From the NCBI RefSeq assembly GCF_015708085.1, contig NZ_JADNYM010000005.1:1-64000 (forward strand): DNA of 64,000 nucleotides. The letters run 5' to 3'. The first letter of the stretch is position 1. Each line of letters begins with the position of its first letter. This document shows positions 1 to 64,000 of the stretch, one piece after another. Position numbers and translations under genes: made by a program. Source of the stretch: Arthrobacter terrae. GTDB lineage: Bacteria > Actinomycetota > Actinomycetes > Actinomycetales > Micrococcaceae. The notes beneath the pieces are model-generated. The model saw only the letters and a list, made by a program, of their open reading frames with translations, was not told the origin of the DNA and made no database searches.

Positions 1-108
1 CATCAAGAAAATCATCACACCTTTATTATCTCACATTATGGGCGTAATTAACAGTTTCCAGGCAAGAAAAACCGCGGAGAATCAACAAACCATCCAACGC
101 CCAGCCAG

Positions 109-750
109 CTATGTCCAGAGCCCTGAGTCCTTGTCTACGATTCCGTTGTTGTGGCTCAGGCCCTTGGCGATATCGATATGGACCTCTGCCAGGGACTTGC
201 CGATGTTCCGTGACCCGCTGTGCAGCGTGAGCCAGACGTTGCCGACTTCATCGACGCAGACTTCGATGAAGTGGTTGCCGCCGCCGAGGGTTCCGAGCTG
301 TGAATGGGCGCGCGATTCCAACTTCTGGACTGAGGGGTGCAAGTCCTTGAACCCCGCCCAGAAGCCCTTGACCCCGCTCTCGAGGCCGAGTCGCTTCAGG
401 TTCACTTCGCGGTTGTGGGAGTTGAAACCGACCGGTATGGCCATTTCGATGGCTTGCCGAAGAACGTGCAGGTTGTCCAGATCATTCTCTGTCAGGGATG
501 TCTTGACGGCAGAGACGCCGCAGCCGATGTCCACGCCGACGGCGGACGGGGATACTGCCTGGCGCATAGCGATGACGGACCCGACCGTAGCACCTTTGCC
601 CAGGTGGACGTCCGGCATTACACGGACGCCGTGGACCCATTCCAGGGAGGCGATGTTGCGGAGCTGCTGTAAGGCAGCGGGTTCGACGTCATACTCGTGC
701 GCCCAGAGGTGGACGGGACGTGCGGTGCCTCGCATTTCAATCGGAAACAT
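109..750 (-). CDS. rtcB: RtcB-family RNA-splicing ligase, interrupted reading frame
   Basis: RtcB joins RNA 2',3'-cyclic phosphate or 3'-phosphate ends to 5'-OH ends using GTP and Mn2+. The first ~213 residues carry the family motifs in order: PDVHLGKG, GVDIGCG (catalytic-pocket Cys), GGGNHF and HSGSRNIG. I place the start at the ATG at 750, which follows a TAGGGA ribosome site; an in-frame TTG lies five codons upstream. RtcB proteins are about 400 residues, but this frame stops just after DKDSGLW. The next ~80 bp of minus strand still encode RtcB-like text in other frames (DIAGWAL, then ETVNYAHNVR), so the gene looks frameshifted rather than cleanly ended, and its remainder would lie beyond the window. 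It may be a decaying gene or carry a sequencing error. No family 1-3 motif is obvious upstream. Family assignment is sure; functionality is doubtful. Confidence 0.85.
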   Translation of the reverse strand: MFPIEMRGTARPVHLWAHEYDVEPAALQQLRNIASLEWVHGVRVMPDVHLGKGATVGSVIAMRQAVSPSAVGVDIGCGVSAVKTSLTENDLDNLHVLRQAIEMAIPVGFNSHNREVNLKRLGLESGVKGFWAGFKDLHPSVQKLESRAHSQLGTLGGGNHFIEVCVDEVGNVWLTLHSGSRNIGKSLAEVHIDIAKGLSHNNGIVDKDSGLWT

Positions 751-836
751 TTTTTCCCTAACCAATAGCTTTGTCAGCTGAAGTAAGACAGTGTCATGCG
801 GCTTGGTACCTCAGTCCGCTAAAGGACGGGGCGCGC

Positions 837-1034
837 TCACCAGCCGTCATCTTCGACGGACAGCTCGACGACGACGTAGCGTTCACGCCTGCCGGCGGCA
901 GCTGTTTCAGCCCGCAAAGTTTCAGCGGCACTCTCAGCATCTGCGAGGGTTGGGTGAACGTCGGACCCGTACGGAATGCCGGGTTGACCCGAAGCCTGGT
1001 TGAACTCGATGACGATGAAGCCGATATCTCTCAT
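837..1034 (-). CDS. Small unknown protein (65 aa), leaderless
   Basis: No family recognised. The ATG at 1034 lies 7 nt after the ACACAT of a family 1 promoter, so I prefer it to upstream in-frame ATGs that fall inside the promoter. The protein starts with MRDIGFIVIEF and has a middle rich in Ala and Glu (residues ~28-48) and a strand-like VVVELSV near the C-terminus. It follows the six-gene cluster at 1060-2861 but has its own promoter. Confidence 0.6.
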   Translation of the reverse strand: MRDIGFIVIEFNQASGQPGIPYGSDVHPTLADAESAAETLRAETAAAGRRERYVVVELSVEDDGW

Positions 1035-1041
1035 GTGCCTC

Positions 1042-1070
1042 ATGTGTACGGCATCTGCTTTAGCTGTCCC
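1042..1070 (-). promoter_or_regulatory. Family 1 promoter for the 65-aa gene
   Basis: GGGAC, 18 nt, then ACACAT; the start codon follows after 7 nt. It overlaps the 3' end of the upstream gene. Confidence 0.7.
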
Positions 1071-1356
1071 CAAGGGCTGCCGCAGCGGTCATGCACGGGT
1101 ACTGAATGCCTGGTCCACAGGCGGCGCAGTGCTGCGCAGCCCTGATGCTCGGTGGTTCGCAGTCCTCACCGGAACACTGCTCGTGAAAGTCAGTTTCGGC
1201 TGCCTCCGTAGCGGCAAACGTTTTCTCTGCCCACCGGTCGTGGTGATAGCGGCTGACAGGCGCATGGATGGCCAGTACCGCGCTCAAAGCAGTGTGCATG
1301 CCAGCGAGATCTGTCTTGGCGTTGCCGAGCAGGTTCGCGTTCGCTCGGCCGCTCAT
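1060..1356 (-). CDS. Unknown small Cys-rich protein (98 aa)
   Basis: Family not recognised. The C-terminal third has five cysteines (CSGEDC, then CAACGPG and PC) that could bind zinc. The start overlaps the stop of the upstream gene in an ATGA, which implies translational coupling. It is the last gene of a tightly overlapping run that starts at 2861. Confidence 0.6.
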   Translation of the reverse strand: MSGRANANLLGNAKTDLAGMHTALSAVLAIHAPVSRYHHDRWAEKTFAATEAAETDFHEQCSGEDCEPPSIRAAQHCAACGPGIQYPCMTAAAALGDS

Positions 1357-1646
1357 TGGGAACCCTTTCGCGCAGCGGCAGCCCTGCGTTCCTCGACCCG
1401 TTCCAAGGCGCGGTACTTGGCCCGCAGACGCCGCAGCCGGGCCACCTTCTCAGGTGACCAGCCGTGCCGCGCTGCGACGGAGGACATCCCTGCCCCCCAC
1501 CCAACGGTAATCCCGTAAATCCAGGCTGTCTCGCGCCCTATGCTCCAGTCCAGGCCACCGAAGGCGATCGCTGAATGGATCGCCTCCAGTGGGTCGTCCC
1601 GACGTCCGGCGGTGACCAGGTCGTTCGCCATTACGTGTGCCGTCAT
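1353..1646 (-). CDS. Unknown small protein, possible helix-turn-helix (97 aa)
   Basis: The segment VAARHGWSPEKVARLRRLRAK (about residues 58-78) looks like a small DNA-binding helix-turn-helix followed by a basic helix; this is a weak inference. ATGA overlaps join it to genes on both sides, so it is co-translated within the 837-2861 cluster. The tail is rich in Arg and Ala. Confidence 0.6.
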   Translation of the reverse strand: MTAHVMANDLVTAGRRDDPLEAIHSAIAFGGLDWSIGRETAWIYGITVGWGAGMSSVAARHGWSPEKVARLRRLRAKYRALERVEERRAAAARKGSQ

Positions 1647-1876
1647 GGTGCCGGATCTTCCGGTTTCACATCCGGCACCGCGGTACGGTTAGGTTTTACG
1701 GGTAAGCGTTGCATAAAACGCCCCGCAAACATGAGGATTACGCCAAAACCCACGACAACTTGCCCTGCGTAGCTGAGAATTTCAAGCATGGTCAGTTTTT
1801 CCGTTCTTCTGAAACGTTCAGGCCTTTGGTCAGGAACCGGGGGAGCTTGAAAAAATTCGATGGTTCGTTCATGCAA
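1643..1876 (-). CDS. Small membrane protein (77 aa)
   Basis: One hydrophobic segment at about residues 33-51 (ILSYAGQVVVGFGVILMFA) predicts a single membrane helix between a polar N-terminus and a basic, proline-rich tail. It overlaps both neighbours (8 nt upstream, 4 nt downstream). Function unknown. Confidence 0.6.
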   Translation of the reverse strand: MHERTIEFFQAPPVPDQRPERFRRTEKLTMLEILSYAGQVVVGFGVILMFAGRFMQRLPVKPNRTAVPDVKPEDPAP

Positions 1877-2234
1877 TTTCTGCTTTCAGGGCGGCCTGTT
1901 CAGCTTTGCCTTCTAGTGCGACGATGCGGATAAGCTCGTTATGAACGTCATTTGCAGCAGGAAAAGGCTGCTGGTCCCCTGCGGTCCATCGGTCCCTCCA
2001 GGTGTTGATGAGCCGCCAAATGGCAGTGTCAATTGTCTCGGTCACCAACAGTACGGACGCTTCGGAAAGAGGCATCTGCCGGGTCCACGGCTCGTCGCGC
2101 GCATAGGCTGCGTGCAGTTCGGCTGAGGCAGCAAAAATGCGCTCCGAGTACGGGATGACGGGCTCTTTGGCGTCATAGCCGAAGGGCCACATACCCACCT
2201 CGGGGCCGTCCGTTTCCGCAATTTGGTCAGACAT
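1869..2234 (-). CDS. Unknown protein (121 aa)
   Basis: I chose the ATG at 2234 (MSDQIAET), which overlaps the upstream stop by 8 nt; the longer frame runs through the upstream gene. Mostly helical, with Trp-containing motifs (AIWRLINTWRDRW) and an Ala/Glu-rich C-terminus. No family recognised. Confidence 0.6.
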   Translation of the reverse strand: MSDQIAETDGPEVGMWPFGYDAKEPVIPYSERIFAASAELHAAYARDEPWTRQMPLSEASVLLVTETIDTAIWRLINTWRDRWTAGDQQPFPAANDVHNELIRIVALEGKAEQAALKAEIA

Positions 2235-2562
2235 CTGACAAACCTGCGACCGGCTCCCAAGGGAGATCGAGCCGGCGTTCGACACTCTTGCCGCGCTCGA
2301 GGAAATGCCTGACGGAAGCCTGCTCACGCAGAGTAACCCACCCCGCGGCGACAGCGTTGAAGCGGTACTCGTAAGGACTGTCATCGCTGCTGTTGTTGGT
2401 TTGTTGAGCCCGCAATTCTGCGATACCGGCGGAGAGTTCGTCGTGAAGTTCGGCGATGCGCAGACCAAGTCGGGAACCGACTTCACTGCCGGTCATGCCG
2501 TCGCAGAGCGCGCCGAGAACCATCCGGGTGCGTTCGATCTTTTCCAGGGGCGTGGCGCTCAT
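2227..2562 (-). CDS. Unknown protein with possible helix-turn-helix (111 aa)
   Basis: The N-terminal ~45 residues (LCDGMTGSEVGSRLGLRIAELHDEL) resemble a small helix-turn-helix; the remainder is not recognisable. It starts in an ATGA overlap with the upstream gene. Second gene of the cluster. Confidence 0.6.
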   Translation of the reverse strand: MSATPLEKIERTRMVLGALCDGMTGSEVGSRLGLRIAELHDELSAGIAELRAQQTNNSSDDSPYEYRFNAVAAGWVTLREQASVRHFLERGKSVERRLDLPWEPVAGLSDV

Positions 2563-2861
2563 ACCGGCACCACGATCGAGTTTTCAAGGGCGGTCAGGAC
2601 ATCTTCAGGGCTTGGAACCGTATACGCCGGGGCGCCGGTCGCGATGACGGCCTGCCAAAGGGTCTGGTGGATGCCGACGAGGATGGTCCGGCAATCCTCC
2701 CAGTTCTCCTTCGTCGGGGTTTCCAGGAAGTTGAAGACACGGGCACGCATCTCCGCGTTGATTGGTTTCGAAAACAAGTTGAGGCAGCGGGCCAGGGCGA
2801 CGAAAATGCGTTCCGCGTCGTTGGCGGCCGTTGAAGTGATGCTCGGTAGTGAGGTATCCAT
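2559..2861 (-). CDS. Unknown protein, first gene of a leaderless cluster (100 aa)
   Basis: The ATG at 2861 is 7 nt after the ACACAT of a family 1 promoter, so the mRNA should begin at the start codon; longer in-frame starts fall inside the promoter. The helical protein (segments such as FVALARCLNLFS) matches no family I know. Five overlapping genes follow. Confidence 0.65.
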   Translation of the reverse strand: MDTSLPSITSTAANDAERIFVALARCLNLFSKPINAEMRARVFNFLETPTKENWEDCRTILVGIHQTLWQAVIATGAPAYTVPSPEDVLTALENSIVVPV

Positions 2862-2868
2862 ACCCATC

Positions 2869-2897
2869 ATGTGTACGGAATTAGGGGTTGCGCTCAC
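2869..2897 (-). promoter_or_regulatory. Family 1 promoter for the 2861 cluster
   Basis: GTGAG, 18 nt, ACACAT, with the start codon 7 nt on. The GTGAG lies inside the 3' end of the frameshifted gene upstream. Confidence 0.75.
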
Positions 2898-3113
2898 CGG
2901 GGGCATCCCAAGCAATCGTTTCTAGTCCAGCCAGTGCAGCGGGAAGCTCATCATTGTTTTCGGCGGCGACTTGGCATTGCTTTTCGAGTTCGTCCTTGAT
3001 GGCGTAGAACGTCCGGTTGGGCTGGTAGTTGTGGCCGTCTTTGAGGGCGAGGAAGATGATCTCCTCGCAGGCCGGATGCGGCCAGGTCTTGCCACGGGGG
3101 GGGGGTCAGCCAC
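2881..3113 (-). pseudogene. Small gene with frameshift at a C10 tract
   Basis: Downstream of a run of ten C (minus strand, 3096-3105) one frame reads as a normal protein: TWPHPACEEIIFLALKDG, then NYQPNRTFYAIKDELEKQC, ending at the TAA at 2881-2883. The only upstream start (GTG at 3113) is in a different frame and yields a low-complexity Ser/Pro/Arg peptide. With 8 or 11 C the GTG would join the good frame. Either the tract length is wrong in this sequence or the gene is switched by slippage. The product would be about 76 aa, function unknown. Confidence 0.55.
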
Positions 3114-3121
3114 CAACGTTC

Positions 3122-3541
3122 TCAGTGGCCTCTTAACTTCGACAGTGCTCCGGTGATCTTTGCAAATTCCATCTGATTACCGTCACGGGTGACCATAACT
3201 CTCGTAGCTTCGCCGTTTATAGTGAAGTTCGCAAAAGCCTGGGCGCCTTCGCCGGTATTCCTAAGGAGCTCCATGAAGTTCTTGTCGCTTGTGGCGCTGT
3301 AGTCGTTGGAGAGGACATGCTCAAATTTCTGGTTGGCTTCAGATTCGGCCAATCCTTGAATCACGGGGATGGCGAAGGCCCCGACCCCCACAATCAAAGC
3401 GGCCACTACCAAGCCGGATACAAACCACCGGCGCTTAGTGGCTTTGTAGAAGGTAAAACAAAGCACAGCAGTGGCTGAGAGGCCGAAGCCGACGAATGTC
3501 AGTACCGTCCCAAATTGGCTGAAATAGCCTTCGATATTCAA
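3122..3541 (-). CDS. Two-helix membrane protein (139 aa)
   Basis: Two predicted membrane helices (about residues 10-31 and 40-60) are followed by a ~75-residue soluble domain (KFEHVLSNDYSATSDKNF onward). The TTG start overlaps the stop of a 17-codon leader ORF (TTGA) and is preceded by AAGGAAC. Function not recognised. Confidence 0.65.
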   Translation of the reverse strand: MNIEGYFSQFGTVLTFVGFGLSATAVLCFTFYKATKRRWFVSGLVVAALIVGVGAFAIPVIQGLAESEANQKFEHVLSNDYSATSDKNFMELLRNTGEGAQAFANFTINGEATRVMVTRDGNQMEFAKITGALSKLRGH

Positions 3542-3591
3542 GGTGTTCCTTTCGTGGCCAGCACGTGGCCGTCAATAGGTAGGGTGCTCAT
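3538..3591 (-). CDS. Leaderless 17-aa leader peptide
   Basis: MSTLPIDGHVLATKGTP starts 6 nt after a family 1 -10 element. Its stop overlaps the TTG start of the membrane protein, so it probably delivers ribosomes to that gene. A ribosome site for the second gene lies inside this ORF. Support is positional only. Confidence 0.45.
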   Translation of the reverse strand: MSTLPIDGHVLATKGTP

Positions 3592-3597
3592 GGGATC

Positions 3598-3626
3598 ATG
3601 TATGCGGAGCTAGCGGCACAGCTCAC
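3598..3626 (-). promoter_or_regulatory. Family 1 promoter variant (ATACAT)
   Basis: GTGAG, 18 nt, ATACAT; one base differs from the usual -10. Drives the leader ORF and membrane protein. Confidence 0.6.
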
Positions 3627-3726
3627 CGCTACGGACGCAATCTATTGGCGTTCCCCGGCGGTCTGCAGACACGCGTCCGGGCGTCAGATGCCGGCCCTGG
3701 TTAGCCTCGGCGTGGTGCCGTCGGGC

Positions 3727-3858
3727 TCACGGTTTCCCGCCTTTACGCAGTAGGGGAAGCTGACCTTGGTTTTGCCATACTTTGCCGCAGGCGAGGCAGT
3801 GCCGATACCGCCACCCCCATCCCGTTCCGGGAGCGTACCGCGACCAGTGCTTTTCCAT
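3727..3858 (-). CDS. 43-aa protein with zinc-ribbon-like half
   Basis: The ATG at 3858 follows AGAGAAGGAATC. The protein reads MEKHWSRYAPGTGWGW, then YRHCLACGKVWQ and ends GGKP. HCLAC could be half of a zinc knuckle, possibly completed by dimerisation. The remaining stretch 3630-3726 holds no gene I can see. Confidence 0.5.
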   Translation of the reverse strand: MEKHWSRYAPGTGWGWRYRHCLACGKVWQNQGQLPLLRKGGKP

Positions 3859-3932
3859 GATTCCTTCTCTGAATGTAATTTGAATGAAATGCCTTATGCG
3901 TCTGATAGGTCCGTACCAGCCCTATTGGGCGG

Positions 3933-4274
3933 TCACTGTGGGAAGCGCATTACGTCTGCGCCCTCCAGTGGCAGATCGCCATCGATAAGGAGCTGTCCGG
4001 CACCTGGTTTGATGGTGTAGCCGAAAGGCTTCTCATCCACGAAGACGACAGCGAGATTGCCCTGAACCAGCATCGTGATCTGGAATGTTGTCATCGCAGC
4101 GCCACCGATGCCGCCCCATGGTCCGGCAGTACTCCCAAACATTGTGGGCCGGGAGTAGGCGCGTACCTGCCTCGGGTTGATCCGGTAGCCGTCGGGAAGG
4201 CAGTGGTTCAGATGCTCCATTGTGTCGTCATCGAGCAGGCGGGTCGTGATGAAATCGGGTCGGCCGTAAGCCAT
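3933..4274 (-). CDS. Unknown protein (113 aa)
   Basis: The ATG at 4274 follows GAGGAGTGACC and sits 2 nt after the upstream stop. The middle is glycine-rich (GPWGGIGGAAM) and the C-terminal half looks like beta strands (ITMLVQGNLAVVFVDEK). No family recognised. Second gene of the transcript starting at 4882. Confidence 0.6.
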   Translation of the reverse strand: MAYGRPDFITTRLLDDDTMEHLNHCLPDGYRINPRQVRAYSRPTMFGSTAGPWGGIGGAAMTTFQITMLVQGNLAVVFVDEKPFGYTIKPGAGQLLIDGDLPLEGADVMRFPQ

Positions 4275-4276
4275 GG

Positions 4277-4882
4277 TCACTCCTCGTGGATTTTCTGGCT
4301 GAAATGTTTGGGATTGCACCACAACCCGGCAAGGTGCAGGTCGGCTGGGCGGAGCCGGTAGACGACGGCGCCGCCGCGGCTGGAGGACTCCCAGAAGCAG
4401 AAGTGGAACATTGTCTGCGCCAGATGGCTGAGCACCTGTTCGCACCCGGACCAGCCGCCTGTAACCATCTTGACTTCCACCTTTGGCTGACCCCAGTAAT
4501 CTTCGATGTCCGACCGGCGTACAGAGCCGTAACCGGCCATCAACTCCGCAACGTAGTCGATGAGTTCGTTGGGTGAGCCGGGAAAGGCATCCAGATAGGC
4601 CAGCGCCTCGTCGGACGGATAGCCGTCCTCGTCGAACAGTTCCTCCGGGTATTCGGCCGGCGTCGGCGCGTGGCCGTCCGGGCTCACTGCAACCGGTTCA
4701 TGCACCGTCGCCAACTCAACCCGCAGCCGGTCAATGACGCCCAACAAGTGGTTGATGTCGGACCATTCGCGGACACCACCGATCAGGCCGGAAGTGTTAC
4801 GTGCTTCAGCGCGGGCACGGATGCCGGCAAGCATCCTGTCGTCGTCCGCAGCCATGTTTTCTGCATGGGGTTTTTCGCTCAT
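4277..4882 (-). CDS. Unknown protein, leaderless (201 aa)
   Basis: The ATG at 4882 is 7 nt after ACACAT. An acidic middle (EELFDEDGYPSDEALAY, ~residues 105-121) leads to a C-terminal domain with aromatic and Cys residues (GGWSGCEQ, HFCFWESSSRGG) ending HFSQKIHEE. No family recognised. Heads a two-gene unit. Confidence 0.6.
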   Translation of the reverse strand: MSEKPHAENMAADDDRMLAGIRARAEARNTSGLIGGVREWSDINHLLGVIDRLRVELATVHEPVAVSPDGHAPTPAEYPEELFDEDGYPSDEALAYLDAFPGSPNELIDYVAELMAGYGSVRRSDIEDYWGQPKVEVKMVTGGWSGCEQVLSHLAQTMFHFCFWESSSRGGAVVYRLRPADLHLAGLWCNPKHFSQKIHEE

Positions 4883-4889
4883 GGGCATC

Positions 4890-4918
4890 ATGTGTGAGGC
4901 AGGCCGGGCCTCGCTCAC
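4890..4918 (-). promoter_or_regulatory. Family 1 promoter for the 4882 gene
   Basis: GTGAG, 18 nt, ACACAT, then 7 nt to ATG. Confidence 0.75.
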
Positions 4919-4926
4919 CGTGCTGG

Positions 4927-5346
4927 TCACTGGTCGACTGGTTCCAAGATGACGCGGTAGCCGTCGACGATGATCTGCCGGCTCTGACCTGTTGCCTGCA
5001 CCTGCTCGTATCCGGCAGCTACCGTTCTGGCCTCAGGATATGCAAGCCGGTAGTTGCTCGAGCTTGTTTGGCCGATGTTCTGGCCGACCACGTAGGCGGG
5101 CGTCTTGTCGTGATATTCAGTAGAGCCGGCCTCCCAGGATGCATAGGTCTTGGCGACATTCTGCATTTCTTTCGCCAGCCATAAACGGATAGTCGCTGAG
5201 CTCACCAACTGAGGGAGTGAGTCTTTGAAGCGCTCGTTCAGGTCGCTTGCAAGTTCTGTAACTGCCGAACGCATGGCTACGAGTACGGTCAAGCTGAGTT
5301 CGTCACGGGCGGTTGCGGCTAATTCCGGAAAATCATCAAGCTGCAT
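4927..5346 (-). CDS. Unknown helical protein (139 aa)
   Basis: The start follows GTAGGGAAGAAACCC. Its final ~35 residues (VAAGYEQVQATGQSRQIIVDGYRVIL) resemble the end of the next gene's product (VVEARQRVETTGKTEVILIRDQHITL), so the two adjacent proteins probably share a short C-terminal module. Function unknown. Confidence 0.6.
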   Translation of the reverse strand: MQLDDFPELAATARDELSLTVLVAMRSAVTELASDLNERFKDSLPQLVSSATIRLWLAKEMQNVAKTYASWEAGSTEYHDKTPAYVVGQNIGQTSSSNYRLAYPEARTVAAGYEQVQATGQSRQIIVDGYRVILEPVDQ

Positions 5347-5403
5347 GTGGGTTTCTTCCCTACGAGGACTAATCGGGGTTTTATCCAGAAGAATCTGGTC
5401 GGG

Positions 5404-5856
5404 TTAGATCCCAGGATGCCGGCTGTTGGGTTCCTCGAAAGGAGCAAGGGTGATGTGCTGGTCGCGGATCAGAATGACTTCAGTCTTGCCCGTCGTTTCG
5501 ACTCTTTGTCGGGCTTCGACGACCTCGTCCATGCTTGGAAAAGTCCTTCTCAGGCTCGGGAGCGACAGCTGCGCGGCTTCGGCAATATTGGAGAGAGTGT
5601 CCTCCTGGGCCCTTGCTTCACCGGCGTCGGCTTCTACTACTGCACGAAGGGCCACACGGAGTTGCTCGACAAGGTACAAACGCGCGAGCATGACGGACAA
5701 ACCTGTCTCTTCGCTGAGCCGGGTCGCCCCCCTACCCACGGTGTCACCAACGATGTCGAGGGCTTCAGAAACCCAACCCTCGGTTGAACGTTCCGGCTGA
5801 ACGGAGAGACGGCGTAGCACGCTGCGGTTGATCGCATTCTGAGGGTTTTGGGTCAT
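5404..5856 (-). CDS. Unknown helical protein, leaderless (150 aa)
   Basis: The ATG at 5856 is 7 nt after a family 1 promoter. Largely helical (residues 25-110), with a C-terminal module similar to that of the neighbour at 4927-5346 (QRVETTGKTEVILI against EQVQATGQSRQIIV). No known family. Confidence 0.6.
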   Translation of the reverse strand: MTQNPQNAINRSVLRRLSVQPERSTEGWVSEALDIVGDTVGRGATRLSEETGLSVMLARLYLVEQLRVALRAVVEADAGEARAQEDTLSNIAEAAQLSLPSLRRTFPSMDEVVEARQRVETTGKTEVILIRDQHITLAPFEEPNSRHPGI

Positions 5857-5863
5857 GGGCATT

Positions 5864-5892
5864 ATGTGTGAGGCGTCGGGCAGCGCCCTCAC
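5864..5892 (-). promoter_or_regulatory. Family 1 promoter for the 5856 gene
   Basis: GTGAG, 18 nt, ACACAT, then 7 nt to ATG. Confidence 0.75.
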
Positions 5893-5949
5893 CACCTGAT
5901 GGAGCGCCGAGGCTGCCGAGACGATCCACGCCCCGGCAGCCTGCAAGCA

Positions 5950-6720
5950 TTACTGCACGAGGCCGGCGCCGCGGGCTGCGTTGAGCCAGTCAGGGTACTC
6001 CTCCAGCAGGACACGGAACAGCTCATCATCGTTGAGCTTGTCGACGTCGGCGACATCCTGGTAGTTGGCGTTGTCGACTTTCCGGCCAGGCATCTCATCG
6101 AGCTTTTCCAGGAACGGGATGGGTGTCGGGCTGATCGAAATGAACTTCCAGAACACCGGGTGTTCGGCTGCGGCGATCAAGCCTTTCGTCGCCTCGGTCC
6201 TCGAGTCGGGGGCACCGTCTGTGAGGAAAATGACGTACACGGGTTCCTTCACCGGAAGGGACGTCAGTTCTACTGGGGCCGGTCCTTTGAGCCGTCCAAA
6301 CAGGGTGCGCTTCTGCGGCGCCGACGGTGACGCGACGAACCCGTAGTGCTTCAGGACGGATGAGAAAGCTGCCGCGTAATTGGTGGTGCCCATATGCCGG
6401 CCCTTGCGGAGGCGGTCAACACTGCCTTTGTAGTTGTCCAGGGAGATTTCGCCAAGATAGTCAGCGTCGGAATCGAAGACGAAGAAATCGATCTGGCCGT
6501 CGTCGTCGAACTGGGTGCCCAGGACGAGTGCTTTTTCGGCAAACCGCTGCATGGCTCCGGATGAATACTGCCGGGACATGGAGCCGGAGTGGTCCAGCAC
6601 GAAGGCAACCTTCGCTTTGTGTCCGGTCAGCCCTGCGCGATCAAGTGCCCCTGTGGCCTCCTTGGCAAGCGAGAGGAGAGCAGGTGCAGTTTCTTCGATT
6701 TTTTTGAGGCTAAGAGCCAT
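5950..6720 (-). CDS. vWA-domain protein (TerF-like)
   Basis: A von Willebrand factor A domain fills most of the 256 residues. The metal-binding MIDAS is complete: DHSGSMS near residue 43, GTTNY near 111 and LTDGAPD near 168. The arrangement resembles vWA proteins of tellurium-resistance/TerF type, which act as scaffolds in cytoplasmic complexes, but no TerD-type partner is visible here. No signal peptide. GGAATCCCC precedes the ATG. The 140 bp upstream contain no recognised motif. Confidence 0.75.
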   Translation of the reverse strand: MALSLKKIEETAPALLSLAKEATGALDRAGLTGHKAKVAFVLDHSGSMSRQYSSGAMQRFAEKALVLGTQFDDDGQIDFFVFDSDADYLGEISLDNYKGSVDRLRKGRHMGTTNYAAAFSSVLKHYGFVASPSAPQKRTLFGRLKGPAPVELTSLPVKEPVYVIFLTDGAPDSRTEATKGLIAAAEHPVFWKFISISPTPIPFLEKLDEMPGRKVDNANYQDVADVDKLNDDELFRVLLEEYPDWLNAARGAGLVQ

Positions 6721-6861
6721 GGGGATTCCATTTCTGTGAGTTGTAACAAAGGGGAAATAGGTGGGTGGCTACCCAGCCGACTAAGAGATGCCACTGAATG
6801 GGCTTGTCTGTCAGCTTCGGTGCAGGAAAATCACATATGGGCCGAGCTTACCGGGCGTCCA

Positions 6862-7572
6862 TCAGGCCGCCGCCGTTTCGAAGAGGTCGACAACCTTTTC
6901 CATGGTGGTCCGTCCGGGACGGAACTCCAACGCCCACTCCCTGCGGAACCGCAGGTCATTCACAGCGTCGAGGGTCGCTTTCTCCTGGTCGGTGATGGCC
7001 GGACCGCATTCGCAGCCCGCGTCGGTCATTTCTTCCAGCTCTCCGAACACCGATTCCAGTTCGGCTGCCTTGTCGTTGTAGGTCTCACGGGAAACGAAAT
7101 GGCGGGTGATCCACAGCGCGATCTGATCAGTGCTCAGATTCGTGTCCAGGGCGGAGAGCCCAGCGGAGGCTGCCTCGGCGGCGCGGATGTCTTCGACAGT
7201 GGCTGCTGGATCAATGGTGCGGAACCGTTCCGCGACGGATTCGGGGACCGGCAGGATTTTGTACGCTTCCGCCTGCCTGTGCTCCAAGGCTGTGGCTTGA
7301 TTGGCAAGCCCGGCGATTACCGTGTTGATCTCTTCGGGAAGTTCATTGGGCGATCCGTCGATCCATATTGTTCGCGCTTCGGTGCCGTCAGCCTGGAAAT
7401 GAACGGACGGTGTAACGACTCCCGTGCCCTCATCAGGACAGGTACGGGATGAACGAGGCCTCGGGAACAGGAAAGATGCCGCGCCGGATTCGCCGTCATC
7501 GCTAAGGATGGTGGAGGTGTATCCGATAGTGGATACGGTAACGATGGTGTTCCGGAGTTTTGACGCTTCCAT
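6862..7572 (-). CDS. Unknown protein (236 aa)
   Basis: Starts 2 nt after the upstream stop and is likely co-translated with it. The N-terminal half is strand-like, the middle helical, and a CEC pair lies near residue 185 (DAGCECGPAIT). No family recognised. 6721-6861 upstream of the vWA gene holds no gene that I can support. Confidence 0.6.
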   Translation of the reverse strand: MEASKLRNTIVTVSTIGYTSTILSDDGESGAASFLFPRPRSSRTCPDEGTGVVTPSVHFQADGTEARTIWIDGSPNELPEEINTVIAGLANQATALEHRQAEAYKILPVPESVAERFRTIDPAATVEDIRAAEAASAGLSALDTNLSTDQIALWITRHFVSRETYNDKAAELESVFGELEEMTDAGCECGPAITDQEKATLDAVNDLRFRREWALEFRPGRTTMEKVVDLFETAAA

Positions 7573-7574
7573 GA

Positions 7575-7949
7575 TCAGGCTGCCAGGCGGTCTTCAAGGA
7601 AGGAGAACGCGGTGATGTACGTTGCCAGTGGCTGCGCTTCTTCCGGGTTCTTTTTGCCGGACGGGATTACCACGTGAATAAACCCGACACGTGTCCCGGC
7701 ACCGATGGCGATTGTGGCGGCATCGACGAAGGTGTCGATGCGGAACTGGGGGATATCGGTCGCGGCCGGACGCTTGATGACGAACTGGAGATCCGAGGGG
7801 ACATCCAAGGTCACGTGCACGGTCCGGTGATCCTTCGGTACGGCTTCGGCTGCAGTCCGCTGGTGTCGGTAAATCTCAGTGGGGCCAGTCTTCAAACTGG
7901 CCACAGTGGCGTCCATGGGGACATTCGCAAACGCTTTAATAACGGTCAT
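7575..7949 (-). CDS. Unknown beta-rich protein, leaderless (124 aa)
   Basis: The ATG at 7949 is 7 nt after ACACAT; in-frame codons further upstream overlap the promoter. The product has many alternating hydrophobic strands (VHVTLDVPSDLQFVI, RVGFIHVVIPSG). No family recognised. Heads a two-gene unit with 6862-7572. Confidence 0.6.
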   Translation of the reverse strand: MTVIKAFANVPMDATVASLKTGPTEIYRHQRTAAEAVPKDHRTVHVTLDVPSDLQFVIKRPAATDIPQFRIDTFVDAATIAIGAGTRVGFIHVVIPSGKKNPEEAQPLATYITAFSFLEDRLAA

Positions 7950-7956
7950 GAATCCC

Positions 7957-7985
7957 ATGTGTGAGGCAGCCACCGGAACCCTCCC
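7957..7985 (-). promoter_or_regulatory. Family 1 promoter for the 7949 gene
   Basis: GGGAG, 18 nt, ACACAT, then 7 nt to ATG. Confidence 0.75.
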
Positions 7986-8010
7986 CGGTCGGCCTCGGAT
8001 GCGACATCGT

Positions 8011-8039
8011 CGGACGAAAGGTTCAGATGCCGCACACTA
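8011..8039 (+). promoter_or_regulatory. Family 1-like promoter for the 8046 gene
   Basis: CGGAC and ACACTA at the usual distance (18 nt between them), 6 nt before an ATG. One base off in the -10. Confidence 0.5.
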
Positions 8040-8045
8040 ATAGGT

Positions 8046-8645
8046 ATGAACGCTTTCGATGAGTCCAAGCATCCGCGCAGCCGGGGGAAGTTCGCTGCCG
8101 TATCCCATCGCGAACCAGCAGTGACCCTCAGCGAAAAAGGTTTCGATGCCCGGTATTGGGGCCTCCCGGCGCTGCGTCCGGGGTCGTGGGTGTTCGGAAA
8201 TAAATCGTGTGCGGAAATCTTAGCCGGATCCGTTGTCGATGGTCCGCTGTCAAGAGGGTCAGTCCAGCAGGAAAATCTCGACGCCTTTGCCCGCTGGGAG
8301 AGTGCCGCGCTGAACCACGGCACGGCTGAAGGGAAGGAGTTCGCTGCAGGCCTTGAGGATGGCATCCGAACTTTGCATGGCACCGGTGCGGGCGATTCCG
8401 CAGCCGGTCTGCTGGGGACCGCACCGCTGGCTCCGACAACCCACCCGTCACGGGTCAACTGGCAGCTTCGGCTGCGGTCTGCGTCCAGTGAAGCCCGGTA
8501 CCGTGGCCAACTGGCGGCAGGGGTGATCCTTTCCGGGGCCGAGAAGTGGTGGGGTATTTCCGACGACCTGGATCTGGCGATCCTCGGGTCGGCCGAGAGC
8601 ACCCCTCGCCCAGCCGGTGCATGGTCGTCCCTCTCCTCCCGGTAA
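8046..8645 (+). CDS. Unknown protein with shared N-terminal tag (199 aa)
   Basis: The first ~28 residues (FDESKHPRSRGKFAA, then HREPAVTL) resemble a tag found on four other proteins in the window (RxPKGxxxGGQFAA then HxEPxxxL). The rest has no family that I recognise. It lies alone on the plus strand between minus-strand units and has its own family 1-like promoter. Confidence 0.6.
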   Translation: MNAFDESKHPRSRGKFAAVSHREPAVTLSEKGFDARYWGLPALRPGSWVFGNKSCAEILAGSVVDGPLSRGSVQQENLDAFARWESAALNHGTAEGKEFAAGLEDGIRTLHGTGAGDSAAGLLGTAPLAPTTHPSRVNWQLRLRSASSEARYRGQLAAGVILSGAEKWWGISDDLDLAILGSAESTPRPAGAWSSLSSR

Positions 8646-8720
8646 GCCGCTAACCGCATCAGAGCACTGGTAGGTGTCGATTATCGGGGCGATGCCCATC
8701 TTGAGCCCGGAATGCAGGTG

Positions 8721-9818
8721 TCAGACTGCTGTAACTTCTGCCGCGGTTTCGGCGGGAGCGGGTGCTCCCCGTCCTGACCAGGTCTTGTAAACGGTCCATC
8801 CGACGGCGGTAAGCGGGACGGCCAGCAGCGCCCCGGTGATGCCGGCGAGCATGGTTCCGGCGGCGAGGGCGAGCAGGATGGCAAGTCCATGGATACTCAG
8901 GACCCGGCCCATCAGGACTGGCTGGAGGAAATGGTGCTCGAGCTGGTTGACACCAATGACGACAGCCAGCACGATCAGGGCGGTGACCGGTCCGTTGGAG
9001 ATCAACGCGATAGCCACAGCGAAGCTTCCTGCCGCTGTCGCTCCGACAATCGGGATGAAACCGCCGATGAAGATGAACACGCCCAGGGGCAGAGCAAGCG
9101 GGACACCCAGAATGGCCAGGGCGATCCCAACGACGAGACCGTCAACGGCGGCGACAATGGCTGTACCGCGGACATAGCCGCCCAACACGAGGGTTGAGCG
9201 TTCGGCAGCCAGACGCGCTTTCGTCTGGTGGTTAGCTGGCATGAACCCAATGAGGAAGTCCCGGATCTTGTCCCCGTCGAGCAGGAAGAAGAACAATGTG
9301 ACGGCCATGAGCACGAGGCCGGCGAGGATTTCCCCGACGGTCCGTGCCCCGGTGAGCGCTTCGCTGCCAAAGGTGCTGGAGGTGAAGAAGTTCCTGATGG
9401 AGTCCCAGGCGGAGGTTAGCTGTTCGTCGCTGACGGGGATCGGTCCGTCATTCAAGAAGACGTGCAGCTGGTCGATGCCCGTTGCCGCCTTGGCGGCCAG
9501 CTCTTTTGACTGAGCCCGGACGAGGAAACCGACGCCGGTGATAACGCTTCCGAACATGGTCAGAATACCGACGAAGGACGCTCCAGTTGCCGCTATGCGG
9601 GACCAGCCGCGAGTGGTCAGCCAGCGCACCAGCGGCGCAATGGCGGAGGCCAGAATGAGCGCGATCGTCACAGGGATGATGACGACCGGTACTCGGGTCA
9701 GGGACCACAGCACGGCACAGGCGAGGGCGCCGACAAGGAGGGTCTGGGCGGAGCGGATGCCGGCGCGGCCGAGGCCATCGGACCAGATGGCCGATACGGT
9801 GGTGCGGGTTTCAGACAC
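8721..9818 (-). CDS. AI-2E/PerM-family membrane permease
   Basis: About 365 residues with the hydrophobic profile of the AI-2E (TqsA/PerM) family: paired helices at residues ~15-60, one near 75-95, a ~100-residue loop, then a C-terminal cluster of helices (LVLMAVTLFFFLLDG, GVFIFIGGFIPIVG). Members export small signals or act as transporters. I prefer the GTG at 9818 (AAAGAGAGAATCACC precedes it). However, a family 1 promoter places the transcript start at an in-frame ATG at 9899, which would add 27 residues; a leaderless longer form is therefore possible. Confidence 0.8.
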   Translation of the reverse strand: MSETRTTVSAIWSDGLGRAGIRSAQTLLVGALACAVLWSLTRVPVVIIPVTIALILASAIAPLVRWLTTRGWSRIAATGASFVGILTMFGSVITGVGFLVRAQSKELAAKAATGIDQLHVFLNDGPIPVSDEQLTSAWDSIRNFFTSSTFGSEALTGARTVGEILAGLVLMAVTLFFFLLDGDKIRDFLIGFMPANHQTKARLAAERSTLVLGGYVRGTAIVAAVDGLVVGIALAILGVPLALPLGVFIFIGGFIPIVGATAAGSFAVAIALISNGPVTALIVLAVVIGVNQLEHHFLQPVLMGRVLSIHGLAILLALAAGTMLAGITGALLAVPLTAVGWTVYKTWSGRGAPAPAETAAEVTAV

Positions 9819-9906
9819 GGTGATTCTCTCTTTCAAAGGATGATGGGCTGCCGAGGCGACAATCGTGGCGTTAGCTCGTCCAACCACACGGGTGCGCATG
9901 GGTCCC

Positions 9907-9935
9907 ATGTGTGAGGTGCCGCAGGCGGCTCTCAC
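9907..9935 (-). promoter_or_regulatory. Family 1 promoter for the permease
   Basis: GTGAG, 18 nt, ACACAT, then 7 nt to an ATG at 9899 that is in frame with the permease. Confidence 0.75.
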
Positions 9936-10651
9936 CGGATCCAGTGGGCCAGTGGTTCTCTGATGCGTATTGCCAGGCCGGTGACGAAGCTGAGGATGAT
10001 CCCAGTGACCAGGGCTGGGATCCAAACATCCAGGGATCCGGTGGCAGTGATAAATGCGAAACCGCCCGACGCGGCCGCGCACCCGAAAGGGGTCTTCAGC
10101 GCTGTGCTGAGGTCATCGGCGACGGTGGCTACCAGTGTTCCGAAAGTCCACAGCACGGCGTAGACGATGGCAGGGAGACTCTGGAACGTCAGCATGCGAA
10201 CCCCCTCCTTGGGCTGTACGAGCTGCCAAAGCTGAATCTCCTGGAACAGCCAGTAACCGCTTAACACGACAAATACGGAGGCAATGGCGCCGATCTTGAT
10301 TCGCCGGATTTTTACTTCTCGTCCGGATTGGGCGCGCTGCTGTGAGGGGGCCTCAGAATCCGCTGGGTGGTATTGCTGCTCGGGTTCTTCAAAGCGGTAA
10401 AACTGTGCTGGCTCTGCAGGGGCTGCCGGTTCCGCCTGCGGGGCTGTGACTTTATTCAGTTCACGGTCATAGGCGGCACGCTTCAGCGGATCGGAGAGGG
10501 TCTCGTAGGCATCCTGGACTGACCGGAACAGGGGTGTCATGTCTTCACCGTTGCGGTCCGGATGTGTCTTGGCCGCAAGTTTCCGGTAGGCCTTCTTAAT
10601 ATCGTCCGGGGCGGCGTCGACCCGGACGCCGAGCACGTCGTAGCGGTTCAT
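9932..10651 (-). CDS. DnaJ-domain membrane protein
   Basis: Residues 1-65 form a J domain with the HPD tripeptide (KTHPDRNG), which stimulates Hsp70 (DnaK) ATPase. A polar linker follows, then three predicted membrane helices (about residues 115-140, 150-180, 190-230). No Gly/Phe or zinc domain, so it is a specialised membrane-bound J protein rather than general DnaJ. The ATG at 10651 has AGGA eight bases upstream. A family 2 motif lies ~87 bp upstream. No DnaK gene is in the window, so the host chaperone is probably used. Confidence 0.85.
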
Positions 10652-10737
10652 GACAGCCATCCTGCTGGCAGGGCAGGGCCGCATGTCAACTGCTGGCGGT
10701 CGGTGTGATCCAAGGGTCGCGGCCTTTCCAATGGCTT

Positions 10738-10757
10738 CTACCCTGAAATATGCGTAG
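10738..10757 (-). promoter_or_regulatory. Family 2 motif upstream of the J-domain gene
   Basis: CTACGCATATTTCAGGGTAG, with perfect CTAC/GTAG arms and GCCGTC 10 nt upstream. Promoter or operator. Confidence 0.6.
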
Positions 10758-10789
10758 ATATTACGATGACGGCCCTACTCGGGCAGTAA

Positions 10790-11094
10790 GGAGGGCCGGG
10801 AAGTCAGACTTCCCGGCCCTTCTATGTTGAAGGACGACGCCCGTCGGGGGTTGAACCCGCCCGGTCCGAAGACCGGTAGCGACTCTGCACGCTCTCAGCT
10901 CCGCCCTTCTCACCCGTCGGCTACCCTCGGGAGGCCACTCTTTCCGGGCCTCTTTGTCCATGGCCGGTAATCGATTCCGGGCCCCGTCTTAGGGGGTTCC
11001 AATCTAGGACCAGGTGGACTGGTGCCGACCAGTCTCCCTGTCCGTCCTCCGGGTCGCGCTTTCCCCGTTCTTCGGAACCCGGTTTCCCGGACTT
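10790..11094 (-). ncRNA. Candidate structured RNA, ~300 nt
   Basis: A strong family 1 promoter predicts a transcript start near 11094 with no start codon there, and a 14-bp perfect hairpin at 10792-10820 lies at the other end. Between them are many tight hairpins with stable loops: CCGG-GAAA-CCGG, GTTC-CGAA-GAAC, GACTGGT-CGGC-ACCAGTC and CCGGTC-TTCG-GACCGG, then a T-arm-like CGGG-TTCAACC-CCCG. I compared it by eye with tRNA, tmRNA and RNase P RNA; it resembles none convincingly, although GAGGTCCAAGTCC near the 5' end recalls an RNase P motif. A 60-codon ORF from the ATG at 11103 overlaps but would start inside the promoter. Confidence 0.6.
10792..10820. terminator. Perfect 14-bp hairpin, likely transcript end
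   Basis: Perfect inverted repeat around a single central base. The U-tract on the minus strand is poor (CCUUACU), so termination is probable but not certain. Confidence 0.55.
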
Positions 11095-11101
11095 GGACCT
11101 C

Positions 11102-11130
11102 ATGTGTGAGGCACAGGTAATGCGGCTCAC
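11102..11130 (-). promoter_or_regulatory. Family 1 promoter for the RNA candidate
   Basis: GTGAG, 18 nt, ACACAT; no ATG at the +7 position, unlike most copies. Confidence 0.7.
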
Positions 11131-11137
11131 CGTGTGG

Positions 11138-12430
11138 TTAGTGGGCCCATCGATACATGAAGGCGGCCATGGCGTCGCGGTTCACGCTTTGCACTGATTT
11201 GAAAGTCCGGGTGCCGTTGTCTTCGGTCCAGCCGCTGGAGATCCCCTTCGCGGACAGCCAGGAAATTTCTTTGAAGAACTGCTGTCCTGTGGAAACGTCC
11301 CCGAACGGGGAGTTCCTTGGGGTGTTGAACGCCGGTGAGCCAGAGAGACGGTACATGAACGCGGCCATGGCATCCCGGTTCACGGATTCGAAGGGCCGGT
11401 ACGTCTTGGTGCCGTTCGCTTCGGTCCAGCCGGTGGAAATCTTCTTGGAAGCGAGCCAGGCCATTTCTTTGTAGAACTGCTGCCCGGTGGAGACGTCCGC
11501 GAAAGGGGATTTCTTGGGCGCTGTATACGTGGGCGAACCGGCGAGGCGATACATGAACGCAGCCATGGCATCCCGGTTCACGGTATCGAAGGGCCGGTAC
11601 GTCTTGGTGCCGTTCGCTTCAGCCCAGCCTGTTGAGATATGCCTGTCCGCAAGCCAGTTCATTTCAGTGAGGAACTGCTGCCCGGCACGCAAGTCGCCGA
11701 AAGGGGACGCTGGTGCTGGTGCTGGTGCTGGTGCTGGTGCTGGTGCTGGTGCTGGTGCCTGCACAGAAGAGCGATAGCCGGCCATGTTAGAGACGACCAT
11801 ATGCCAGCCCGCGTACGGTCCGGAGGTCGGTATAACATAGCCGACGCCGGCGTCGGTTTCGCGGCCGTCCAGCATGGCGGCCTTGTGTGAGGGCGAATTC
11901 ATCCACCAGTCGACAATGTTTTGGGGCGTGAAATTGAAACCGATGATTTCGGCGTACCACGTCGCGCCAGCTGAAATCCTCGGGCCGCCACCGTCGGCCC
12001 GGTGGATGGTCCCCCAATCAAAGTTGGGGTCCTTGGTGGCTTCACCAAGATGGTTCGCCCATTCCTGGGAGACGTCAGCGACCTTTTGGTTCCAGCGCAG
12101 AGCAGGCACCCCGACATTGCGGCGCTGGGCGTTCATCAGGTCGAGGACCTGCGCAGCGTAGGTGTCGGTGGAGTCTGAATTTACAGTGGCGGACAGCGGA
12201 TTCCTGGCAGTCGTGCCAGCCGGTGTCAGAGCACCCCCCTTTGGCAGGGTCATATCCGCTGGTGGTTTAGGCGTCCCCGGCATAACAGGTACGAGATCGG
12301 AGCTGACCCCAACGGATGGGGTGTCAGTCGGTCCGGCAGCGGACGCTCCCGTGGACGGGAGCGAAGCGCAGCCCAGGGCAAGGGCAAGAGCAAGGGGCAG
12401 CGTGTAAACGCTGAGGGCAAACTTTTTCAT
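11138..12430 (-). CDS. Secreted CAP-domain protein with three SLH-like repeats
   Basis: A signal peptide (MKKFALSVYTLPLALALALG, cleaved near ASA) precedes a low-complexity linker, then a CAP/SCP domain (about residues 90-220; LMNAQR, SPSHKAAML, DAGVGYV). An Ala-Pro repeat links it to three ~62-residue SLH-like repeats, each with a GQQF..E..WL...ISTGW core and ending VNRDAMAAFMYR. Such repeats anchor proteins to the wall or mediate self-assembly in Arthrobacter-type secreted proteins. Probably a surface protein of this element's host cell. A family 1-like motif lies ~70 bp upstream. Confidence 0.85.
   Translation of the reverse strand: MKKFALSVYTLPLALALALGCASLPSTGASAAGPTDTPSVGVSSDLVPVMPGTPKPPADMTLPKGGALTPAGTTARNPLSATVNSDSTDTYAAQVLDLMNAQRRNVGVPALRWNQKVADVSQEWANHLGEATKDPNFDWGTIHRADGGGPRISAGATWYAEIIGFNFTPQNIVDWWMNSPSHKAAMLDGRETDAGVGYVIPTSGPYAGWHMVVSNMAGYRSSVQAPAPAPAPAPAPAPAPASPFGDLRAGQQFLTEMNWLADRHISTGWAEANGTKTYRPFDTVNRDAMAAFMYRLAGSPTYTAPKKSPFADVSTGQQFYKEMAWLASKKISTGWTEANGTKTYRPFESVNRDAMAAFMYRLSGSPAFNTPRNSPFGDVSTGQQFFKEISWLSAKGISSGWTEDNGTRTFKSVQSVNRDAMAAFMYRWAH
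11709..11760 (+). repeat. Hexanucleotide repeat encoding the Ala-Pro linker
   Basis: About eight GGTGCT units (plus-strand reading) encode the Pro-Ala linker of the CAP/SLH protein. Such arrays change length easily. Confidence 0.8.
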
Positions 12431-12497
12431 AACCAGAATTTCTTATCGGGGACATCGCATGCCCGGCTCACATGCGGCCGGTGGCGTAACCCGGATC

Positions 12498-12526
12498 ATG
12501 TGTGCGGCATTCACGAAAAGTGTCTC
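12498..12526 (-). promoter_or_regulatory. Family 1 motif (GAGAC variant) upstream of the CAP gene
   Basis: GAGAC, 18 nt, ACACAT. The same GAGAC variant recurs at 23883-23911. Confidence 0.5.
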
Positions 12527-12612
12527 CACCTCATCGGCAGTTCACCGTCCTTTATCGGCACAACCGGTCCGGAGAGTAAGGCTGGGCCTGCCGGAGATGT
12601 CCCAACCCACCG

Positions 12613-13098
12613 TCAGCTGGTGACGGCCGCGTCAAGGGAGCGCATCATGGTCTGCACCTGGTTGCCGGTCAGGCATCCGGTTTCAGTATCATCGTTGAGC
12701 GGTTCGGGAGCAGGAATGAGGTCTGTGGTGAAGAAGTGCTTCCCGGTCGCTGATCTGCTGACGACGACAAAACACGCACCGCGGGCTCCGGGCTGCGTGG
12801 CAAAGCGGCGCGGCCCGGCCGCGGCACGGAAGGGTGGTAGGTAGCCTTCGGATTCGAGGCCGGCCAGGTCTATGAACGTGCCGTCCATGATCCGGGCGAG
12901 CCCCTGCGCGGTGGCGATCTGGGCTGCGTTCTGTTGGGCGGCACTGTCGTGGGCCATTGGGATGGCGTTGCCGGCCGATGATGCCGCCACCCCTCCTATA
13001 AGGCTGGTGACGACGACACCGACCAGGGCCCCGGCAGCGTTGATTGAACCCCTATCGGATTTCAGGGAGGAGATTTTCTGACAGAACTGAAGGAGCAT
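12613..13098 (-). CDS. Type IV pilin-like protein
   Basis: A short basic leader ending DRGS precedes a hydrophobic helix (AAGALVGVVVTSLIGGVAA, residues ~20-40) and a helical spine (AQQNAAQIATAQGLA), the layout of a prepilin. The C-terminal domain contains a GACFVV strand and TETGCLTGNQ, and similar text (SCYVAI, TDTGCIT) occurs in the pilin-like head of the RCC1 fusion at 20867. So the two are probably partners in one surface filament. No prepilin peptidase or assembly ATPase is in the window. GAGGTCCGAAG precedes the ATG. Confidence 0.65.
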   Translation of the reverse strand: MLLQFCQKISSLKSDRGSINAAGALVGVVVTSLIGGVAASSAGNAIPMAHDSAAQQNAAQIATAQGLARIMDGTFIDLAGLESEGYLPPFRAAAGPRRFATQPGARGACFVVVSRSATGKHFFTTDLIPAPEPLNDDTETGCLTGNQVQTMMRSLDAAVTS

Positions 13099-13210
13099 CT
13101 TCGGACCTCACCTCGCGGAACGATGGAGGTCATAGTGAACCACCCGGGGCAGACATCCATCGACACCATGGGGCAGCCAAGGGGCCAGCCCCAGAGGCTG
13201 CCTCGCTGGA

Positions 13211-14413
13211 TTACACGGTGGCGCCCCGACCCCGCCAACCGGGAACGCTGGCATCAAGGCGCTCGGTTCTGGTCGGGTCCGTAGTCCTGCGCTGCTTTTC
13301 CATCCACCGGCCCAGTGATTTCTCAGCTACCTCAGAGCTTCTTGTGTGGGGCAAACAGCCGTGGCCGGAAACGTAGGTTTTCAGTTCGTTCAACCGTGCA
13401 TCCCATTTGTCATCGAGTGTCACGTGCCAACCAGGGATGGATGCGTCCAGAAGTGTCCGGGCATCAGAAGATGCGGCGTGGCGTTGGTAGATAAGCCACA
13501 TCGCAAGGGTCTTCGCTTCACCGGTGTCCGTCCGGTCCGGGAACCTGCCATTGGTGTCGTGGAAGGCCATTACGGACTCATGGCGATCCTTCCACGACAC
13601 CAATGTCGGTTGCCATCCCGGGATCAAACGGTCGAGGGTGGAACGCTGCTCATCGGTGGCGCGACGGGACTGGTCAGATACCCATACGGCCAGGCGGCGC
13701 TGCACGTCGTCAGCGCCACCGGACGGAAGCCGCCCGTTGTCGGCGAGAAACTTCCTCACCGCGGTCAACGAATCTTCCCACGATCGCAGACCGGGGTGGT
13801 TGCCCCGCCAGCCTGGTGCGGCATTGTCCAGGGCAGTAACCCGTTCAGGTCTGGGGTTCATGCGCTCCCCTTTCAGCCAGTTGGCGAGGTGCCTTTCGGA
13901 AGCGTCCTGCCCGGTCTGGTGCGGGATGTGGCCGTGCTGCTTCACAAACACCGCGATCTGATCCACAGTCACGGTCCAGGCCTGATGCTGCGATTCGCGC
14001 CAGTCAGGGATCCTCTCGTCCAGGCGGGCTACCCGCTCCGGGGTTGCCGTGCGGCGCTGGTGCACCAGCCAGTAGCCGAGGAGTTTCTCGGCACGGTTCG
14101 AACTTTTGGAGCGGGGGTGATGACCATGGGCGGCTGCGAACACCGCTGCTGCCTCCATTTTCGTCTCCCACTGGGAAGTGCGGGACTCCCCCCTCCAGCC
14201 GGGCAGGTCCTTGTCCAACGTGTTGGCACGTGCTGGACCGGCACGCATCCTCTGGACTGAAAGCCAGGAGGCAAGCTTACGTTCGGTGGTTTCCTTTGCG
14301 CCCTGCACGGGAAGCCGGCCTTTCTCTGCCTGGAACCGGATAATGGCCGCAAGGTTGCGCGCCCAGCGTTCCTGCCACGTCGCGCTGGCCGGGGAAGAAA
14401 CTGTCGGTGCCAT
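13211..14413 (-). CDS. Protein of six helicase-associated-domain repeats
   Basis: The 400 residues are six tandem copies of a ~62-residue unit: W...(L/V).F....GRLP.......E..LA.WL..QR......R...LD..IPGW. This is the helicase-associated (HA) domain usually found in arrays on SF2 helicases, where it may bind nucleic acid; here no helicase is attached. A single HA copy sits in the helicase-sigma fusion and another array begins at the right edge of the window. Possibly a DNA-binding adaptor. A family 1 motif lies 55 bp upstream of the ATG. Confidence 0.75.
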   Translation of the reverse strand: MAPTVSSPASATWQERWARNLAAIIRFQAEKGRLPVQGAKETTERKLASWLSVQRMRAGPARANTLDKDLPGWRGESRTSQWETKMEAAAVFAAAHGHHPRSKSSNRAEKLLGYWLVHQRRTATPERVARLDERIPDWRESQHQAWTVTVDQIAVFVKQHGHIPHQTGQDASERHLANWLKGERMNPRPERVTALDNAAPGWRGNHPGLRSWEDSLTAVRKFLADNGRLPSGGADDVQRRLAVWVSDQSRRATDEQRSTLDRLIPGWQPTLVSWKDRHESVMAFHDTNGRFPDRTDTGEAKTLAMWLIYQRHAASSDARTLLDASIPGWHVTLDDKWDARLNELKTYVSGHGCLPHTRSSEVAEKSLGRWMEKQRRTTDPTRTERLDASVPGWRGRGATV

Positions 14414-14468
14414 GTCGATGCCGTACTTTCTGGTTTTACCCCGGTCCTACACCGGGTGTCTATGCCTC

Positions 14469-14497
14469 ATGTGTGGGGACGTGTGTGTTTCGCTCAT
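14469..14497 (-). promoter_or_regulatory. Family 1 promoter upstream of the HA-repeat gene
   Basis: ATGAG, 18 nt, ACACAT; gives a ~50-nt leader. Confidence 0.6.
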
Positions 14498-14505
14498 CGG
14501 CGATG

Positions 14506-14901
14506 TCAGCCGGCTTCCGAGGTTACCTCATGGATTGTGACCGGAATGCTCTTTTTTTGTGCATATTTCAGGGTGTGGGTGGCGCCGTTGGAACCGTCCA
14601 GAATGAACGCGATCAGGTGGTCCGGGCCGGTGTCCACCATGGCGGCATTGCGGGTGAAACCTGCTCTCTTGTCGGTGGTTCCGTCCGGCGTTTTCCATTG
14701 TGCCGGGTGCCGTTCGACCGTGAGCCCGTTGTGGGTCCAGATTTCTTCGCAGATCCGGTCGGCACCTTTCGGGCACGCCCCGGAGACGAGGACGGCTTCC
14801 GGGTTCCTGCCGGTGGAGTCCCACCAGTTCCGGAGGGCATCACGGATAACAGCGCGATCGGTCCAGGCGCGGGAGCCGGTGATGAGCAGGCGTGGTGGCA
14901 T
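14506..14901 (-). CDS. SLOG-domain (DUF2493-type) nucleotide-binding protein
   Basis: A compact Rossmann-like fold: LLITGSRAWTD (glycine loop near residue 5), VLVSGACPKGADR and ERHPAQW match the YspA/DUF2493 SLOG group, which binds nucleotides or related ligands. SLOG proteins occur in phages and in systems sensing nucleotide signals. Its start overlaps the upstream stop by one base. Confidence 0.8.
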   Translation of the reverse strand: MPPRLLITGSRAWTDRAVIRDALRNWWDSTGRNPEAVLVSGACPKGADRICEEIWTHNGLTVERHPAQWKTPDGTTDKRAGFTRNAAMVDTGPDHLIAFILDGSNGATHTLKYAQKKSIPVTIHEVTSEAG

Positions 14902-15206
14902 CAGTACGACGCATTCTCGGCGAGAGCTGCCTTGATCTCAGGGAACGCGGACATGCGCTGGTCTGCCAGTTCCAGCGCAGCAGCAGCTGTCTCCTGCTTG
15001 CGGATTAACCGGCAAAGCTGGGTATAGGCGATGAGGTTGGCGGTCTCAAGATTCGCATTGGCTTTCGCCTGCTCTTCGGCGACGGCGAGTGTTGCCTGCG
15101 CGAGGATGGCAGTCATGGTCATCGCCTCCGTCGGCTGGGCACCGCTTCCGGTGATTTCCTTCATGAGGTTGAGACCGTTAACGGCGGCTTTATAGTGCTC
15201 GTTCAT
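14901..15206 (-). CDS. Unknown helical protein (101 aa)
   Basis: GAAGGAAAGCAA precedes the ATG at 15206. An almost wholly helical, Ala-rich protein that could form a coiled coil. Shares a TGATG junction with the SLOG gene. No family recognised. Confidence 0.6.
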   Translation of the reverse strand: MNEHYKAAVNGLNLMKEITGSGAQPTEAMTMTAILAQATLAVAEEQAKANANLETANLIAYTQLCRLIRKQETAAAALELADQRMSAFPEIKAALAENASY

Positions 15207-15396
15207 TTGCTTTCCTTCGGTGGTCGGGTTGCGACCTGCAGCCGCGAAGCAGGTCAGGATATGTGGATGCGACGGCGGAGAAGCCCCCGCAGGTCTCACG
15301 GCGCCGGACTCATCAGTGCCGAGCAGAGGGGCAATATGTTCGACGTAGCCGGCGGCCACCCCGCATGAGGAAGACAGGATGCCGGATGCCGCCGTC

Positions 15397-15807
15397 CTAG
15401 TCTGCGGCGTGGCTTTCGAGCGCAGCCTCCTCTGCCCGCTGTCGGGCATTTGCGGCACGGCGCTGGTTCCGGCGTACAAGCCAGTACATCCTGTCGGCAT
15501 GGTGCGCGGCCGAGTGGATGTTGGCGAGCCGCCGGACAGTGCGTGCGGCACGGAGCCGCGCGACCAGGTTCCAGACTGGAGGCTTCACCCGGCAGGCTTT
15601 GAAATAGCGGCTGGCAGCCTCCTCTTCCAAGGCGGTGGCGCGCGCATGGGCGAGATCCTCTGTGGGTTCCAGGGCCGCGATTTCCAGGTAGCGCACGACT
15701 TCGTCCTCGCCCTTGCTCCGGCGGCGCGATGCAGAGGCCTTGTAGTCGGCGATGAGCCAGTCCAGGACCGGGTGACCCTCCTGCTGTGATTCGGGAGTTT
15801 CAGCCAC
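15397..15807 (-). CDS. Unknown basic helical protein (136 aa)
   Basis: Arg- and Ala-rich helices throughout (ARLRAARTVRRLANIH, WLVRRNQRRAANARQR). Could bind nucleic acid; no family recognised. Overlaps the upstream gene by 8 nt. The 190 bp after it (15207-15396) contain a GACCTGC/GCAGGTC hairpin and no gene. Confidence 0.6.
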   Translation of the reverse strand: MAETPESQQEGHPVLDWLIADYKASASRRRSKGEDEVVRYLEIAALEPTEDLAHARATALEEEAASRYFKACRVKPPVWNLVARLRAARTVRRLANIHSAAHHADRMYWLVRRNQRRAANARQRAEEAALESHAAD

Positions 15808-16240
15808 CGTTTAGTCCCCCCTTCCTCGGCCCGAACGACCAGGAGAGCCGGCACGGCTGGCCGGTGGTGGCGCAGGCGCGGAAGTAGCCGACGGCGCCTT
15901 GGGAGTTTCGGCCGAAGGGCTGGATCCAGTCCAGGGACGGGGCGGCATTGAGACCTCGGATTTGGCCCGGGCCTTCGACAGTCCAGGTGATGCCGGTCGT
16001 TTCGGTTGTGGGCCAGGTGAGCATCCCGATCGCGGACAGCCGGCGCGCTGTTTCGAGGTACGGCTCCATGCGAGACTCACGGGTTTCGGCCCGGTTGCCG
16101 ATCCATTCACCCCAGGTCATGCTGGCGTGGCCTGTGGCGGCGAATTCGCGTCGGGCCAGCACTTCCGCGGCGAAGTCGATGAGCAACGCGGTTTCGTCCT
16201 GCTGCGGGTATTCGGCACGCTTTGCGTCTGTGTAGGTCAA
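15800..16240 (-). CDS. Unknown protein (146 aa)
   Basis: TTG start preceded by AAAGGTGA and overlapping the stop of a 36-codon ORF. Contains MTWGEWIGNR and a C-terminal strand region (GQPCRLSWSFGPRKGG). No family recognised. Confidence 0.6.
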   Translation of the reverse strand: MTYTDAKRAEYPQQDETALLIDFAAEVLARREFAATGHASMTWGEWIGNRAETRESRMEPYLETARRLSAIGMLTWPTTETTGITWTVEGPGQIRGLNAAPSLDWIQPFGRNSQGAVGYFRACATTGQPCRLSWSFGPRKGGLNGG

Positions 16241-16347
16241 TGGGTCACCTTTCGCTCCGCTGTCACAGCTATGGTCCAGACGGTGTGGACAATCGTTTCG
16301 TTCGGTCTCATATGGATGCTCGCTTCTGATACGTCGAGTCGCTTCAC
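16237..16347 (-). CDS. Possible small ORF (36 aa)
   Basis: GTG-initiated frame reading VKRLDVSEASIHMRPNETIV, ending TAERKVTH. Its stop overlaps the TTG start of the next gene, and the peptide has a strand-like pattern. No clear ribosome site. It is in the same frame as, and shortly downstream of, the stop of the 16405-16737 gene. Confidence 0.35.
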   Translation of the reverse strand: MKRLDVSEASIHMRPNETIVHTVWTIAVTAERKVTH

Positions 16348-16404
16348 CAGGGTGTCTGCGGAGAAGGCTGTTGCTGTCCCCCGCTGCCCCGGGTGCTGGC
16401 TCCC

Positions 16405-16737
16405 TTAGGCTTCCAGCCCGAGCTCAGCGGCCTTGGTGGTCATGGCGTCATTGATGGCCTGCCAGTCGTTGTCTGTGGCATCGCCCAGGTTTTTCAGGGC
16501 CGTGATGCGGTCAGCCCAAAGCGCGTCCGCGACAGCGTCTTCTTTGCCTTCCTGGATGGAACCCAGGTCTTCGGTGATGAGGTCGCCGCGCTGAAAGACG
16601 GTGAACGGGACGTCGTGGTTACGCAAAATCTTTGTCGCCAGGCCGATCAGCTGATCCTCAGTGACCATGGCCTGGTCGGATATCAGGTGGGCGTATGCGG
16701 GGCCGACAAGCTGCTGAAGATCGAAGTGTACGGTCAT
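16405..16737 (-). CDS. Unknown protein (110 aa)
   Basis: The ATG at 16737 follows GGAGGACACC, a strong site. Helical protein starting MTVHFDLQQLV; no family recognised. A family 1 promoter upstream gives a ~30-nt leader, so this is one of the non-leaderless members. Confidence 0.65.
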   Translation of the reverse strand: MTVHFDLQQLVGPAYAHLISDQAMVTEDQLIGLATKILRNHDVPFTVFQRGDLITEDLGSIQEGKEDAVADALWADRITALKNLGDATDNDWQAINDAMTTKAAELGLEA

Positions 16738-16772
16738 GGTGTCCTCCAAATTGGGTAGTTTCTCTGCTTCTT

Positions 16773-16800
16773 ATGTGTGCGGCAGAGGTATTTCCCTCAC
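16773..16800 (-). promoter_or_regulatory. Family 1 promoter for the 16737 gene
   Basis: GTGAG, 17 nt, ACACAT; spacing one short of the norm. Confidence 0.65.
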
Positions 16801-16810
16801 CCGTTCGGCG

Positions 16811-17206
16811 TCAGATGAGGGTATCCGTGTGAGGTTCGGGGACACCGGGCTCTGCTACATCATGCGGCGTGTCGTTGGAGACGAGGATGTCGGTGAGGAT
16901 TCCGATGACATGGGCGCGGAGAACCAGGATGTCCCCGGTGAGTGCCGGCCAGCCGGTGGCCGTGAAAACATCTGTAACGTCCGCGGTGGCGTCCCACAGG
17001 ACACCCAGAAACGGATCATGGAGATGCACTGCCGCTACGGGCGCCTGCCCTCGCCGATGCTGGCGCATTACGGTGTCTGTCAGCCACACCGCCGCTGCGG
17101 ACGGAGAAGCAACGAAATGGTTCTCGAACTCCCCGTCGGATATAGACCACAGGACAGAGCTGATCGGGGCTGTTGCGGCCTGGCGGTCCTCGGTTTGTAT
17201 GCTCAT
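16811..17206 (-). CDS. Unknown protein, leaderless (131 aa)
   Basis: The ATG at 17206 is 7 nt after ACACAT. Contains an alternating strand/helix pattern with HLHDPFLGVLWDATADVTDVF in the middle. No family recognised. Confidence 0.6.
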   Translation of the reverse strand: MSIQTEDRQAATAPISSVLWSISDGEFENHFVASPSAAAVWLTDTVMRQHRRGQAPVAAVHLHDPFLGVLWDATADVTDVFTATGWPALTGDILVLRAHVIGILTDILVSNDTPHDVAEPGVPEPHTDTLI

Positions 17207-17213
17207 GCCGGCT

Positions 17214-17242
17214 ATGTGTGCGGACAGGAGAGGATCCGGGCA
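17214..17242 (-). promoter_or_regulatory. Family 1 -10 element with weak -35
   Basis: CCGCACACATA is perfect and 7 nt from ATG, but no GTGAG-like box is seen at the usual place. Confidence 0.5.
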
Positions 17243-17290
17243 CAGCAAAGGGCGGCCGGGATAGTCAGGGCCGCCCCTACTGCACTGCAG

Positions 17291-17662
17291 CTATCTGGTG
17301 CTTAACACGTTCCAGAGGATCAGGTCGTGCGCGTGGCGAGCTTTGTCGTCGCCGCGGAACTCGGCTTCTTTGGTGCTTCCCCCGGTATCGATACCGATGC
17401 TGGACGTCGAGGTGAACCGGCCCAGCATCGACTTGTTGGACAGCATGGAAACGGAGCGGATGTTCTTGTACGGCACCGATGTGATCGCAAGCTTGTTGCC
17501 CACAAAACCCTTGTCCTGCAAGATGACGCGCATATTGGTGATTCCGACAAAGCCGGTGCCGATACCGATGCAGTCGTAGACCGCATAAACGGTTTCGCCC
17601 TGGAGCAGGCCGGCGTTGATCTGTTCGAGCTGTTCGGGCCGATCATGGATAATCTGGGTCAA
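17291..17662 (-). CDS. Bacterial PH-domain protein
   Basis: The TTG start at 17662 follows AAAGGAGACACC. The 123-residue product fits the bacterial pleckstrin-homology fold: strands AVYDCIGIGTGFVGIT, RVILQDK, IRSVSMLSN and a closing helix (DKARHAHDLILWNVL). Such proteins are small cytosolic or membrane-associated binders of uncertain ligand. Confidence 0.7.
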   Translation of the reverse strand: MTQIIHDRPEQLEQINAGLLQGETVYAVYDCIGIGTGFVGITNMRVILQDKGFVGNKLAITSVPYKNIRSVSMLSNKSMLGRFTSTSSIGIDTGGSTKEAEFRGDDKARHAHDLILWNVLSTR

Positions 17663-17705
17663 GGTGTCTCCTTTGGTTGTTGATGGGTGCGGGGTTGATC
17701 CAAGG

Positions 17706-18116
17706 TCAGTCGCGGAGCGGGACACCGTGGGCGTCGAGACGGAAGCTGGTGGCTGCGGCGATGATCATGATTCCCTCGACGAAGCCCCACACCCCGACGG
17801 CAACGAGGCTAAGCCCGAATGTAAAGAAGGGCAGAACGAGCGCGAGTACGAGCTGGATGACTGCAACCCCAATGAAGCCCAGATAGAAGCGGTGGATGCC
17901 AAAACAGCCAAGGAAGATGCCTAGGAGCCCAGCGACAAGCCTGGACTTGGGTTGCCGATAACCGTACGGAAAGTTGGGTATTGGCTGGTGCTGTGACATC
18001 TGCTGCTGCTGCTGCTGATATGAGGGCGCCGGAAGGTCGCCTTGGTACGGCGGCTCAGATGGCCCAGCGAAGCCTTTCGGTGGTGCGTCATTGGTATCAG
18101 GATAGGGCTGTGTCAT
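17706..18116 (-). CDS. TM2-domain membrane protein
   Basis: The C-terminal half is a TM2 domain: two membrane helices around GIHRFYLG (about residue 75). The N-terminus is Pro- and Gln-rich with a run of six Gln. TM2 proteins are small membrane proteins of unclear role, often carried by actinobacteria. A CCGAAAGGCACCC site precedes the ATG. Confidence 0.8.
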   Translation of the reverse strand: MTQPYPDTNDAPPKGFAGPSEPPYQGDLPAPSYQQQQQQMSQHQPIPNFPYGYRQPKSRLVAGLLGIFLGCFGIHRFYLGFIGVAVIQLVLALVLPFFTFGLSLVAVGVWGFVEGIMIIAAATSFRLDAHGVPLRD

Positions 18117-18242
18117 GGGTGCCTTTCGGTGGAGTGATGATACGGCTCTCAGCGATCGTGGGTTTCCTTCGGGAAATGTATTCCACTAGATCACTTGCCG
18201 TCATTGGTCTGGCAGAACGGATCTACATTGGAGCCGGAGCCT

Positions 18243-18518
18243 TTACCCGAAGGCGCCGCGGGCATCCGATTCGTTATCGAAAAGACGGCAACCCCAGTAG
18301 GTCCAGGTGCCGTTCCTGCGCCGCCGGAAAAGATGGCGACTGTCGCTGGCCCGACTGTATTGGCGCACCGCGTCGTCCAGGGTTTCAGCCATGATGGGTG
18401 ACTCGTTCAACGCCCAGGCAGTTTCCGATTCGCCGGTCGCCGCGAATCCCTCAGCCCAGATCGTCCACGAAGGGGATACCTCTACCGCTGCTCTGGGGTC
18501 TTCCGTTATAGTCGTCAT
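18243..18518 (-). CDS. Unknown protein (91 aa)
   Basis: AAAGGACGCCGCT precedes the ATG. Contains SWTIWAEGFAATGE and TWTYWGCRLFDNE, Trp-rich short strands. No family recognised. The 140 bp upstream (18519-18657) hold a TTGACC but no convincing full promoter. Confidence 0.6.
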   Translation of the reverse strand: MTTITEDPRAAVEVSPSWTIWAEGFAATGESETAWALNESPIMAETLDDAVRQYSRASDSRHLFRRRRNGTWTYWGCRLFDNESDARGAFG

Positions 18519-18657
18519 AGCGGCGTCCTTTCTGGGTCGTCGGCGTCAGTATTGCGGGGCTGTGTTGGGCCAACTTTGCGGGTCAACTGCCACCGAAGTT
18601 GTCACACTTTGACTGCTCAAATACTGCGCAATTGCTCAGTTAGGTCGGGGTCTCACA

Positions 18658-19692
<1,035 letters not shown>

Positions 19693-19711
19693 TCAAGGTG
19701 TCTGGCTTTCC

Positions 19712-19734
19712 CTATGCGGCCCGGAGAGCGACGG
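19712..19734 (-). promoter_or_regulatory. Family 3 promoter for nrdF
   Basis: CCGTC, 12 nt, GCATAG. Confidence 0.7.
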
Positions 19735-19763
19735 CCGTTTCAGGGCCGCATAGGGTGCTCGGT

Positions 19764-20582
19764 TCAGGCGTCGGCGTCCATTGTTTCGTTCTGGGCGCGC
19801 CGGTCTAGTAGACCTTTTCGGAGGAGGAAAATTCCCCCTCCGATCTCGGCTGTGCGCTTGATGAGTGTCCAAACACCACCAATAACTGCGAGTACCCCGA
19901 TCCATGGAGCGAACGTCAGGAACACCTTGAAGAAACCGGACGGCGGGATGGCTGCTGTAGCAGCGACGTCGTCGGGATAGTAGGTGACGTCGATCTTTTC
20001 GCCTTTCATGTACGGGCAGGGACTCTGGCTCACGCTGGAGCGCACGACGTAGGATTTTCCGTCCACAACAAGCTCAGCGACGGGCGTGCAGTTGCCTTTG
20101 TCGTTGACCTGCACATTTGTGACCGTGGCCTGTGTATGGATGGTGCCGGCACGGGGTACCTCGTTGTGCAGGGGCATGCCGGGGGTCAACGACAGAAAAA
20201 GCCACACAACGCCGAAGATGATGGTTCCGATGGCTCCTTTCAGGCCTTGCCGATTCTGCCCGAATCCGACGACACCATCTGCGATCAGTGCCCCGCCGGC
20301 GGCCGCAGTTCCTCCCGCCCTCACGCCAGGGTCGCCCACGTATCTCCTGGCCGTGCCGATCAGCGCCTCCGGGGACCACGGTCGTGAGGCCTGTGCGCCG
20401 GGGTTGGCGGCGGCCGCATACTGCGGAACGGTCTGCGCAGCTTCCGGGGCGTGCACGGACACCGGTACGGCTTCCTGGGCTGGGGGCAGCGGCTGTTTGT
20501 GACCTGTCCACCCGTTGCCATCCCAGTACCCCATCATGCCTGGTTCATTGGCTAGAGGGTACCAACCGGGCGCTGAGCTCAT
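19764..20582 (-). CDS. DUF2510/DUF3592-like membrane protein
   Basis: The ATG at 20582 follows CGGAAAGGCAGAC. The N-terminus carries a DUF2510 motif (APGWYP then YWDGNGWT), typical of actinobacterial membrane proteins. A Gln/Pro/Ala linker and two membrane helices (GAIGTIIFGVVWLFLS and FLTFAPWIGVLAVIGG) flank an extracellular DUF3592-like domain (ATVTNVQVNDKGNCTP, YPDD). Function unknown; probably envelope-associated. Confidence 0.75.
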   Translation of the reverse strand: MSSAPGWYPLANEPGMMGYWDGNGWTGHKQPLPPAQEAVPVSVHAPEAAQTVPQYAAAANPGAQASRPWSPEALIGTARRYVGDPGVRAGGTAAAGGALIADGVVGFGQNRQGLKGAIGTIIFGVVWLFLSLTPGMPLHNEVPRAGTIHTQATVTNVQVNDKGNCTPVAELVVDGKSYVVRSSVSQSPCPYMKGEKIDVTYYPDDVAATAAIPPSGFFKVFLTFAPWIGVLAVIGGVWTLIKRTAEIGGGIFLLRKGLLDRRAQNETMDADA

Positions 20583-20617
20583 GTCTGCCTTTCGGACCGG
20601 ATAACTGGTTGCTTCGA

Positions 20618-20637
20618 CTGCCCTGAAACATGCGTAG
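20618..20637 (-). promoter_or_regulatory. Family 2 motif upstream of the DUF2510 gene
   Basis: CTACGCATGTTTCAGGGCAG, one base from the palindromic form. Confidence 0.6.
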
Positions 20638-20866
20638 TTTTTGCCCATGTAGCTGTTGTCCGGCGACTACCCCATGCCGCTGTGACATCGGCCGCTACCC
20701 GATCGCCAACGTCGGGGCACGCTGGTCGCTGACCGGTCCAGGGTCTCGCGGTGGCATCGGGTGCAGCCCTTTACCGCCGAATGAAGCTGCCTGATCAGTT
20801 TTTGCGCGGGGCCGGACTTCTGTATGTTGACAGGTTCCAAAAAAGCCGGAAAGAGGAGCACATATA

Positions 20867-22417
20867 GTGCAGCGTTTACAGACTGCAAGGGCACTTGCCA
20901 ATGAGCGGGGTGCCTTTGACCTGCCCTCCATCATCGTGGGTGTGGTCGTCGTCGGAATCCTCACCGCGGGGGTGCTGGCGGCCATTTTCGGGGTCATCCC
21001 GTTCGCGCAGGACCACGGAGCCCGGCAGGACCTAGGCGCAGTCCGGACCGCTGAAGGAGTCTCTAAAGCCAAAGAAAGCCATTACCAGCCCAGCACCGGG
21101 CTCCAGACCAGCGGTTACCTGCACCCGTCCCCGGTGGTAGCTGTAGGCGCTGACACTGCTGGGTCCTGCTATGTGGCGATCGCCGTGGCTGGTTCCGGGA
21201 ACCTGTTCTACGACACCAACGCCACCGGCTCCCCGCAGCCGTACACAACCGGCACCGACACCGGATGCATTACACTCGCCGCCCAGCGGGCATTGGTCGC
21301 CGCCATCGGGGGTAACCCTAAAGCGTCTCCTCCCTTGGTCGGTTGGGGGTACGACGGTAACGGACAACTCGGCGACGGTACCTTCACAGATCACTGGAAC
21401 TCACCTGTTAGTGTCACAGCCTTCACCGGCATGGCTGTCACCAAGGTGGCCGCTGGGAATGGCCAAACGTGCGCAGTCGCGGATGGGGACACATGGTGCT
21501 GGGGCAACAACTACGCCGGCGAGCTCGGCATTGGTGAGAACACATCCGCCCGGAACACACCTGTGAAAATTCCGGCCTTGGAAGGAAAAACCATCACCGC
21601 CCTGACCTCTGGAGCCGGCCAGACGTGCGCTGCCGCAGAAGGCGACACTTGGTGCTGGGGCAATAATTACGCCAGCCAGATCGGTGACGGGACCACCATC
21701 ACACGGAACTCACCCGTGAAAGTCGCAGGTCTGACCGGCACTACCATCACCGCCCTGGCAGCTGGAGGCTCCCACACGTGCGCGGCCACGGACGAGGGTA
21801 TCTGGTGCTGGGGTCAAAACAGTTTCGGCCAACTCGGTAACGGCAACTCGACAGACCAAAGCACACCTGTGAAGGTCACGGGTGAGACCGGTCTGACTGG
21901 CCGGAATGTCACCGCACTGACCGCCGGAACCTTCCACACATGCGCTATCGCGGACGGGACCGCCTGGTGCTGGGGAAACGACGGCAAAGGTGAACTCGGT
22001 GACGGGACCACTAATAACAGGAGCAGGCCCGTGAAAGTTGCCGGGCTGGCAGGTAAGACCATCACCACCATCGCCTCTGGATACGGTCACACCTGCGCGG
22101 CCGCGGATGACGGCGTCTGGTGCTGGGGCGAAAACAGCTCCGGCCAACTGGGTGACGGCACCACCGCCAATCAGAGCACTCCCGTAAAAGTCACCGGCCT
22201 GAACGGGAAGAAAATCACCTCTCTGGCCACCGGATATGCGCACACGTGCGCGCTCTCGGACGGGGAAACCTGGTGCTGGGGATTCAATGGCTTCGGCCAG
22301 CTCGGCGACGGCACCACCACCAACCGGAGCCAACCTGTGAAAGCAGCCGGTATGGCCGGTAAGTCGGTAACGGCCCTGAGTGCAGGATATTACCTGACGA
22401 TGGCGATGGTGAAGTAA
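20867..22417 (+). CDS. Pilin-like head fused to a seven-blade RCC1 propeller
   Basis: The GTG start follows AAAGAGGAGC. Residues 1-75 have prepilin layout: a basic leader ending ERGAF, a long hydrophobic helix (SIIVGVVVVGILTAGVLAAI) and a spine (DLGAVRTAEGV). A small domain follows with SCYVAI and TDTGCIT, as in the protein at 12613. Residues ~155-516 are seven RCC1-type blades, each with a WGxNxxGQLGDG core. Most carry a paired TCA...WCWG, so likely disulfides in an exported protein. I infer a pilus-tip or surface adhesin. No family 1-3 motif precedes it; TTGCGC/TATGTT upstream could be a host-type promoter. Confidence 0.8.
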   Translation: MQRLQTARALANERGAFDLPSIIVGVVVVGILTAGVLAAIFGVIPFAQDHGARQDLGAVRTAEGVSKAKESHYQPSTGLQTSGYLHPSPVVAVGADTAGSCYVAIAVAGSGNLFYDTNATGSPQPYTTGTDTGCITLAAQRALVAAIGGNPKASPPLVGWGYDGNGQLGDGTFTDHWNSPVSVTAFTGMAVTKVAAGNGQTCAVADGDTWCWGNNYAGELGIGENTSARNTPVKIPALEGKTITALTSGAGQTCAAAEGDTWCWGNNYASQIGDGTTITRNSPVKVAGLTGTTITALAAGGSHTCAATDEGIWCWGQNSFGQLGNGNSTDQSTPVKVTGETGLTGRNVTALTAGTFHTCAIADGTAWCWGNDGKGELGDGTTNNRSRPVKVAGLAGKTITTIASGYGHTCAAADDGVWCWGENSSGQLGDGTTANQSTPVKVTGLNGKKITSLATGYAHTCALSDGETWCWGFNGFGQLGDGTTTNRSQPVKAAGMAGKSVTALSAGYYLTMAMVK

Positions 22418-22438
22418 GCCCTGCTATCTCCGGATAAC

Positions 22439-22473
22439 AGAAAGCCCCGACGATATATCCGCCGGGGCTTTCT
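22439..22473. terminator. Bidirectional terminator after pilin-RCC1 gene
   Basis: AGAAAGCCCCG and CGGGGCTTTCT, 11-bp perfect arms. It lies between converging genes and resembles the terminator after nrdE (23922-23954), as if copied with the NrdE tail. Confidence 0.8.
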
Positions 22474-22496
22474 GTTAGAAACTTACTCGGGGCGCA

Positions 22497-22628
22497 TCAA
22501 AGTGCGCAGGAGACACAACCATCTACGGCGGTCCCTTCAAGGGCCATCTGGCGCAAACGAATGTAGTAGAGCGTTTTGATTCCTTTACGCCCCGCGTAAA
22601 TCTGCGCTTTGTTGATGTCGCGGGTCAT
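22497..22628 (-). CDS. Stand-alone NrdE C-terminal tail (43 aa)
   Basis: The 43 residues reproduce the end of the full NrdE encoded 1.5 kb away, from [11 protein letters not shown] to the terminal GCVSCAL, with only W-to-G and E-to-D changes visible. The segment carries the KTLYY tyrosines of the radical path and the CxxC tail that re-reduces the NrdE active site. It is not merely a fragment: a complete family 1 promoter is fused upstream with an ATG exactly 7 nt after ACACAT. Either a recent partial duplication that by chance acquired a promoter, or a small redox or regulatory peptide acting on NrdE/NrdF. The first option cannot be excluded. Confidence 0.65.
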
Positions 22629-22635
22629 GGCACCT

Positions 22636-22664
22636 ATGTGTGCGGAGCCGGCCCGAGCCGTCAC
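22636..22664 (-). promoter_or_regulatory. Family 1 promoter for the NrdE-tail ORF
   Basis: GTGAC, 18 nt, ACACAT, then 7 nt to ATG. Confidence 0.75.
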
Positions 22665-23221
22665 CGTCCCAGCGGCTCGGCCCACTCAAAGTGGTGATAG
22701 TCGGGTCTGGCCCAGGACCCGCCCCACTCGAAACCCAGGCCGGTGAGAGTTTTCGTCAGGTGGTGGCTTGCGGTGAGGGCGCCCGGACGGTCCACGCGTT
22801 CGATATGCGTAGCCTCCGGGTACCAGCTTCCGTCCCGTGCGAGGTACGGGTTCAGCAGCGGGTTGATGTCCACGGCCAGCCCTAGAGAATGCATGGACAC
22901 CCTAGTGGTCCCGGCGATGGTGCGGTAGTTGAAGCCCGAGGAGTTGTTGGCGGCCATCGAGGCGTGGTCGTCACCGCGGTAGGCATCATCGTCAACCGGC
23001 ACTGCCTGCTGGATCGGAAAGCCCAGCTCCAGTGCAGCCGCCAGACCTTCCAGCAGGGATCCGGCGATCGCCCGGTGGACAATGATGGTGCCCTCGTGGA
23101 CGGCGCCGTCGAAGCCGAGGTGGTCGAAAATGACAGCTTTGAGGTCTGAGACGGGCACCGGGCAGCCACCGCGGTAGGTGTACGGCAACATATCAGCGGT
23201 GACGTGCAGGACGTGGTTCAC
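22661..23221 (-). CDS. M15-family peptidoglycan peptidase
   Basis: D-alanyl-D-alanine carboxypeptidase/endolysin-type M15 enzyme. The zinc motif [12 protein letters not shown] (about residues 108-119) gives the first His and the Asp, and [11 protein letters not shown] near the C-terminus gives the catalytic Glu/His region. No signal peptide is evident, as in phage endolysins of this group, so export would need help. The GTG start overlaps the stop of the GNAT gene (GTGA). Could open the wall for transfer or act as a lysin. Confidence 0.85.
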
Positions 23222-23706
23222 GTCAGGTCCTTCCAGAACATGTTCGTTGACCCGGTGGAGGCCACCAGCGCGTAGCCGTTCCGGAGGTAGAAGTTCGTCG
23301 CCGGCCGCTTTCCGTCGCTGTAGAGGGTGCTGTTGGTCAGCATCACTGCCTTTGCCTCCGGAACCAAGAGTCCTTCGACTAGCTTGAGCATGGCAGTGCC
23401 AACACCTGTGGACCGGCAGCCGGCATGGACGGTGATGTTCATCAGCTCGACCAGGTCTGGAGCCATGTAGCCGCAGTAGGCAAAGCCCGTTACATAGCCC
23501 TCGGAGACCGCGACAGCCGACGGGAAGCTCTCCAGGGCTTCTTCGATGAGCCGCAGGCTCGGTTCCCGGTCCAGTTGCTCCCGGAACAGGTCTGCGATGC
23601 CGGCCAGGTCACCGGACGAGCCGTGACGGACCGTCGGTGCTTCCAGGAGCGCGGCCGGTTTCCGGTTGGCTGTAGTGAGCAGCGGTGAATGTGCGATAAG
23701 AGGCAT
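23218..23706 (-). CDS. GNAT-family N-acetyltransferase
   Basis: 162 residues with a GNAT fold: N-terminal helices, FAYCGYMAPDLVELMNITV strands and the acetyl-CoA loop RSTGVGTAML (about residue 98). The substrate cannot be deduced. Translationally coupled to the M15 peptidase. A family 2 motif lies ~60 bp upstream. Confidence 0.85.
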   Translation of the reverse strand: MPLIAHSPLLTTANRKPAALLEAPTVRHGSSGDLAGIADLFREQLDREPSLRLIEEALESFPSAVAVSEGYVTGFAYCGYMAPDLVELMNITVHAGCRSTGVGTAMLKLVEGLLVPEAKAVMLTNSTLYSDGKRPATNFYLRNGYALVASTGSTNMFWKDLT

Positions 23707-23763
23707 CGGTGCGCTTCCCCGTCCTGAGATGCTGGGTTTCCGTGGCGCTTGTTTCGCGCCTCA

Positions 23764-23780
23764 CCGAGGAACATGCGTAG
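23764..23780 (-). promoter_or_regulatory. Family 2 motif (partial) upstream of GNAT gene
   Basis: CTACGCATGTTCCTCGG; the right arm is lost. Confidence 0.45.
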
Positions 23781-23882
23781 AGCCGGGCGGAGTGCACCGG
23801 CCGCTCGGCCCGCAGAAGCTTGATGGCGCCCACATGTGTCAGTGACTCGGGGGTAGCCGGCTGCACTTGTCCTTCACCTGCT

Positions 23883-23911
23883 ACGTGTGAGGCGGCACCC
23901 ACTGGCGTCTC
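23883..23911 (-). promoter_or_regulatory. Family 1 variant upstream of the GNAT/M15 pair
   Basis: GAGAC, 18 nt, ACACGT. Lies upstream of the family 2 motif. A 12-codon GTG ORF (MKDKCSRLPPSH) starts 5 nt on. Confidence 0.4.
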
Positions 23912-23921
23912 CCGTGCAGCA

Positions 23922-23954
23922 GAAAGCCCCGGGACGATGTCTGCCGGGGCTTTC
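23922..23954. terminator. Terminator after nrdE
   Basis: GAAAGCCCCGG and CCGGGGCTTTC, 11-bp arms, followed on the minus strand by TGCTGC. Near copy at 22439-22473. Confidence 0.8.
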
Positions 23955-24007
23955 GGTCAGGAACTCACTCTTTGCTCATTATGCGCGACAGAGCGGGCCG
24001 TTGCGCA

Positions 24008-26182
24008 TTAAAGTGCGCAGGAGACACAACCCTCTACGGCGGTCCCTTCCAGAGCCATTTGGCGCAAACGGATGTAGTAGAGCGTCTTGATCCCTTTACG
24101 CCACGCGTAGATCTGCGCTTTGTTGATGTCGCGGGTCGTTGCGGTGTCCTTGAAGAACAACGTCAGGGACAGGCCCTGGTCCACGTGCTGGGTCGCAGCG
24201 GCGTAGGTGTCGATGATCTTCTCGTAGCCGATCTCGTAGGCGTCCTGGTAGAACTCCTGGTTGTCGTCCGTCAGGTAAGGAGCCGGGTAGTAGACGCGGC
24301 CGAGCTTGCCTTCTTTACGGATTTCGATCTTCGCCGCGATCGGGTGGATCGAGGCCGTCGAGTTGTTGATGTAGGAGATAGACCCGGTCGGCGGGACGGC
24401 CTGCAGGTTCTGGTTGTAGATGCCGTACTCCATGACGGAGGCCTTCAGCTGCTCCCAGTCTGCGACGGTCGGCAGGTAAATGCCGGCGTTGTCGAAAATC
24501 TCCTGGACGCGTCCTGTTGCGGGCAGCCACTCCGAGGTGACGTACTTTTCGAAGAACTCGCCGGTGGCGTACTTGGATTTCTCGAAGCCTTCGAAGACCT
24601 GGCCGCGTTCCTTGGCGATCAGGTTGGAGGCCCGGATGGCGTGGTAGACGATGTTCGCGAAGTAGATGTTCGTGAAGTCGATGCCCTCTTCGGAGCCGTA
24701 GTGGATCCGTTCGCGCGCCAGGTATCCGTGCAGGTTCATCTGGCCAAGACCGATGGCGTGCGACTTGGCATTGCCGTTCGCAATCGGCGGCACAGCCTTG
24801 ATGTCTGACTGGTCCGACACGGCGGTCAGGCCGCGGATTGCTGCTTCTACGGTGGCACCCAGGTCTCCGCCGTCCATGGCGGCAGCAATGTTCATCGAAC
24901 CCAGGTTGCAGGAGATGTCCTTGCCGACAGTGTCATAGCTCTGGTCCTCGTTGAACGTGCTGGCCGAGCTGACTTGTAATATTTCGCTACAAAGGTTGCT
25001 CATGATGATCTTGCCGTCAATCGGGTTCGCCCTGTTTACCGTGTCCTCGAACATGATGTAGGGGTAGCCGGATTCGAACTGGATTTCCGCCAGGGTCTGG
25101 AAGAACTCGCGGGCCTTGATCTTGGTCTTCTTGATCCGTGCGTCGTCGACCATTTCGCGGTATTTTTCGGTGACGTTGATGTCGGAGAACGGCATGCCGT
25201 AGACCTTTTCAACGTCGTAGGGCGAGAACAGGTACATGTCCTCACCCTTCTTGGCGAGCTCGAAGGTGATGTCCGGGATGACGACACCCATGGAGAGGGT
25301 CTTGATGCGTACCTTCTCGTCAGCGTTTTCGCGCTTGGTGTCCAAGAACCGGTTGATGTCCGGGTGGTGGGCGTGGAGGTACACGGCGCCGGCGCCCTGG
25401 CGCTGGCCGAGCTGGTTGGCGTAGGAGAAGGTGTCTTCGAGGAGCTTCATCACGGGGATGATGCCGGAGGACTGGTTCTCGATCTGCTTGATCGGTGCGC
25501 CTACTTCGCGAAGGTTGGTCAGGCAGACGGCGACGCCGCCGCCACGCTTGGACAGCTGGCCGGAGTTGGAAACGGACTTGAAGATCGATTCCAGGTTGTC
25601 CTCGGTGCGGAGCAGGAAGCAGGAGACCAGCTCGCCGCGCTGGGCTTTGCCGGTGTTCAGGAATGTCGGGGTGGCCGGTTGGAAACGTCCGGAGATGATC
25701 TCGTTGACAAGCTGACGTGCGATCGCTTCGTTGCCATCAGCCAGTCCGAGGGCGACCATCGTGACGCGGTCTTCAAGGCGCTCCAGGTACCGCTTGCCAT
25801 CGAAGGTTTTCATCGCATAGGAGGTGTAGAACTTGAAGGCGCCCAGGAAGGTCGGGAAGCGGAACTTGAGTGCATAGGCCTGCTTGTACAGGTTCTTGAT
25901 GAAATCGAAGCTGTACTTGGCCAACAGGCCTTCTTCGTAGTACTTGTTGGTGACGAGATAGTCGAGCTTTTCCTGCAGGTCATGGAAGAAGACCATGTTC
26001 TGGTTAATGTTCTGCAGGAAGTACTGACGTGCAGCTTCACGGTCGGCACCGAACTGCATTTTGCCGTCGGCTCCATACAGGTTCAGGTAGGCGTTCAGCT
26101 CGTGATAACCAAGGCCCTTGTACATCTCGGGAAGTGCATCGTCCTTGCTTACGCGCTCAGGCGCGAGGGTGTTCGTTTCCAA
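24008..26182 (-). CDS. nrdE: Class Ib ribonucleotide reductase large subunit
   Basis: NrdE (724 aa) is the catalytic subunit for dNTP synthesis. It lacks an N-terminal ATP cone, as class Ib does. Visible landmarks: VSCFLL (active-site Cys), SKRGGG, SNLCSEI with the radical Cys, [11 protein letters not shown], the radical-path YY in KTLYYIR and the C-terminal GCVSCAL. The TTG start lies just after GGAGAAATTT and overlaps nrdI by 34 nt. Element-borne NrdIEF is common in phages and large plasmids that boost dNTPs for their own replication. Confidence 0.97.
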
Positions 26183-26580
26183 AATTTCTCCAATTCAGTT
26201 CGGACACGCTCCACGTCTTCCGGGGTGCCCATCAGTTCTACTCGGTACAACAGTTGTGTGCGGCACTTGGCCGAAATGACATCCCCTGCAATGCAGTAGG
26301 AGTCATGGAAGTTGGTATTCCCTGCCGCGATGACCCCACGGATAAGGTTCCGGTTGGTTTCGACGTTGAGGAATTTGATGACCTGTTTCGGTACCGCCCC
26401 GCCTTCAGGGCCGCCCCCGTAAGTGGGAGTGACCAGAACAAACGGTTCGGTGGCGATCAGGGTGTCATCGGATGTGTGGAGCGGTAGCCGGTCGGCGGGC
26501 ACTCCGAGCTTCTGAACGAAACGGTGGGTGTTGTCGGAGACGGAGGAGAAATAGATCAGGTTCCCCGTCACAGTCAGCAC
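26149..26580 (-). CDS. nrdI: NrdI flavodoxin-like protein
   Basis: NrdI supplies the oxidant that activates the dimanganese centre of NrdF. The 143-residue protein shows the flavin-binding fold: [14 protein letters not shown] (phosphate loop, residues ~8-21), TPTYGGG and [10 protein letters not shown]. The GTG start at 26580 follows CAAAGGACG; longer frames run through promoter sequence. Immediately upstream of nrdE with overlap. No nrdH (glutaredoxin-like donor) is in the window. Confidence 0.93.
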
Positions 26581-26621
26581 CGTCCTTTGTTGTGGACCAC
26601 TGCTTCGGTCCTTGGTCTCCC

Positions 26622-26649
26622 CTATGCGCTCCGGCAGATGACGGGTGTC
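26622..26649 (-). promoter_or_regulatory. Family 3 promoter for nrdIE
   Basis: GACACCCGTC, 12 nt, GCATAG; the 10-base left box also precedes ssb and the methyltransferase. A degenerate family 1-like motif (GCCTCACATATATG) lies ~75 bp further upstream. Confidence 0.75.
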
Positions 26650-26736
26650 AGCGGTCCGGGGCGGTGTCGGTTGCCTCCCGGAACGGGATGGCCCTGCATA
26701 TATGTGAGGCACCCCCATAGCCTCTCGTCTCTAAAC

Positions 26737-26771
26737 ATTTACACACTTACACAATTCTGTTAGTGTGTAGA
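26737..26771 (+). promoter_or_regulatory. Inverted repeat, possible operator/promoter
   Basis: TACACACT and AGTGTGTA arms ~14 nt apart, with a TTTACA box at the left. Probably an autoregulatory site for the HTH protein that follows. A + strand host-type promoter is possible here. Confidence 0.45.
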
Positions 26772-26804
26772 TCAGACGCTAAGACACAGAGAAAGAAGGA
26801 ACTC

Positions 26805-27398
26805 ATGACCCTCCCCGAACTCACCATCACACCCGCCGAGCCGATACTCGATGAGGTGCTGACCCCGAATGGTGCAGCTGCATATCTGCAGACCACCCGA
26901 CGGAACATCACCAAGCTCCTGGAAGCCGGCTACCTCAAAGATCTGTCGCTGTCCTCCCTGGCCCCGATCAGGAAGGCCGACCTCGTTTCCGCAGGCGGCA
27001 AACTGCCCCTCATCCAGACAGCCCCGGCGGAGGAAGGTACGGACGACTGGCGCAAGTGGTGGGGTGACGCTCCCACCCTCAGTGACAAGGACTGGCTGAA
27101 CGCCCAGCGCGGCGACTGGACCGGTGCCGGCGCTGACCGGATCGAGAAGGTCGGCTACCTGCTGATCGGGCTCGGCGGCGTCATCTCCGGGGTCACTAAG
27201 GTCATCAAGGCCGTCCCGTCCAGGGATCCGCGCAGGGCCCGGTTTGAGCTCGAGCTGCTGGGCCGGCTTACCGGGGAGTTGAAGTCCTACGAGAAGACCT
27301 TCCCGGAGACATCCACCGAGGAGGAGCAGATATTCGCGTTCACCCTCATCGGCCAGCGATACGAGACACGCCAGGGCGGCTCAGTCATGTGGCTCTAA
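26805..27398 (+). CDS. Protein with N-terminal HTH, partner of nuclease-like gene
   Basis: The ATG at 26805 follows AAAGAAGGAACTC. Residues ~18-50 (LTPNGAAAYLQTTRRNITKLLEAGYL) form an excisionase/MerR-like helix-turn-helix. A short glycine-rich hydrophobic segment (YLLIGLGGVISGVTKV) sits near residue 130, and the C-terminal third is helical. With the next gene it forms a self-contained plus-strand pair, bounded by an inverted repeat and a terminator and embedded in minus-strand DNA. Could be a regulator or part of a defence or addiction pair. Confidence 0.6.
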   Translation: MTLPELTITPAEPILDEVLTPNGAAAYLQTTRRNITKLLEAGYLKDLSLSSLAPIRKADLVSAGGKLPLIQTAPAEEGTDDWRKWWGDAPTLSDKDWLNAQRGDWTGAGADRIEKVGYLLIGLGGVISGVTKVIKAVPSRDPRRARFELELLGRLTGELKSYEKTFPETSTEEEQIFAFTLIGQRYETRQGGSVMWL

Positions 27399-27447
27399 GC
27401 TCTCCCCCAATTCTCCACCCCATCAAATATCTTCCGAAAGGCACTCC

Positions 27448-28224
27448 ATGACCTCTGCACCGAAAATCACCGTCGAACACCTCATCAAAAAGGGCCTCCT
27501 GCACCCTGATGCCGCCAACAAACACCGCGGCAAGCACGAGCGTTTCAACAGGATCCTGCGCAGCGAAGGGAGAGTCGCCACCGAAGCCCAGGTCACAGGC
27601 TTCATGACCATGTTCGGTGGAGACCTTGAGGATGCCGTGATTGGCTATCTCTGCACCGCCGCCGGCGTTGAGGACCGGGACCGGCTCCAGATCGTTTCCG
27701 GGCTGGAATTCAGATTCGACTCAGAAGCACCCAATAAGAGGTCCATCGACCTCGTGATCGGTCGACGCGATGAAGACGCGCCAACAACCAAAGGGGCCAA
27801 GTCCTGGACCCCCGTCGTTGCGGTCGAGGCGAAGTTCGGCGCCATGGTCAACGGAGGCCACGGCTATTGCCCTGACGACGCTTTGGGCTACTCAAACCAG
27901 GCAATCTGCTATGCCCTCCACACCTGCGTCGACGACCGCCTGGACGGCACTGTGAAGTACGTCTGGCTGGGCAACCCGGTGGACGCCGAGATGCTTGCCC
28001 TGTACGGACCGTGGGGCCGCAAGGGAATCCATCGCGGCGATTTCGACTACCAAACCGTCAAGGACGCGTTCGACGACCAGGAACTCGCCAAAGACAAGTG
28101 GAAGCCAGCCACGTGGCCCGCGCTGGGTGCGGCCATCACCACAGCACTGAACGCCCAGGGGCTCGCCGCCGAAGCGGAAGCCATCGTTAGGTTCCTGCGT
28201 GCAGGCGGTCCGTCCGCTAACTGA
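27448..28224 (+). CDS. PD-(D/E)XK nuclease-like protein
   Basis: The middle of this 258-residue protein has a PD-(D/E)XK-type core: RSIDLVIGRR (Asp), then WTPVVAVEAKFGA (ExK) about 25 residues later, followed by a helix (DALGYSNQAICYAL). Such folds cleave DNA or RNA. CTTCCGAAAGGCACTCC precedes the ATG. It follows an HTH gene by 50 bp and is closed by a terminator. I would call it a possible restriction or defence nuclease, but the exact family is unknown to me. Confidence 0.6.
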   Translation: MTSAPKITVEHLIKKGLLHPDAANKHRGKHERFNRILRSEGRVATEAQVTGFMTMFGGDLEDAVIGYLCTAAGVEDRDRLQIVSGLEFRFDSEAPNKRSIDLVIGRRDEDAPTTKGAKSWTPVVAVEAKFGAMVNGGHGYCPDDALGYSNQAICYALHTCVDDRLDGTVKYVWLGNPVDAEMLALYGPWGRKGIHRGDFDYQTVKDAFDDQELAKDKWKPATWPALGAAITTALNAQGLAAEAEAIVRFLRAGGPSAN

Positions 28225-28232
28225 CCAAGCAT

Positions 28233-28259
28233 CTGACCGGGGCGGGTTGCCCCGGTCAG
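28233..28259. terminator. Terminator after the HTH/nuclease pair
   Basis: CTGACCGGGGC and GCCCCGGTCAG, 11-bp perfect arms, 5-nt loop. Works for both converging units. Confidence 0.8.
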
Positions 28260-28262
28260 GCT

Positions 28263-28556
28263 TCAGCGCAGCATGCAGCCACGGTGAGGTATGACGTGCT
28301 CGTGATGGAGGGTGCAGCAGAAGTTGTCGTGGTCGCAGCCGACGTGCTCGTAGTGATCGGCGAGGTCGTCAAGGCTGACGCGGTCGCGGACCTCCAAGGG
28401 CTCGCGCGTGCTGCCGCGGGCCAGGACGACGGTCCGCCCGGACCGCAGGCCACTCAGGGTCCACACTTTCCCGGTTCCTGTGTCCCGGTAGGTGAAGCCG
28501 ATACCGACCGGGATGCGGGGTGCCGTACGGGCGTGGCGTGGCGTGCTGTTTTCCAT
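28263..28556 (-). CDS. Small protein with Cys/His C-terminus, leaderless (97 aa)
   Basis: The ATG at 28556 is 7 nt after ACACAT. Paralogue of the next gene upstream: both have VG..YR.T.TG..W near the N-terminus and (R)D.VSL.D.AD.YE. This copy adds a putative zinc-binding tail (CDHDNFCC, HHEHVIPHRGC). Function unknown. Confidence 0.65.
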   Translation of the reverse strand: MENSTPRHARTAPRIPVGIGFTYRDTGTGKVWTLSGLRSGRTVVLARGSTREPLEVRDRVSLDDLADHYEHVGCDHDNFCCTLHHEHVIPHRGCMLR

Positions 28557-28563
28557 GTACCCA

Positions 28564-28592
28564 ATGTGTGCGGCGGGCCCGCGGACGGTCCA
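28564..28592 (-). promoter_or_regulatory. Family 1 promoter for the 28556 gene
   Basis: TGGAC, 18 nt, ACACAT, then 7 nt to ATG. Confidence 0.6.
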
Positions 28593-28594
28593 CG

Positions 28595-28789
28595 TCAGGT
28601 CGCTGGCTCGTACGCATCAGCGAAGTCGGTTAGGCTGACGTAGTCTCTGGCCTCGCAGCCGTAGAAGTCTTCGGTGAGCGCAATGAGCCCCGAGTCGCAG
28701 ATCCTGGTGACGTGCCAGATCCGTCCGGTGGAGTGCCGGCGGTAACGGGCGCCGACTGCGGGTGTGTCGAGCAGTGTGGTCGTGGTCAT
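28595..28789 (-). CDS. Small paralogue of the 28263 gene, leaderless (64 aa)
   Basis: Shares the TGRIWHVTRI and RDYVSLTDFADAYE blocks with its neighbour but ends before the Cys/His tail. The ATG at 28789 is 7 nt after an ACACAA -10. Probably a beta-barrel-like small domain; function unknown. Confidence 0.6.
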   Translation of the reverse strand: MTTTTLLDTPAVGARYRRHSTGRIWHVTRICDSGLIALTEDFYGCEARDYVSLTDFADAYEPAT

Positions 28790-28796
28790 ATCTTCC

Positions 28797-28825
28797 TTGT
28801 GTGCGGCAGATGCTCTGATCGTCAT
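28797..28825 (-). promoter_or_regulatory. Family 1 promoter variant (ACACAA)
   Basis: ATGAC, 18 nt, ACACAA, then 7 nt to ATG. Overlaps the end of the exonuclease gene. Confidence 0.6.
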
Positions 28826-29385
28826 CCGATGCCCAAGCCGCGGTAGAGGTTCGTGATCGAGGTGGCGCCGCGGCGGCGGCCGATTTCCACGGCAATGCGG
28901 GCGCAGGTGAGCGCATCGTCTCCGGCGTCATGCTGGGCGAAAGAGGGCAAGCCAAGATGTTCAGCCACCAGATGGAGTTTGTGTTTGCCGAGCTGGAGTG
29001 TGGTCCGGGACAGTGTCTCGGTGCAGCGGAATTCGTTCCGCGGCTGCGGCAGGCCGGCGATGGTGAACGACCGGCGGAGCACCCCGGCGTCGTAGCTGAT
29101 GTTGTGGGCGAGCACCGGACCGTCACCGATCAGGGAAGCCAGCTTGTGCATTGATTCTTCCAGTGAGGGAGCATCGGCCGTCATATCGGGCGTGATCCCA
29201 TGAACCCGGATGGCGTATTTGTCGAAGGATTCCGGGCCGGTGTGCGGGCGGATCAGCCACGACTCGGTGGCGGTTATCAGGCCGTCGCATACTGTCGTGA
29301 CGCCCACCGCGCAGGCGGAGCTACGGTCGGAGTTAGCTGCTTCAAAATCAATGGCCGTGAAGTCCAGACCGGGGAGGGGTTCCAT
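28822..29385 (-). CDS. DEDDh 3'-5' exonuclease (Pol III epsilon-like)
   Basis: 187 residues with the exonuclease motifs: TAIDFEAAN (DxE), LAHNISYDAGVL (Exo II Asp) and QHDAGDDALTCARI (HxxxxD). This fits the epsilon subunit that proofreads for the DnaE polymerase; the element also encodes DnaE. The ATG at 29385 is 7 nt after ACACAT, so I reject the upstream in-frame starts. No clamp-binding motif is evident. Confidence 0.88.
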   Translation of the reverse strand: MEPLPGLDFTAIDFEAANSDRSSACAVGVTTVCDGLITATESWLIRPHTGPESFDKYAIRVHGITPDMTADAPSLEESMHKLASLIGDGPVLAHNISYDAGVLRRSFTIAGLPQPRNEFRCTETLSRTTLQLGKHKLHLVAEHLGLPSFAQHDAGDDALTCARIAVEIGRRRGATSITNLYRGLGIG

Positions 29386-29392
29386 AACCCTC

Positions 29393-29421
29393 ATGTGTGC
29401 GGAGGTGCTGGTGTCTTTGCC
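29393..29421 (-). promoter_or_regulatory. Family 1 -10 for the exonuclease
   Basis: CCGCACACAT, 7 nt to ATG; the -35 (GGCAA) is weak. Confidence 0.5.
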
Positions 29422-29432
29422 CGGCCAGCTGA

Positions 29433-29473
29433 AAGGCCCGGCGGGCGCCGCAGTGGCGTCCGTACCGGGCCTT
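29433..29473 (-). terminator. Terminator-like hairpin ending the second RNA
   Basis: AAGGCCCGG and CCGGGCCTT with an inner GC stem; followed by TTTC on the minus strand. Confidence 0.6.
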
Positions 29474-29589
29474 GTAGCGCAGCATCCCTGCCTGGGGTGA
29501 ACCCCCGTCCCGACTCCCAGGACGCTGACCGTTATGCCCCATCGGGAGGCATACGGTCAAAGGCGGTCAAACTGCCGGCACTTGGTGCC
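29433..29589 (-). ncRNA. Second candidate structured RNA, ~155 nt
   Basis: A perfect family 1 promoter predicts a start near 29589 with no start codon. Hairpins follow at once: CCGGCAC-CAA-GTGCCGG, then a long one (GACCGT...TGCC...GGCA...ACGGTC), then a GGGGGTTCACCCC element, and it ends in the AAGGCCCGG/CCGGGCCTT terminator-like stem with UUU. No RNA family recognised. Reading frames across it have no start near +1 and no plausible protein. Confidence 0.5.
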
Positions 29590-29596
29590 GGACGTT

Positions 29597-29625
29597 ATGT
29601 GTGCGGACTCCGGAAAGTCTCTCCC
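29597..29625 (-). promoter_or_regulatory. Family 1 promoter for the second RNA
   Basis: GGGAG, 18 nt, ACACAT; no ATG at +7. Confidence 0.65.
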
Positions 29626-29632
29626 CGCTCTC

Positions 29633-29920
29633 CTACCGTCGCCAGTCGTTTTGGAGATCGCCGAGAATGAACCCGATCTCAAGCACCGACTGAATCGACC
29701 TGTCAATCACATACTCCCGCTCAGGGCCCCTAAGGCCCATGAGTGTGGAACCGTTCCGACGGAACGAAGTGCGAAGCTGGTCAGCACGGAAGTTTTCGGT
29801 CTGTTCGGGCAATTGGTCGATGTATCCCGTAGCGTCGGCGTAGGCGTCAGCCGTGTCCTGAAGCGGGTGGTTCACAGTTCTCTCTACTGCGATGACACGA
29901 CTGCGGGCTTCGGTAGGCAT
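29633..29920 (-). CDS. Unknown protein (95 aa)
   Basis: AAGGAGAGATC precedes the ATG, so this gene uses a normal ribosome site with a ~30-nt leader from a family 1 promoter. Helical protein (ERTVNHPLQDTADAYADAT). No family recognised. Confidence 0.6.
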   Translation of the reverse strand: MPTEARSRVIAVERTVNHPLQDTADAYADATGYIDQLPEQTENFRADQLRTSFRRNGSTLMGLRGPEREYVIDRSIQSVLEIGFILGDLQNDWRR

Positions 29921-29957
29921 GATCTCTCCTTAGGGTCGGATGTGGCTTGCAGTCTTC

Positions 29958-29986
29958 ATGTGTACGGAGGACTGACGGCCGCTCCC
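29958..29986 (-). promoter_or_regulatory. Family 1 promoter for the 29920 gene
   Basis: GGGAG, 18 nt, ACACAT. Confidence 0.7.
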
Positions 29987-30043
29987 CGGGCAGCGAAAGG
30001 TCCGGCGGCACGACGAGGTGCTACCGGACCAATGCTGCGTACG

Positions 30044-30826
30044 TCAGCCGAGGGGTCGTTCCTGCTGCATCCAGTCATCGACGACGCCGTGGATGTCCAT
30101 GTTGCCGTTCCAGCCGGACTCCTGGTAGGCGTCGGCGGCGAACCCGGCGAACCGCTCGACAGTGTCCCGGTCCTCAAATCCTGTGACACCCAAGACTGAG
30201 TGCCCATAGTCGTACGCGAAACTGTGATGCTCGTCCCACTGCTTACGATCCTCGGGGCTGAGCGGGTCCGGCTCGTCGGGACCGTCCCAGCCGAAGTTGA
30301 CGCTGTCCGGTCCGCCAATCAGCGCGGCTGCCAAGGCTGCCTCTGCTTCGGCAGTGTTGACCGCTGCCTCATCCTTGTACTTCGGAATGCATTCCTTGGC
30401 CAGCGTGCCCGGCTTGAAGTCCAGATCGCGTTCAATGGGCAGTCCGAACTGGCCACTCACTTCCTCGACGTCGCCGAGTGGAATGTAGCCCCACTCCCCG
30501 TGTCCGACACCCAGGTCGGCGTACCCGAACGCCTCGTTTTCTTTCGGGTCATACTCCGCGACATACCAGTCCATACTGCCCTGGAAATAGTGTGCCTGGA
30601 GTGGCTTGTCGCCAAGGGGGCTATCGTTTTCGGTCGCGTACAGCTTCGGCCAAGTCGCCATCTCGACTGCCGTCGGGTAGAAATCGTGTCCACGGCGGCT
30701 CCGCTGCGTTTCGACGGGCCGTTCCAGGGTTGGAGCGGCCAGGGCAACTCCGGGCTCGCTGTGGGCGGTTGCGGCGAATTCGCCACCGGACGGGATTCCT
30801 TTGGGTTGGCGGTTGTGCTCGTTCAT
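30044..30826 (-). CDS. DUF2958-domain protein with shared N-terminal tag
   Basis: Residues 1-28 are the tag RQPKGIPSGGEFAA then HSEPGVAL, shared with four other proteins. Residues ~50-135 match DUF2958 (LYATEND, WYVAEYDPKE, GEWGYIPLGDVEEV, GLPIERDLDFKP), a domain often found on plasmids, conjugative elements and phages. The C-terminal ~100 residues are unassigned. AAAAGGGACCACC precedes the ATG, with a family 1 -10 ~40 bp upstream. Confidence 0.75.
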   Translation of the reverse strand: MNEHNRQPKGIPSGGEFAATAHSEPGVALAAPTLERPVETQRSRRGHDFYPTAVEMATWPKLYATENDSPLGDKPLQAHYFQGSMDWYVAEYDPKENEAFGYADLGVGHGEWGYIPLGDVEEVSGQFGLPIERDLDFKPGTLAKECIPKYKDEAAVNTAEAEAALAAALIGGPDSVNFGWDGPDEPDPLSPEDRKQWDEHHSFAYDYGHSVLGVTGFEDRDTVERFAGFAADAYQESGWNGNMDIHGVVDDWMQQERPLG

Positions 30827-30865
30827 GGTGGTCCCTTTTAGGAGTGTGGAGTACTTTCACCATGA

Positions 30866-30894
30866 ATGTGTGCGGCTGCGCCGGTCTGCAGCGC
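30866..30894 (-). promoter_or_regulatory. Family 1 -10 element, weak -35
   Basis: GCCGCACACAT is perfect; the GTGAG box is not evident. Confidence 0.45.
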
Positions 30895-30928
30895 CAGTAG
30901 TTCGCTGGGAGGCGAACAGCCCGTCGCG

Positions 30929-31504
30929 TCAGCGGAAAGTCCTGCTCAATGACGTTGCGGCGTCAACGATTGAGGGGTGCGACAAAGTCAGTTCCTCTAC
31001 TCCTACAAACCGGTGAGGCTGTGGACTTCCGGGCGCAACCCAGATGCCGACAATGGACCATTGCGGCCGTTGAAATGACCACCATTTCACCCCTGCCCAT
31101 TTTCGTTCGCCGGCGTCGTTGCGGAACTCGAAAATCTTCAGCGCCCAGGTCTGGGTCAAGGGTCGGTTCCGGGAAATGACCTGAGTGGGACGCAGGTGCC
31201 GGTCCAGCAGCGTCTGGGCGTCATCAAGGTCAATAAGGGCCAGACCGTCCGGGATGCTGAACGTCGCCAAAGCCCGCCTGCTTCCGGGAAGTGCCGGGAA
31301 GTCAAACATCTCATCAGACCAGACAGGGACATTGCCAAAGGTTTCGCCGATAGCTCCCTCCTTAGTCAACGCCAGATACCACATGTCGTAATGCGCCGGG
31401 TTATCAATCCGGCCACCTCCCTGCCGCTTGTAAAGATAGTCCGCCGAACCGGTCTTTCCCATGCGGGCTGCAGCCAGGTGCGGAAACACCCGATACGCGA
31501 GCAT
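30929..31504 (-). CDS. RES-domain toxin (NAD+-degrading type)
   Basis: RES toxins of the Xre-RES/MbcTA class consume NAD+. Visible family features: YRVFPHLAAARMG at the N-terminus (Arg), DMWYLALTKEGAIGETFG (Glu on the helix) and a C-terminal VDAATSL segment. Length (191 aa) is typical. The start abuts the stop of the antitoxin-like gene upstream, the usual order for this pair. Likely stabilises the element or protects against phage. Confidence 0.85.
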   Translation of the reverse strand: MLAYRVFPHLAAARMGKTGSADYLYKRQGGGRIDNPAHYDMWYLALTKEGAIGETFGNVPVWSDEMFDFPALPGSRRALATFSIPDGLALIDLDDAQTLLDRHLRPTQVISRNRPLTQTWALKIFEFRNDAGERKWAGVKWWSFQRPQWSIVGIWVAPGSPQPHRFVGVEELTLSHPSIVDAATSLSRTFR

Positions 31505-32005
31505 TTAGGAGAATGATCCGGACATCTCAGCGTCCAGCGCTTCGATCACCTGTGAGGGTCCGCGCATTTTGACGACGTCGATGGGGCGGCCCCCGTCCAG
31601 GTACGAGTTGGGTCCGTTCAGCCACTCGAGCGCCACTTTGGGTGGCCAGAGCAGGTTTGCCCTCGCCAGGACATAGTCCAGGTCGATCAGGATTCGCTGG
31701 TTTTCCGGGTCTGGGGTTTCTTCACCGCTGATCCACCGAGGCGGCTGGCTGCTGGACACATCCATGAGCCGGGCCAGCTCCGCGCTGCCGCCGAGGGAGC
31801 CGGCAACGATATTAGTCCGCTCGGCAATCGCCCCCACAGTCTGAGCTTCGGTGTGGGTGAGAAAACGAGTATGGAGTTGGAGTCCATCGCGGTCGATTCC
31901 GACCCTATCCGCGCCTGCGGCGTCATACTCTGGAGCCGCAGAGTCACCCTCTGCGGCACCCTCTACTGCCATATCCCCCAGCCCTGGGACCCAGTCGTCA
32001 GTCAT
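31505..32005 (-). CDS. Xre/MbcA-type antitoxin (DUF2384-like)
   Basis: The C-terminal ~45 residues (ALEWLNGPNSYLDGGRPIDV) match the toxin-binding DUF2384 region of antitoxins paired with RES toxins. The middle (ELARLMDVSSSQPPRWISGEE) looks like the Xre helix-turn-helix. The ~55-residue acidic N-terminus is unusual. It precedes the toxin directly. No family 1-3 motif lies upstream, so it may use its own autoregulated promoter. Confidence 0.8.
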   Translation of the reverse strand: MTDDWVPGLGDMAVEGAAEGDSAAPEYDAAGADRVGIDRDGLQLHTRFLTHTEAQTVGAIAERTNIVAGSLGGSAELARLMDVSSSQPPRWISGEETPDPENQRILIDLDYVLARANLLWPPKVALEWLNGPNSYLDGGRPIDVVKMRGPSQVIEALDAEMSGSFS

Positions 32006-32043
32006 GCACCCAGAATACGCCCAACCGCTATGTTGAGCTATGT

Positions 32044-32595
32044 TCAGGCGGCCAGCTGCAGGGTGTTCGTGTGCGCCTGCCGGTAGGCGGCCGCCCAGGC
32101 TTCAATAGGGGCAATCAAGGCCGGTTCTCCCGGTCCGCCGAGCAGACCGATTCGCTCCAGCCTTTCCCAAATGCGGTAACCGTAAGGGCCAGTGTCGTCC
32201 TTGACCCATTTGAGAGCTTTGGACACCATGGCGAATTCGGCCACTGGTTCCACCGGCACCGGCCAGCGGCCCGGCGCGACGCAGGCGAGCCAGCGGACCT
32301 GGTGAGCGCGGGCGCCCAGGATAGGGACCATGCCGAGGGCGTATACCTTGTCCCCGTGGCCGGCCTGGATGACGGACCCGGCCACGGCGGTGCGGATTGC
32401 TCCGCCCATGTTGTCCCATGCCTTTACCTGTATGGCCGCGTCCGGCAGGACGTAGAGGTCCCCGACGTCTTCTTTGCGTCCGGCGCCAAGGTAGCGCATT
32501 GCCTTCTCCAGTGCGAACTCCGGGAGAAGGTTCACCACCATGGGCACCGACTCGCGTTCGAAGCGGTCGCCTTTATCTTTTGAGGTGTTAGCCAT
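32044..32595 (-). CDS. Holliday-resolvase-like PD-(D/E)XK protein, leaderless
   Basis: The ATG at 32595 is 7 nt after the GCATAG of a family 3 promoter. N-terminal KDKGDRFERE supplies a Glu, and EDVGDLYVLPDAAIQVKAWD gives the Asp and xVK of the nuclease core, as in Holliday-junction resolvases and related phage nucleases. The rest (~100 residues) is unassigned. Grouping with replication genes under family 3 fits a recombination role. Confidence 0.65.
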   Translation of the reverse strand: MANTSKDKGDRFERESVPMVVNLLPEFALEKAMRYLGAGRKEDVGDLYVLPDAAIQVKAWDNMGGAIRTAVAGSVIQAGHGDKVYALGMVPILGARAHQVRWLACVAPGRWPVPVEPVAEFAMVSKALKWVKDDTGPYGYRIWERLERIGLLGGPGEPALIAPIEAWAAAYRQAHTNTLQLAA

Positions 32596-32602
32596 GACAG
32601 TC

Positions 32603-32625
32603 CTATGCGTCCCCGCACCCGACGG
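32603..32625 (-). promoter_or_regulatory. Family 3 promoter for the resolvase-like gene
   Basis: CCGTC, 12 nt, GCATAG, then 7 nt to ATG. Confidence 0.7.
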
Positions 32626-32640
32626 GCCTCCCTTCATGTA

Positions 32641-35616
32641 TCAGGCGAACGGATCCTCGTCATCGCCCACCATGACGGCGTCAAAGGAATCAGCTCCGAA
32701 TGCTGGATCATCGAACGGGTCGACCTCCAGTGCAGCCGTGGTGGCACGGTGCGGCGCAGGTGCGGGTTCCGCAAACGGGTCCACCCCATCAGGCACGATG
32801 ACAGCATCTTCCGGTGCCGGTTCCGCCTTCACTGGCGCCCGGAGAACATGCTCGGATTCCCAGGGGGCGAGCTTATTTTTGCGCCATGAGACGTCCACTG
32901 CGTCGATCGCAGCGATCCTCTCCGGCGTGATGGTCCCCAGCCGCAGCGCGTTGCGCTGGTTGTTGATCCAAGCGCCAAGGTTGTGGCCGGCTTCGACATG
33001 CTTAACCGGGACCAGGGCATGACCTTCACGGGCAACGAAGGACACCAGATTCGACAACGCCATCTCCCACTTCTTCCGATGCTTCACCGGCCCGGTACCT
33101 GCCGCCACCTTCCGGGCCTTGGCAGGCTTGGCAGCTTTCGCCGACTTGGAGGGCGCCGCGGGTGCCGGGAGGCTCCTTCCGGATTTGCCGAGCACAAGGC
33201 TAGTGTGACCGTCGAAGAAGTCTCTCAGCCCGGACGCGGAGGAAGATTCCCGCAGCGCTGCCATGGCGGTCGTTTCAATCTGCCGTATCCGTTCACGGGT
33301 GACGCCGTAGATCCTGCCGATTTCATCCAGGGTCATTGCCTCCCCCGTGGCCAACCCGTACCGATAAGCGATGATGCCCGCCTCGCGTTGGGTCAGTCGG
33401 TCCAACCTGCTGTGCAGCGCGGTACGCAGTGCGTCATAGACGGCTGTGTCGAAAGCTGTTGGCTCATCCGGGTCGTACAGGGTTTCACCCAAGAGTTCAA
33501 GGCCGCCGCTCCCGTTCGGGACTTCCCAGTCAAGGGAAGCAGGGAGGACCCGCAGCCGCCGGAGACGGATGACCTCCTCGACTGTTTTGCCGGAGCCGGC
33601 AGCAATCTCTTCGACAGTTCCGTCACGTCCTTCACGCTGAAGGAATTCCCGTTCCGCACCGTAAACACTGAGGATCTGTTCGTTGATGTGAACAGGAATC
33701 CTGATCGTACGGGACTTGTCAGCGATCCCGCGCGTGATGGCCTGCCGGATCCACCAGGTTGCGTAGGTGGAGAATTTGAAGCCTTTCTTGTAGTCGAACT
33801 TCTGGACCCCGCGGTAGAGGCCGATGTTGCCTTCCTGGATGAGGTCCAGGAAGTCCATACCGGATCCGGTGTAGCGCTTGGCAATTGATACAACGAGGCG
33901 CAGGTTGCTGCGCACGAGCGTCAACGTTGCGGCCCGTCCTTCTGCGGCGATAGTCTCCAGCTCCAGGATGGCCCGTCGGCCCTCTGGGGTGGTGGTCACG
34001 AGCTTGTGCTCGGCATACAAGCCTGCCTCAATCGCCATGGCCAGGTCGGTCACCTCATCCGCACCCAGCAGGTCCACGTCACCGATCTGGTTCAGGTACT
34101 GGCGGATGTCCTCACCGATCTCCCCGCTCAGGACCGGCTCGTCAGTCCAGTCACCCTCTACATGTTCGAGGAGGAAAGGTTCTGCCGGCGGTTCAGTGAC
34201 TGGCCGTTCAGGGGCTTTAACCGCTACCGGTGGTGCGACGTAAGCCAGGAATTCTTCGATCGCCTCAACATCCGTCTCGATCCGGAACACCCCCTGCCGC
34301 CGGGCATACGGAAGGACGGCGCCGAGGTACTCTTCCCCACGCACCTTCGGGTCCTCGACCGTGTTCAGGGAGTAGAGCACGACGAAGCGCCCGGCACGGC
34401 CATCAGCTTTCTTGCGGATAACCCGGCCAAGGCGTTGAACAAGTTGCCGCTGACTACTACTGGCTGCGACCATGATCCCCAGATCGGCCTCGGGCACGTC
34501 AATTCCTTCATCCAGGACGCGCGGGGCGGTAAGGACTTTCGCGGTTCCGTCCCGGAAGGCACCGAGGGCCGCTGCACGCGCATCCTTACCCATGCCGGAC
34601 ATAACAGTCGCGGACGAGTTGCCCATCGCTGTGCAGATCTGGGCGGAAGCCAAAGCCGACTTTTTGGTCTGCGTGAAGACAAGGGTAGGTCCGGACGCTG
34701 TGATCGCCGGGTTCAGGGCTGCCAAGGCCATCCGCTTTGTCGGCGTCTCTGCGAGCAGGTTCTGCCGCCCGGTCATGGCGGCCATGTATTTGCGTGCCAG
34801 AGCCGGGCCGGGCGAGTCGACCTTGCTATCAGCCAGATGAGCGACGGCGGTGATGAATGGTGCGAACGGGTTCCGCGGGATGTGGAGGTATATCTCCAAG
34901 GGTCCGACGGCTTTGGCCATCGTCTCGGTGAACGCGTCGTATTCGTCGCGCTCGGGGGCCGTAAGTTCAACCCCGACCATGGCGACGTCGAAGGGTGCGA
35001 TGATGTTGTCGGCCAGCGCACGGTCGTACCAGAGACGGAAGACGATGTCGCCAAAAAAGGGTGCGAGGCGGACGAGGTGCTCTCCATCGGCGCGTTCGTA
35101 AGTGGCAGACAATCCCAAACGCCACGTATAGCCGGTCTCCAAAGCCTCAGCGAACAGTGGGGCGGCGTAGCGGTGGCATTCGTCGGCGATGATGAGTCCG
35201 GCCTTATGGTCACGCAGGGTTTGGCGCGTCGCGGCCGAATGAACGATAGCGACCAGGACCTCGACCGTGTCCAGACTGTCGTGGTGGTTATCCCCCAGGG
35301 CTCCCCGGCTGGCACCAGGAAGGTCTTTCCTTAACGCGCGCAGCCACTGCGTCTGCAGTTCAGCGGTCGGGACGAGGACAAGGACTTTGAACCCGCGGCG
35401 GACAGCTTCAAAAGCGGCCGCAATTCCTACCCGCGTCTTCCCTGAACCGGTGACGGCTTCGATGACTCCGCGGCGGCCAGCGGCACGCCAGCAGTCCACG
35501 GCTTCCTGCTGCCAGGTGTAAAGGCCGGGATAGTCATCGGCGGCACTGATGTGTCCGTCAGCCGGCAGAGCGCCATGCGATGCGTCGCTTGGTCGATAGG
35601 TCAAGGCAGTAGTCAT
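32641..35616 (-). CDS. SF2 helicase fused to a complete sigma-70 factor
   Basis: Single 991-residue frame. Residues ~30-460: SF2 (XPB/RecG-like) helicase with AVTGSGKT (Walker A, ~54-61), ADECHR (DEAH-like, 144-149), [12 protein letters not shown] (III), and QRLGRVIRK (VI, ~394-402). Residues ~498-790: sigma-70 of primary type, with region 1.2 ([10 protein letters not shown]), 2 ([14 protein letters not shown]...[15 protein letters not shown]), 3 ([13 protein letters not shown]) and 4 ([19 protein letters not shown]). Residues ~848-905: one helicase-associated domain. The acidic tail has three DPF motifs and ends DDEDPFA, reminiscent of the SSB C-terminal peptide. Start ATG 8 nt after ACACAT. 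I know of no standard family with this fusion; it may couple DNA opening with promoter choice. Confidence 0.9.
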
Positions 35617-35624
35617 GTTCCTCA

Positions 35625-35653
35625 ATGTGTGCGGCAAAGGCGGGATCTCTGCC
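35625..35653 (-). promoter_or_regulatory. Family 1 -10 for the helicase-sigma gene
   Basis: GCCGCACACAT, 8 nt to ATG; -35 is poor (GGGCAG region). The rest of 35654-35762 holds no gene. Confidence 0.5.
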
Positions 35654-35762
35654 CTAAACCCGGGCCGCCTGCGGCCTAAGAGACGGCCGATGGGCCCCAC
35701 TGGGTGTGGTGGCTGATACTGGACCTATGCTCGGAAACGCCCCACGGCTATAGCTGCAACGT

Positions 35763-35782
35763 CTACGCATGTTTCAGGGCAG
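35763..35782 (+). promoter_or_regulatory. Family 2 motif upstream of the 35819 gene
   Basis: CTACGCATGTTTCAGGGCAG. Confidence 0.6.
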
Positions 35783-35818
35783 AGGCCAACCACTACAAGC
35801 ACTCAGGGGTTTATCACC

Positions 35819-36727
35819 ATGGACATCAAACGCCGCCGGATGCTCACCGAGCCAGGCGACACCCTCCTCCTGTCCAAGTCCTCAATGGACACAGCCTTCC
35901 GTTTCACGGAATGGCAGGAGGCGACCGGTCTGACACCGAATCGGTTCACAGCGGACCCGATCTGCTCCGTTCCACTGCCCATCTACACGCAGGTGGCCGC
36001 TGGCGCCCGGCAGTTCTCCGCCGTCAAACCTGAGATCATGTGGCACCCGCTGTTCTGGCTGCCGCCGCGTCTCGCCGGCCGCTACAACCTGCCCTCCGGC
36101 CCGGACGGCGCCCTTGAGGTGGAGTCAACGACCATGTGGTCCATCCGGGTGGCACTGGAGCTGACCGCATCCGGACTGTACAGCATCGAGGACGGCTGGC
36201 TGGATATTCTCGCCACCGTCGGGATCGACGTTGAGAACGAGATTGATCTGGCCCGTGTCGAGGAATGGCAGTCCGGTGGTGTTGATGACCTGCTCGACTC
36301 AATCGACCTGGACCTGTACCTGGCGCTCGAGACCAACCCGAACTGGGCGCTCCAGTCGGCGATGGCCTTGGCTGAGCCGGCCACGCAGGCTCAGTGGGCA
36401 ATCCTGGCCGACTCCCTCATGGAGGTCGTCATGGACTCCTACGACGCCGAAGAAAACACCCCGTTGGCTGAGGTCCGGAAAACGATCGCCGTCGTCGCTT
36501 CGCTGGCCGGCGTCCAACTCGACGAAGTTCCGACCGACGATGAGGAGCCCGCAGAAGAATTTTGGGCCCGGATCGAACTCGAATCCCGCGACGGAATCTA
36601 CGCCACCGTCCAGGAGTTCCTGGAAGGCCCGGCAACGGAAGCCCTCGGGTGGCTCACGCTGACCCGCGACACCTATTGGGAGTCCGTGGAAGATCTTCAG
36701 TCGCTCCAGACCACCCAGGCGGCCTGA
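35819..36727 (+). CDS. Unknown acidic protein (302 aa)
   Basis: No family recognised. Mixed N-terminal half (WQEATGLTPNRF) and a strongly acidic, helical C-terminal half (VDDLLDSIDLDLYLALE, PTDDEEPAEEFW). Family 2 motif ~40 bp upstream. Followed after 15 bp by a membrane protein gene, probably one transcript ending at 37417. Confidence 0.6.
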   Translation: MDIKRRRMLTEPGDTLLLSKSSMDTAFRFTEWQEATGLTPNRFTADPICSVPLPIYTQVAAGARQFSAVKPEIMWHPLFWLPPRLAGRYNLPSGPDGALEVESTTMWSIRVALELTASGLYSIEDGWLDILATVGIDVENEIDLARVEEWQSGGVDDLLDSIDLDLYLALETNPNWALQSAMALAEPATQAQWAILADSLMEVVMDSYDAEENTPLAEVRKTIAVVASLAGVQLDEVPTDDEEPAEEFWARIELESRDGIYATVQEFLEGPATEALGWLTLTRDTYWESVEDLQSLQTTQAA

Positions 36728-36742
36728 CCTATGGGAGCCACC

Positions 36743-37369
36743 ATGGACGAATACATTCCGCTGCAGGCCAGGGTCAATCCAGACGGCTCCGTCGACGTCC
36801 TGATCGACAGTGCTGCTGTACCGGGTGGATCCGGCCTGACCATGGCCTCTCTGCTGCAACTGCTGACGCGGTATGCCCGTGAAAACGGCAAGCTGATGAT
36901 GACCACCACACACCCCAACGGCAGTGTCACCCGCGATCTGGTTTCCGAGGCAGGAGAGATCACGCCGTTCTACCCTGAGGCGGGTCCACAGTCGGTGAAA
37001 GCTGCCGTCTCCGCTGATCCTTCCGAGGAGGCCCTACTGCAGGTCCTCAAGCAGAGCGGTCAACGCCGCGTCGGGTACTCCGAAATCGCGACGGCCCCGC
37101 CTGTAGCCGCCGCTCCGGCCACGACACGGGTAACGATGGGTGAGGGGGCAATCCCGAAATTTGATGTCGAGGCCGACATCCAGAAGGCCATGTCGTCGAA
37201 GAAACCTCCGGCGAGCACAAAGCAGCGCATCATCATTGCCCTAGTCATCACCGTGCTTGTCCTGGTGGCTGTCGCATTGGCCGGCATGCCGCTGCTGAAC
37301 GCGGCTGCACATATGCTCGGGGCACTACCTGCGCCGGGTGTCCCCGCGACCGGGTTACTGCAGATCTAA
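36743..37369 (+). CDS. Membrane-anchored unknown protein (208 aa)
   Basis: I use the ATG at 36743 (GGGAG five bases upstream); an ATG lies 4 codons earlier. A ~150-residue cytoplasmic part is followed by one membrane helix near the C-terminus (IIIALVITVLVLVAVALAGM). Function unknown; could be a structural part of the transfer apparatus. Confidence 0.6.
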   Translation: MDEYIPLQARVNPDGSVDVLIDSAAVPGGSGLTMASLLQLLTRYARENGKLMMTTTHPNGSVTRDLVSEAGEITPFYPEAGPQSVKAAVSADPSEEALLQVLKQSGQRRVGYSEIATAPPVAAAPATTRVTMGEGAIPKFDVEADIQKAMSSKKPPASTKQRIIIALVITVLVLVAVALAGMPLLNAAAHMLGALPAPGVPATGLLQI

Positions 37370-37383
37370 CCCTGCTGTCTGAG

Positions 37384-37417
37384 GGCCGCCCCGTCCAAGT
37401 GACGGGGCGGCCTTTTT
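37384..37417 (+). terminator. Strong intrinsic terminator
   Basis: GGCCGCCCCGTC and GACGGGGCGGCC, 12-bp perfect arms, then TTTTT. Confidence 0.92.
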
Positions 37418-37425
37418 CGGTTCCG

Positions 37426-37454
37426 GTGAGTATCGCCGGTAATGCCGCACACAT
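37426..37454 (+). promoter_or_regulatory. Family 1 promoter for the 37462 gene
   Basis: GTGAG, 18 nt, ACACAT, then 7 nt to ATG. Confidence 0.75.
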
Positions 37455-37461
37455 ACTGACC

Positions 37462-37632
37462 ATGGCGAACACACTTTTCCTGGCCCCGGCATCCTGCGCC
37501 CCATATTCTGCCGCCCCGGCAGCGGCGCTTCTGGAACCCCTGGAACTTGGCTACCGAATTTTCAGCCCGGAATTCCTGGACGAACTCGAGGAGCACTACC
37601 GGGCACTGGCCGTCGGCCGCGTCCCCGCATAG
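37462..37632 (+). CDS. 56-aa protein, leaderless, upstream of dnaE
   Basis: The ATG is 7 nt after ACACAT. The peptide starts MANTLFLAPAS and ends in a helix (FSPEFLDELEEHYRALAV). No family recognised. dnaE begins 80 bp downstream and may share the transcript. Confidence 0.55.
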   Translation: MANTLFLAPASCAPYSAAPAAALLEPLELGYRIFSPEFLDELEEHYRALAVGRVPA

Positions 37633-37712
37633 GAGACTCCGGACAGCTCTTTTGTCCTGTATGACCAGGGCCCGCCGGCCCACTTCCAGCCAGATAGAAA
37701 CCCGAGGAACCC

Positions 37713-40700
37713 ATGGCGTTCGTCCACCTGCATAATCACACCGAATTTTCGAGCCTTGATGGTCTTTCAAGACTCAAAACCGTCGCGAAAACTGCTGCAG
37801 CGCTGGGCCAGACCGCCATGGCCGAAACCGAACACGGCTCCCTGGCCGGTGCGTGGAGGTTCACGAAAGCCTGCCAGGCCGCCGGGATCAAACCGATTAT
37901 CGGCATCGAAATCTACATGAGCATCGGCGACCGTTTTCTGCGCAACTCCGAAATAGTGGACCGCAACGACGACACCACCGCCGATGCCGATGACGGCAAG
38001 GGTGAGACGAAAGAGAAGCGTTACGAGCACCTGACCCTCCTTGCCCGTAACGAACAAGGCTGGAAAAATCTCCTCGCCCTGCACAACAAGGCCGAAGAAT
38101 CCTACTGGTACAAGCCGCGGATCGATTACGCGCTGCTCAAAGAGCACGGCGAAGGACTGATCGTACTGACAGGCTGCCTCGCCGGCCCGGTTGCCGGTCC
38201 ACTGTCCCGTGCTGCCGCGACCGCTGCCGCAGGAGACGCGGAGAAGTCCGTCGAGTTCGCCTCCGAAGCGAAAAACAATCTGGATACCCTGATTGACTGT
38301 GTCGGCAAGGAAAACGTCTACCTGGAGATCATGTATCACGGGATCGGCGCCGAGCAGTCGGTATTGAAACCGATCGCCCAGCTCTCACGTGAGTACGACG
38401 TCCCAATGGTTGTCACCAACGACTGCCATTACGAAAAGGACGAGGACTCCGGCGCACACGAAGGCTTCCTCGCGGTCGGGTCCAAGAAAGGCCTGGATGA
38501 CCCGGCCCGCTTCAAGTTCAACGGCGGCGGCTACTACGTGAAGTCCGAGCAGGAAATGCTCGACATCAAACCCGGCAGCAAAACATGGGCCGACGCATGC
38601 GCCATGACTCAGGTCATCGCAGACCGTTGTGACGACCAGGTGATCCCGACCCCGCATCAGCGCCTGCCCAAATACCCGCTGCCTGAAGGCTTCACCGACT
38701 CCAACGTCTACCTGAAAAAGCTCGTCAAGGACGGCGCCGTCAACCGCTACGGGTATGACCTGGCGACCAAGGAGCGGATCCCGCTGTCCGCTGAGGTGAA
38801 GGAACGGCTCAAAACAGAGCTGGACATCATTGCCGAAATGGGTTTCCCGGACTACTTCCTCATCATGTGGGACGTCATCAACTGGTGCCGGACCGATGCA
38901 CCCATCGAGTTCGACAACCCGGACGCGCCCCGGAAGAAGCCGATCCTGGTCGGCCCCGGCCGTGGTTCCGCGGCAGGCTCGGCCGTCTCCTACTGCCTGC
39001 GCATCGTTGGTATCGACCCGCTGTACAACAACCTCCTGTTTGAGCGTTTCCTCGAACCGGGCCGCGCCGGCATGCCCGACATCGACGTCGACTTTGAAAA
39101 GGCCCGCCGCGACGAGGTGTTCGCCTACCTGGCCTACCGTTGGGGGAAAGGCAACGTCGCCCGCATCGGCACGTTCGGTGTCGCCCTGTCCAAGGCTGCC
39201 ATCAAGGACGCCGCCCGCATCCTGAAGCCGTCCGGCCCCAGCGAGGAAATCAAAGCCCAGGCCAAAGAATTCTTCATTGCCGGTGAGCGCGGCAAGGGTG
39301 CGACGTTGCTCCGTGACGCCGAAAAGGTCGCCGCGGACAGGGCCGCGCAGAAAATGCGGCTCGGAAACAAGATGTCTGACCTGGTCCCGGCCTCCGGTGA
39401 AAAAGCGTACGACTTCGCACAGCTCACCGATACGAAAGACCAGGCCGGTCAGGCATTCCGGGACCTCGTTGACGAATCCGGCGAGGACGCCCAGGCCATC
39501 CTGGAACTGGCCCGCGCATTCGAAGGGGTCATCAAGAACGAATCAATCCACGCCTGCGGTTTCGTTGTCTCCCCTGAACCTCTCGATGAACTGGTCCCGC
39601 TGCGCTGGGCTTCCCACGCCGCGGATGCCGACCCGGCAGCCCCGCGCGTCATCTGCTGGGATGGTCCCGAGGTCGAAGACTACGGGTTCCTGAAGATGGA
39701 CATCCTGGGCCTGATGAACCTGGACATCGTCTCCACCGCGCTGGAAAACATCGAAATGACCACCGGTGAGCACCTCACGATGGACTCCATTCCGCACCCG
39801 GACATCAAAGGCGACCCGAAGGTTGACGCCGCTTTCGCGCTGATTGCTGCCGGAAACACCGGAGGGGTATTTCAGATGGAATCGGGCGGGATGGTGAAAA
39901 TCGCCCAGGACGTCGTTCCGGAATCCCTCACCGACATTTCCGCCATCGTTGCCCTGTTCCGTCCCGGCCCGCTGGCCGCGAAGGTCCCGGACCGGTACGC
40001 TGCGCGCAAAAACGGGCGAGAAGAGGTCGACTACGACGAGTTCACCTCGAACAAGATGGAGCAGGAATGGATCGCCAAGGTCCTCGATGACACGTATGGA
40101 AAATTCGTGTTCCAAGAGCAGCTCATGCGTCTGGGGACGGTCATTTCCGGATTCGATGCCTCTCAACGATCCGTGTTGCGTAAGGCTGTCGGCAAGAAAG
40201 ACGCCAAGAAGATGGCCGAGGTTGGCAAGATGCTGGCCGCCGGCGCCGAACAAGAATTCTTCGACGAGAGTGGGGTCCTGATTTCTCCGAAATTTTCGGC
40301 GAAGACAGCAGCCCACATGTTTGAGCTGATGAAAGGCTCGGCGTCGTACCTGTTCAATGCGAGCCACTCCGCCGCGTACGCGCAGCTGGCGTTCGTCACC
40401 GCATACCTGAAAGCCAACTGGCCGGTCGAATACGCGGCAGCGATCCTGGCAATCGCCGACAAGGACGACAAACGCATGAACGCGTTTTGGTCCCTGAAAA
40501 CTGACGGGATCACGGTACTCGCCCCTGACATCAACCTGTCTCTTGCCCGTACTGCGCCGGTGAACGGCTCTGTCCAGATGGGTCTCGCAGAAGTCAAGGA
40601 AGTCGGCGCCGCCGGCCATTACATCCTCGCCGAACGAATCCTGAACGGGGAGTTCAAAAACCTTCACGACGTGCTGACCCGCGTCACCGTGCCTGGCAAG

Positions 40701-41846
40701 AACGGCACTGAGCCAACCAAGCTGCCCGTTGGTGCCATCCAAGGTCTCATCGAAGCCGGTGCCATGGACTCCTTCGGGCCCCGCCTCGGCCAGCTCATGA
40801 CGTTGCGCGCCGCCCACAAGTCGGACCTGTCCCCTATCGACGCCGAATGGTCTGACGTAGAGGAATCCACCCGGCAGCGCCAACGCCTGGGCGTCAGCCT
40901 CGGCACCCACCCGCTGCAGTCCCTGAAGGAAGAAATCCTCGCATGGGAGGGCCCGGCGGGAGGCAGGGCGACCCCGCTGCACAAAATCGCGGACGAAAAC
41001 GGTGAAGCAGTCCTGACCGTCGGCGTCATCTCCATGTGGGAGGAAAAAGGCTACTCCGGCGGACGGCGGGCCAACTTCGCCCTCGAATCCTCCAAAGTCA
41101 CCATCCAGGGAGTCATGTGGGACCGCACCCTGTCCAACCTGCGCCGCCGTGGCACGGTCCCCAAGGTCGGCGACGTCGTCGCTGTGTCCGGGAAAGTCAA
41201 CGTCCGCACCACCTCAGTCGGCGACGAAGACGTCGAGACCCAGGAGACCATCACCACTAAGGAGCTCTCCATTTTTGAAGTCTGGCAGATCGCATCGGCA
41301 ACCGCACCGGAAATCAACGAACCGCGCGCGGTCATCGACTTCGCCGCCAAATACCGTGAGCTGCGCGCCACCAATCCGGACAAGCCCAAAGGCCCCGGCG
41401 GCAAAGATGACGAAACCGACAAAGCCCCGGCCGGTGAGCCCAAAAAAGTATTCGTCGCCGAAGTCACGGATCTGGAGGATCACCGGAAGAAGTCACGGTC
41501 CCGGCTCGTGGTCGTTGCTACCTCGGCACTTGGCCGCGGCCTGACCGGGAGAATCCTCGTCGGCGACCCTGCAGTCGTCAAACCTCATTCGAGTACGAGC
41601 TGGCCGACGAAGAAAGTCCAGCCGGGGTCCATTTACCGGGTCATGTGCCCGGGAGGGGACATCGTCATCCTCCTGGTGAAGTCCCCTTCCCTTGGGCACA
41701 GCCAGCTGCTGGAGATTTCCAACGACGTCACCGTCGAGGACCCCCGCTGGACGAAGCAGGACGGGTCCAACGCCCTCTACACCTGGTACCTGCTGGAGCA
41801 GACAGCAGAGCAGGCCGTCGAGGAAGAAGACACACAAGCCGCCTAG
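37713..41846 (+). CDS. dnaE: DNA polymerase III alpha subunit
   Basis: Replicative C-family polymerase. N-terminal PHP domain (MAFVHLHNHTEFS); palm with GRGSAAGS and the catalytic PDIDVDF (Asp456/458) and KMDILGL (Asp663) motifs; fingers with QEQLMRLG and LRKAVGKKD; C-terminal OB fold region (VITVSGKVNV-type, here DVVAVSGKVNVRT). At 1377 residues it is longer than a standard DnaE (~1160-1190), with extra C-terminal ~200 residues. CCGAGGAACCC precedes the ATG. An element-borne DnaE beside an exonuclease and SSB points to partly autonomous replication. No clamp or loader genes are visible here. Confidence 0.95.
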   Translation: MAFVHLHNHTEFSSLDGLSRLKTVAKTAAALGQTAMAETEHGSLAGAWRFTKACQAAGIKPIIGIEIYMSIGDRFLRNSEIVDRNDDTTADADDGKGETKEKRYEHLTLLARNEQGWKNLLALHNKAEESYWYKPRIDYALLKEHGEGLIVLTGCLAGPVAGPLSRAAATAAAGDAEKSVEFASEAKNNLDTLIDCVGKENVYLEIMYHGIGAEQSVLKPIAQLSREYDVPMVVTNDCHYEKDEDSGAHEGFLAVGSKKGLDDPARFKFNGGGYYVKSEQEMLDIKPGSKTWADACAMTQVIADRCDDQVIPTPHQRLPKYPLPEGFTDSNVYLKKLVKDGAVNRYGYDLATKERIPLSAEVKERLKTELDIIAEMGFPDYFLIMWDVINWCRTDAPIEFDNPDAPRKKPILVGPGRGSAAGSAVSYCLRIVGIDPLYNNLLFERFLEPGRAGMPDIDVDFEKARRDEVFAYLAYRWGKGNVARIGTFGVALSKAAIKDAARILKPSGPSEEIKAQAKEFFIAGERGKGATLLRDAEKVAADRAAQKMRLGNKMSDLVPASGEKAYDFAQLTDTKDQAGQAFRDLVDESGEDAQAILELARAFEGVIKNESIHACGFVVSPEPLDELVPLRWASHAADADPAAPRVICWDGPEVEDYGFLKMDILGLMNLDIVSTALENIEMTTGEHLTMDSIPHPDIKGDPKVDAAFALIAAGNTGGVFQMESGGMVKIAQDVVPESLTDISAIVALFRPGPLAAKVPDRYAARKNGREEVDYDEFTSNKMEQEWIAKVLDDTYGKFVFQEQLMRLGTVISGFDASQRSVLRKAVGKKDAKKMAEVGKMLAAGAEQEFFDESGVLISPKFSAKTAAHMFELMKGSASYLFNASHSAAYAQLAFVTAYLKANWPVEYAAAILAIADKDDKRMNAFWSLKTDGITVLAPDINLSLARTAPVNGSVQMGLAEVKEVGAAGHYILAERILNGEFKNLHDVLTRVTVPGKNGTEPTKLPVGAIQGLIEAGAMDSFGPRLGQLMTLRAAHKSDLSPIDAEWSDVEESTRQRQRLGVSLGTHPLQSLKEEILAWEGPAGGRATPLHKIADENGEAVLTVGVISMWEEKGYSGGRRANFALESSKVTIQGVMWDRTLSNLRRRGTVPKVGDVVAVSGKVNVRTTSVGDEDVETQETITTKELSIFEVWQIASATAPEINEPRAVIDFAAKYRELRATNPDKPKGPGGKDDETDKAPAGEPKKVFVAEVTDLEDHRKKSRSRLVVVATSALGRGLTGRILVGDPAVVKPHSSTSWPTKKVQPGSIYRVMCPGGDIVILLVKSPSLGHSQLLEISNDVTVEDPRWTKQDGSNALYTWYLLEQTAEQAVEEEDTQAA

Positions 41847-41849
41847 CCG

Positions 41850-41878
41850 GGGAGGGTGGCTCCGTGCTCCGCACACAT
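41850..41878 (+). promoter_or_regulatory. Family 1 promoter after dnaE
   Basis: GGGAG, 18 nt, ACACAT; gives a ~65-nt leader to the next gene. Confidence 0.7.
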
Positions 41879-41950
41879 AAGGGAAGAACAGGCGGAACTG
41901 CCGCCTAGAATCTACCCACCCGCCGCTGTGCGCGGCAGAAGGAGCCCCTC

Positions 41951-42235
41951 GTGAGCCCCGCCGACGACAAGCCCCAGACCGACACAACCCTCGCCGCGCT
42001 GGCCGTGCTTGAACGTTTCGCCACCCAGGATTTCGACTCCGTTGACGCCTTGTTGGACACCACGAACAACAAAGAACTGGCCATGGGGCTTCTCGATGTT
42101 GCCAGAATGCTTACCGGCATGCTCGCCCGTGCCACCGATGCCCGCCACGACGAAGTTATCGTCCACGTCCGCGAAACCGTCATGGGCCTGATCCATGACG
42201 GCCACCTCGGCACCGGCCTCCAGCCCGTCAACTGA
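41951..42235 (+). CDS. Unknown helical protein (94 aa)
   Basis: GTG start after GAAGGAGCCCCTC. All-helical (LAALAVLERFATQDF, LLDVARMLTGMLARATDA). No family recognised. Between dnaE and ssb, each with its own promoter. Confidence 0.6.
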   Translation: MSPADDKPQTDTTLAALAVLERFATQDFDSVDALLDTTNNKELAMGLLDVARMLTGMLARATDARHDEVIVHVRETVMGLIHDGHLGTGLQPVN

Positions 42236-42244
42236 ACTGGTGCG

Positions 42245-42273
42245 GTGACCTTTCTGACGGTTGCCGCACACAT
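42245..42273 (+). promoter_or_regulatory. Family 1 promoter upstream of ssb
   Basis: GTGAC, 18 nt, ACACAT; first of two tandem promoters, with a ~155-nt leader. Confidence 0.65.
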
Positions 42274-42337
42274 ATAAGCCAGAAGGAGAACCCCGTTTAC
42301 GGGTGGTTTCCAACTGATGCGGGACCAGCGCAAAAAT

Positions 42338-42365
42338 GACACCCGTCAACCGCCGGGGCGCATAG
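42338..42365 (+). promoter_or_regulatory. Family 3 promoter for ssb
   Basis: GACACCCGTC, 12 nt, GCATAG; ~65-nt leader. Second of two tandem motifs. Confidence 0.7.
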
Positions 42366-42435
42366 CAATACCAGAAGGCCGGAGACATTCCGGGCTTCTA
42401 CAGCAGCCCTTATGGGCCCAACGAAAGGCCACACC

Positions 42436-42921
42436 TTGTACAACATTCCCTTCACCGGCAACCTGGCCCACGACCTGGAACTCAACACCAACACGGCCTC
42501 AGGTATCGCCCGCCTCAACTTCCGCCTCGCAGTCAACGAAGGCGAACGCGGCTCGGAGAACGAAAAAACGCACTTCATCCTCTTCACCGCGTTCGGCACG
42601 ACCGCCGAGAACGCTGCGAAGTCCTTCAAGAAGGGCGACCGCATGATCGTCCTGGGCCGGGTCAACACCTACCCGAAGACCGTCTACTTGGAGAACGCCG
42701 AAAAGGAGCTCGAAGAGAAGGAGATTTCGATGGTCGGGTTCACCGCCAGCGACATCTCCGCACCGGTCCGCTTCGCTACCTTGGACATCCACAAGGTTGC
42801 CAAGCGCGAAGGCGGCGAAACTACCGCCCCCGCCGCGGCGAAGAAAGCTCCTGCCCCGCGCGTAGCAGCGACCAAGCCGAAGGTGTCCGTCGCCGCAACC
42901 GGTGGTGACGACGACTTCTAG
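42436..42921 (+). CDS. ssb: Single-stranded DNA-binding protein
   Basis: SSB (161 aa) protects single strands and recruits partners. The TTG at 42436 follows GAAAGGCCACACC and gives LYNIPFTGNLAHDLEL as the start of the OB fold; the later strands are HFILFTAFGTTAEN and DRMIVLGRVNTYP. A Lys/Ala/Pro linker leads to a short acidic tip, GGDDDF, a variant of the usual DDDIPF peptide. Similar tips end the helicase-sigma protein and the 55055 protein. Confidence 0.93.
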   Translation: MYNIPFTGNLAHDLELNTNTASGIARLNFRLAVNEGERGSENEKTHFILFTAFGTTAENAAKSFKKGDRMIVLGRVNTYPKTVYLENAEKELEEKEISMVGFTASDISAPVRFATLDIHKVAKREGGETTAPAAAKKAPAPRVAATKPKVSVAATGGDDDF

Positions 42922-42946
42922 GCCGTAGCGGCCAGGGTTATGCCCG

Positions 42947-42990
42947 AGAGCCCCGTCCAGCCCCTTTACCGGGCCGGGCGGGGCTCTTTC
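42947..42990 (+). terminator. Terminator after ssb
   Basis: AGAGCCCCG and CGGGGCTCT arms, then TTTCTTTC. Confidence 0.8.
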
Positions 42991-43002
42991 TTTCGGCGCC
43001 GT

Positions 43003-43022
43003 CTACGCATGTTTCCTACGGA
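43003..43022 (+). promoter_or_regulatory. Family 2 motif upstream of the HNH gene
   Basis: CTACGCATGTTTCCTACGGA; the left half is exact and the right arm is changed. Confidence 0.5.
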
Positions 43023-43049
43023 TAGTGACCCGACCACCGAGAAAGCCCC

Positions 43050-43532
43050 ATGATCTCCCCCACCGCCATCACAGACACCTTCACCGCCTTCATCACCGGC
43101 CTGGCCTCTCAGGTGACGGCACTGACCACAGAAAACCCGGTACCGCTCGTCGTCGCCGCAGCAATCGTAGTGCTCGCCTACGTCGGCCGCGCCGTGGCCA
43201 GAAACCGGCCGGTTGCCACCGACCCGTCACGCCTGTTCTCCGCCGTGCAACGCACTGAGGGTTTCGCCCGCGCCGCCGGCCGATGCGAACTCGAAGGGTT
43301 TTTCTTCACCCGGTGCAAGGGCAAAGCACACCACGGGGACCACCACTTCCCCTGGTCTAAAGGCGGTTCCACGTCGATGGTCAACTTCGTCGCCGCTTGC
43401 GCCCGCTGTAATACCTCCAAGGGCGCGAAGATTCCGACCGCCTGGGCCACCATGCGCATGGAAGCGCGCCGCAGGAAATACTTCCCACAGGGTGTGACCG
43501 TGAAGGCCGGTGAGCGTTTTGCCCACCGCTGA
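43050..43532 (+). CDS. Membrane-anchored HNH-like nuclease
   Basis: One membrane helix (VPLVVAAAIVVLAYVGRAV, residues ~30-48) precedes a soluble HNH domain: a CELEG Cys, HHGDHHFPWSKGGST, then NFVAACARCNTSKG with the zinc-binding CxxC. HNH nucleases are usually cytosolic, so tethering is unusual and suggests action on DNA at the membrane, for example during entry or conjugation. CCGAGAAAGCCCC precedes the ATG. Overlaps the next gene by 23 nt. Confidence 0.75.
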   Translation: MISPTAITDTFTAFITGLASQVTALTTENPVPLVVAAAIVVLAYVGRAVARNRPVATDPSRLFSAVQRTEGFARAAGRCELEGFFFTRCKGKAHHGDHHFPWSKGGSTSMVNFVAACARCNTSKGAKIPTAWATMRMEARRRKYFPQGVTVKAGERFAHR

Positions 43533-43863
43533 GAACACCGTTTCGGCAGACTCTCCGGACAGTACCGGACCGTACGTCGGAGAGCTATGGTCACTGACCG
43601 CCGGGGACAGACACGCGATCTTCCTCGGTGACGGGTTATGGAACGTCCTGTCCTGCATCAATGACGAGTACACACTTGAACAGATCCCCGGGCTCGTACC
43701 GGAAGCGAAGCCTCCCGGACAGCCGGCCAGCTTCTACTGGGCTGACCAGTTCGATGCGCTGGCTGCTGCCGATGGACTACGAATTACCTGGTCCGAGGAA
43801 ATCCTCACCTACCAGGCACAGGGTTGGGACAAGATCCGCAAGCTGCGCCCCGCCACCGTCTAG
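43510..43863 (+). CDS. Unknown protein (117 aa)
   Basis: GTG start inside the end of the HNH gene, with AAGGCC upstream. Contains GELWSLTAGDRHAIFLGDG and SFYWADQFDALAAADGL. No family recognised; likely works with the HNH protein. Confidence 0.6.
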   Translation: MSVLPTAENTVSADSPDSTGPYVGELWSLTAGDRHAIFLGDGLWNVLSCINDEYTLEQIPGLVPEAKPPGQPASFYWADQFDALAAADGLRITWSEEILTYQAQGWDKIRKLRPATV

Positions 43864-43891
43864 GGACCCTCGATGAGCGTGATGCCAAAAT

Positions 43892-43911
43892 CTGCGCATG
43901 TTTCAGGTTAT
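43892..43911 (+). promoter_or_regulatory. Family 2 motif overlapping the CHAP gene start
   Basis: CTGCGCATGTTTCAGGTTAT; the ATG at 43910 begins within its last bases, so a transcript from it would be leaderless. Confidence 0.55.
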
Positions 43912-45823
43912 GAGCACCGATCCATCTGAAAGCACCGGACCAGCCGTGCCGGAAGCGGCCGAACCGGCGGCCGCCAGCCCCGAAAACTCTGACGGCAAGC
44001 CCACTACGGCGGACCAAGCCAAAGCAGATGGCGCTGCTGTTGCAATCTCCGCACTCAAGGGAGCCGTTACCGGTGGAGCAACAGGTGCGGCCGTGGGCGC
44101 GCTCAAAGGTGCAGTCAAGACGAAGACCGGCCGCAATGTGGCGATCGCCGTCATTGTCACCCCCATCCTCGCTGTTTCCCTGCTTACCGGACTTATTTTC
44201 AACGCCGCACAAGCTATTTCAGCTACACCCGGTGGACGCGCAGCTATCGCCCAGACCGCGGCTCTGTCAGCGTTCGAGAACAAGGATGACCTCAACTCCA
44301 TCCAGGACGCTTCTACTCAAGGTGGTGTGCCCTGGCAGGTCGTCGCCGGCATCTATCAGGCAGCGAAGAGTAAGACCGGCGCTAAGGGATCCGGTCCGTT
44401 CGGCATCGACATGGCCGCGGCCAGCGGCGAGATCAGTGAGGATGATGCCAACGACTTCGATAAGGCGGCACTGTTTGTCGCCCGCAAGCTGAAGGCGGCA
44501 TCCGCCACCACGATCGATTCGCTCTCCAACCCGACCCTGGACGCCGGTTACATGGACACCCGCGGTGACAAAGGCGAGAGCGTCCTGAAGCCGATCGACA
44601 CTGACGAAGCAAAAGCTGCCCGCGACCTGGTGAAGGAAGCCTATGTGAAGGCGATCATCGCCATCCCTTTGGAGGGCAACCCGGGCACCGCCGAAGCAGC
44701 CTTTGCGAGCTCGCTCCTATGGATGGCCGGCGCGGCGCCAGACAAGTGCAGCCCCAGCAATGTGGTCACGGTCGGAGACGTCAGTAACGCCGACCTGAAT
44801 GCAAAAAAGAAGATTTACGCCCAGGCGATCATCGACCAGGTGGCATCCAAAGGTATGCCCGAAAACGCTGCAGTCATCGCCTTAGCGACAGCGCTGCAGG
44901 AATCGGGCCTCCGGATGTACTGGAATTCCCATGTCCCCGGATCCAAGGAACTCGCTGACGGCGGACCGGAAGGTGGCTTCGACCTGGGACCGGGCAAATT
45001 CTCCTACTCGGTTGGCCTGTTTCAGCAGCAGGTCAACGGCACCATGTTTTCCTGGGGCACCGTCCAGGACGCCATGAACCCGTCCAAATCTGCAGACATG
45101 TTCCTGGACCGACTGATGACCATCAACGGCTGGCAGAACCTGCCGGTGACCGTCGCAGCCCAGTCAGTCCAAGGGTCGGCGTTCCCTTCCGCGTATGCCG
45201 ATGATGAGGTTGCGGCGCGAACTCTTGTGGGCGAACTGAAACCCAAGTCAGGCAGCTACGGCACCACCACCAACACGGCTCCTTCGACCCCTGGATCTGG
45301 CCCCGGCGCACCGGCGGGTGCGGCCGTTACCAGCTGCCAGAGCGGCGGAGTCGGCACTGGCACGGTCGGCGCCGGTGACGACTACCCGTACAAAAACCCG
45401 GTTGGCGTTTTCACTACGGAAGCGGACCCGTGGTCAGAGTTCAAACGTCAGTGCGTCTCCTTCGTCGCTTGGCGGATGAACCTTCAGATGGGCTGGAAGG
45501 AAGGCCAGGAATACCCCTTCACCCCGGCAAAGCTCGGTCTGGGTCTCTTTGGTAGCGCCATCGACTGGAAAGACACTGTCGCGAGCAAATTCCCGATGGA
45601 CAGCACCCCGAAGGTTGGTGCGGTCGCCTGGTTTGATGCGAACATCCACACCGGCAGCACCTGGACCGGAGATGCCGGCCACGTCGCAGTTGTCAGCGCA
45701 GTGAACGGAGATGGCACGATTGACGTCGAGGAGTACAACTTCAACCCTCTCGCCTACGGCACCAGGAAAATTCCGGCCTCCGATGTCAGCGGCTTCATTC
45801 ACGTCGCCGACATCAGCAAATAG
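43910..45823 (+). CDS. VirB1-like cell-wall hydrolase with CHAP domain
   Basis: I use the ATG at 43910. N-terminal ~70 residues are cytoplasmic and acidic; one membrane helix (IAVIVTPILAVSLLTGLIF, ~78-97); then lysozyme-like modules (GVPWQVVAGIYQAAKSK; NAAVIALATALQESGL...GLFQQQ, ~300-380); a Gly/Pro linker; and a C-terminal CHAP amidase/endopeptidase domain with QCVSFVAW (Cys) and DAGHVAVV (His). This is the bifunctional peptidoglycan hydrolase of Gram-positive conjugation (TcpG/PrgK/VirB1 type), which opens the wall for the channel. The VirB8-like gene follows directly. Confidence 0.85.
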   Translation: MSTDPSESTGPAVPEAAEPAAASPENSDGKPTTADQAKADGAAVAISALKGAVTGGATGAAVGALKGAVKTKTGRNVAIAVIVTPILAVSLLTGLIFNAAQAISATPGGRAAIAQTAALSAFENKDDLNSIQDASTQGGVPWQVVAGIYQAAKSKTGAKGSGPFGIDMAAASGEISEDDANDFDKAALFVARKLKAASATTIDSLSNPTLDAGYMDTRGDKGESVLKPIDTDEAKAARDLVKEAYVKAIIAIPLEGNPGTAEAAFASSLLWMAGAAPDKCSPSNVVTVGDVSNADLNAKKKIYAQAIIDQVASKGMPENAAVIALATALQESGLRMYWNSHVPGSKELADGGPEGGFDLGPGKFSYSVGLFQQQVNGTMFSWGTVQDAMNPSKSADMFLDRLMTINGWQNLPVTVAAQSVQGSAFPSAYADDEVAARTLVGELKPKSGSYGTTTNTAPSTPGSGPGAPAGAAVTSCQSGGVGTGTVGAGDDYPYKNPVGVFTTEADPWSEFKRQCVSFVAWRMNLQMGWKEGQEYPFTPAKLGLGLFGSAIDWKDTVASKFPMDSTPKVGAVAWFDANIHTGSTWTGDAGHVAVVSAVNGDGTIDVEEYNFNPLAYGTRKIPASDVSGFIHVADISK

Positions 45824-45856
45824 CACCCCAACCCGAACGATCATGAAGGACCACTG

Positions 45857-46516
45857 ATGGCCGCTGAAACGAAGCAGCTCCACCCCGCATTGCAGTACCT
45901 GAAAGACAACGTGGTGGTGATCTCTCTGGTCGTCATCGTGGCAGTCTCGATCGTGATCTTCGCGTTCACGCAGAACGCACCGGCAGCGAAGCCGGCCGCC
46001 TCGGTGGCACCAACGGCGGTTCCGACCGCTGCGCTCGATACGGGCGCGCCAGTCACAGGAGCCACAAGCACCTCAGAAGCCACAGAAGATCACTCAGGCT
46101 CCACGGCTTCGTCCACAGCTCCAGGGGGCTCTCAGGGCGGCGCGCAGCCTTCCCCATCGCCTACCGCGGTCGAGCACGTCGTCGTCGGCACCGGACCCCA
46201 GGGCGTATCGGCTAAAGACTGGCGTCCGTACGCCGAAGAGTTCTCCAAAGCATGGGTGAATACCGCAGATGGCAAAGACGCCTGGCTCACTCGGCTGAAG
46301 CCTATGGTCAGCGCGGATCTGTACGCAGGGTTCACCAGGACGGACCTCAACTCAGTGCCCGCCGCCACCTACAGGAGTATCACCCTCGCCGAGGAGTCCC
46401 TCGCATCCAAGACGTTCCGCGCCTACTCCATGAACGGCCAGATGTTCGAGGGTAGGGTCTCCGTCCAGCCGGACGGCACCTGGATCGTTGACCAGGTCGG
46501 ACCACCAAAGAAGTAG
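45857..46516 (+). CDS. VirB8/TcpC-like transfer protein
   Basis: 219 residues: a cytoplasmic start, a membrane helix (VVVISLVVIVAVSIVIFAF, ~16-34), a Ser/Thr/Pro-rich linker and a C-terminal NTF2-like domain (WRPYAEEFSKAWVNT, then VSVQPDGTWIVDQV). This layout matches VirB8-type scaffold proteins of Gram-positive type IV secretion. GAAGGACCACTG precedes the ATG. A shared terminator follows. Confidence 0.7.
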   Translation: MAAETKQLHPALQYLKDNVVVISLVVIVAVSIVIFAFTQNAPAAKPAASVAPTAVPTAALDTGAPVTGATSTSEATEDHSGSTASSTAPGGSQGGAQPSPSPTAVEHVVVGTGPQGVSAKDWRPYAEEFSKAWVNTADGKDAWLTRLKPMVSADLYAGFTRTDLNSVPAATYRSITLAEESLASKTFRAYSMNGQMFEGRVSVQPDGTWIVDQVGPPKK

Positions 46517-46527
46517 CAGGAATACGG

Positions 46528-46560
46528 GAAGGACCGCTCCGGCTTGGGGCGGTCCTTCTT
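46528..46560 (+). terminator. Terminator after the VirB8-like gene
   Basis: AAGGACCGC and GCGGTCCTT, then CTTCATG. Confidence 0.75.
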
Positions 46561-46590
46561 CATGCACCATGGAAGCTCAGGAGTACACAA

Positions 46591-46619
46591 AAGGCCCCTC
46601 CGAAAGATGAAGGGGCCTT
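46591..46619 (-). terminator. Terminator after the tagged gene at 46633
   Basis: AAGGCCCCT and AGGGGCCTT with TTTTGTG on the minus strand. Confidence 0.8.
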
Positions 46620-46632
46620 CGTTTTGGGCGGC

Positions 46633-47346
46633 TCAGTATTGGGCGAAGTCCGAGCGCTGGTGAACGAGTTGTTCGTGAATGCCGGAGAGCTGCTCAGACT
46701 GGCTCTCCACCGCCCTCAGAAGTGCCTCAGCATCGTTCCGGAAGATCTTCTCCATCGAGTACCGGACATCCCAAAGGCTGTATTTTTTGTCGATCTCGAG
46801 GACGGTGAGTGTCTCATCGAAAAGCTCAATCGGCTCGTTGAGGACCTTGTCTCCCTCGCCGGGAAAGCGCTGCGAGTTAGGCCGGTGCGCGAGCATCTTG
46901 GCTGCCCGGATGAGCTGGCGGGTGTCATACTCGCCGAGGCGTTCGGGGCGCTTAGCGACAACGCCCGGAAGTGCCGAAAGACGGTGCTGCTCATATTCTT
47001 GTTTGAACCGCTGCTGGTACTCCGGCAAGTGCCTGTCTTTCGGCACTGGGTTCTGTTTCTCCCAGTTGGCCCGCCACCGGGCCATCGTCTGGTCCAAGTC
47101 ACGGTCAATTTCCTCGGAACGGTACTTGACGTAAGCATCGGCCACCTGATCAATGACCTCGTCGGGGATCTCCACTCTGGACCAGAACTGAATGCAGTGG
47201 TCAGCTGTTGCGGACGGGGCAGGGTTGAGGAACGAACCGTCGGCTCGGTCAAAAAGTCGGATGGGTGCCTCCGAGTGCTGGGTTGGCGCAAACTGTCCGC
47301 CGACAGTAATGCCCTGCGGCTGACGGTTGAGGCCTTCTGATGTCAT
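46633..47346 (-). CDS. Unknown protein with shared N-terminal tag (237 aa)
   Basis: Residues ~7-30 are the tag RQPQGITVGGQFAP then HSEAPIRL. The body is helical and charged (DRDLDQTMARWRANWEKQ), with no family recognised. AAGGGAGCTCACCGACC precedes the ATG. Ends in its own terminator. Confidence 0.65.
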   Translation of the reverse strand: MTSEGLNRQPQGITVGGQFAPTQHSEAPIRLFDRADGSFLNPAPSATADHCIQFWSRVEIPDEVIDQVADAYVKYRSEEIDRDLDQTMARWRANWEKQNPVPKDRHLPEYQQRFKQEYEQHRLSALPGVVAKRPERLGEYDTRQLIRAAKMLAHRPNSQRFPGEGDKVLNEPIELFDETLTVLEIDKKYSLWDVRYSMEKIFRNDAEALLRAVESQSEQLSGIHEQLVHQRSDFAQY

Positions 47347-47430
47347 GGTCGGTGAGCTCCCTTGATGCTTGCGACGCGTCGCGGGTGCTCGGCGTCAATA
47401 TTACTGGACATGGACGGTGTACTGCGGCTA

Positions 47431-47467
47431 AATGCCTCCTACCAGCTTGTGTCCGGCAGGAGGCATT
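47431..47467. terminator. Terminator after the VirB6-like gene
   Basis: AATGCCTCCT and AGGAGGCATT, 10-bp arms, at the end of the transfer gene run. Confidence 0.8.
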
Positions 47468-47476
47468 TTCGACGAA

Positions 47477-50400
47477 CTAGACGATAGGAAGTTGCGCTGT
47501 CGTCGGAACGGCACTACTGGCCCCATCGACAGCTCCACTGTCGGGGCGTGCCTCTTTCTGAGTGGCCCTGGGCGCCGGAGGCGTCCCTGCCGACTGCCCG
47601 GTCATATCTTCCGAGCCGTTTTGGCTCGTGCTGATTTTTGGCGCCCTCGGCTCTTTCGGTGCCTTTTGCTTCATCTGGTGACGCATCGCCTCACGGTAAG
47701 TCTCGGTGCGTGCATCGTCCATCGCGCGCCGCGTCTTCGGCAGGTTGTTTACTCCAGCGCCGATGGCCTTTTTAGCTGCCCAGGCACCCGCTGCGACTGG
47801 AACCACAGCCAGGGCCGGCGTAGTCAGAGCCAGCAGCGCACCTCCGGCGATAGCCCCGGCACCGTACTTGGCGACCGTGCGGACAGGACGTTCCCGGAAC
47901 TGCTGCCCGGCGGCGGACCAGGAATTCGCCACCGAGGCCATGGCCTTCTCACGCATCGTGGTCGGTAGCGGTGCGAGGCCGAGTTCGACCCGGCGTTGCT
48001 TCTCGAACTTCCGAGCCTCGACACGCTCGTCCGCGGCACCGGACCGCATCGCCTTCCGATCTGTGGCACTCATCCGGCCACTGGCCAACCTGGAGTTCGC
48101 CACGTTGGAGTTGATGAGGTCCACGTGGTCGAGCTTGCCGTCCGCGTATCCGCGACGGACCTGCTCGGCGTTAACCATTCCCGCAGTTGTCCGGCCTGTC
48201 GCGGGCTGAGCTGACGTAACCTGTTCTGCCGTCGACTGCTCAACCGTGCCCTGCTCGGTGGCCTGCTCATCTGTCGTCGGCTGCTCAACAGTGGCCTGCT
48301 CATCGGTGGTCGAGTCGATGTTCTCAGTGACCTCGCCCTTACGTGGCTTGGCAGCGCCGACGGCTGCACCTCCCGCTGCTCCTGCACCGAATGCACCCCC
48401 AAGGCTGACGCCGCCGCGGCGACCCTTGCCACCGAGCCCGCCCGGAAGACCTCCGGCTGCAGGAAGAGCCCCGCGGTTACCGGCACCGACTGGCGCGGCA
48501 GAACCTCTTCGGGAGGACGGGACACCCTTGCCAAGCCGACCGCCGGAGGCGGCAGACATTGCGCTGTTCAGCCCGCGTCCGCTGGCACGCTTGGCTGCAC
48601 CCATGGCTTTGGCGCCGTGCCTGCGGGCCTGGCCGTCCAGAAGAGATCCGACCCCTGCAGCAGCGGCGCCGCCGACAGCAGCCGTGGAGGCGCCCCAGGC
48701 GAGTCCGGCGGATAGCTTGAACGGGGATGGGACCTTCATGACCTTCGTGAACATCATGTGGAGCAGATAGACGGCCATCAGGGGTGACAAACCGGTCCAG
48801 AAGGTCGAGACCAGGGAGCCGTCACCGCCAAGGAACGTGGCGCCCATGTCCTGCAGCATCTTGGACAGGACTGCGACAAGGGCGAAGATCATCTGAATAC
48901 CGAAGACGAAAATGTTCATCCCGAGGAGCATCTTCACGAATGAGGAGAGCTTGTCTGTGCCGGCGCTTGGCAGCAGGCACATAATGACGAGGAAGAAAGC
49001 GGTGATGATCATGATCACCATGGCGACCTTAGCGACGATGATCGCGATGGCGATTGCACCGAAGACACCCAGCATGGCCAGCGCCGACAGGTTGTAAGCG
49101 AAGACCGAGGTCATGCCCTGGAAGTTGTAGTTGCCGTGCAGGGTCAGGATGTAGTCGCGCAGTTTCAAATCCGACGGGATGCGTTTTTGAACGTCGCCCG
49201 TGCTGGAAGGCCAGTTCATGGCTCCCGGCACGTCTCCACCCTCCATAAACCAGGTCCGGCAATCATCCTGGGAAACTTTGTGGTCCTTGTCTCCGTCGGC
49301 GAAGTTAGCCTGAATGGTCCAGCTGCCGGCATCACCGGGGTTAGCGTGCATGTCGTTCAGACGGCAGGTCGACCAGCCGATCATGGACCGGTCCCGGCTG
49401 ACTGTGTCAGTGGGCTGCCATGCCTGGGAAAAGTAGTTCGACACCTTGTAGCCGTTGTCGCCCCAGAAGCGGGTCATGGTGCCGCGGACACTGGAAGCAC
49501 CGGCCCCGCCGGCGTCTGTAGCCTCATCACCCATGACGGGGACTCCGGAATTCCAATCCAGCAGGTGGCAGTACGTGTTGTCATCCAATCCGCTGGTACC
49601 GAACTGCGCTGTCCGCCAGGTTTTGAGCCCGGTGCCTTCCCAGAGGGTGGACATGATCATTGGAACGCCGGAGGAGAGTTTGTCGGCGCCGGTCCCGTAC
49701 GTCGATTGGTAGCCGGCTTTCAAAGACTGGATGTAGTTTGAGCAGCCGAGCGGATTGGCGGTGTCGTAGATTCCGGTTGGGGTCGTCGGCATGGCCAGTG
49801 CGGCGGCCGGGGCGGAAGCCAGTGAGGAGACCGTTTTGTTCAGTGTCGTGACAATCCAGCCCGGGGACATCAGGCCTGGTTTGTAGCTGGCAGTGCTGCC
49901 GTCCGCACCTCCGCCTGTAGAGGCCATCGCGCCGCCCACCATGAGGGCAAGAAGGCCGACGATGGCACCCTTGGCAACGATGGTTTTCCATGCGGCACCG
50001 CCGCGGCGGCGGGCCTGAAACAGCAGAATAGCGATGGAGATGACAACGATGCCGGCCAGTAGCCCGGATCCGAGGACTGCGCTTCCGACGGTCGCACCCA
50101 CCTTGTCGGCGGCACCACCCATGGAGTCGAGCATGCAGAAGTTGATGGCGAACGAGGACAACCCTGTGCCGAGGGACCACATGAAGTTACCCGTGGACAT
50201 GCCGCCGGCGATAAGTGCGTGGCGCTGCAGCAGTGTGGCCGTATCGGAGAACATGGTGTTATCGAGCCGGGAATGCAGGTTCGCGGTCGCATCCGCCCAC
50301 CTGTTCACAGGAAGCAGCGGAGAAGTGGAGGCGTACTTGCCACTGCTGTCAGATGAGGTCCCGCAGGCATTAGTCGAAATGCTAGGGCTACCGTCGACGA

Positions 50401-50539
50401 TCTTGGCGGGCGCGGAAACCGCCACAGACGCCCGTTCAAAAGAGGGTGCGGCAGCACTGGCTGCCGGCGCATAGCCAAGGACCAGTGTGGCCATCACGAT
50501 GAGCGTCCCGATTAGGCGGGGGAACAAGGACTTTTTCAT
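47477..50539 (-). CDS. VirB6/TrbL-like transfer channel protein
   Basis: 1020 residues. A signal peptide (MKKSLFPRLIGTLIVMATLVLG) is followed by a ~120-residue exported part, then a helix pair (~160-230), a large ~250-residue exported domain (GCSNYIQSLKAGYQ), a second block of 4-5 helices (IAIAIIVAKVAMVIMIITAFFLVIMCLL, ~480-620), and a long cytoplasmic tail with Gly/Ala-rich and (T/S)xEQ(A/P)T repeats, ending with a basic/acidic region. This is the polytopic inner-membrane channel of Gram-positive conjugation. The next gene upstream overlaps by 4 nt. Confidence 0.75.
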   Translation of the reverse strand: MKKSLFPRLIGTLIVMATLVLGYAPAASAAAPSFERASVAVSAPAKIVDGSPSISTNACGTSSDSSGKYASTSPLLPVNRWADATANLHSRLDNTMFSDTATLLQRHALIAGGMSTGNFMWSLGTGLSSFAINFCMLDSMGGAADKVGATVGSAVLGSGLLAGIVVISIAILLFQARRRGGAAWKTIVAKGAIVGLLALMVGGAMASTGGGADGSTASYKPGLMSPGWIVTTLNKTVSSLASAPAAALAMPTTPTGIYDTANPLGCSNYIQSLKAGYQSTYGTGADKLSSGVPMIMSTLWEGTGLKTWRTAQFGTSGLDDNTYCHLLDWNSGVPVMGDEATDAGGAGASSVRGTMTRFWGDNGYKVSNYFSQAWQPTDTVSRDRSMIGWSTCRLNDMHANPGDAGSWTIQANFADGDKDHKVSQDDCRTWFMEGGDVPGAMNWPSSTGDVQKRIPSDLKLRDYILTLHGNYNFQGMTSVFAYNLSALAMLGVFGAIAIAIIVAKVAMVIMIITAFFLVIMCLLPSAGTDKLSSFVKMLLGMNIFVFGIQMIFALVAVLSKMLQDMGATFLGGDGSLVSTFWTGLSPLMAVYLLHMMFTKVMKVPSPFKLSAGLAWGASTAAVGGAAAAGVGSLLDGQARRHGAKAMGAAKRASGRGLNSAMSAASGGRLGKGVPSSRRGSAAPVGAGNRGALPAAGGLPGGLGGKGRRGGVSLGGAFGAGAAGGAAVGAAKPRKGEVTENIDSTTDEQATVEQPTTDEQATEQGTVEQSTAEQVTSAQPATGRTTAGMVNAEQVRRGYADGKLDHVDLINSNVANSRLASGRMSATDRKAMRSGAADERVEARKFEKQRRVELGLAPLPTTMREKAMASVANSWSAAGQQFRERPVRTVAKYGAGAIAGGALLALTTPALAVVPVAAGAWAAKKAIGAGVNNLPKTRRAMDDARTETYREAMRHQMKQKAPKEPRAPKISTSQNGSEDMTGQSAGTPPAPRATQKEARPDSGAVDGASSAVPTTAQLPIV

Positions 50540-50988
50540 CGGGAAAGCGCCTCAAAATCTTCGAAGTGGTTGGACTGCTTGGGCCGGGAGTCATCGTCGT
50601 CGCGGTAGACGGGGACGGTGATCTGGCGAATGGTGCCGAAATTTTCGCCGCTGACATCGATCGGCTGGCCACAGAGGTAGAACGTGTTCACATTGGAACG
50701 CTTTTTGTCGAACATGGCCTGATAGGTCCGCAGCTTCAGACCTTCCTTGGAGCGGCGTTCGATGAGCATGAACGCGGCAATTTCCACTGCAGGGATCCAC
50801 AGGAGCGCCCAGGTGCTGAGCATCGGGAGAAATACTGCTGTCAGGATGCCACCCGGAACCATCGCGAATACGGCGATCCAGAAGGTCCTCCATTTCATTT
50901 CCACTGTGCCGATGACTGTGGTTCGGTCGGCACCTGATGTGCGTCCCGTCATCGGGGTCAGCAGGTACAGGGAATTTATGGAGGCCAA
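50536..50988 (-). CDS. VirB3/PrgI-like membrane protein
   Basis: 150 residues with two close membrane helices (FWIAVFAMVPGGILTAVFL and WALLWIPAVEIAAFML, ~35-75), then a cytoplasmic tail (GLKLRTYQAMFDKKR). In conjugative Gram-positive elements such proteins sit between the VirB6-like and VirB4 genes. TTG start after GAAGGGACCACC. No VirB4 ATPase lies in the window. Confidence 0.6.
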   Translation of the reverse strand: MASINSLYLLTPMTGRTSGADRTTVIGTVEMKWRTFWIAVFAMVPGGILTAVFLPMLSTWALLWIPAVEIAAFMLIERRSKEGLKLRTYQAMFDKKRSNVNTFYLCGQPIDVSGENFGTIRQITVPVYRDDDDSRPKQSNHFEDFEALSR

Positions 50989-51008
50989 GAGGTGGTCCCT
51001 TCAGTCGT

Positions 51009-51034
51009 GAGCCGGGGCTGGAAAGCCCCGGCTC
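51009..51034. terminator. Hairpin between VirB2- and VirB3-like genes
   Basis: GAGCCGGGGCT and AGCCCCGGCTC, 11-bp arms, no U-tract. May attenuate transcription after the VirB2-like gene. Confidence 0.6.
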
Positions 51035-51061
51035 ATCGATGGTTCATGCCCGAAGGCCGGG

Positions 51062-51403
51062 CTAGGAGCCTGAGGTTGCCGTCTGGGCAAGCTTGATGGC
51101 AATGTTCGCGACGAAGTCGAGGATGCCGAGGAGCAACGGGAACAGGAGTGCCGGTGCCGCGAGGATGGCACCGGGGATCAGTGCGCCCCACAGCGGCTGG
51201 GATCCCTGGCCCATGCCGCCTCCACGGCGCCGGTCCCAGGCCCATTTGATGACGGCGAAGACCACGAGGCAGACACCAACGATGGTCATGAGAGTTGTAA
51301 TACCCGGGAACCCAGTGGTGATGGCGCCCCAGAAAGCGTCCCAGCCTCCCTTGAGGTTCACTTTGTCAGCTGCCGCCGGGACGGCCATCGGAAGTGCGAT
51401 CAT
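51062..51403 (-). CDS. VirB2/TrbC-like small membrane protein
   Basis: 113 residues: a possible short leader (AVPAAADK), then two long hydrophobic helices (TTLMTIVGVCLVVFAVIKWAW and LIPGAILAAPALLFPLLLGIL) around a Gly-rich loop, the layout of VirB2/TrbC pilin-type subunits. GAAAGGTACGA precedes the ATG. First of the three transfer genes, with a family 2 motif upstream. Confidence 0.65.
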   Translation of the reverse strand: MIALPMAVPAAADKVNLKGGWDAFWGAITTGFPGITTLMTIVGVCLVVFAVIKWAWDRRRGGGMGQGSQPLWGALIPGAILAAPALLFPLLLGILDFVANIAIKLAQTATSGS

Positions 51404-51465
51404 TTCGTACCTTTCTTGGACGCACCCGCCGGTGGCGAATGTCGTTTCTGTGCTGCGGAGTACTT

Positions 51466-51485
51466 CTACTCATTGACATGCGTAG
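51466..51485 (-). promoter_or_regulatory. Family 2 motif for the transfer genes
   Basis: CTACGCATGTCAATGAGTAG, intact CTAC/GTAG arms; GCCGTC 10 nt upstream. Confidence 0.65.
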
Positions 51486-51504
51486 AGATTGGCGGGACGG
51501 CGGT

Positions 51505-51924
51505 TCAGTGTGAAATGAGCCCCATGACCCGCTGAACTTTCGGGTCGCTGGTGAGTCGTTCACGGTTCGTGTCCGACAAGTCCCAGCCGGCCAGTGCAGC
51601 GGCGCGCACCAGGGGGTGGGGATCTTCAGCTGCCCTGTCGGCAGTGCCTGCGTAACCGGTGTTCACGGCCGCCAGGCGCACTGACGTCGGTTGGTCGGCT
51701 TCGGAGAGACGCTCCAGGACGTCATCCGGGACCCGGATGCTGGAGGTCACCTCCGCCCGGACCAACGGATCGCTGCTCTGGGCCAGCGTGCGGATCTGTT
51801 CGACGTCGGCATCCCCTACTGAGGGAAGATCCGTGTCCGCAATGTGGAGCGCTGGCTCCGTGTGCGCCGAAGCGGCGAACTGGCCGCCGCCTCGGACTCC
51901 TTTGGGTACTCGGTTCGTGGACAC
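51505..51924 (-). CDS. HEAT-like repeat protein with shared tag (139 aa)
   Basis: The GTG at 51924 follows AGGAGCCCTGAA. Residues 4-28 are the tag RVPKGVRGGGQFAA then HTEPALHI. The remainder repeats a helical unit (SSDPLVRAEVTSSIRVP; EDPHPLVRAAALAGWDL), like HEAT/PBS-type repeats. Follows the sigma-like gene, also tagged, by 10 bp. Confidence 0.65.
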   Translation of the reverse strand: MSTNRVPKGVRGGGQFAASAHTEPALHIADTDLPSVGDADVEQIRTLAQSSDPLVRAEVTSSIRVPDDVLERLSEADQPTSVRLAAVNTGYAGTADRAAEDPHPLVRAAALAGWDLSDTNRERLTSDPKVQRVMGLISH

Positions 51925-51934
51925 TTCAGGGCTC

Positions 51935-52960
51935 CTAGATGTTCTTGCTGTGTTTGTTGTTGGCGATTGCCATAGCGGACATCCACATGGTCTGGGCGCG
52001 GTCCGTGCCGAAGCGCTCGAGCGTGTCGACAACCTTTTCCTGCTCCTCGAAACCGATGTCACCGAACGGTGCGAAAAGTGCTTCGGTGGCTTCACCGTCA
52101 TTTCCGAGCGACCATGCCTTGCAGGCGCCCAGGACGCCGTCGTCGTGCTTATCCATGACGCCGCGGTGCTTGGTGACCTGGCGCTGCGAAAGGCTGCCCG
52201 GCTGGGACATCGGAACGCCGGTGCTTTCGGCGACGGCATTCCAGGCAAGCCGCTTCATTTCTGCTTTGTGTGCAGCGCCCGTCTCTTCCATAGCTTGGTG
52301 AGCGCGGTCCATGTAGGAGCCCGGCTCAATGTAGTGGCCACTGGTTTCCGGGTTCATGAGCTTTGCTCCGAGGGTCGATTCAACGCCGCCGGCCTCTCCG
52401 TTAGGTGCGTCGAGGGAGCGGTCGAACGTGCGGGCGATACGGAAATCTTTAGCTGGCTTGTGACGGGGATCGTGCCATTCGTCCCGTACTGTCTGGGCGA
52501 GACTGTCCTTTTCACGCTGCGTCATAGGGCGCCCGGTTTCGGCTTCGATTTCTTCTCGGTGCTTCTCGAAAACACGGTAGGCGCGGCGGTCTTCGGCACG
52601 GAAAACTGTCTGGGTCGCTTGAACGGTCCGGTTGGCGGCGGTGGACGTCAGCCACTGCTTGTAGTCGGTGACTTTGTTGCCGCGGTTCATTGCCTCAAGG
52701 AACTGAAGCATCGTCTCCTGGGCGATGTCGTCCTCGTCCACAATGATCGACTTCTCGCCCTGGTTGTAGCGGCGGCGCCAGACCTTAGTGGAGCTGTAGC
52801 TGATTTCCATAACTTCCTCGGGGGAAGTGAGTTCGTTCAGGCGCTGTGTGGCCAGGCTCAGGGTCGGCTCGGCGTGCGCTGTCGCTGCGAATTGGCCACC
52901 TGTTGGGATGCCCTTCGGGACGCGGATCGTGCCGGCTGAGGATGCGATGTCGTTGCTCAT
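51935..52960 (-). CDS. ECF-like sigma-factor protein with shared tag (341 aa)
   Basis: Residues ~13-38 are the tag RVPKGIPTGGQFAA then HAEPTLSL. Residues ~60-130 resemble sigma region 2 of ECF type (VWRRRYNQGE, DEDDIAQETMLQFLEAM, YKQWLTSTAANR). Region 4 is not clear; the C-terminal part has helices (LSQRQVTKHRGVMDKH; FEEQEKVVDTLERFG). A candidate reader of one of the motif families. CACACACAT sits 5-7 nt before the ATG but lacks a good -35. Confidence 0.7.
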   Translation of the reverse strand: MSNDIASSAGTIRVPKGIPTGGQFAATAHAEPTLSLATQRLNELTSPEEVMEISYSSTKVWRRRYNQGEKSIIVDEDDIAQETMLQFLEAMNRGNKVTDYKQWLTSTAANRTVQATQTVFRAEDRRAYRVFEKHREEIEAETGRPMTQREKDSLAQTVRDEWHDPRHKPAKDFRIARTFDRSLDAPNGEAGGVESTLGAKLMNPETSGHYIEPGSYMDRAHQAMEETGAAHKAEMKRLAWNAVAESTGVPMSQPGSLSQRQVTKHRGVMDKHDDGVLGACKAWSLGNDGEATEALFAPFGDIGFEEQEKVVDTLERFGTDRAQTMWMSAMAIANNKHSKNI

Positions 52961-52965
52961 GTCTG

Positions 52966-52973
52966 ATGTGTGT
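52966..52973 (-). promoter_or_regulatory. Family 1-like -10 for the sigma-like gene
   Basis: GCCGCACACACAT immediately upstream of ATG; no GTGAG at the usual distance. Autoregulation is possible. Confidence 0.4.
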
Positions 52974-53042
52974 GCGGCAACTTTGCAAAACGCGCAGCAT
53001 CCGGTAAAAAATGTCCCGGATCACATGTTTAGGATCGTCAGG

Positions 53043-53432
53043 TCAGCACCGGTCCAGGATCTTTTTGGCCAACGAGCGGGTCCGCTCGGACACCGCGGTT
53101 CCATCACGGTCGGCGTTATCCATCAGGGTGGCCGTGTACTTGCAAAGCGTGGCGTGGGCCTCCGCGGGCCACTGCTTCGGGTTCAGCAGAGTGTTAGCAA
53201 CCCCGTCAGCCGCTGGACCTGGCGCCTTGGCATCAGCGGTCATCTGGGCCAGTTCCAGTGAAGCGGTGATCTTCGCGTCAGGGGTGCCGAAGCGTGCCGC
53301 CTCGTAAGCGGTGCGTCCTTCAGGAGTGAGGTCTACAGCTGCGCCCCTCTGCCCGTCGGAACAGCCAGTAACGGCAGTCAGGATCAGTGCTGCGGAGGCC
53401 AGTACGAGGAGGGTCTTTCGATGGTTGCTCAT
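53043..53432 (-). CDS. Small lipoprotein, leaderless (129 aa)
   Basis: The ATG at 53432 is 7 nt after ACACAT. A lipoprotein signal (LLVLASAALILTAVTGC, lipobox VTGC at ~residue 21) is followed by a ~105-residue helical domain with a Cys near each end (TLCKYTATL, ILDRC). Function unknown; could be surface exclusion or envelope-related. Confidence 0.7.
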   Translation of the reverse strand: MSNHRKTLLVLASAALILTAVTGCSDGQRGAAVDLTPEGRTAYEAARFGTPDAKITASLELAQMTADAKAPGPAADGVANTLLNPKQWPAEAHATLCKYTATLMDNADRDGTAVSERTRSLAKKILDRC

Positions 53433-53439
53433 GGCCCTC

Positions 53440-53468
53440 ATGTGTGCGGGCGCATGGGTCTCTTTCAC
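53440..53468 (-). promoter_or_regulatory. Family 1 promoter for the lipoprotein
   Basis: GTGAA, 18 nt, ACACAT, then 7 nt to ATG. Confidence 0.7.
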
Positions 53469-53480
53469 CGCAGTCCCGAG

Positions 53481-53572
53481 GTGGTCCATTAAGTGGTCCA
53501 TTTAGTGGTCCTTTTAGTGGTCCATCGTGGTGGTCCATCGTGGTGGTCCACGGTGGTCCTTTTAGTGGTCCA
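53481..53572 (+). repeat. Iteron-like array, eight GTGGTCC units
   Basis: Eight GTGGTCC(A/T)T units spaced 10-13 bp, most at 12, in an intergenic region. The reverse complement recurs inside the next gene. Candidates: replication iterons, partition centromere or operator for the HTH protein downstream. Confidence 0.75.
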
Positions 53573-53661
53573 TGTCATCGCCGGCCGCGTTGTCGTAGGC
53601 CGGTCCTAGACTGGGCCTTCCAACGGTCAAGCCGGACCCTTGGCAAGGGAGGAAGCGACGA

Positions 53662-54402
53662 ATGACTTCACGAATCGAACCCGACAGCCGGACGATGGTG
53701 CTGCTCTCACTGACCCTGGTCGGGATCCTGGCGGCAGCAAGTTTCACCCTCTCGTTCTTAGGCCTGATCCAGGCGGCATCCTGGGCTGGGATTCCCGAGT
53801 ATCTGCGATGGCTGGTGCCTATCGTTGTGGACTCAACAATCCTCGTATATGCCGTTGCGGCCAGTGTTCAAAGGGCCAGAGGGGAATCGACGAGCCTTTC
53901 CTGGCTGGCCGTCGGCTTCTTCACACTCGTCTCCGTCCTGGCCAACGGTGCCCATGTTCTGGCACCTGCAGGGGTGCAAAGGGACCTTGATTCGACCGTC
54001 ATTTTTGGGGCCTTCCTGGCAGCCATCATGCCTGTCAGCCTGTTCTTCGCGACGGAAACAACCGTGAATCTGGTGGTGGCTCCGGCGCACGGTACGGTCG
54101 CCCAACGTCGCAAGCGGGCCCGCGATCAAGTGGTCCGCGCGGACCAAATGGACCACTCAAAGGACCAGTGGACCACTTCGGGTGGACCACGAAAAGGACC
54201 ACTGGGTGGACCAGTAAAAGGACCACTAATGGACCACCCACGGACCACCCCTAAAACACGTGCCGAAGTGGACCCGGTGAAGGTCCGCGAAATGGCAGAA
54301 ACGGGGCTCAGTCAGAGAGTCATTGCGCAGCGCCTCGGGGTGTCCAAAACGACTGTTGCCAGGGCACTCTCAGATTCCAGTGATCCAGTTCCAGCGCACT
54401 AG
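53662..54402 (+). CDS. DUF2637 membrane protein with C-terminal HTH
   Basis: Four predicted membrane helices in the first ~130 residues fit DUF2637 (VLLSLTLVGILAAASFTLSFLG; LRWLVPIVVDSTILVYAVAA), found on actinobacterial plasmids beside transfer/spread genes. A linker rich in Gly, Pro, Lys is encoded by reverse copies of the GTGGTCC repeat. A resolvase-type helix-turn-helix (GLSQRVIAQRLGVSKTTVARAL) ends the protein. It may bind the repeat array at the membrane. AGGGAGGAAGCGACG precedes the ATG. Confidence 0.8.
   Translation: MTSRIEPDSRTMVLLSLTLVGILAAASFTLSFLGLIQAASWAGIPEYLRWLVPIVVDSTILVYAVAASVQRARGESTSLSWLAVGFFTLVSVLANGAHVLAPAGVQRDLDSTVIFGAFLAAIMPVSLFFATETTVNLVVAPAHGTVAQRRKRARDQVVRADQMDHSKDQWTTSGGPRKGPLGGPVKGPLMDHPRTTPKTRAEVDPVKVREMAETGLSQRVIAQRLGVSKTTVARALSDSSDPVPAH
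54131..54248 (-). repeat. Second repeat cluster (GGACCAC), within the gene
   Basis: About nine GGACCA(C) units, inverted relative to the first array, spaced ~10-12 bp and encoding the linker. The two arrays flank the DUF2637 membrane domain. Confidence 0.7.
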
Positions 54403-55016
54403 CGGGCGGCTTGCCGAGCGCTTTCCTCGGCGTCGCGGGCGCGCTTCTCCTCGAACCGTTCGCTGCTGGGTGTCTCGAGCTGGGGTCGGTTGGTGAACGA
54501 TTCGGAATCAAAAATCAGCTCGTCATCGTCGCCCTCGATAGTGAAATCTTCCGCGACGCGGGCCAGGAGTCCGTATTTGTCCCAAGCCACGTCATCCCAC
54601 TTCTTGATCTCGTCCAGGCCAAGGTGCCGTTCGAAGAGCAGGCCGATGAACGCCTGGACCTCGAGCATGTCGCTGCTGGAGAAATCGTCGTAGACCTGGA
54701 TGCCGTCGGCGAAGCGGATGATCCGGTAGCCCTTGTAGCTCGCGTAGTGGACGTGCTGAATGAACAGGAAGGGCGTGCTGTCTCCGGAGAACTCGTTCAG
54801 CGATGTCCCCTCGCTGTAGTCGTATTCGCTCTCACCGCTGAAGTCGAGCTCGCGAAGGCGGTCCAGTGTTAGCCCCAGTCCGTCGGCCATGTACACATTG
54901 CCGCTCAAATAGCACGGCGCTGAGACCGGATCGTTGGCCATGAGCCGCGGGTCCTGCTTGAAGTAGACGTGAATCAGACCGGTCTCTTTGTTGACCAGGT
55001 ACATGTTCTTGTTCAT
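54399..55016 (-). CDS. Unknown acidic protein (205 aa)
   Basis: CAGGAAGCAGTCC precedes the ATG. Starts MNKNMYLVNKETG; a strand-rich N-terminal part, a central helical part (EVQAFIGLLFERHLGLDE) and a very acidic segment (IEGDDDELIFDSES), ending in a charged helix. No family recognised. Confidence 0.6.
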   Translation of the reverse strand: MNKNMYLVNKETGLIHVYFKQDPRLMANDPVSAPCYLSGNVYMADGLGLTLDRLRELDFSGESEYDYSEGTSLNEFSGDSTPFLFIQHVHYASYKGYRIIRFADGIQVYDDFSSSDMLEVQAFIGLLFERHLGLDEIKKWDDVAWDKYGLLARVAEDFTIEGDDDELIFDSESFTNRPQLETPSSERFEEKRARDAEESARQAAR

Positions 55017-55054
55017 GGACTGCTTCCTGTTCGGGGAGGCTTGCTTGCCTCAGA

Positions 55055-55729
55055 TCAGGCGAAGGGGTCTTCGTCATCGGCGACATCAACGACGTCGTAG
55101 ACGGGCTCCGCGGAGGTCGGTGTAGCTGCGGGAATATCTTCAGGTGCGGATTCGATCTGCGGACCTGCCGGGGGCTCTGCCTCCAATACCTGGCGAGGTT
55201 CAGGTACATCGTCAGGTATGTGTTCAAGGACGGGTGCGGGTTTCGAGGTAGCACTGGCTGGCGTGGCTTTTCTGGCGGCCGCGGCCGGTACCTTTGGTTC
55301 CGTCGCGGATTTGGCTGCAGGGGTAGCGGTAGCCGCCTTCGCAGTGCCCGCAGCTGTCTTCGGGGCGGTGATGCCGGTGGCCGCAGCGACTTTGAAGGGT
55401 TTGCCTTCGCAGCCTGCGGTGACCATACACCGGGACGGTGCCGTGTCTGCTGTCAGCACGTAATGTTCGCAGACCGGGCAGATGACCGGGATGACGGCAG
55501 GGGCGACTTTGACGAGGTTCAGGACCGGCTGCCACGCGTTGATGGTGTCCAGCTGAGGATCGGTGAGGTCGACAGCTTTGAAGGCTTTGACGACGAGCAG
55601 GTTGCCTGCACCCATGGCGTCAACGAGTTCCGGCCAGGTGTTCTGTTTGGCTTTTTTGAGCAGCGCGATACCCAGGCTGACCGCTTCGGCCAAGCCTTTG
55701 TACTCGGGTTTCGTCTTCAGTCCAGCCAT
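55055..55729 (-). CDS. Zinc-ribbon-like protein with SSB-tip-like tail (224 aa)
   Basis: The ATG overlaps the stop of an 8-codon leader ORF. N-terminal ~80 residues are helical; then a likely zinc ribbon (ICPVCEHY, then RCMVTAGCEG). A long Ala/Pro/Lys linker follows, and the protein ends VADDEDPFA, the same last seven residues as the helicase-sigma fusion and close to the SSB tip. Suggests a shared partner at the replication fork. Confidence 0.65.
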   Translation of the reverse strand: MAGLKTKPEYKGLAEAVSLGIALLKKAKQNTWPELVDAMGAGNLLVVKAFKAVDLTDPQLDTINAWQPVLNLVKVAPAVIPVICPVCEHYVLTADTAPSRCMVTAGCEGKPFKVAAATGITAPKTAAGTAKAATATPAAKSATEPKVPAAAARKATPASATSKPAPVLEHIPDDVPEPRQVLEAEPPAGPQIESAPEDIPAATPTSAEPVYDVVDVADDEDPFA

Positions 55730-55755
55730 CAGCAGGGACTCGCGATGAGGCTCAT
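55729..55755 (-). CDS. Leaderless 8-aa leader peptide
   Basis: MSLIASPC, starting 7 nt after ACACAT, with its TGA overlapping the ATG of the next gene (TGATG). A second instance of a mini-ORF placed between a family 1 promoter and a gene. Confidence 0.45.
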   Translation of the reverse strand: MSLIASPC

Positions 55756-55762
55756 GTTCATC

Positions 55763-55791
55763 ATGTGTGCGGCATCCGGCTCAGCGCTCAT
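55763..55791 (-). promoter_or_regulatory. Family 1 promoter for the zinc-ribbon gene
   Basis: ATGAG, 18 nt, ACACAT, then 7 nt to ATG of the mini-ORF. Confidence 0.7.
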
Positions 55792-58553
55792 CATGCGGCC
55801 AGCTCGTACCCGCGAATGAGCAGGATGTCCTGGACAATGTTTTCCACGATGTCGCCCAGGGACTTGAAGCTCTTTTCGAGTTCTTTGTCTTCCTCGGTCA
55901 GGACCTCGTACGCATTGGTTTGCTCATTCAGCACGGAGGTCATGCGGGTGACGTTATTGTCCGCACCGGGCATCAGGACGTCGAGGTCTTTTGCCTTGTT
56001 CCGGAGGATGGCACGCATATGGGCATCCAGAGTGTTGGTGGCCAGCAGGGTAGTGACCATGCAGGTGTTCTGCTGCCCGATGCGGTGCGCCCGGTCTTCG
56101 GCCTGACTGATGTTCGCCGGTGTCCAGTCCGTTTCGATGAAGATCGTGTCGGAGCTGGCGGTCAGCGTGATGCCGAAGCCGGCGGCCCCGATAGAACAGA
56201 AGATGACCCCGATCTCACCGTTTTGCATCCTGTCGGCGACGAGCTGGCGCTTGTGCTGGGCCACTCCCCCGTCGATAAAACCGGCGTCGGCGATCCCGGC
56301 CTTTTCGACCGCTTCGATAAGGGCCTGCATGACCGGCTGGTGGTGGACCCAGACAATCAGCGGTCGGGTATAGACGCGTTTGCCGTTACGGACCTCGGTG
56401 GTTGCTTCCATCCATTCGGAAATGATCTCGATGGCAGCCGGGATTTTGGCGATGCCCGCGGCGGCGCGCAGCGGGGTGATCAGATCGACCCTGGACCTTG
56501 CGAAATCCTTGATGGATTCCTTGGAGATAATCTCACCAGCAGCGCGCTGTTCGTCAATCCATTCGGTGACTTTCTCATACAAGGTGTCGTGGGCGGCCTT
56601 GAAGCCTTTCGGATCGATTTCGACGTATCGGGTGGTGCGCAGCTTGGGTGGGAGCTGTTTGAGGACGGCGCTCTTGTTCCGCCGCACCCAGCAGCTGTGG
56701 GAGAGCATCTGTTCAAGCTGGGGCAGCATTTTGCGGTTGGGCAGGAACGCGCCGAAGTGGTTCTGCGTCGTGTAGGTCTCCATGAACTTGGACGCCCCGC
56801 CGAACACAGGATCCAGGAGGCCGGCGATGGCGAGCATATTGGTACCCTCAGCCGGGTTCTGCAGGAACGGAGTGCCGGTCATGGGTAGACGCAGGGCATC
56901 GACGGAGCACGCCAGGTTGCGGTTGGCGGTGGCCCGTTTGCCGGCCCAGGTGCGGGAACGGTGCACTTCATCAAACAGGGCGGCCTGCGGCGCCCACGCG
57001 ACCAGATCGTCCAGAAGCTCAGGGCGGGAGCCGAGCAGGGAATCGGCAACAACCACAACACCGGCCTCAGGGAACGGCGGGACTTTCTTGCCGGCCCTGA
57101 TCGGGACAATGTACGCCGGGAAATCTGGTTTCTTTGGCGGCGCTTTGGGCTTAGCCTTCGATTTCCGCTTCGAAGGTGCAGGCTCGACTACGGGATCAAC
57201 GGGTGGCTGGATTCTTTTTAGCCCCGGGCCGAGTGCGGCGTATGCTTCGCGGCACCAGTTCTCCACCACCAGGGGCGGGACAATGATGACAGTGCGTCGG
57301 GAACGGGCGATCGCAGCTGCGGCGAGGGCTTGCCGGGTGTTATGGCACCAGAGGTCTTCGGCGATGTAGTTGGCTCCATCTGGGACCGTCAGGTCGTAGA
57401 CCCAGCCGTCATAGTCGCTGTACTCAACAGAGATGACACGGGTCCACCGGAGAGGTGTATCGTCATCGGGTTCAGCTATCGTGTCTCCGGCCTTGATAGC
57501 TCCCGTCCACCCACTGGGTGTCAGGAACTTGTGCGGCAGTGTGGCAGTGATGGATGCGCCAGAGGCGGTGCGGATGCTCTTGACCGGTGCGCTGATCCGT
57601 TCCCGGTAGAGGTGCGATGCGTCCACTGTCCGGGCAACCGTGGCACTGTCGTTGAGGGCCTGGACGCGCATCTGACCCGGGCTCAGGGCGATGATTTCGC
57701 CAATCCCGTCGTAGTCCGGTGTCGGCCTCGACGCCGAGGCTGCGTCATTCCACAGCTGCTCAATGGGCGCGTAGGAGCCGTTAGCCAGTACACGGGTTTC
57801 AGGCAATACGCATTTACCGAGCCCCGGCGCATCCGCCAGCGCCCTGTGCCCGCCGGCGATAGCGTAGGCTCCGGCGACCTGGAACGGGTAGAGGGCGAGA
57901 CCGAACCATGTGGGCAGATAGCCGGAGTGGGTGGCCACGATGTCAATGAGTTCCTGGGTGCGCGGGGAGAGCTCGTGCTGGAAATCTCCTTCGACTCCTG
58001 TGGAGGATGCGAGTTCCCGTGCCGCGGCGCGGACGTTGGCCGGGATGGCCTCTAATTGCCGGGCGGTGACAGCGGCGTCCAGGGTGTCCTGGTCTAACCG
58101 CATGCCTTTTTTGGGTTCGCCGTCGTCGGTGACCAGGTCGGCGAGCATGACCTCGAAACGTTGGCGGGTTTTGTCCCAGACTGCGCCGGGACCAAGGATC
58201 ATACTGACCCGTTCGAAGCCGGCCATCCGGGGCCGGACGAACGCCATGTGCGGGAATCGTTGTGACCGCTGGATGATGGGGCGCCATAGGGTTTCGAGTG
58301 AGGTGAGCCCCGCCAGGTCCCCGGTAGCTTCCGAAAAGTCCACGTCGATCTTGGCGGCGGCAAAGAATTTGTCCGGATTGATTCCGGTTCCGGTGATGTA
58401 CCAGGTCTTTTCCGAGTTGTCCCAGCGGCGGCCGGGGAGTTTCTTCATCCAGTCCTGGGCGGACTTGCCGCTGGGCAGCGTGGCACCCCATCCGAATTTG
58501 AAGCGGAGTTCAGGGTTGCGGTAGGTCCCGGTAAGGACAGCGGTGAGGGCCAT
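55791..58553 (-). CDS. SNF2/SMARCAL1-like helicase with a mini-intein
   Basis: 920-residue precursor. A HARP-like N-terminal domain (~1-60) and ~180 residues precede the SF2 core. The Walker A motif (APGLGK|TRQAL) is split by a 158-residue intein (residues 248-405). After splicing: DEVHRSRTW (motif II), LPMTGTPFLQNP (III), and QAEDRAHRIGQQ (VI), typical of SNF2 proteins. These anneal or remodel DNA at forks. Start ATG 8 nt after the GCATAG of a family 3 promoter. Splicing would be needed for ATPase activity. Confidence 0.88.
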   Translation of the reverse strand: MALTAVLTGTYRNPELRFKFGWGATLPSGKSAQDWMKKLPGRRWDNSEKTWYITGTGINPDKFFAAAKIDVDFSEATGDLAGLTSLETLWRPIIQRSQRFPHMAFVRPRMAGFERVSMILGPGAVWDKTRQRFEVMLADLVTDDGEPKKGMRLDQDTLDAAVTARQLEAIPANVRAAARELASSTGVEGDFQHELSPRTQELIDIVATHSGYLPTWFGLALYPFQVAGAYAIAGGHRALADAPGLGKCVLPETRVLANGSYAPIEQLWNDAASASRPTPDYDGIGEIIALSPGQMRVQALNDSATVARTVDASHLYRERISAPVKSIRTASGASITATLPHKFLTPSGWTGAIKAGDTIAEPDDDTPLRWTRVISVEYSDYDGWVYDLTVPDGANYIAEDLWCHNTRQALAAAAIARSRRTVIIVPPLVVENWCREAYAALGPGLKRIQPPVDPVVEPAPSKRKSKAKPKAPPKKPDFPAYIVPIRAGKKVPPFPEAGVVVVADSLLGSRPELLDDLVAWAPQAALFDEVHRSRTWAGKRATANRNLACSVDALRLPMTGTPFLQNPAEGTNMLAIAGLLDPVFGGASKFMETYTTQNHFGAFLPNRKMLPQLEQMLSHSCWVRRNKSAVLKQLPPKLRTTRYVEIDPKGFKAAHDTLYEKVTEWIDEQRAAGEIISKESIKDFARSRVDLITPLRAAAGIAKIPAAIEIISEWMEATTEVRNGKRVYTRPLIVWVHHQPVMQALIEAVEKAGIADAGFIDGGVAQHKRQLVADRMQNGEIGVIFCSIGAAGFGITLTASSDTIFIETDWTPANISQAEDRAHRIGQQNTCMVTTLLATNTLDAHMRAILRNKAKDLDVLMPGADNNVTRMTSVLNEQTNAYEVLTEEDKELEKSFKSLGDIVENIVQDILLIRGYELAA
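57339..57812 (-). other. Mini-intein coding region in Walker A of the helicase
   Basis: Begins with Cys (CVLPETRVLANG, block A) and has a block B-like SITATLPHKFL, block F (DGWVYDLTVPDGANYIAED) and ends WCHN before Thr. No homing-endonuclease domain. 158 residues is a normal mini-intein size. Confidence 0.88.
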
Positions 58554-58561
58554 GGCTTTTC

Positions 58562-58584
58562 CTATGCGGGCAGCCGGCCGACGG
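58562..58584 (-). promoter_or_regulatory. Family 3 promoter for the intein helicase
   Basis: CCGTC, 12 nt, GCATAG, then 8 nt to ATG. Confidence 0.7.
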
Positions 58585-58588
58585 CGGT

Positions 58589-59269
58589 TTACAGCCAGCC
58601 GAGCGGATCTACGACGTCGCCGTTCAGGTCGACCTCGAAGTGCAGGTGACAGCCGGTGGAGGCCCCGGTGGTACCAACATGGGCGATCACGTCCCCACGC
58701 CGGAGTTGCTGGCCGAGGGTGACGTCGAAGGAGTCGAGATGGTTGTACGTGGTTTTGAGCCCGTCAGCGTGCTGTATTTCGACCCGGTTACCGCCGCCGT
58801 AGGGATGCCATCCGGCGAAGACGACTGTTCCTCCGGTTGCGGCAAAAACATCAGTTCCGCACGGCGCTGAGAAGTCCTGGCCGCGGTGGAATTCTTCGGC
58901 ACCGGGGATCGGGCTGGACCTTGAGCCGAATGGTGATGTGGGTGTCAGGACTGTGAGCGGGGCCGATAGTGTGCCCTTGGTGGATGTCGGGCCTGGTGTT
59001 CCTCCGGTCGAGGACATCATCTGGATGAGCTTTTCATCAGGTGTCGGGGCCGGGCGGGTTGTGACCAGGGTATGGGTGAACTGGAGGGTGACGCTGGCGG
59101 CCGTGATGGGCTGATCGGGTGAAGGTCCGTCATCGGCCTGGGCTGCGGTGCTGCCCAGGAGTGCCAGCGATACAGCGACGGCGACACTGATGGCCGCGGC
59201 TCGTCCTTTGTGGCGGTGTTTTCGCGTGGTTTCCGTTTTACAGGTCCGGACCAGTTGATGAGGTTTCAT
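58589..59269 (-). CDS. Secreted M23 peptidoglycan endopeptidase, leaderless
   Basis: 226 residues from the ATG at 59269, 7 nt after ACACAT. A long N-region and hydrophobic segment (ISVAVAVSLALLGSTAAQA, ~28-46) form a signal peptide. The C-terminal ~110 residues are an M23 LytM domain: FHRGQDFSAPCG (zinc His and Asp), TYNHLDS, and HLHFEV (zinc His). All zinc residues are present, so it should be active. Confidence 0.85.
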   Translation of the reverse strand: MKPHQLVRTCKTETTRKHRHKGRAAAISVAVAVSLALLGSTAAQADDGPSPDQPITAASVTLQFTHTLVTTRPAPTPDEKLIQMMSSTGGTPGPTSTKGTLSAPLTVLTPTSPFGSRSSPIPGAEEFHRGQDFSAPCGTDVFAATGGTVVFAGWHPYGGGNRVEIQHADGLKTTYNHLDSFDVTLGQQLRRGDVIAHVGTTGASTGCHLHFEVDLNGDVVDPLGWL

Positions 59270-59276
59270 GGCCAAT

Positions 59277-59305
59277 ATGTGTACGGAGCCCCTTGGAGCC
59301 CTCCC
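59277..59305 (-). promoter_or_regulatory. Family 1 promoter for the M23 gene
   Basis: GGGAG, 18 nt, ACACAT, then 7 nt to ATG. Confidence 0.75.
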
Positions 59306-59313
59306 CGCCTTGG

Positions 59314-59595
59314 CTATGCGGCGAGGGTGTAGCTGGTGACAGAGCGGTCCTGATCGTCGTAGACAACAACCTGTGGTTCCTCGGCACTGGATGCGGTGGA
59401 CATGCTCAGTGCGAGTGTGTTGCGGACAGTACGTGCAGCTTCTTTATCGGCCAGCCCGGTCGCGAACTCGGCCGGAGCAGCGGAGGCGGAAACACTGACG
59501 TACCACTTGGAATTGTCGGTTTGACGCATCGAGATATGGGTCGTGGCCGACGCCTTTACTAGGGTACCTGCAGTGGTTTCGATCCAAACATCCAT
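59314..59595 (-). CDS. Unknown beta-rich protein (93 aa)
   Basis: AGGAGATTCTC precedes the ATG. Strand pattern (VWIETTAGTLVKASATTHI, WYVSVSAS, PQVVVYDDQDRSVTSYTL). No family recognised. Confidence 0.6.
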   Translation of the reverse strand: MDVWIETTAGTLVKASATTHISMRQTDNSKWYVSVSASAAPAEFATGLADKEAARTVRNTLALSMSTASSAEEPQVVVYDDQDRSVTSYTLAA

Positions 59596-59637
59596 GAGAA
59601 TCTCCTGGGTGGTTTGCGGTTGGTTTCCTTGCCTTTT

Positions 59638-59666
59638 ATGTGTGCGGAAAGAGCATTGCCGGTCCC
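59638..59666 (-). promoter_or_regulatory. Family 1 promoter for the 59595 gene
   Basis: GGGAC, 18 nt, ACACAT; ~35-nt leader. Confidence 0.7.
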
Positions 59667-59704
59667 CGTTTTAGCCCTTCACCGACAAACATTTCCGGGC
59701 ACAG

Positions 59705-59737
59705 AAAAACCGCCGCATGGTACTTTACGGCGGCTTT
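59705..59737 (-). terminator. Terminator after the 59929 gene
   Basis: AAGCCGCCG and a near-complementary CGGCGGTTT, then TTCTGTG on the minus strand. Confidence 0.7.
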
Positions 59738-59752
59738 ATATGTGCCGGGACT

Positions 59753-59929
59753 TCAGCTGTCGTGGCCGGTGACTTTGCGGCTGAAAACGGACAACGGCTG
59801 GACGGGTGCGGTGATGATGTCCCGGCGGTCACCGGCGTTTGGCGCTGCGGAGTCGAGCAGATCGACGGTGACGATTTCACGTTTGCGCAGCTGGTCGATC
59901 GTGATCTGAGGAGTACGGGTCGGGGCCAT
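59753..59929 (-). CDS. Unknown small protein (58 aa)
   Basis: ACAGGAAGACCAACC precedes the ATG at 59929. Begins MAPTRTPQITIDQLRKREIV; no family recognised. Lies between a family 2 motif and a terminator, a single-gene unit. Confidence 0.6.
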   Translation of the reverse strand: MAPTRTPQITIDQLRKREIVTVDLLDSAAPNAGDRRDIITAPVQPLSVFSRKVTGHDS

Positions 59930-59958
59930 GGTTGGTCTTCCTGTCAGTGCGGACGCTT

Positions 59959-59978
59959 CTACTCCCAAGCATGCGTAG
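59959..59978 (-). promoter_or_regulatory. Family 2 motif upstream of the 58-aa gene
   Basis: CTACGCATGCTTGGGAGTAG with intact CTAC/GTAG arms. Confidence 0.6.
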
Positions 59979-60047
59979 ACGTGCCGGGGAAGGCCGTGCA
60001 GATCCAGCCGGTAAGCTGTCACGGTCCTAAAACGGAAGGAAAAACCC

Positions 60048-60782
60048 ATGGCAAACGCAATGACGGAACAGACCGGTGCACGCAGTGTGCTCATCACAGG
60101 AGGAAACAGGGGAATCGGGCTGGCTATTGCCCGCTCATTCCTGGCAAACAGAGACAAGGTAGCTGTCACATACCGGACCAAAACAGAGCTTCCCGACGGA
60201 ATCCTGGGGGTACAGGCTGACGTCACCGACGCTGCCTCGATTGACGCAGCTTTCAAGACCGTGGAAGCCGCTCACGGCCCGGTGGAAGTGCTGGTTCCCA
60301 ACGCAGGCATCACCAAGGACACCCTCCTGATGCGGATGAGCGAAGACGACTTCACATCCGTCATTGACACAAACCTGACCGGCGCTTTCCGGGTCGTGCA
60401 GCGCGCCACCAAGGGGATGATGAAGCTGCGCAAGGGCCGGATCGTGCTGATCTCCTCTGTCTCCGGGATCTACGGAGCCCCCGGACAGGTCAACTATTCA
60501 GCGTCGAAGGCCGGCCTCATCGGAATCGCCCGGTCGATCACCCGTGAACTCGGCGGCCGCGGCATCACTGCGAACGTCATCATGCCCGGCATCGTGCTCA
60601 CCGAAATGTTCGGTGAAGTCTCCGAGGAGATGAAAGCCAAGTATCTGGCCGGCATCCCGGCCGGACGCTTCTCCAGCCCCGAGGAGATCGCCGACGTGGT
60701 CCGCTGGCTGGCAAGCGATGAGGCGGCCTACATTTCCGGGGCGCTCATCCCGGTCGACGGCGGCGGAAGCATGGGCCACTAA
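60048..60782 (+). CDS. fabG: FabG-like 3-oxoacyl-ACP reductase (SDR)
   Basis: Short-chain dehydrogenase/reductase, 244 aa: NAD(P)H loop TGGNRGIG (near 17), NAG(I) at ~90, catalytic Ser (LISSVSGIYG), Tyr-x3-Lys (YSASKAG) and PGIV(L)TEM. The closest type is FabG/MabA, which reduces 3-oxoacyl-ACP in fatty-acid synthesis; the substrate cannot be proven by sequence. GGAAGGAAAAACCC precedes the ATG. It looks like a chromosomal gene carried as cargo and has no family 1-3 motif. Confidence 0.85.
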   Translation: MANAMTEQTGARSVLITGGNRGIGLAIARSFLANRDKVAVTYRTKTELPDGILGVQADVTDAASIDAAFKTVEAAHGPVEVLVPNAGITKDTLLMRMSEDDFTSVIDTNLTGAFRVVQRATKGMMKLRKGRIVLISSVSGIYGAPGQVNYSASKAGLIGIARSITRELGGRGITANVIMPGIVLTEMFGEVSEEMKAKYLAGIPAGRFSSPEEIADVVRWLASDEAAYISGALIPVDGGGSMGH

Positions 60783-60865
60783 GCCCTTTCTGTAGGCCAC
60801 CGCAGCCCTGTTCGGCAATGCAGAAAGTGTATAAGCGGGCCGATGTGCGGGGGTACCATACAGCT

Positions 60866-61414
60866 ATGGACGAGAAGCTGATTGACTGCCTGGTTGACGA
60901 AGCCAAAGAACTGGCAAGACAAACCGAATCTGCCCGCAATGTCATGATGGCAGCGGCACGGCGCAGACAGGAGACAATCTTGGCCCTAAAAGCAGCCGGC
61001 CTTTCAGTGCGAGCCATCGCGGCACGCCTCGGCAGCAGCCCGTCTGTGGTGCAGGACGCCCTCCGGACTGCCGTATCCCGGCACCCCCGTGCCGCCCGAC
61101 GCGAAGAAAGGTTCCCATACGAGCTTCACGTACTCCTCGGAGCCAAGCTCCGCGAGCACCCGGAACAGCTTCGGCGGCTTGCGAGGGAAAACCTTGCCCG
61201 CATGCGTGAGACACAACGGGCACCGATCGCCGAGAACTGGATCAACAGGTGGGAGGAAATTCTCAGCCTCCCCGTCGCCGAGATGGAACGGGAGATGTTG
61301 AGGGATGACGAAGAGGGCCGGGATATGAGACAGATCAGCCCTTTCGCCGGCGCCCTTGACCCGGATGAGCGCTTGATTGCGATGAGGAAGGCACAACACC
61401 TTGCAAAGGCATGA
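60866..61414 (+). CDS. HTH protein, antitoxin-like partner (182 aa)
   Basis: N-terminal coiled helix, then a helix-turn-helix (LKAAGLSVRAIAARLGSSPSVVQDALR, ~41-67) and a helical C-terminus. Overlaps the nucleotidyltransferase gene by 14 nt. Order and overlap fit a toxin-antitoxin pair. ATG at 60866 chosen; TACCAT sits 6 nt before it, so it might be leaderless. Confidence 0.65.
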   Translation: MDEKLIDCLVDEAKELARQTESARNVMMAAARRRQETILALKAAGLSVRAIAARLGSSPSVVQDALRTAVSRHPRAARREERFPYELHVLLGAKLREHPEQLRRLARENLARMRETQRAPIAENWINRWEEILSLPVAEMEREMLRDDEEGRDMRQISPFAGALDPDERLIAMRKAQHLAKA

Positions 61415-61985
61415 GCTCGAGCACGCCATCCGTGCCGCCGCTTCGATCCTCCGACAGGACCGGGTCATCATCATCGGCAGCCAGTCGATCCTTGGCTCGT
61501 TCACAGAGGACCAGTTACCGGCCTCCGTGACGATGTCGCCGGAAGTCGACATAGCCCCTATGAGCGACCACGATGCAGAAGCCCTTGCAGACCAGCTCAG
61601 CTTCGATGTCGGTGAGCTGTCCGCCTTCCACTCATTCAATGGTTTCTACATCGAGGGCGTGGGAAAGCGGACAGCAATTCTCCCTCCGGGCTGGGAGTAC
61701 CGGCTCGTCGGGGTCCGTAACGAGGACACTAACTATGCCACCGGTCTGTGTCTGGAACCGCTCGATCTGTGCGCGGCCAAGCTCATGGCTCATCGGGAGA
61801 AAGACCTCGAATACGTCCTTGCCCTCATCGATGTCGGTATCATCGACCCCGTGGCCCTTGCCGAGAGGGTGGCTTCCATCAATCTGGATGAGGTCCAAAG
61901 CGACCAAAGCCGTGAAGTTCTCGACTGGCGACAACGGGGGTCTGCCATCTGGCTGGCCCGGCAGAAATCTGCTTTCCGGCTTTAG
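61401..61985 (+). CDS. Nucleotidyltransferase-like protein (DUF6036 type), possible toxin
   Basis: 194 residues. GSQSILGSF (glycine/serine loop, ~27-35) and SPEVDIAPM (acidic pair) form a minimal nucleotidyltransferase core; the C-terminal part (LDLCAAKLMAHREKDLEYV) matches DUF6036-like proteins found in toxin-antitoxin pairs. TTG start after GGAAGGCACAACACC. Confidence 0.7.
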   Translation: MQRHELEHAIRAAASILRQDRVIIIGSQSILGSFTEDQLPASVTMSPEVDIAPMSDHDAEALADQLSFDVGELSAFHSFNGFYIEGVGKRTAILPPGWEYRLVGVRNEDTNYATGLCLEPLDLCAAKLMAHREKDLEYVLALIDVGIIDPVALAERVASINLDEVQSDQSREVLDWRQRGSAIWLARQKSAFRL

Positions 61986-62512
61986 GCGGCCTTTGCAGCA
62001 ACCACCTCTGCAGTGTCGGCTTGCAGGAGCACGATCCCGCGCTCACCGGCCGGCGTGGCCACAATTGCGGTGTGATCGTCCAGGAACACCGTCAGCTTCT
62101 CGAGGGCGGCGTCGATGACCTCCATGTCGGGTGCCGGGTTGTTAGCCAGGTAGAGGTCCGCTGCCAAAGCAAACGAGCCAGGGAAATCCCAGTCGCCGTC
62201 CAGGACCCAGCGGAGTATCTCCTTCGCCTTGTCTGCGTTCAGGACGTCCATGTCCTCAGGGCTGGCCGTCCCATCGGTCAGGCGCTTCAGCTCTCCCCCG
62301 ACATCTATCCCGTGCCGGTTCAGAGTCAGGTGGACGACAGCGAGGCGGACCAGTTCCTGCAGATGCGGCAGGGAGCCGTCGATGAGCTCTCCGGCGCTTC
62401 CGGCGGCAGAGGCGAATGCGGCCAGGGCGGCAGGAGAAGCGTGGCCTTGCAACACAATCAGGAGCCCTTCAGGCGCTTCGGAAAGGGTGGCGGGCAGCGT
62501 GTGAACGGTCAT
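61982..62512 (-). CDS. Unknown protein (176 aa)
   Basis: GAAAGACTTACCCG precedes the ATG. Ala- and Leu-rich helices (ALAAFASAAGSAGEL) and a strand-like end (AIVATPAGERGIVLLQADT). No family recognised. Converges with the toxin-like gene by 4 nt. Probably co-transcribed with the methyltransferase upstream. Confidence 0.6.
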   Translation of the reverse strand: MTVHTLPATLSEAPEGLLIVLQGHASPAALAAFASAAGSAGELIDGSLPHLQELVRLAVVHLTLNRHGIDVGGELKRLTDGTASPEDMDVLNADKAKEILRWVLDGDWDFPGSFALAADLYLANNPAPDMEVIDAALEKLTVFLDDHTAIVATPAGERGIVLLQADTAEVVAAKAA

Positions 62513-62575
62513 CGGGTAAGTCTTTCGGTTTGCGGTGCGTGGGGCGCGCTTGTGCTCACAAGGGCGGCAGCAGCT

Positions 62576-63697
62576 TTATGCGGCGGCCATGGACGGCGCC
62601 CGGACGGAGTAGGAAGCAGTTGAGGTTATGTAGCCGCTCATCGGCAGCGGGTCGGTGCCGGCGAGGACTCCGTCAATGCGGGGCGCGATGTAGTTCTGGA
62701 TCGTTTCAGGACTCAGTTCCACACCGATCCAGTTCCGGCCAAGCTTCTGGGCAACAGCCAGGGTGGTCCCGGAGCCGGCGAAGCAGTCCAGGACAGTGTC
62801 GCCGGGCTCGGTGGCCGCCGCGATGAGCCGTTCCAGCAGAGCTTCGGGCTTGGGCGTGTCGAATGCGGCACCCATCTCGGTGCCGAAAATGGCTTCACTT
62901 TCGGCGCGGGCATCCTCGTTAGTAGGCGAGCCGTTGATCCGGAACGACTGCAGGTTGGTCAGGACCTTGCCTTTGGATTCCTGGGAGACGAAGGACGGGC
63001 GCAGCATCTGCCGCGGGCTGATGAACGCGCCAGGGGTCTCGGCCATCTTGTTCACAGCGTCCTGGCCGTACCGGAAAGGCCCGGTCATCCGGAAGGAATT
63101 CTTATTGGTGCCGTTCTCCACGGTCAGGTCATCGAGCAGATCCGAGATGATGGTCGGGGTGTTCATTGGGCCGGCAGGGATGGTCTGGTCCGGGAAATTG
63201 AACGTCATGCACCCGGCCGGGAATTCGAGCACGGACGGTTTGTTGCCCTTGTTGTGGACGGGGATCCGTTTGCCGACTTCAGTGGATGAATGAACCAAGG
63301 GCGCCATTTTGGACTTGTCCTTCGCGTAAATCAGGACATGGTCGGTGACATCGGCGAGGTGCGCGTGCAGGAAAGATCCGCGGTTCTTCTTTTCCCAGAT
63401 CATCGTTCCGACGTAATTGCGGTCCCCGAAGACGTCGTCCATGATGCAGCGGACGCGGTGAATGTACCGGTCATCCAAGTGGACGAAGATGCTTCCATCC
63501 TCGGTGAGGGTGTTCCTGACTCCGGTGAAGGTGCGCTCCAGCATGTCCAACCAGTCCTTCACCGGGGATGAGTCGCTGTACTGGGCGAACTTCCGGCCTG
63601 TGTTGTACGGGGCGTCCAGATAGGCCATTTTGACGGTGCTGTGGATTTGGGTGTCTGCCAGTGCGCTGTCTGCGGTATCGCAGAAAAGTAGGTTCAT
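62576..63697 (-). CDS. DNA methyltransferase (beta-class N6/N4-type)
   Basis: 373 residues; motif IV (LDAPYNTG, residue ~28) precedes motif I (DCFAGSGTT, ~290), the order of beta-class amino-methyltransferases. The catalytic D/N-P-P-Y/F is DAPY here, an uncommon variant. Motif X-like (EALLERLIAA) just before motif I. No restriction enzyme is adjacent, so it may be an orphan methylase protecting the element. ATG is 8 nt after the GCATAG of a family 3 promoter. Confidence 0.85.
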   Translation of the reverse strand: MNLLFCDTADSALADTQIHSTVKMAYLDAPYNTGRKFAQYSDSSPVKDWLDMLERTFTGVRNTLTEDGSIFVHLDDRYIHRVRCIMDDVFGDRNYVGTMIWEKKNRGSFLHAHLADVTDHVLIYAKDKSKMAPLVHSSTEVGKRIPVHNKGNKPSVLEFPAGCMTFNFPDQTIPAGPMNTPTIISDLLDDLTVENGTNKNSFRMTGPFRYGQDAVNKMAETPGAFISPRQMLRPSFVSQESKGKVLTNLQSFRINGSPTNEDARAESEAIFGTEMGAAFDTPKPEALLERLIAAATEPGDTVLDCFAGSGTTLAVAQKLGRNWIGVELSPETIQNYIAPRIDGVLAGTDPLPMSGYITSTASYSVRAPSMAAA

Positions 63698-63705
63698 GGC
63701 AGCCC

Positions 63706-63733
63706 CTATGCTGGAACTTTTACGACGGGTGTC
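63706..63733 (-). promoter_or_regulatory. Family 3 promoter for the methyltransferase
   Basis: GACACCCGTC, 12 nt, GCATAG, then 8 nt to ATG. Confidence 0.75.
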
Positions 63734-63998
63734 GTTTAAGCGCGAACATCGGAATGGCCCTCCCGACTGGCCGATCAGGTGATGCTTCCAGCCAACCCGG
63801 GCAGTGCGCCTTCAGCCAGGCACGGCGTACCAGCGGCAAGCTCCCGCTGTGCTCCAGTGCCCGTTGGCTGTTAAGCCAGATGGCAATGAGCTTCTCGCCC
63901 TTTGCTTCGGCACCCATGTCAGGTAGCCGGCCGTAGGCGAGCACGAAGTCCGAAGCTTCCCGTGCCCGTTCCTGCCAGATGTCCTCCGGCGAGGACCT
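63720..63998 (-). CDS. Helicase-associated-domain protein, 3' part only
   Basis: Enters from the window edge. The visible C-terminal ~92 residues contain EDIWQERAREASDFVLAYGRLP and LIAIWLNSQRALEHSGSLP, ending in CPGWLEA, one HA-domain copy like those in the protein at 13211. Whether a helicase precedes it cannot be seen. The family 3 promoter for the methyltransferase overlaps its end. Confidence 0.7.
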   Translation of the reverse strand, partial: RSSPEDIWQERAREASDFVLAYGRLPDMGAEAKGEKLIAIWLNSQRALEHSGSLPLVRRAWLKAHCPGWLEASPDRPVGRAIPMFALKRHPS

Positions 63999-64000
63999 CC

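Follow-up and report, generated by a model that had tools for sequence, protein, structure and literature searches.

Eukaryotes open promoters with the XPB translocase, which is the promoter-opening translocase of TFIIH and carries a DRD as its N-terminal domain. Initiation by sigma-70 factors is, to our knowledge, held to need no ATP motor; in the holoenzyme, region 1.1 of such a sigma lies at the downstream DNA channel. A further helicase of relevance is PbeA (TIGR04095), which we take to be the helicase of phosphorothioate-based restriction. XPB is stated to facilitate initiation at promoters (PMC3353954), and the mzaABCDE system includes mzaA, which is called 'a sigma factor' (PMC9523054), so that a sigma factor within a defence system is already known.

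Here we describe a protein in which a translocase core resembling XPB and PbeA and a SigA-type sigma factor are joined in a single reading frame. The gene is located in a stretch of 64,000 nucleotides (the window) that forms the start of contig C45 (194,810 bases) in the genome of Arthrobacter terrae (4.43 Mb, 63 contigs). Frame analysis of the window places the open reading frame on the minus strand, where it spans 32641..35700 and 1019 amino acids when counted from the first GTG, and the plus strand translation of 32641-35616 is interrupted by stops. The uninterrupted frame of 991 codons given in the preliminary description was thereby borne out on the minus strand, running from ATG 35616 to the stop at 32641. 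This ATG is the preferred start because CCGCACACAT precedes it at a spacing of 8 nt, the same gap being found before the annotated ATG of the fusion gene in the plasmids pYJN5-1 and pACHL01. The features of the locus are collected in Table 1.

Table 1. Features of the fusion gene and its immediate surroundings (positions in the window)
Feature	Position	Strand	Remarks
Fusion gene	32641..35616	-	991 aa from ATG 35616; open frame extends to 35700 (GTG, 1019 aa)
XPB/PbeA-like SF2 translocase core	34243..35532	-	residues 57-486 of the 1019-aa form; GSGKT, DECH, QRLGRVIR
Short net acidic linker, at the place of sigma region 1.1	34108..34242	-	profile matches on either side are 43 aa apart
SigA-type sigma, regions 1.2 (slightly below Pfam cut-off), 2, 3 and 4	33247..34107	-	
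Single helicase-associated (HA) domain	32893..33078	-	Pfam
Acidic C-terminal tail	32644..32823	-	three DPF motifs; end is DDEDPFA
CCGCACACAT, plasmid promoter-like motif	35625..35634	-	8 nt separate its end from the start codon ATG
Downstream neighbour gene	32044..32637	-	resembles a small PD-(D/E)XK nuclease on visual inspection alone; Pfam gave no match

In detail, the 1019-aa form matches ResIII at residues 60-203 (1e-20), Helicase_C at 334-430 (5e-15), sigma-70 region 2 at 595-665 (2e-24), region 3 at 674-749 (5e-7), region 4 at 766-818 (2e-15) and the HA domain at 875-936 (2e-14). Regions 1.2, 2, 3 and 4 of a group 1 sigma are thus present, region 1.2 (532-563) reaching 20.6 bits in the window copy against a Pfam cut-off of 22. 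This region exceeds the cut-off in the pYJN5-1 copy (24.5 bits) and in each of the six less closely related fusions that were scanned, and it is absent from the Pfam matches of the pACHL01 copy. Apart from this slight shortfall, the architecture claimed earlier was confirmed, with a helicase and sigma regions 1.2 to 4.2 followed by a single HA domain and a tail of acidic character. Region 1.1 gave no Pfam match in the fusion at E values up to 1. The linker between the halves measures 43-124 aa among 31 members and is net acidic in every one of them, in some weakly so. The tails of all three plasmid copies contain three DPF motifs each and end in D(D/E)EDPF plus one residue, and the gene downstream is conserved and adjoins the fusion gene in three of three plasmids. 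The HA domain was rejected as a component of the helicase, given its placement after the sigma and its presence on the helicase-less sigma of plasmid pPA-B-2242 (L012).

The three sequences listed for the translocase core in Table 1 represent helicase motifs I, II and VI, and the Walker A, DE[CA]H and QRLGR motifs are retained in all 30 members with a complete helicase. When a profile of 15 fused helicases was searched against the PDB, the best four sequences were all XPB (4e-43 to 3e-38) and were the sole ones below 1e-20, followed by XPB of TFIIH at about 1e-16; a query with a single sequence returned the same top four, which are presumably archaeal chains. The XPB alignment spans about 375 residues of the SF2 RecA core. 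EREDGRHE or ERDDGKHE of the solved XPB chains corresponds to ER[A/S/T/N]DGEHE in most members of the fusion family, the position of the RED motif aligning as R-x-D with A, S, T or N in the middle; the XPBII chains themselves have RDD. Counted from ATG 35616, the window copy has only 28 residues ahead of the helicase core, and therefore the N-terminal DRD of XPB is missing there. Of the 16 rows from plasmids and Micrococcaceae, 14 have 21-85 residues ahead of the core (the other two gave 0), and the frames from Brevibacterium and Geodermatophilaceae are longer N-terminally, with about 104-132 aa to the core. Among named families, the top match of the helicase half is PbeA (PADLOC, 189 bits), and TIGR04095 is matched with 128.5 bits, below its cut-off of 600. 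The earlier idea that such a helicase could open promoters is strengthened by these comparisons, since the helicase is close to XPB, which serves TFIIH in this way.

The nearest solved structures of the sigma half are SigA and HrdB (PDB, 9e-87). A separate SigA gene (L003) is present in the same genome, and the fusion sigma is not the housekeeping sigma. For a comparison of 31 fused sigmas, some of which are near-copies, 17 positions in E. coli sigma-70 numbering were used, which we take to be -10, melting or -35 contacts of that protein. Twelve are invariant in all 31 sequences (N383, F427, T429, Y430, W434, Q437, R441, R584, E585, R586, R588 and Q589), and at the others the SigA residue is retained in 29 (W433), 29 (T583), 28 (K426), 26 (R436) and 23 (T440) of the 31. 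The window sigma equals its own genome's SigA at all 17 contact positions; W433 is lost in the members from G093 and G154, the latter having R436 and T440 changed as well. Mean identity to 18 SigA sequences amounts to 38-63% in 30 of the 31 fused sigmas and to 72% in L055. Sigma-70 factors in general retain these contact residues, and their conservation therefore marks a working sigma and not a special promoter class. Helicase and sigma halves both look active, because the ATPase motifs are intact and 12 of the 17 contacts are invariant despite a mean SigA identity of 38-72%.

The sigma of L055, the member from G271, is 72-76% identical to SigA, and the C-terminus of this protein is a NusG-type KOW domain (3.7e-13 to NusG). 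Two sigmas from Geodermatophilaceae show 60-63% identity to Micrococcaceae SigA and 65% to each other. In a quick sigma tree with several long branches, fused and free sigmas are intermixed with three changes between the two states: L055 and the two Geodermatophilaceae sigmas are placed close to SigA, and the three plasmid fusions form a group together with the free sigmas of pPA-B-2242 and the A. caoxuetaonis plasmid. This mixing suggests that the sigma half has been swapped with the host SigA at times, and that the helicase was lost or gained in the plasmid lineage.

The reading that we prefer, and which we consider possible if somewhat short of probable, is that the fusion represents a SigA-type sigma whose tethered dsDNA translocase works on promoter DNA. 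The C-terminal sigma half would associate with the core RNA polymerase of the host and direct it to promoters of the SigA-like kind, with the N-terminal XPB/PbeA-type dsDNA translocase presumably tethered via the short acidic linker at the position of region 1.1. While the fusion holoenzyme is bound, the motor would spend ATP on promoter-proximal DNA and might either aid promoter opening or clear obstacles, and the genes served could thereby be transcribed under hostile conditions such as loss of supercoiling, bound repressors or phage takeover. This reading is supported by the domain content and the key residues kept in both halves, by XPB and SigA/HrdB as the nearest solved structures of the helicase and the sigma, by the recurrence of the fusion on plasmids and in other genomes and by the fused family falling mostly into one group of the helicase tree described below; the high SigA identity of L055 together with its NusG-KOW tail would fit work with the host polymerase. 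Counting against it are the strongest named match of the helicase, which is the restriction helicase PbeA and not XPB, the missing DRD in the window copy, the two related plasmids that have the sigma without the helicase, the loss of W433 in the G093 and G154 members and the difference at T440 in 8 of 31 sigmas.

The SigA-like members could also be regarded as integrated decoys, in which the sigma half would mimic the host SigA, so that phage proteins that hijack or inhibit SigA would bind it and switch on the ATPase. Indeed, a few members have a sigma that resembles SigA more closely than it does the fused sigmas found in other families, as though it had been renewed from the host (72-76% in G271; 60-63% to Micrococcaceae SigA in the two Geodermatophilaceae members, as against 65% between them), many loci are set among defence genes, and MzaA provides a precedent for a SigA-like sigma in an antiphage system. 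However, the base contacts of region 2.4 would be dispensable in a pure decoy, yet they are largely conserved at a mean identity of 38-60%, and the sigma of most members is distant from SigA. We therefore regard the decoy as improbable.

Full-length relatives of the fusion were found on two complete plasmids, pYJN5-1 of Paenarthrobacter sp. YJN-5 (440 kb, 75% identity) and pACHL01 of Pseudarthrobacter chlorophenolicus A6 (427 kb, 73% identity). On both, dnaE, SSB and nrdI/E are annotated near the fusion, and the window contains frames of like size and position. That the protein might couple transcription to replication, as had also been proposed, found nothing in its favour beyond this nearby dnaE gene. 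Besides dnaE, a RES/Xre pair and a small gene resembling a nuclease by eye are found close to the plasmid copies, and no evident defence island was seen around them. Two related plasmids, pPA-B-2242 and that of A. caoxuetaonis, carry the sigma without a helicase, so that not every sigma of the plasmid lineage requires the motor.

A phage origin was rejected: none of 50,697 phage records contains a relative at 80% cover, no near match to phage DNA was found for 28001-45000, and each of two scans of viral contigs returned one partial relative. The fusion gene is thus a megaplasmid gene, and its carrier a plasmid family and not a phage, because full-length relatives occur on two complete plasmids and neither phage records at that cover nor near phage DNA were found.

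The promoter-like motif CCGCACACAT was observed 15 times in the window against 0.17 expected, and 126 times in the own genome (reversed control 3), 95 of the 100 places listed being on C45 and C56. It has 127 sites on pYJN5-1 and 139 on pACHL01, which bear the fusion, and 97 on pPA-B-2242 and 133 on the A. caoxuetaonis plasmid, which bear the helicase-less sigma, with a reversed control of 0 in each. The motif thus goes with the plasmid family, whether or not the sigma is fused to a helicase. On C45 there are 66 sites of CCGCACACA, 29 of which have GG(T/G)GA(G/C) at -20 and 44 of which are followed by an ATG or GTG start exactly 17 bases after the first C; this arrangement is that of a leaderless promoter whose spacer is 18 bases long. 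Most of the 395 Micrococcaceae genomes typically hold 0-10 copies of CCGCACACAT, often somewhat more than the reversed control, while higher counts were obtained for G322 (142), G317 (135) and G287 (47) and for G035, G010, G038 and G105 with 20-29; the motif is not wholly plasmid-bound. In viral contigs, TCCGCACACAT-N7-ATG was matched in 107 stretches, and as each of the 80 listed had one match, these were read as chance and an occurrence of the motif in viruses was rejected.

The preliminary description had considered the fusion as the natural candidate to read one of the motif families in this DNA. The family examined here as its possible dedicated target is the plasmid promoter family GG(T/G)GAG-N18-ACACAT (CCGCACACAT-N7-ATG). 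In favour of such a role are the density of the motif on the fusion plasmids, its fixed promoter-like spacing, its position before the fusion gene in three of three plasmids and, on the A. caoxuetaonis plasmid, before the gene of the helicase-less sigma, and the finding that the fusion is the only sigma-70 above the Pfam cut-off on pYJN5-1 and pACHL01. However, the recognition residues are those of SigA, whereas the motif is without a TANNNT -10, and the motif is similarly frequent on the plasmids with a helicase-less sigma; both points argue against the fusion as the reader. In addition, the motif-bearing contigs C19, C29 and C31 of G287 gave no sigma match (in an assembly of about 90 contigs, so that a sigma may be elsewhere), and one single site was found in 260 kb around 13 other fusions. 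A protein of 341 aa encoded at 51935-52960, with weak ECF similarity, is another candidate reader; full-length matches to it were found in G000, the four plasmid records, G317 and G322, and not in G287. We consider a dedicated reading of the motif by the fusion very improbable, and this part of the earlier proposal was not upheld.

Beyond the plasmids, a frame joining helicase and sigma was detected in 13 of 394 other Micrococcaceae genomes (395 including the own genome). When named genomes were searched using the alignment of the helicases, 79 loci were obtained from the best 80 of 596 stretches, and among the 79 loci kept, one frame comprises helicase and sigma in at least 17, two of which (L063 and L071) are contigs already counted in the Micrococcaceae set and one of which (L121) is cut by a contig end. 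Carriers of the fusion are Pseudarthrobacter, Arthrobacter, Enteractinococcus, Brevibacterium, Pseudoclavibacter, Granulicoccus, Klenkia and a further Geodermatophilaceae strain, a Propionibacterium MAG, Aestuariimicrobium and Tessaracoccus, so families beyond Micrococcaceae include Geodermatophilaceae and Propionibacteriaceae. In a survey of the phylum, 2 of 296 genomes (the own genome and G009) were found at E values up to 1e-100, a limit which may miss distant members; the family is therefore sporadic.

These searches also bear on whether the join could be an artefact of assembly or annotation, or the sigma a dead remnant. In L126 (Propionibacterium acidifaciens) the two halves indeed lie in overlapping, different frames. 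The same uninterrupted frame is nevertheless found in independent genomes and on two complete plasmids, and catalytic as well as recognition residues are kept, so that an assembly error was rejected, the homologue searches (plasmids, Micrococcaceae and named genomes) refute the artefact for the family, and the chance that it applies here is negligible. A single protein, and not two genes joined by mistake, had been assumed from the outset, and the homologue search agrees with this in finding the same fusion on the two complete plasmids and in many genomes.

In a quick tree of 88 helicases, a single group of 34 rows with a support of 87 (not starred) contains all 30 fused ones. Its four unfused members comprise L126, L082 and two helicases that are linked to a module of type IV restriction, and the fused/unfused label changes four times on the tree. 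This grouping suggests one main origin of the helicase-sigma fusion, with later exchanges.

Outside plasmids, many relatives of the fusion are situated near defence genes (BREX, type IIG, type IV, AddAB-like). In eight Micrococcaceae loci, an operon-like run consists of a NERD-helicase, the fusion, an AddB-like PD-(D/E)XK protein and an AddA-like UvrD-PD-(D/E)XK protein, this cassette being annotated in L054 and assigned by homology in the other loci. An AddA-like gene is near 10 of the 28 loci in which the fusion was called, including the two Brevibacterium loci L064 and L065. BREX genes are neighbours in L066, a type IIG enzyme and a DrmD-like helicase in L085 (with the same gene clusters at L073), GmrSD in L064 (the same cluster at L067 and L138), a type IV enzyme, HNH and BrxHI in L067, a candidate PDC-S37 and a methylase in L055, HEC-05 in L080 and a HEC-06/Orf5-like gene in L138. 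The single genes tested beside L051 and L081 gave no match, and the one tested beside L069 matched only families that were also matched in the control.

For a comparison of the neighbourhoods, 78 of 124 neighbour proteins from 14 fusion loci were kept after the fusions, frames antisense to them and genes more than 7.2 kb away had been dropped. At 1e-15 these matched 113 PADLOC families as against 8 for 78 controls, where families and not proteins are counted and one protein may match many, and where the controls (78 of 150 proteins, hand-picked from the middle of 14 arbitrary stretches of fusion-bearing Micrococcaceae genomes) are all from Micrococcaceae and 10 of the 14 test loci from other families. 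The family mad3 was matched in both sets.

This setting suggests a defence effector docked on the polymerase: the sigma would serve only to deliver the translocase to promoters on DNA entering the cell, the translocase would remodel or degrade that DNA together with partner nucleases (AddA/AddB-like, NERD-helicase, PD-(D/E)XK), and the plasmid copies would protect the plasmid. It would be in line with the AddA-like genes and the eight-locus run, with the PADLOC contrast, with the BREX, type IIG/DrmD-like, GmrSD, type IV, PDC-S37 and HEC-05 genes beside individual loci and with the helicase being nearest to PbeA. For mere docking, however, the promoter-contact and melting residues need not all stay intact, the plasmid copies lie outside an evident defence island, and genes in such islands are often neighbours without working together. 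Since the partners differ from locus to locus, there is no fixed effector set, and a fixed effector partner was not found among neighbours that differ between lineages. A docked effector is in our view unlikely.

Returning to the motor-bearing sigma as our preferred reading, it is conceivable, if doubtful, that the fusion represents a covalent counterpart of TFIIH-assisted initiation, i.e. a sigma-70-type factor with its own XPB-type translocase that opens or clears promoters and has spread via actinobacterial defence islands and megaplasmids. If true, this would constitute a third mode of promoter opening in bacteria, besides sigma-70 and the pair of sigma-54 and its enhancer ATPase. A sigma-70 factor with a motor is what the domains and residues point to, and the proposed way of working would be new. 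The fusion of an XPB-like motor with a SigA-type sigma makes motor-free and motor-driven opening testable in a single purified protein, and the defence-gene setting of many relatives raises the question of a possible link in bacteria between the initiation of transcription and defence against viruses. The combination of an own sigma with many near-identical promoter-like sites suggests that these plasmids of about 400 kb bring transcription machinery of their own.

Among the papers listed in searches of the open-access literature, preprints excluded, none describes a helicase-sigma fusion family, in agreement with the earlier remark that no family of this architecture had been described, and among the matches listed no NCBIfam (best 25 of 80), PHROG or PADLOC model covers more than one half. 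The known systems each share a part of the protein. Compared with SigA and HrdB, the group 1 sigma-70 factors, the fusion is alike in regions 1.2-4.2 and in the residues taken here as promoter contacts, but region 1.1 was not found and a helicase stands in its place. With XPB/RAD25, a subunit of TFIIH that also occurs in archaea and mycobacteria, it has in common the SF2 RecA core and a similar mid-insert, with ER[A/S/T/N]DGEHE in most members at the place of EREDGRHE or ERDDGKHE, whereas the helicase is joined to a sigma, the middle residue at the RED position differs (as it also does in the RDD of the XPBII chains), and the window copy is without the DRD. PbeA is resembled in the helicase half only, far below the TIGR04095 cut-off. 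The HA-domain (PF03457) helicases likewise combine helicase and HA in one protein, but here the HA domain follows the sigma and is also found on the helicase-less plasmid sigma. Finally, MzaA, the sigma-70 of the MZA antiphage system, is likewise a SigA-like sigma within a defence system; its model (NCBIfam NF041931) matches residues 586-831 with 293.6 bits against a cut-off of 800, and this match is limited to the sigma half.

The promoter-like family, with the architecture GG(T/G)GA(G/C)-N14-CCGCACACAT-N7-ATG, is represented by 15 sites in the window and looks leaderless. It is crowded on contigs C45, from which the window is taken, and C56 of the A. terrae genome, and on four complete plasmids of 375–440 kb; most other genomes hold only a few copies. 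A second motif, TCTACGCATG, was found at 12 sites on C45, 11 of which are intergenic, and in half of the 12 a called gene begins 48–90 bases downstream.

On two contigs of another Micrococcaceae genome, G287 (C19 and C29, loci L288 and L289), inspection by eye indicated that CCGCACACAT-N7-ATG is retained and that the upstream element is apparently different, a GTGCG-like sequence often replacing GGTGAG. Judged by sequence, it is as if the -35-like part had been altered and the -10-like part left unchanged.

The plasmids bearing the CCGCACACAT motif share a protein of 341 aa that weakly resembles ECF sigma factors and is 50–86% conserved; when it was looked for in G287, this genome was absent from the matches. 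Used as a query, this protein matched 27 places in the A. terrae genome, 32 in the plasmid pYJN5-1 and 44 in the plasmid pACHL01, and among the matches listed most align to residues 8–50. A short PKGIPxGGQFA-like N-terminal tag apparently opens dozens of otherwise unlike plasmid proteins, and is possibly a targeting signal.

Coordinates of window features and of loci related to the helicase-sigma fusion
Feature	Position	Strand	Remark
SNF2-type protein, 920 aa	window 55791-58553	-	intein splicing domain exceeds Pfam cut-off
RES toxin and Xre/MbcA/ParS-type antitoxin pair	window 30929-32005	-	downstream of fusion gene
341-aa protein	window 51935-52960	-	weak ECF sigma similarity (23 bits)
PKGIPxGGQFA-like tag	window 30044-30826, 51935-52960	-	numerous further sites across C45 and C56
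CCGCACACAT sites, examples	window 35625-35634, 41869-41878, 59638-59647		
TCTACGCATG sites	window 35762, 43002, 59979, 51486, 23781		7 further on C45
Fusion with C-terminal NusG-type KOW domain	L055 8683-11616	-	genome G271
Fused-clade helicase with type IV restriction module in place of sigma	L067 4457-8497	+	module scanned
Same	L068 2266-6126	+	module assigned by homology
Cassette loci	L050, L053, L054, L056, L057, L060, L061, L072		

At L055 a single protein unites helicase, sigma and elongation-factor domain, its sigma part being 72–76% identical to SigA. At L067 a true fusion lies two genes downstream of the helicase-type IV restriction protein. Finally, the order NERD-helicase, helicase-sigma, AddB-like and AddA-like is kept at eight loci. 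Genes for ADP-ribosylglycohydrolase and TY-Chap proteins often precede this cassette, which may constitute a defence system that has not been described so far.
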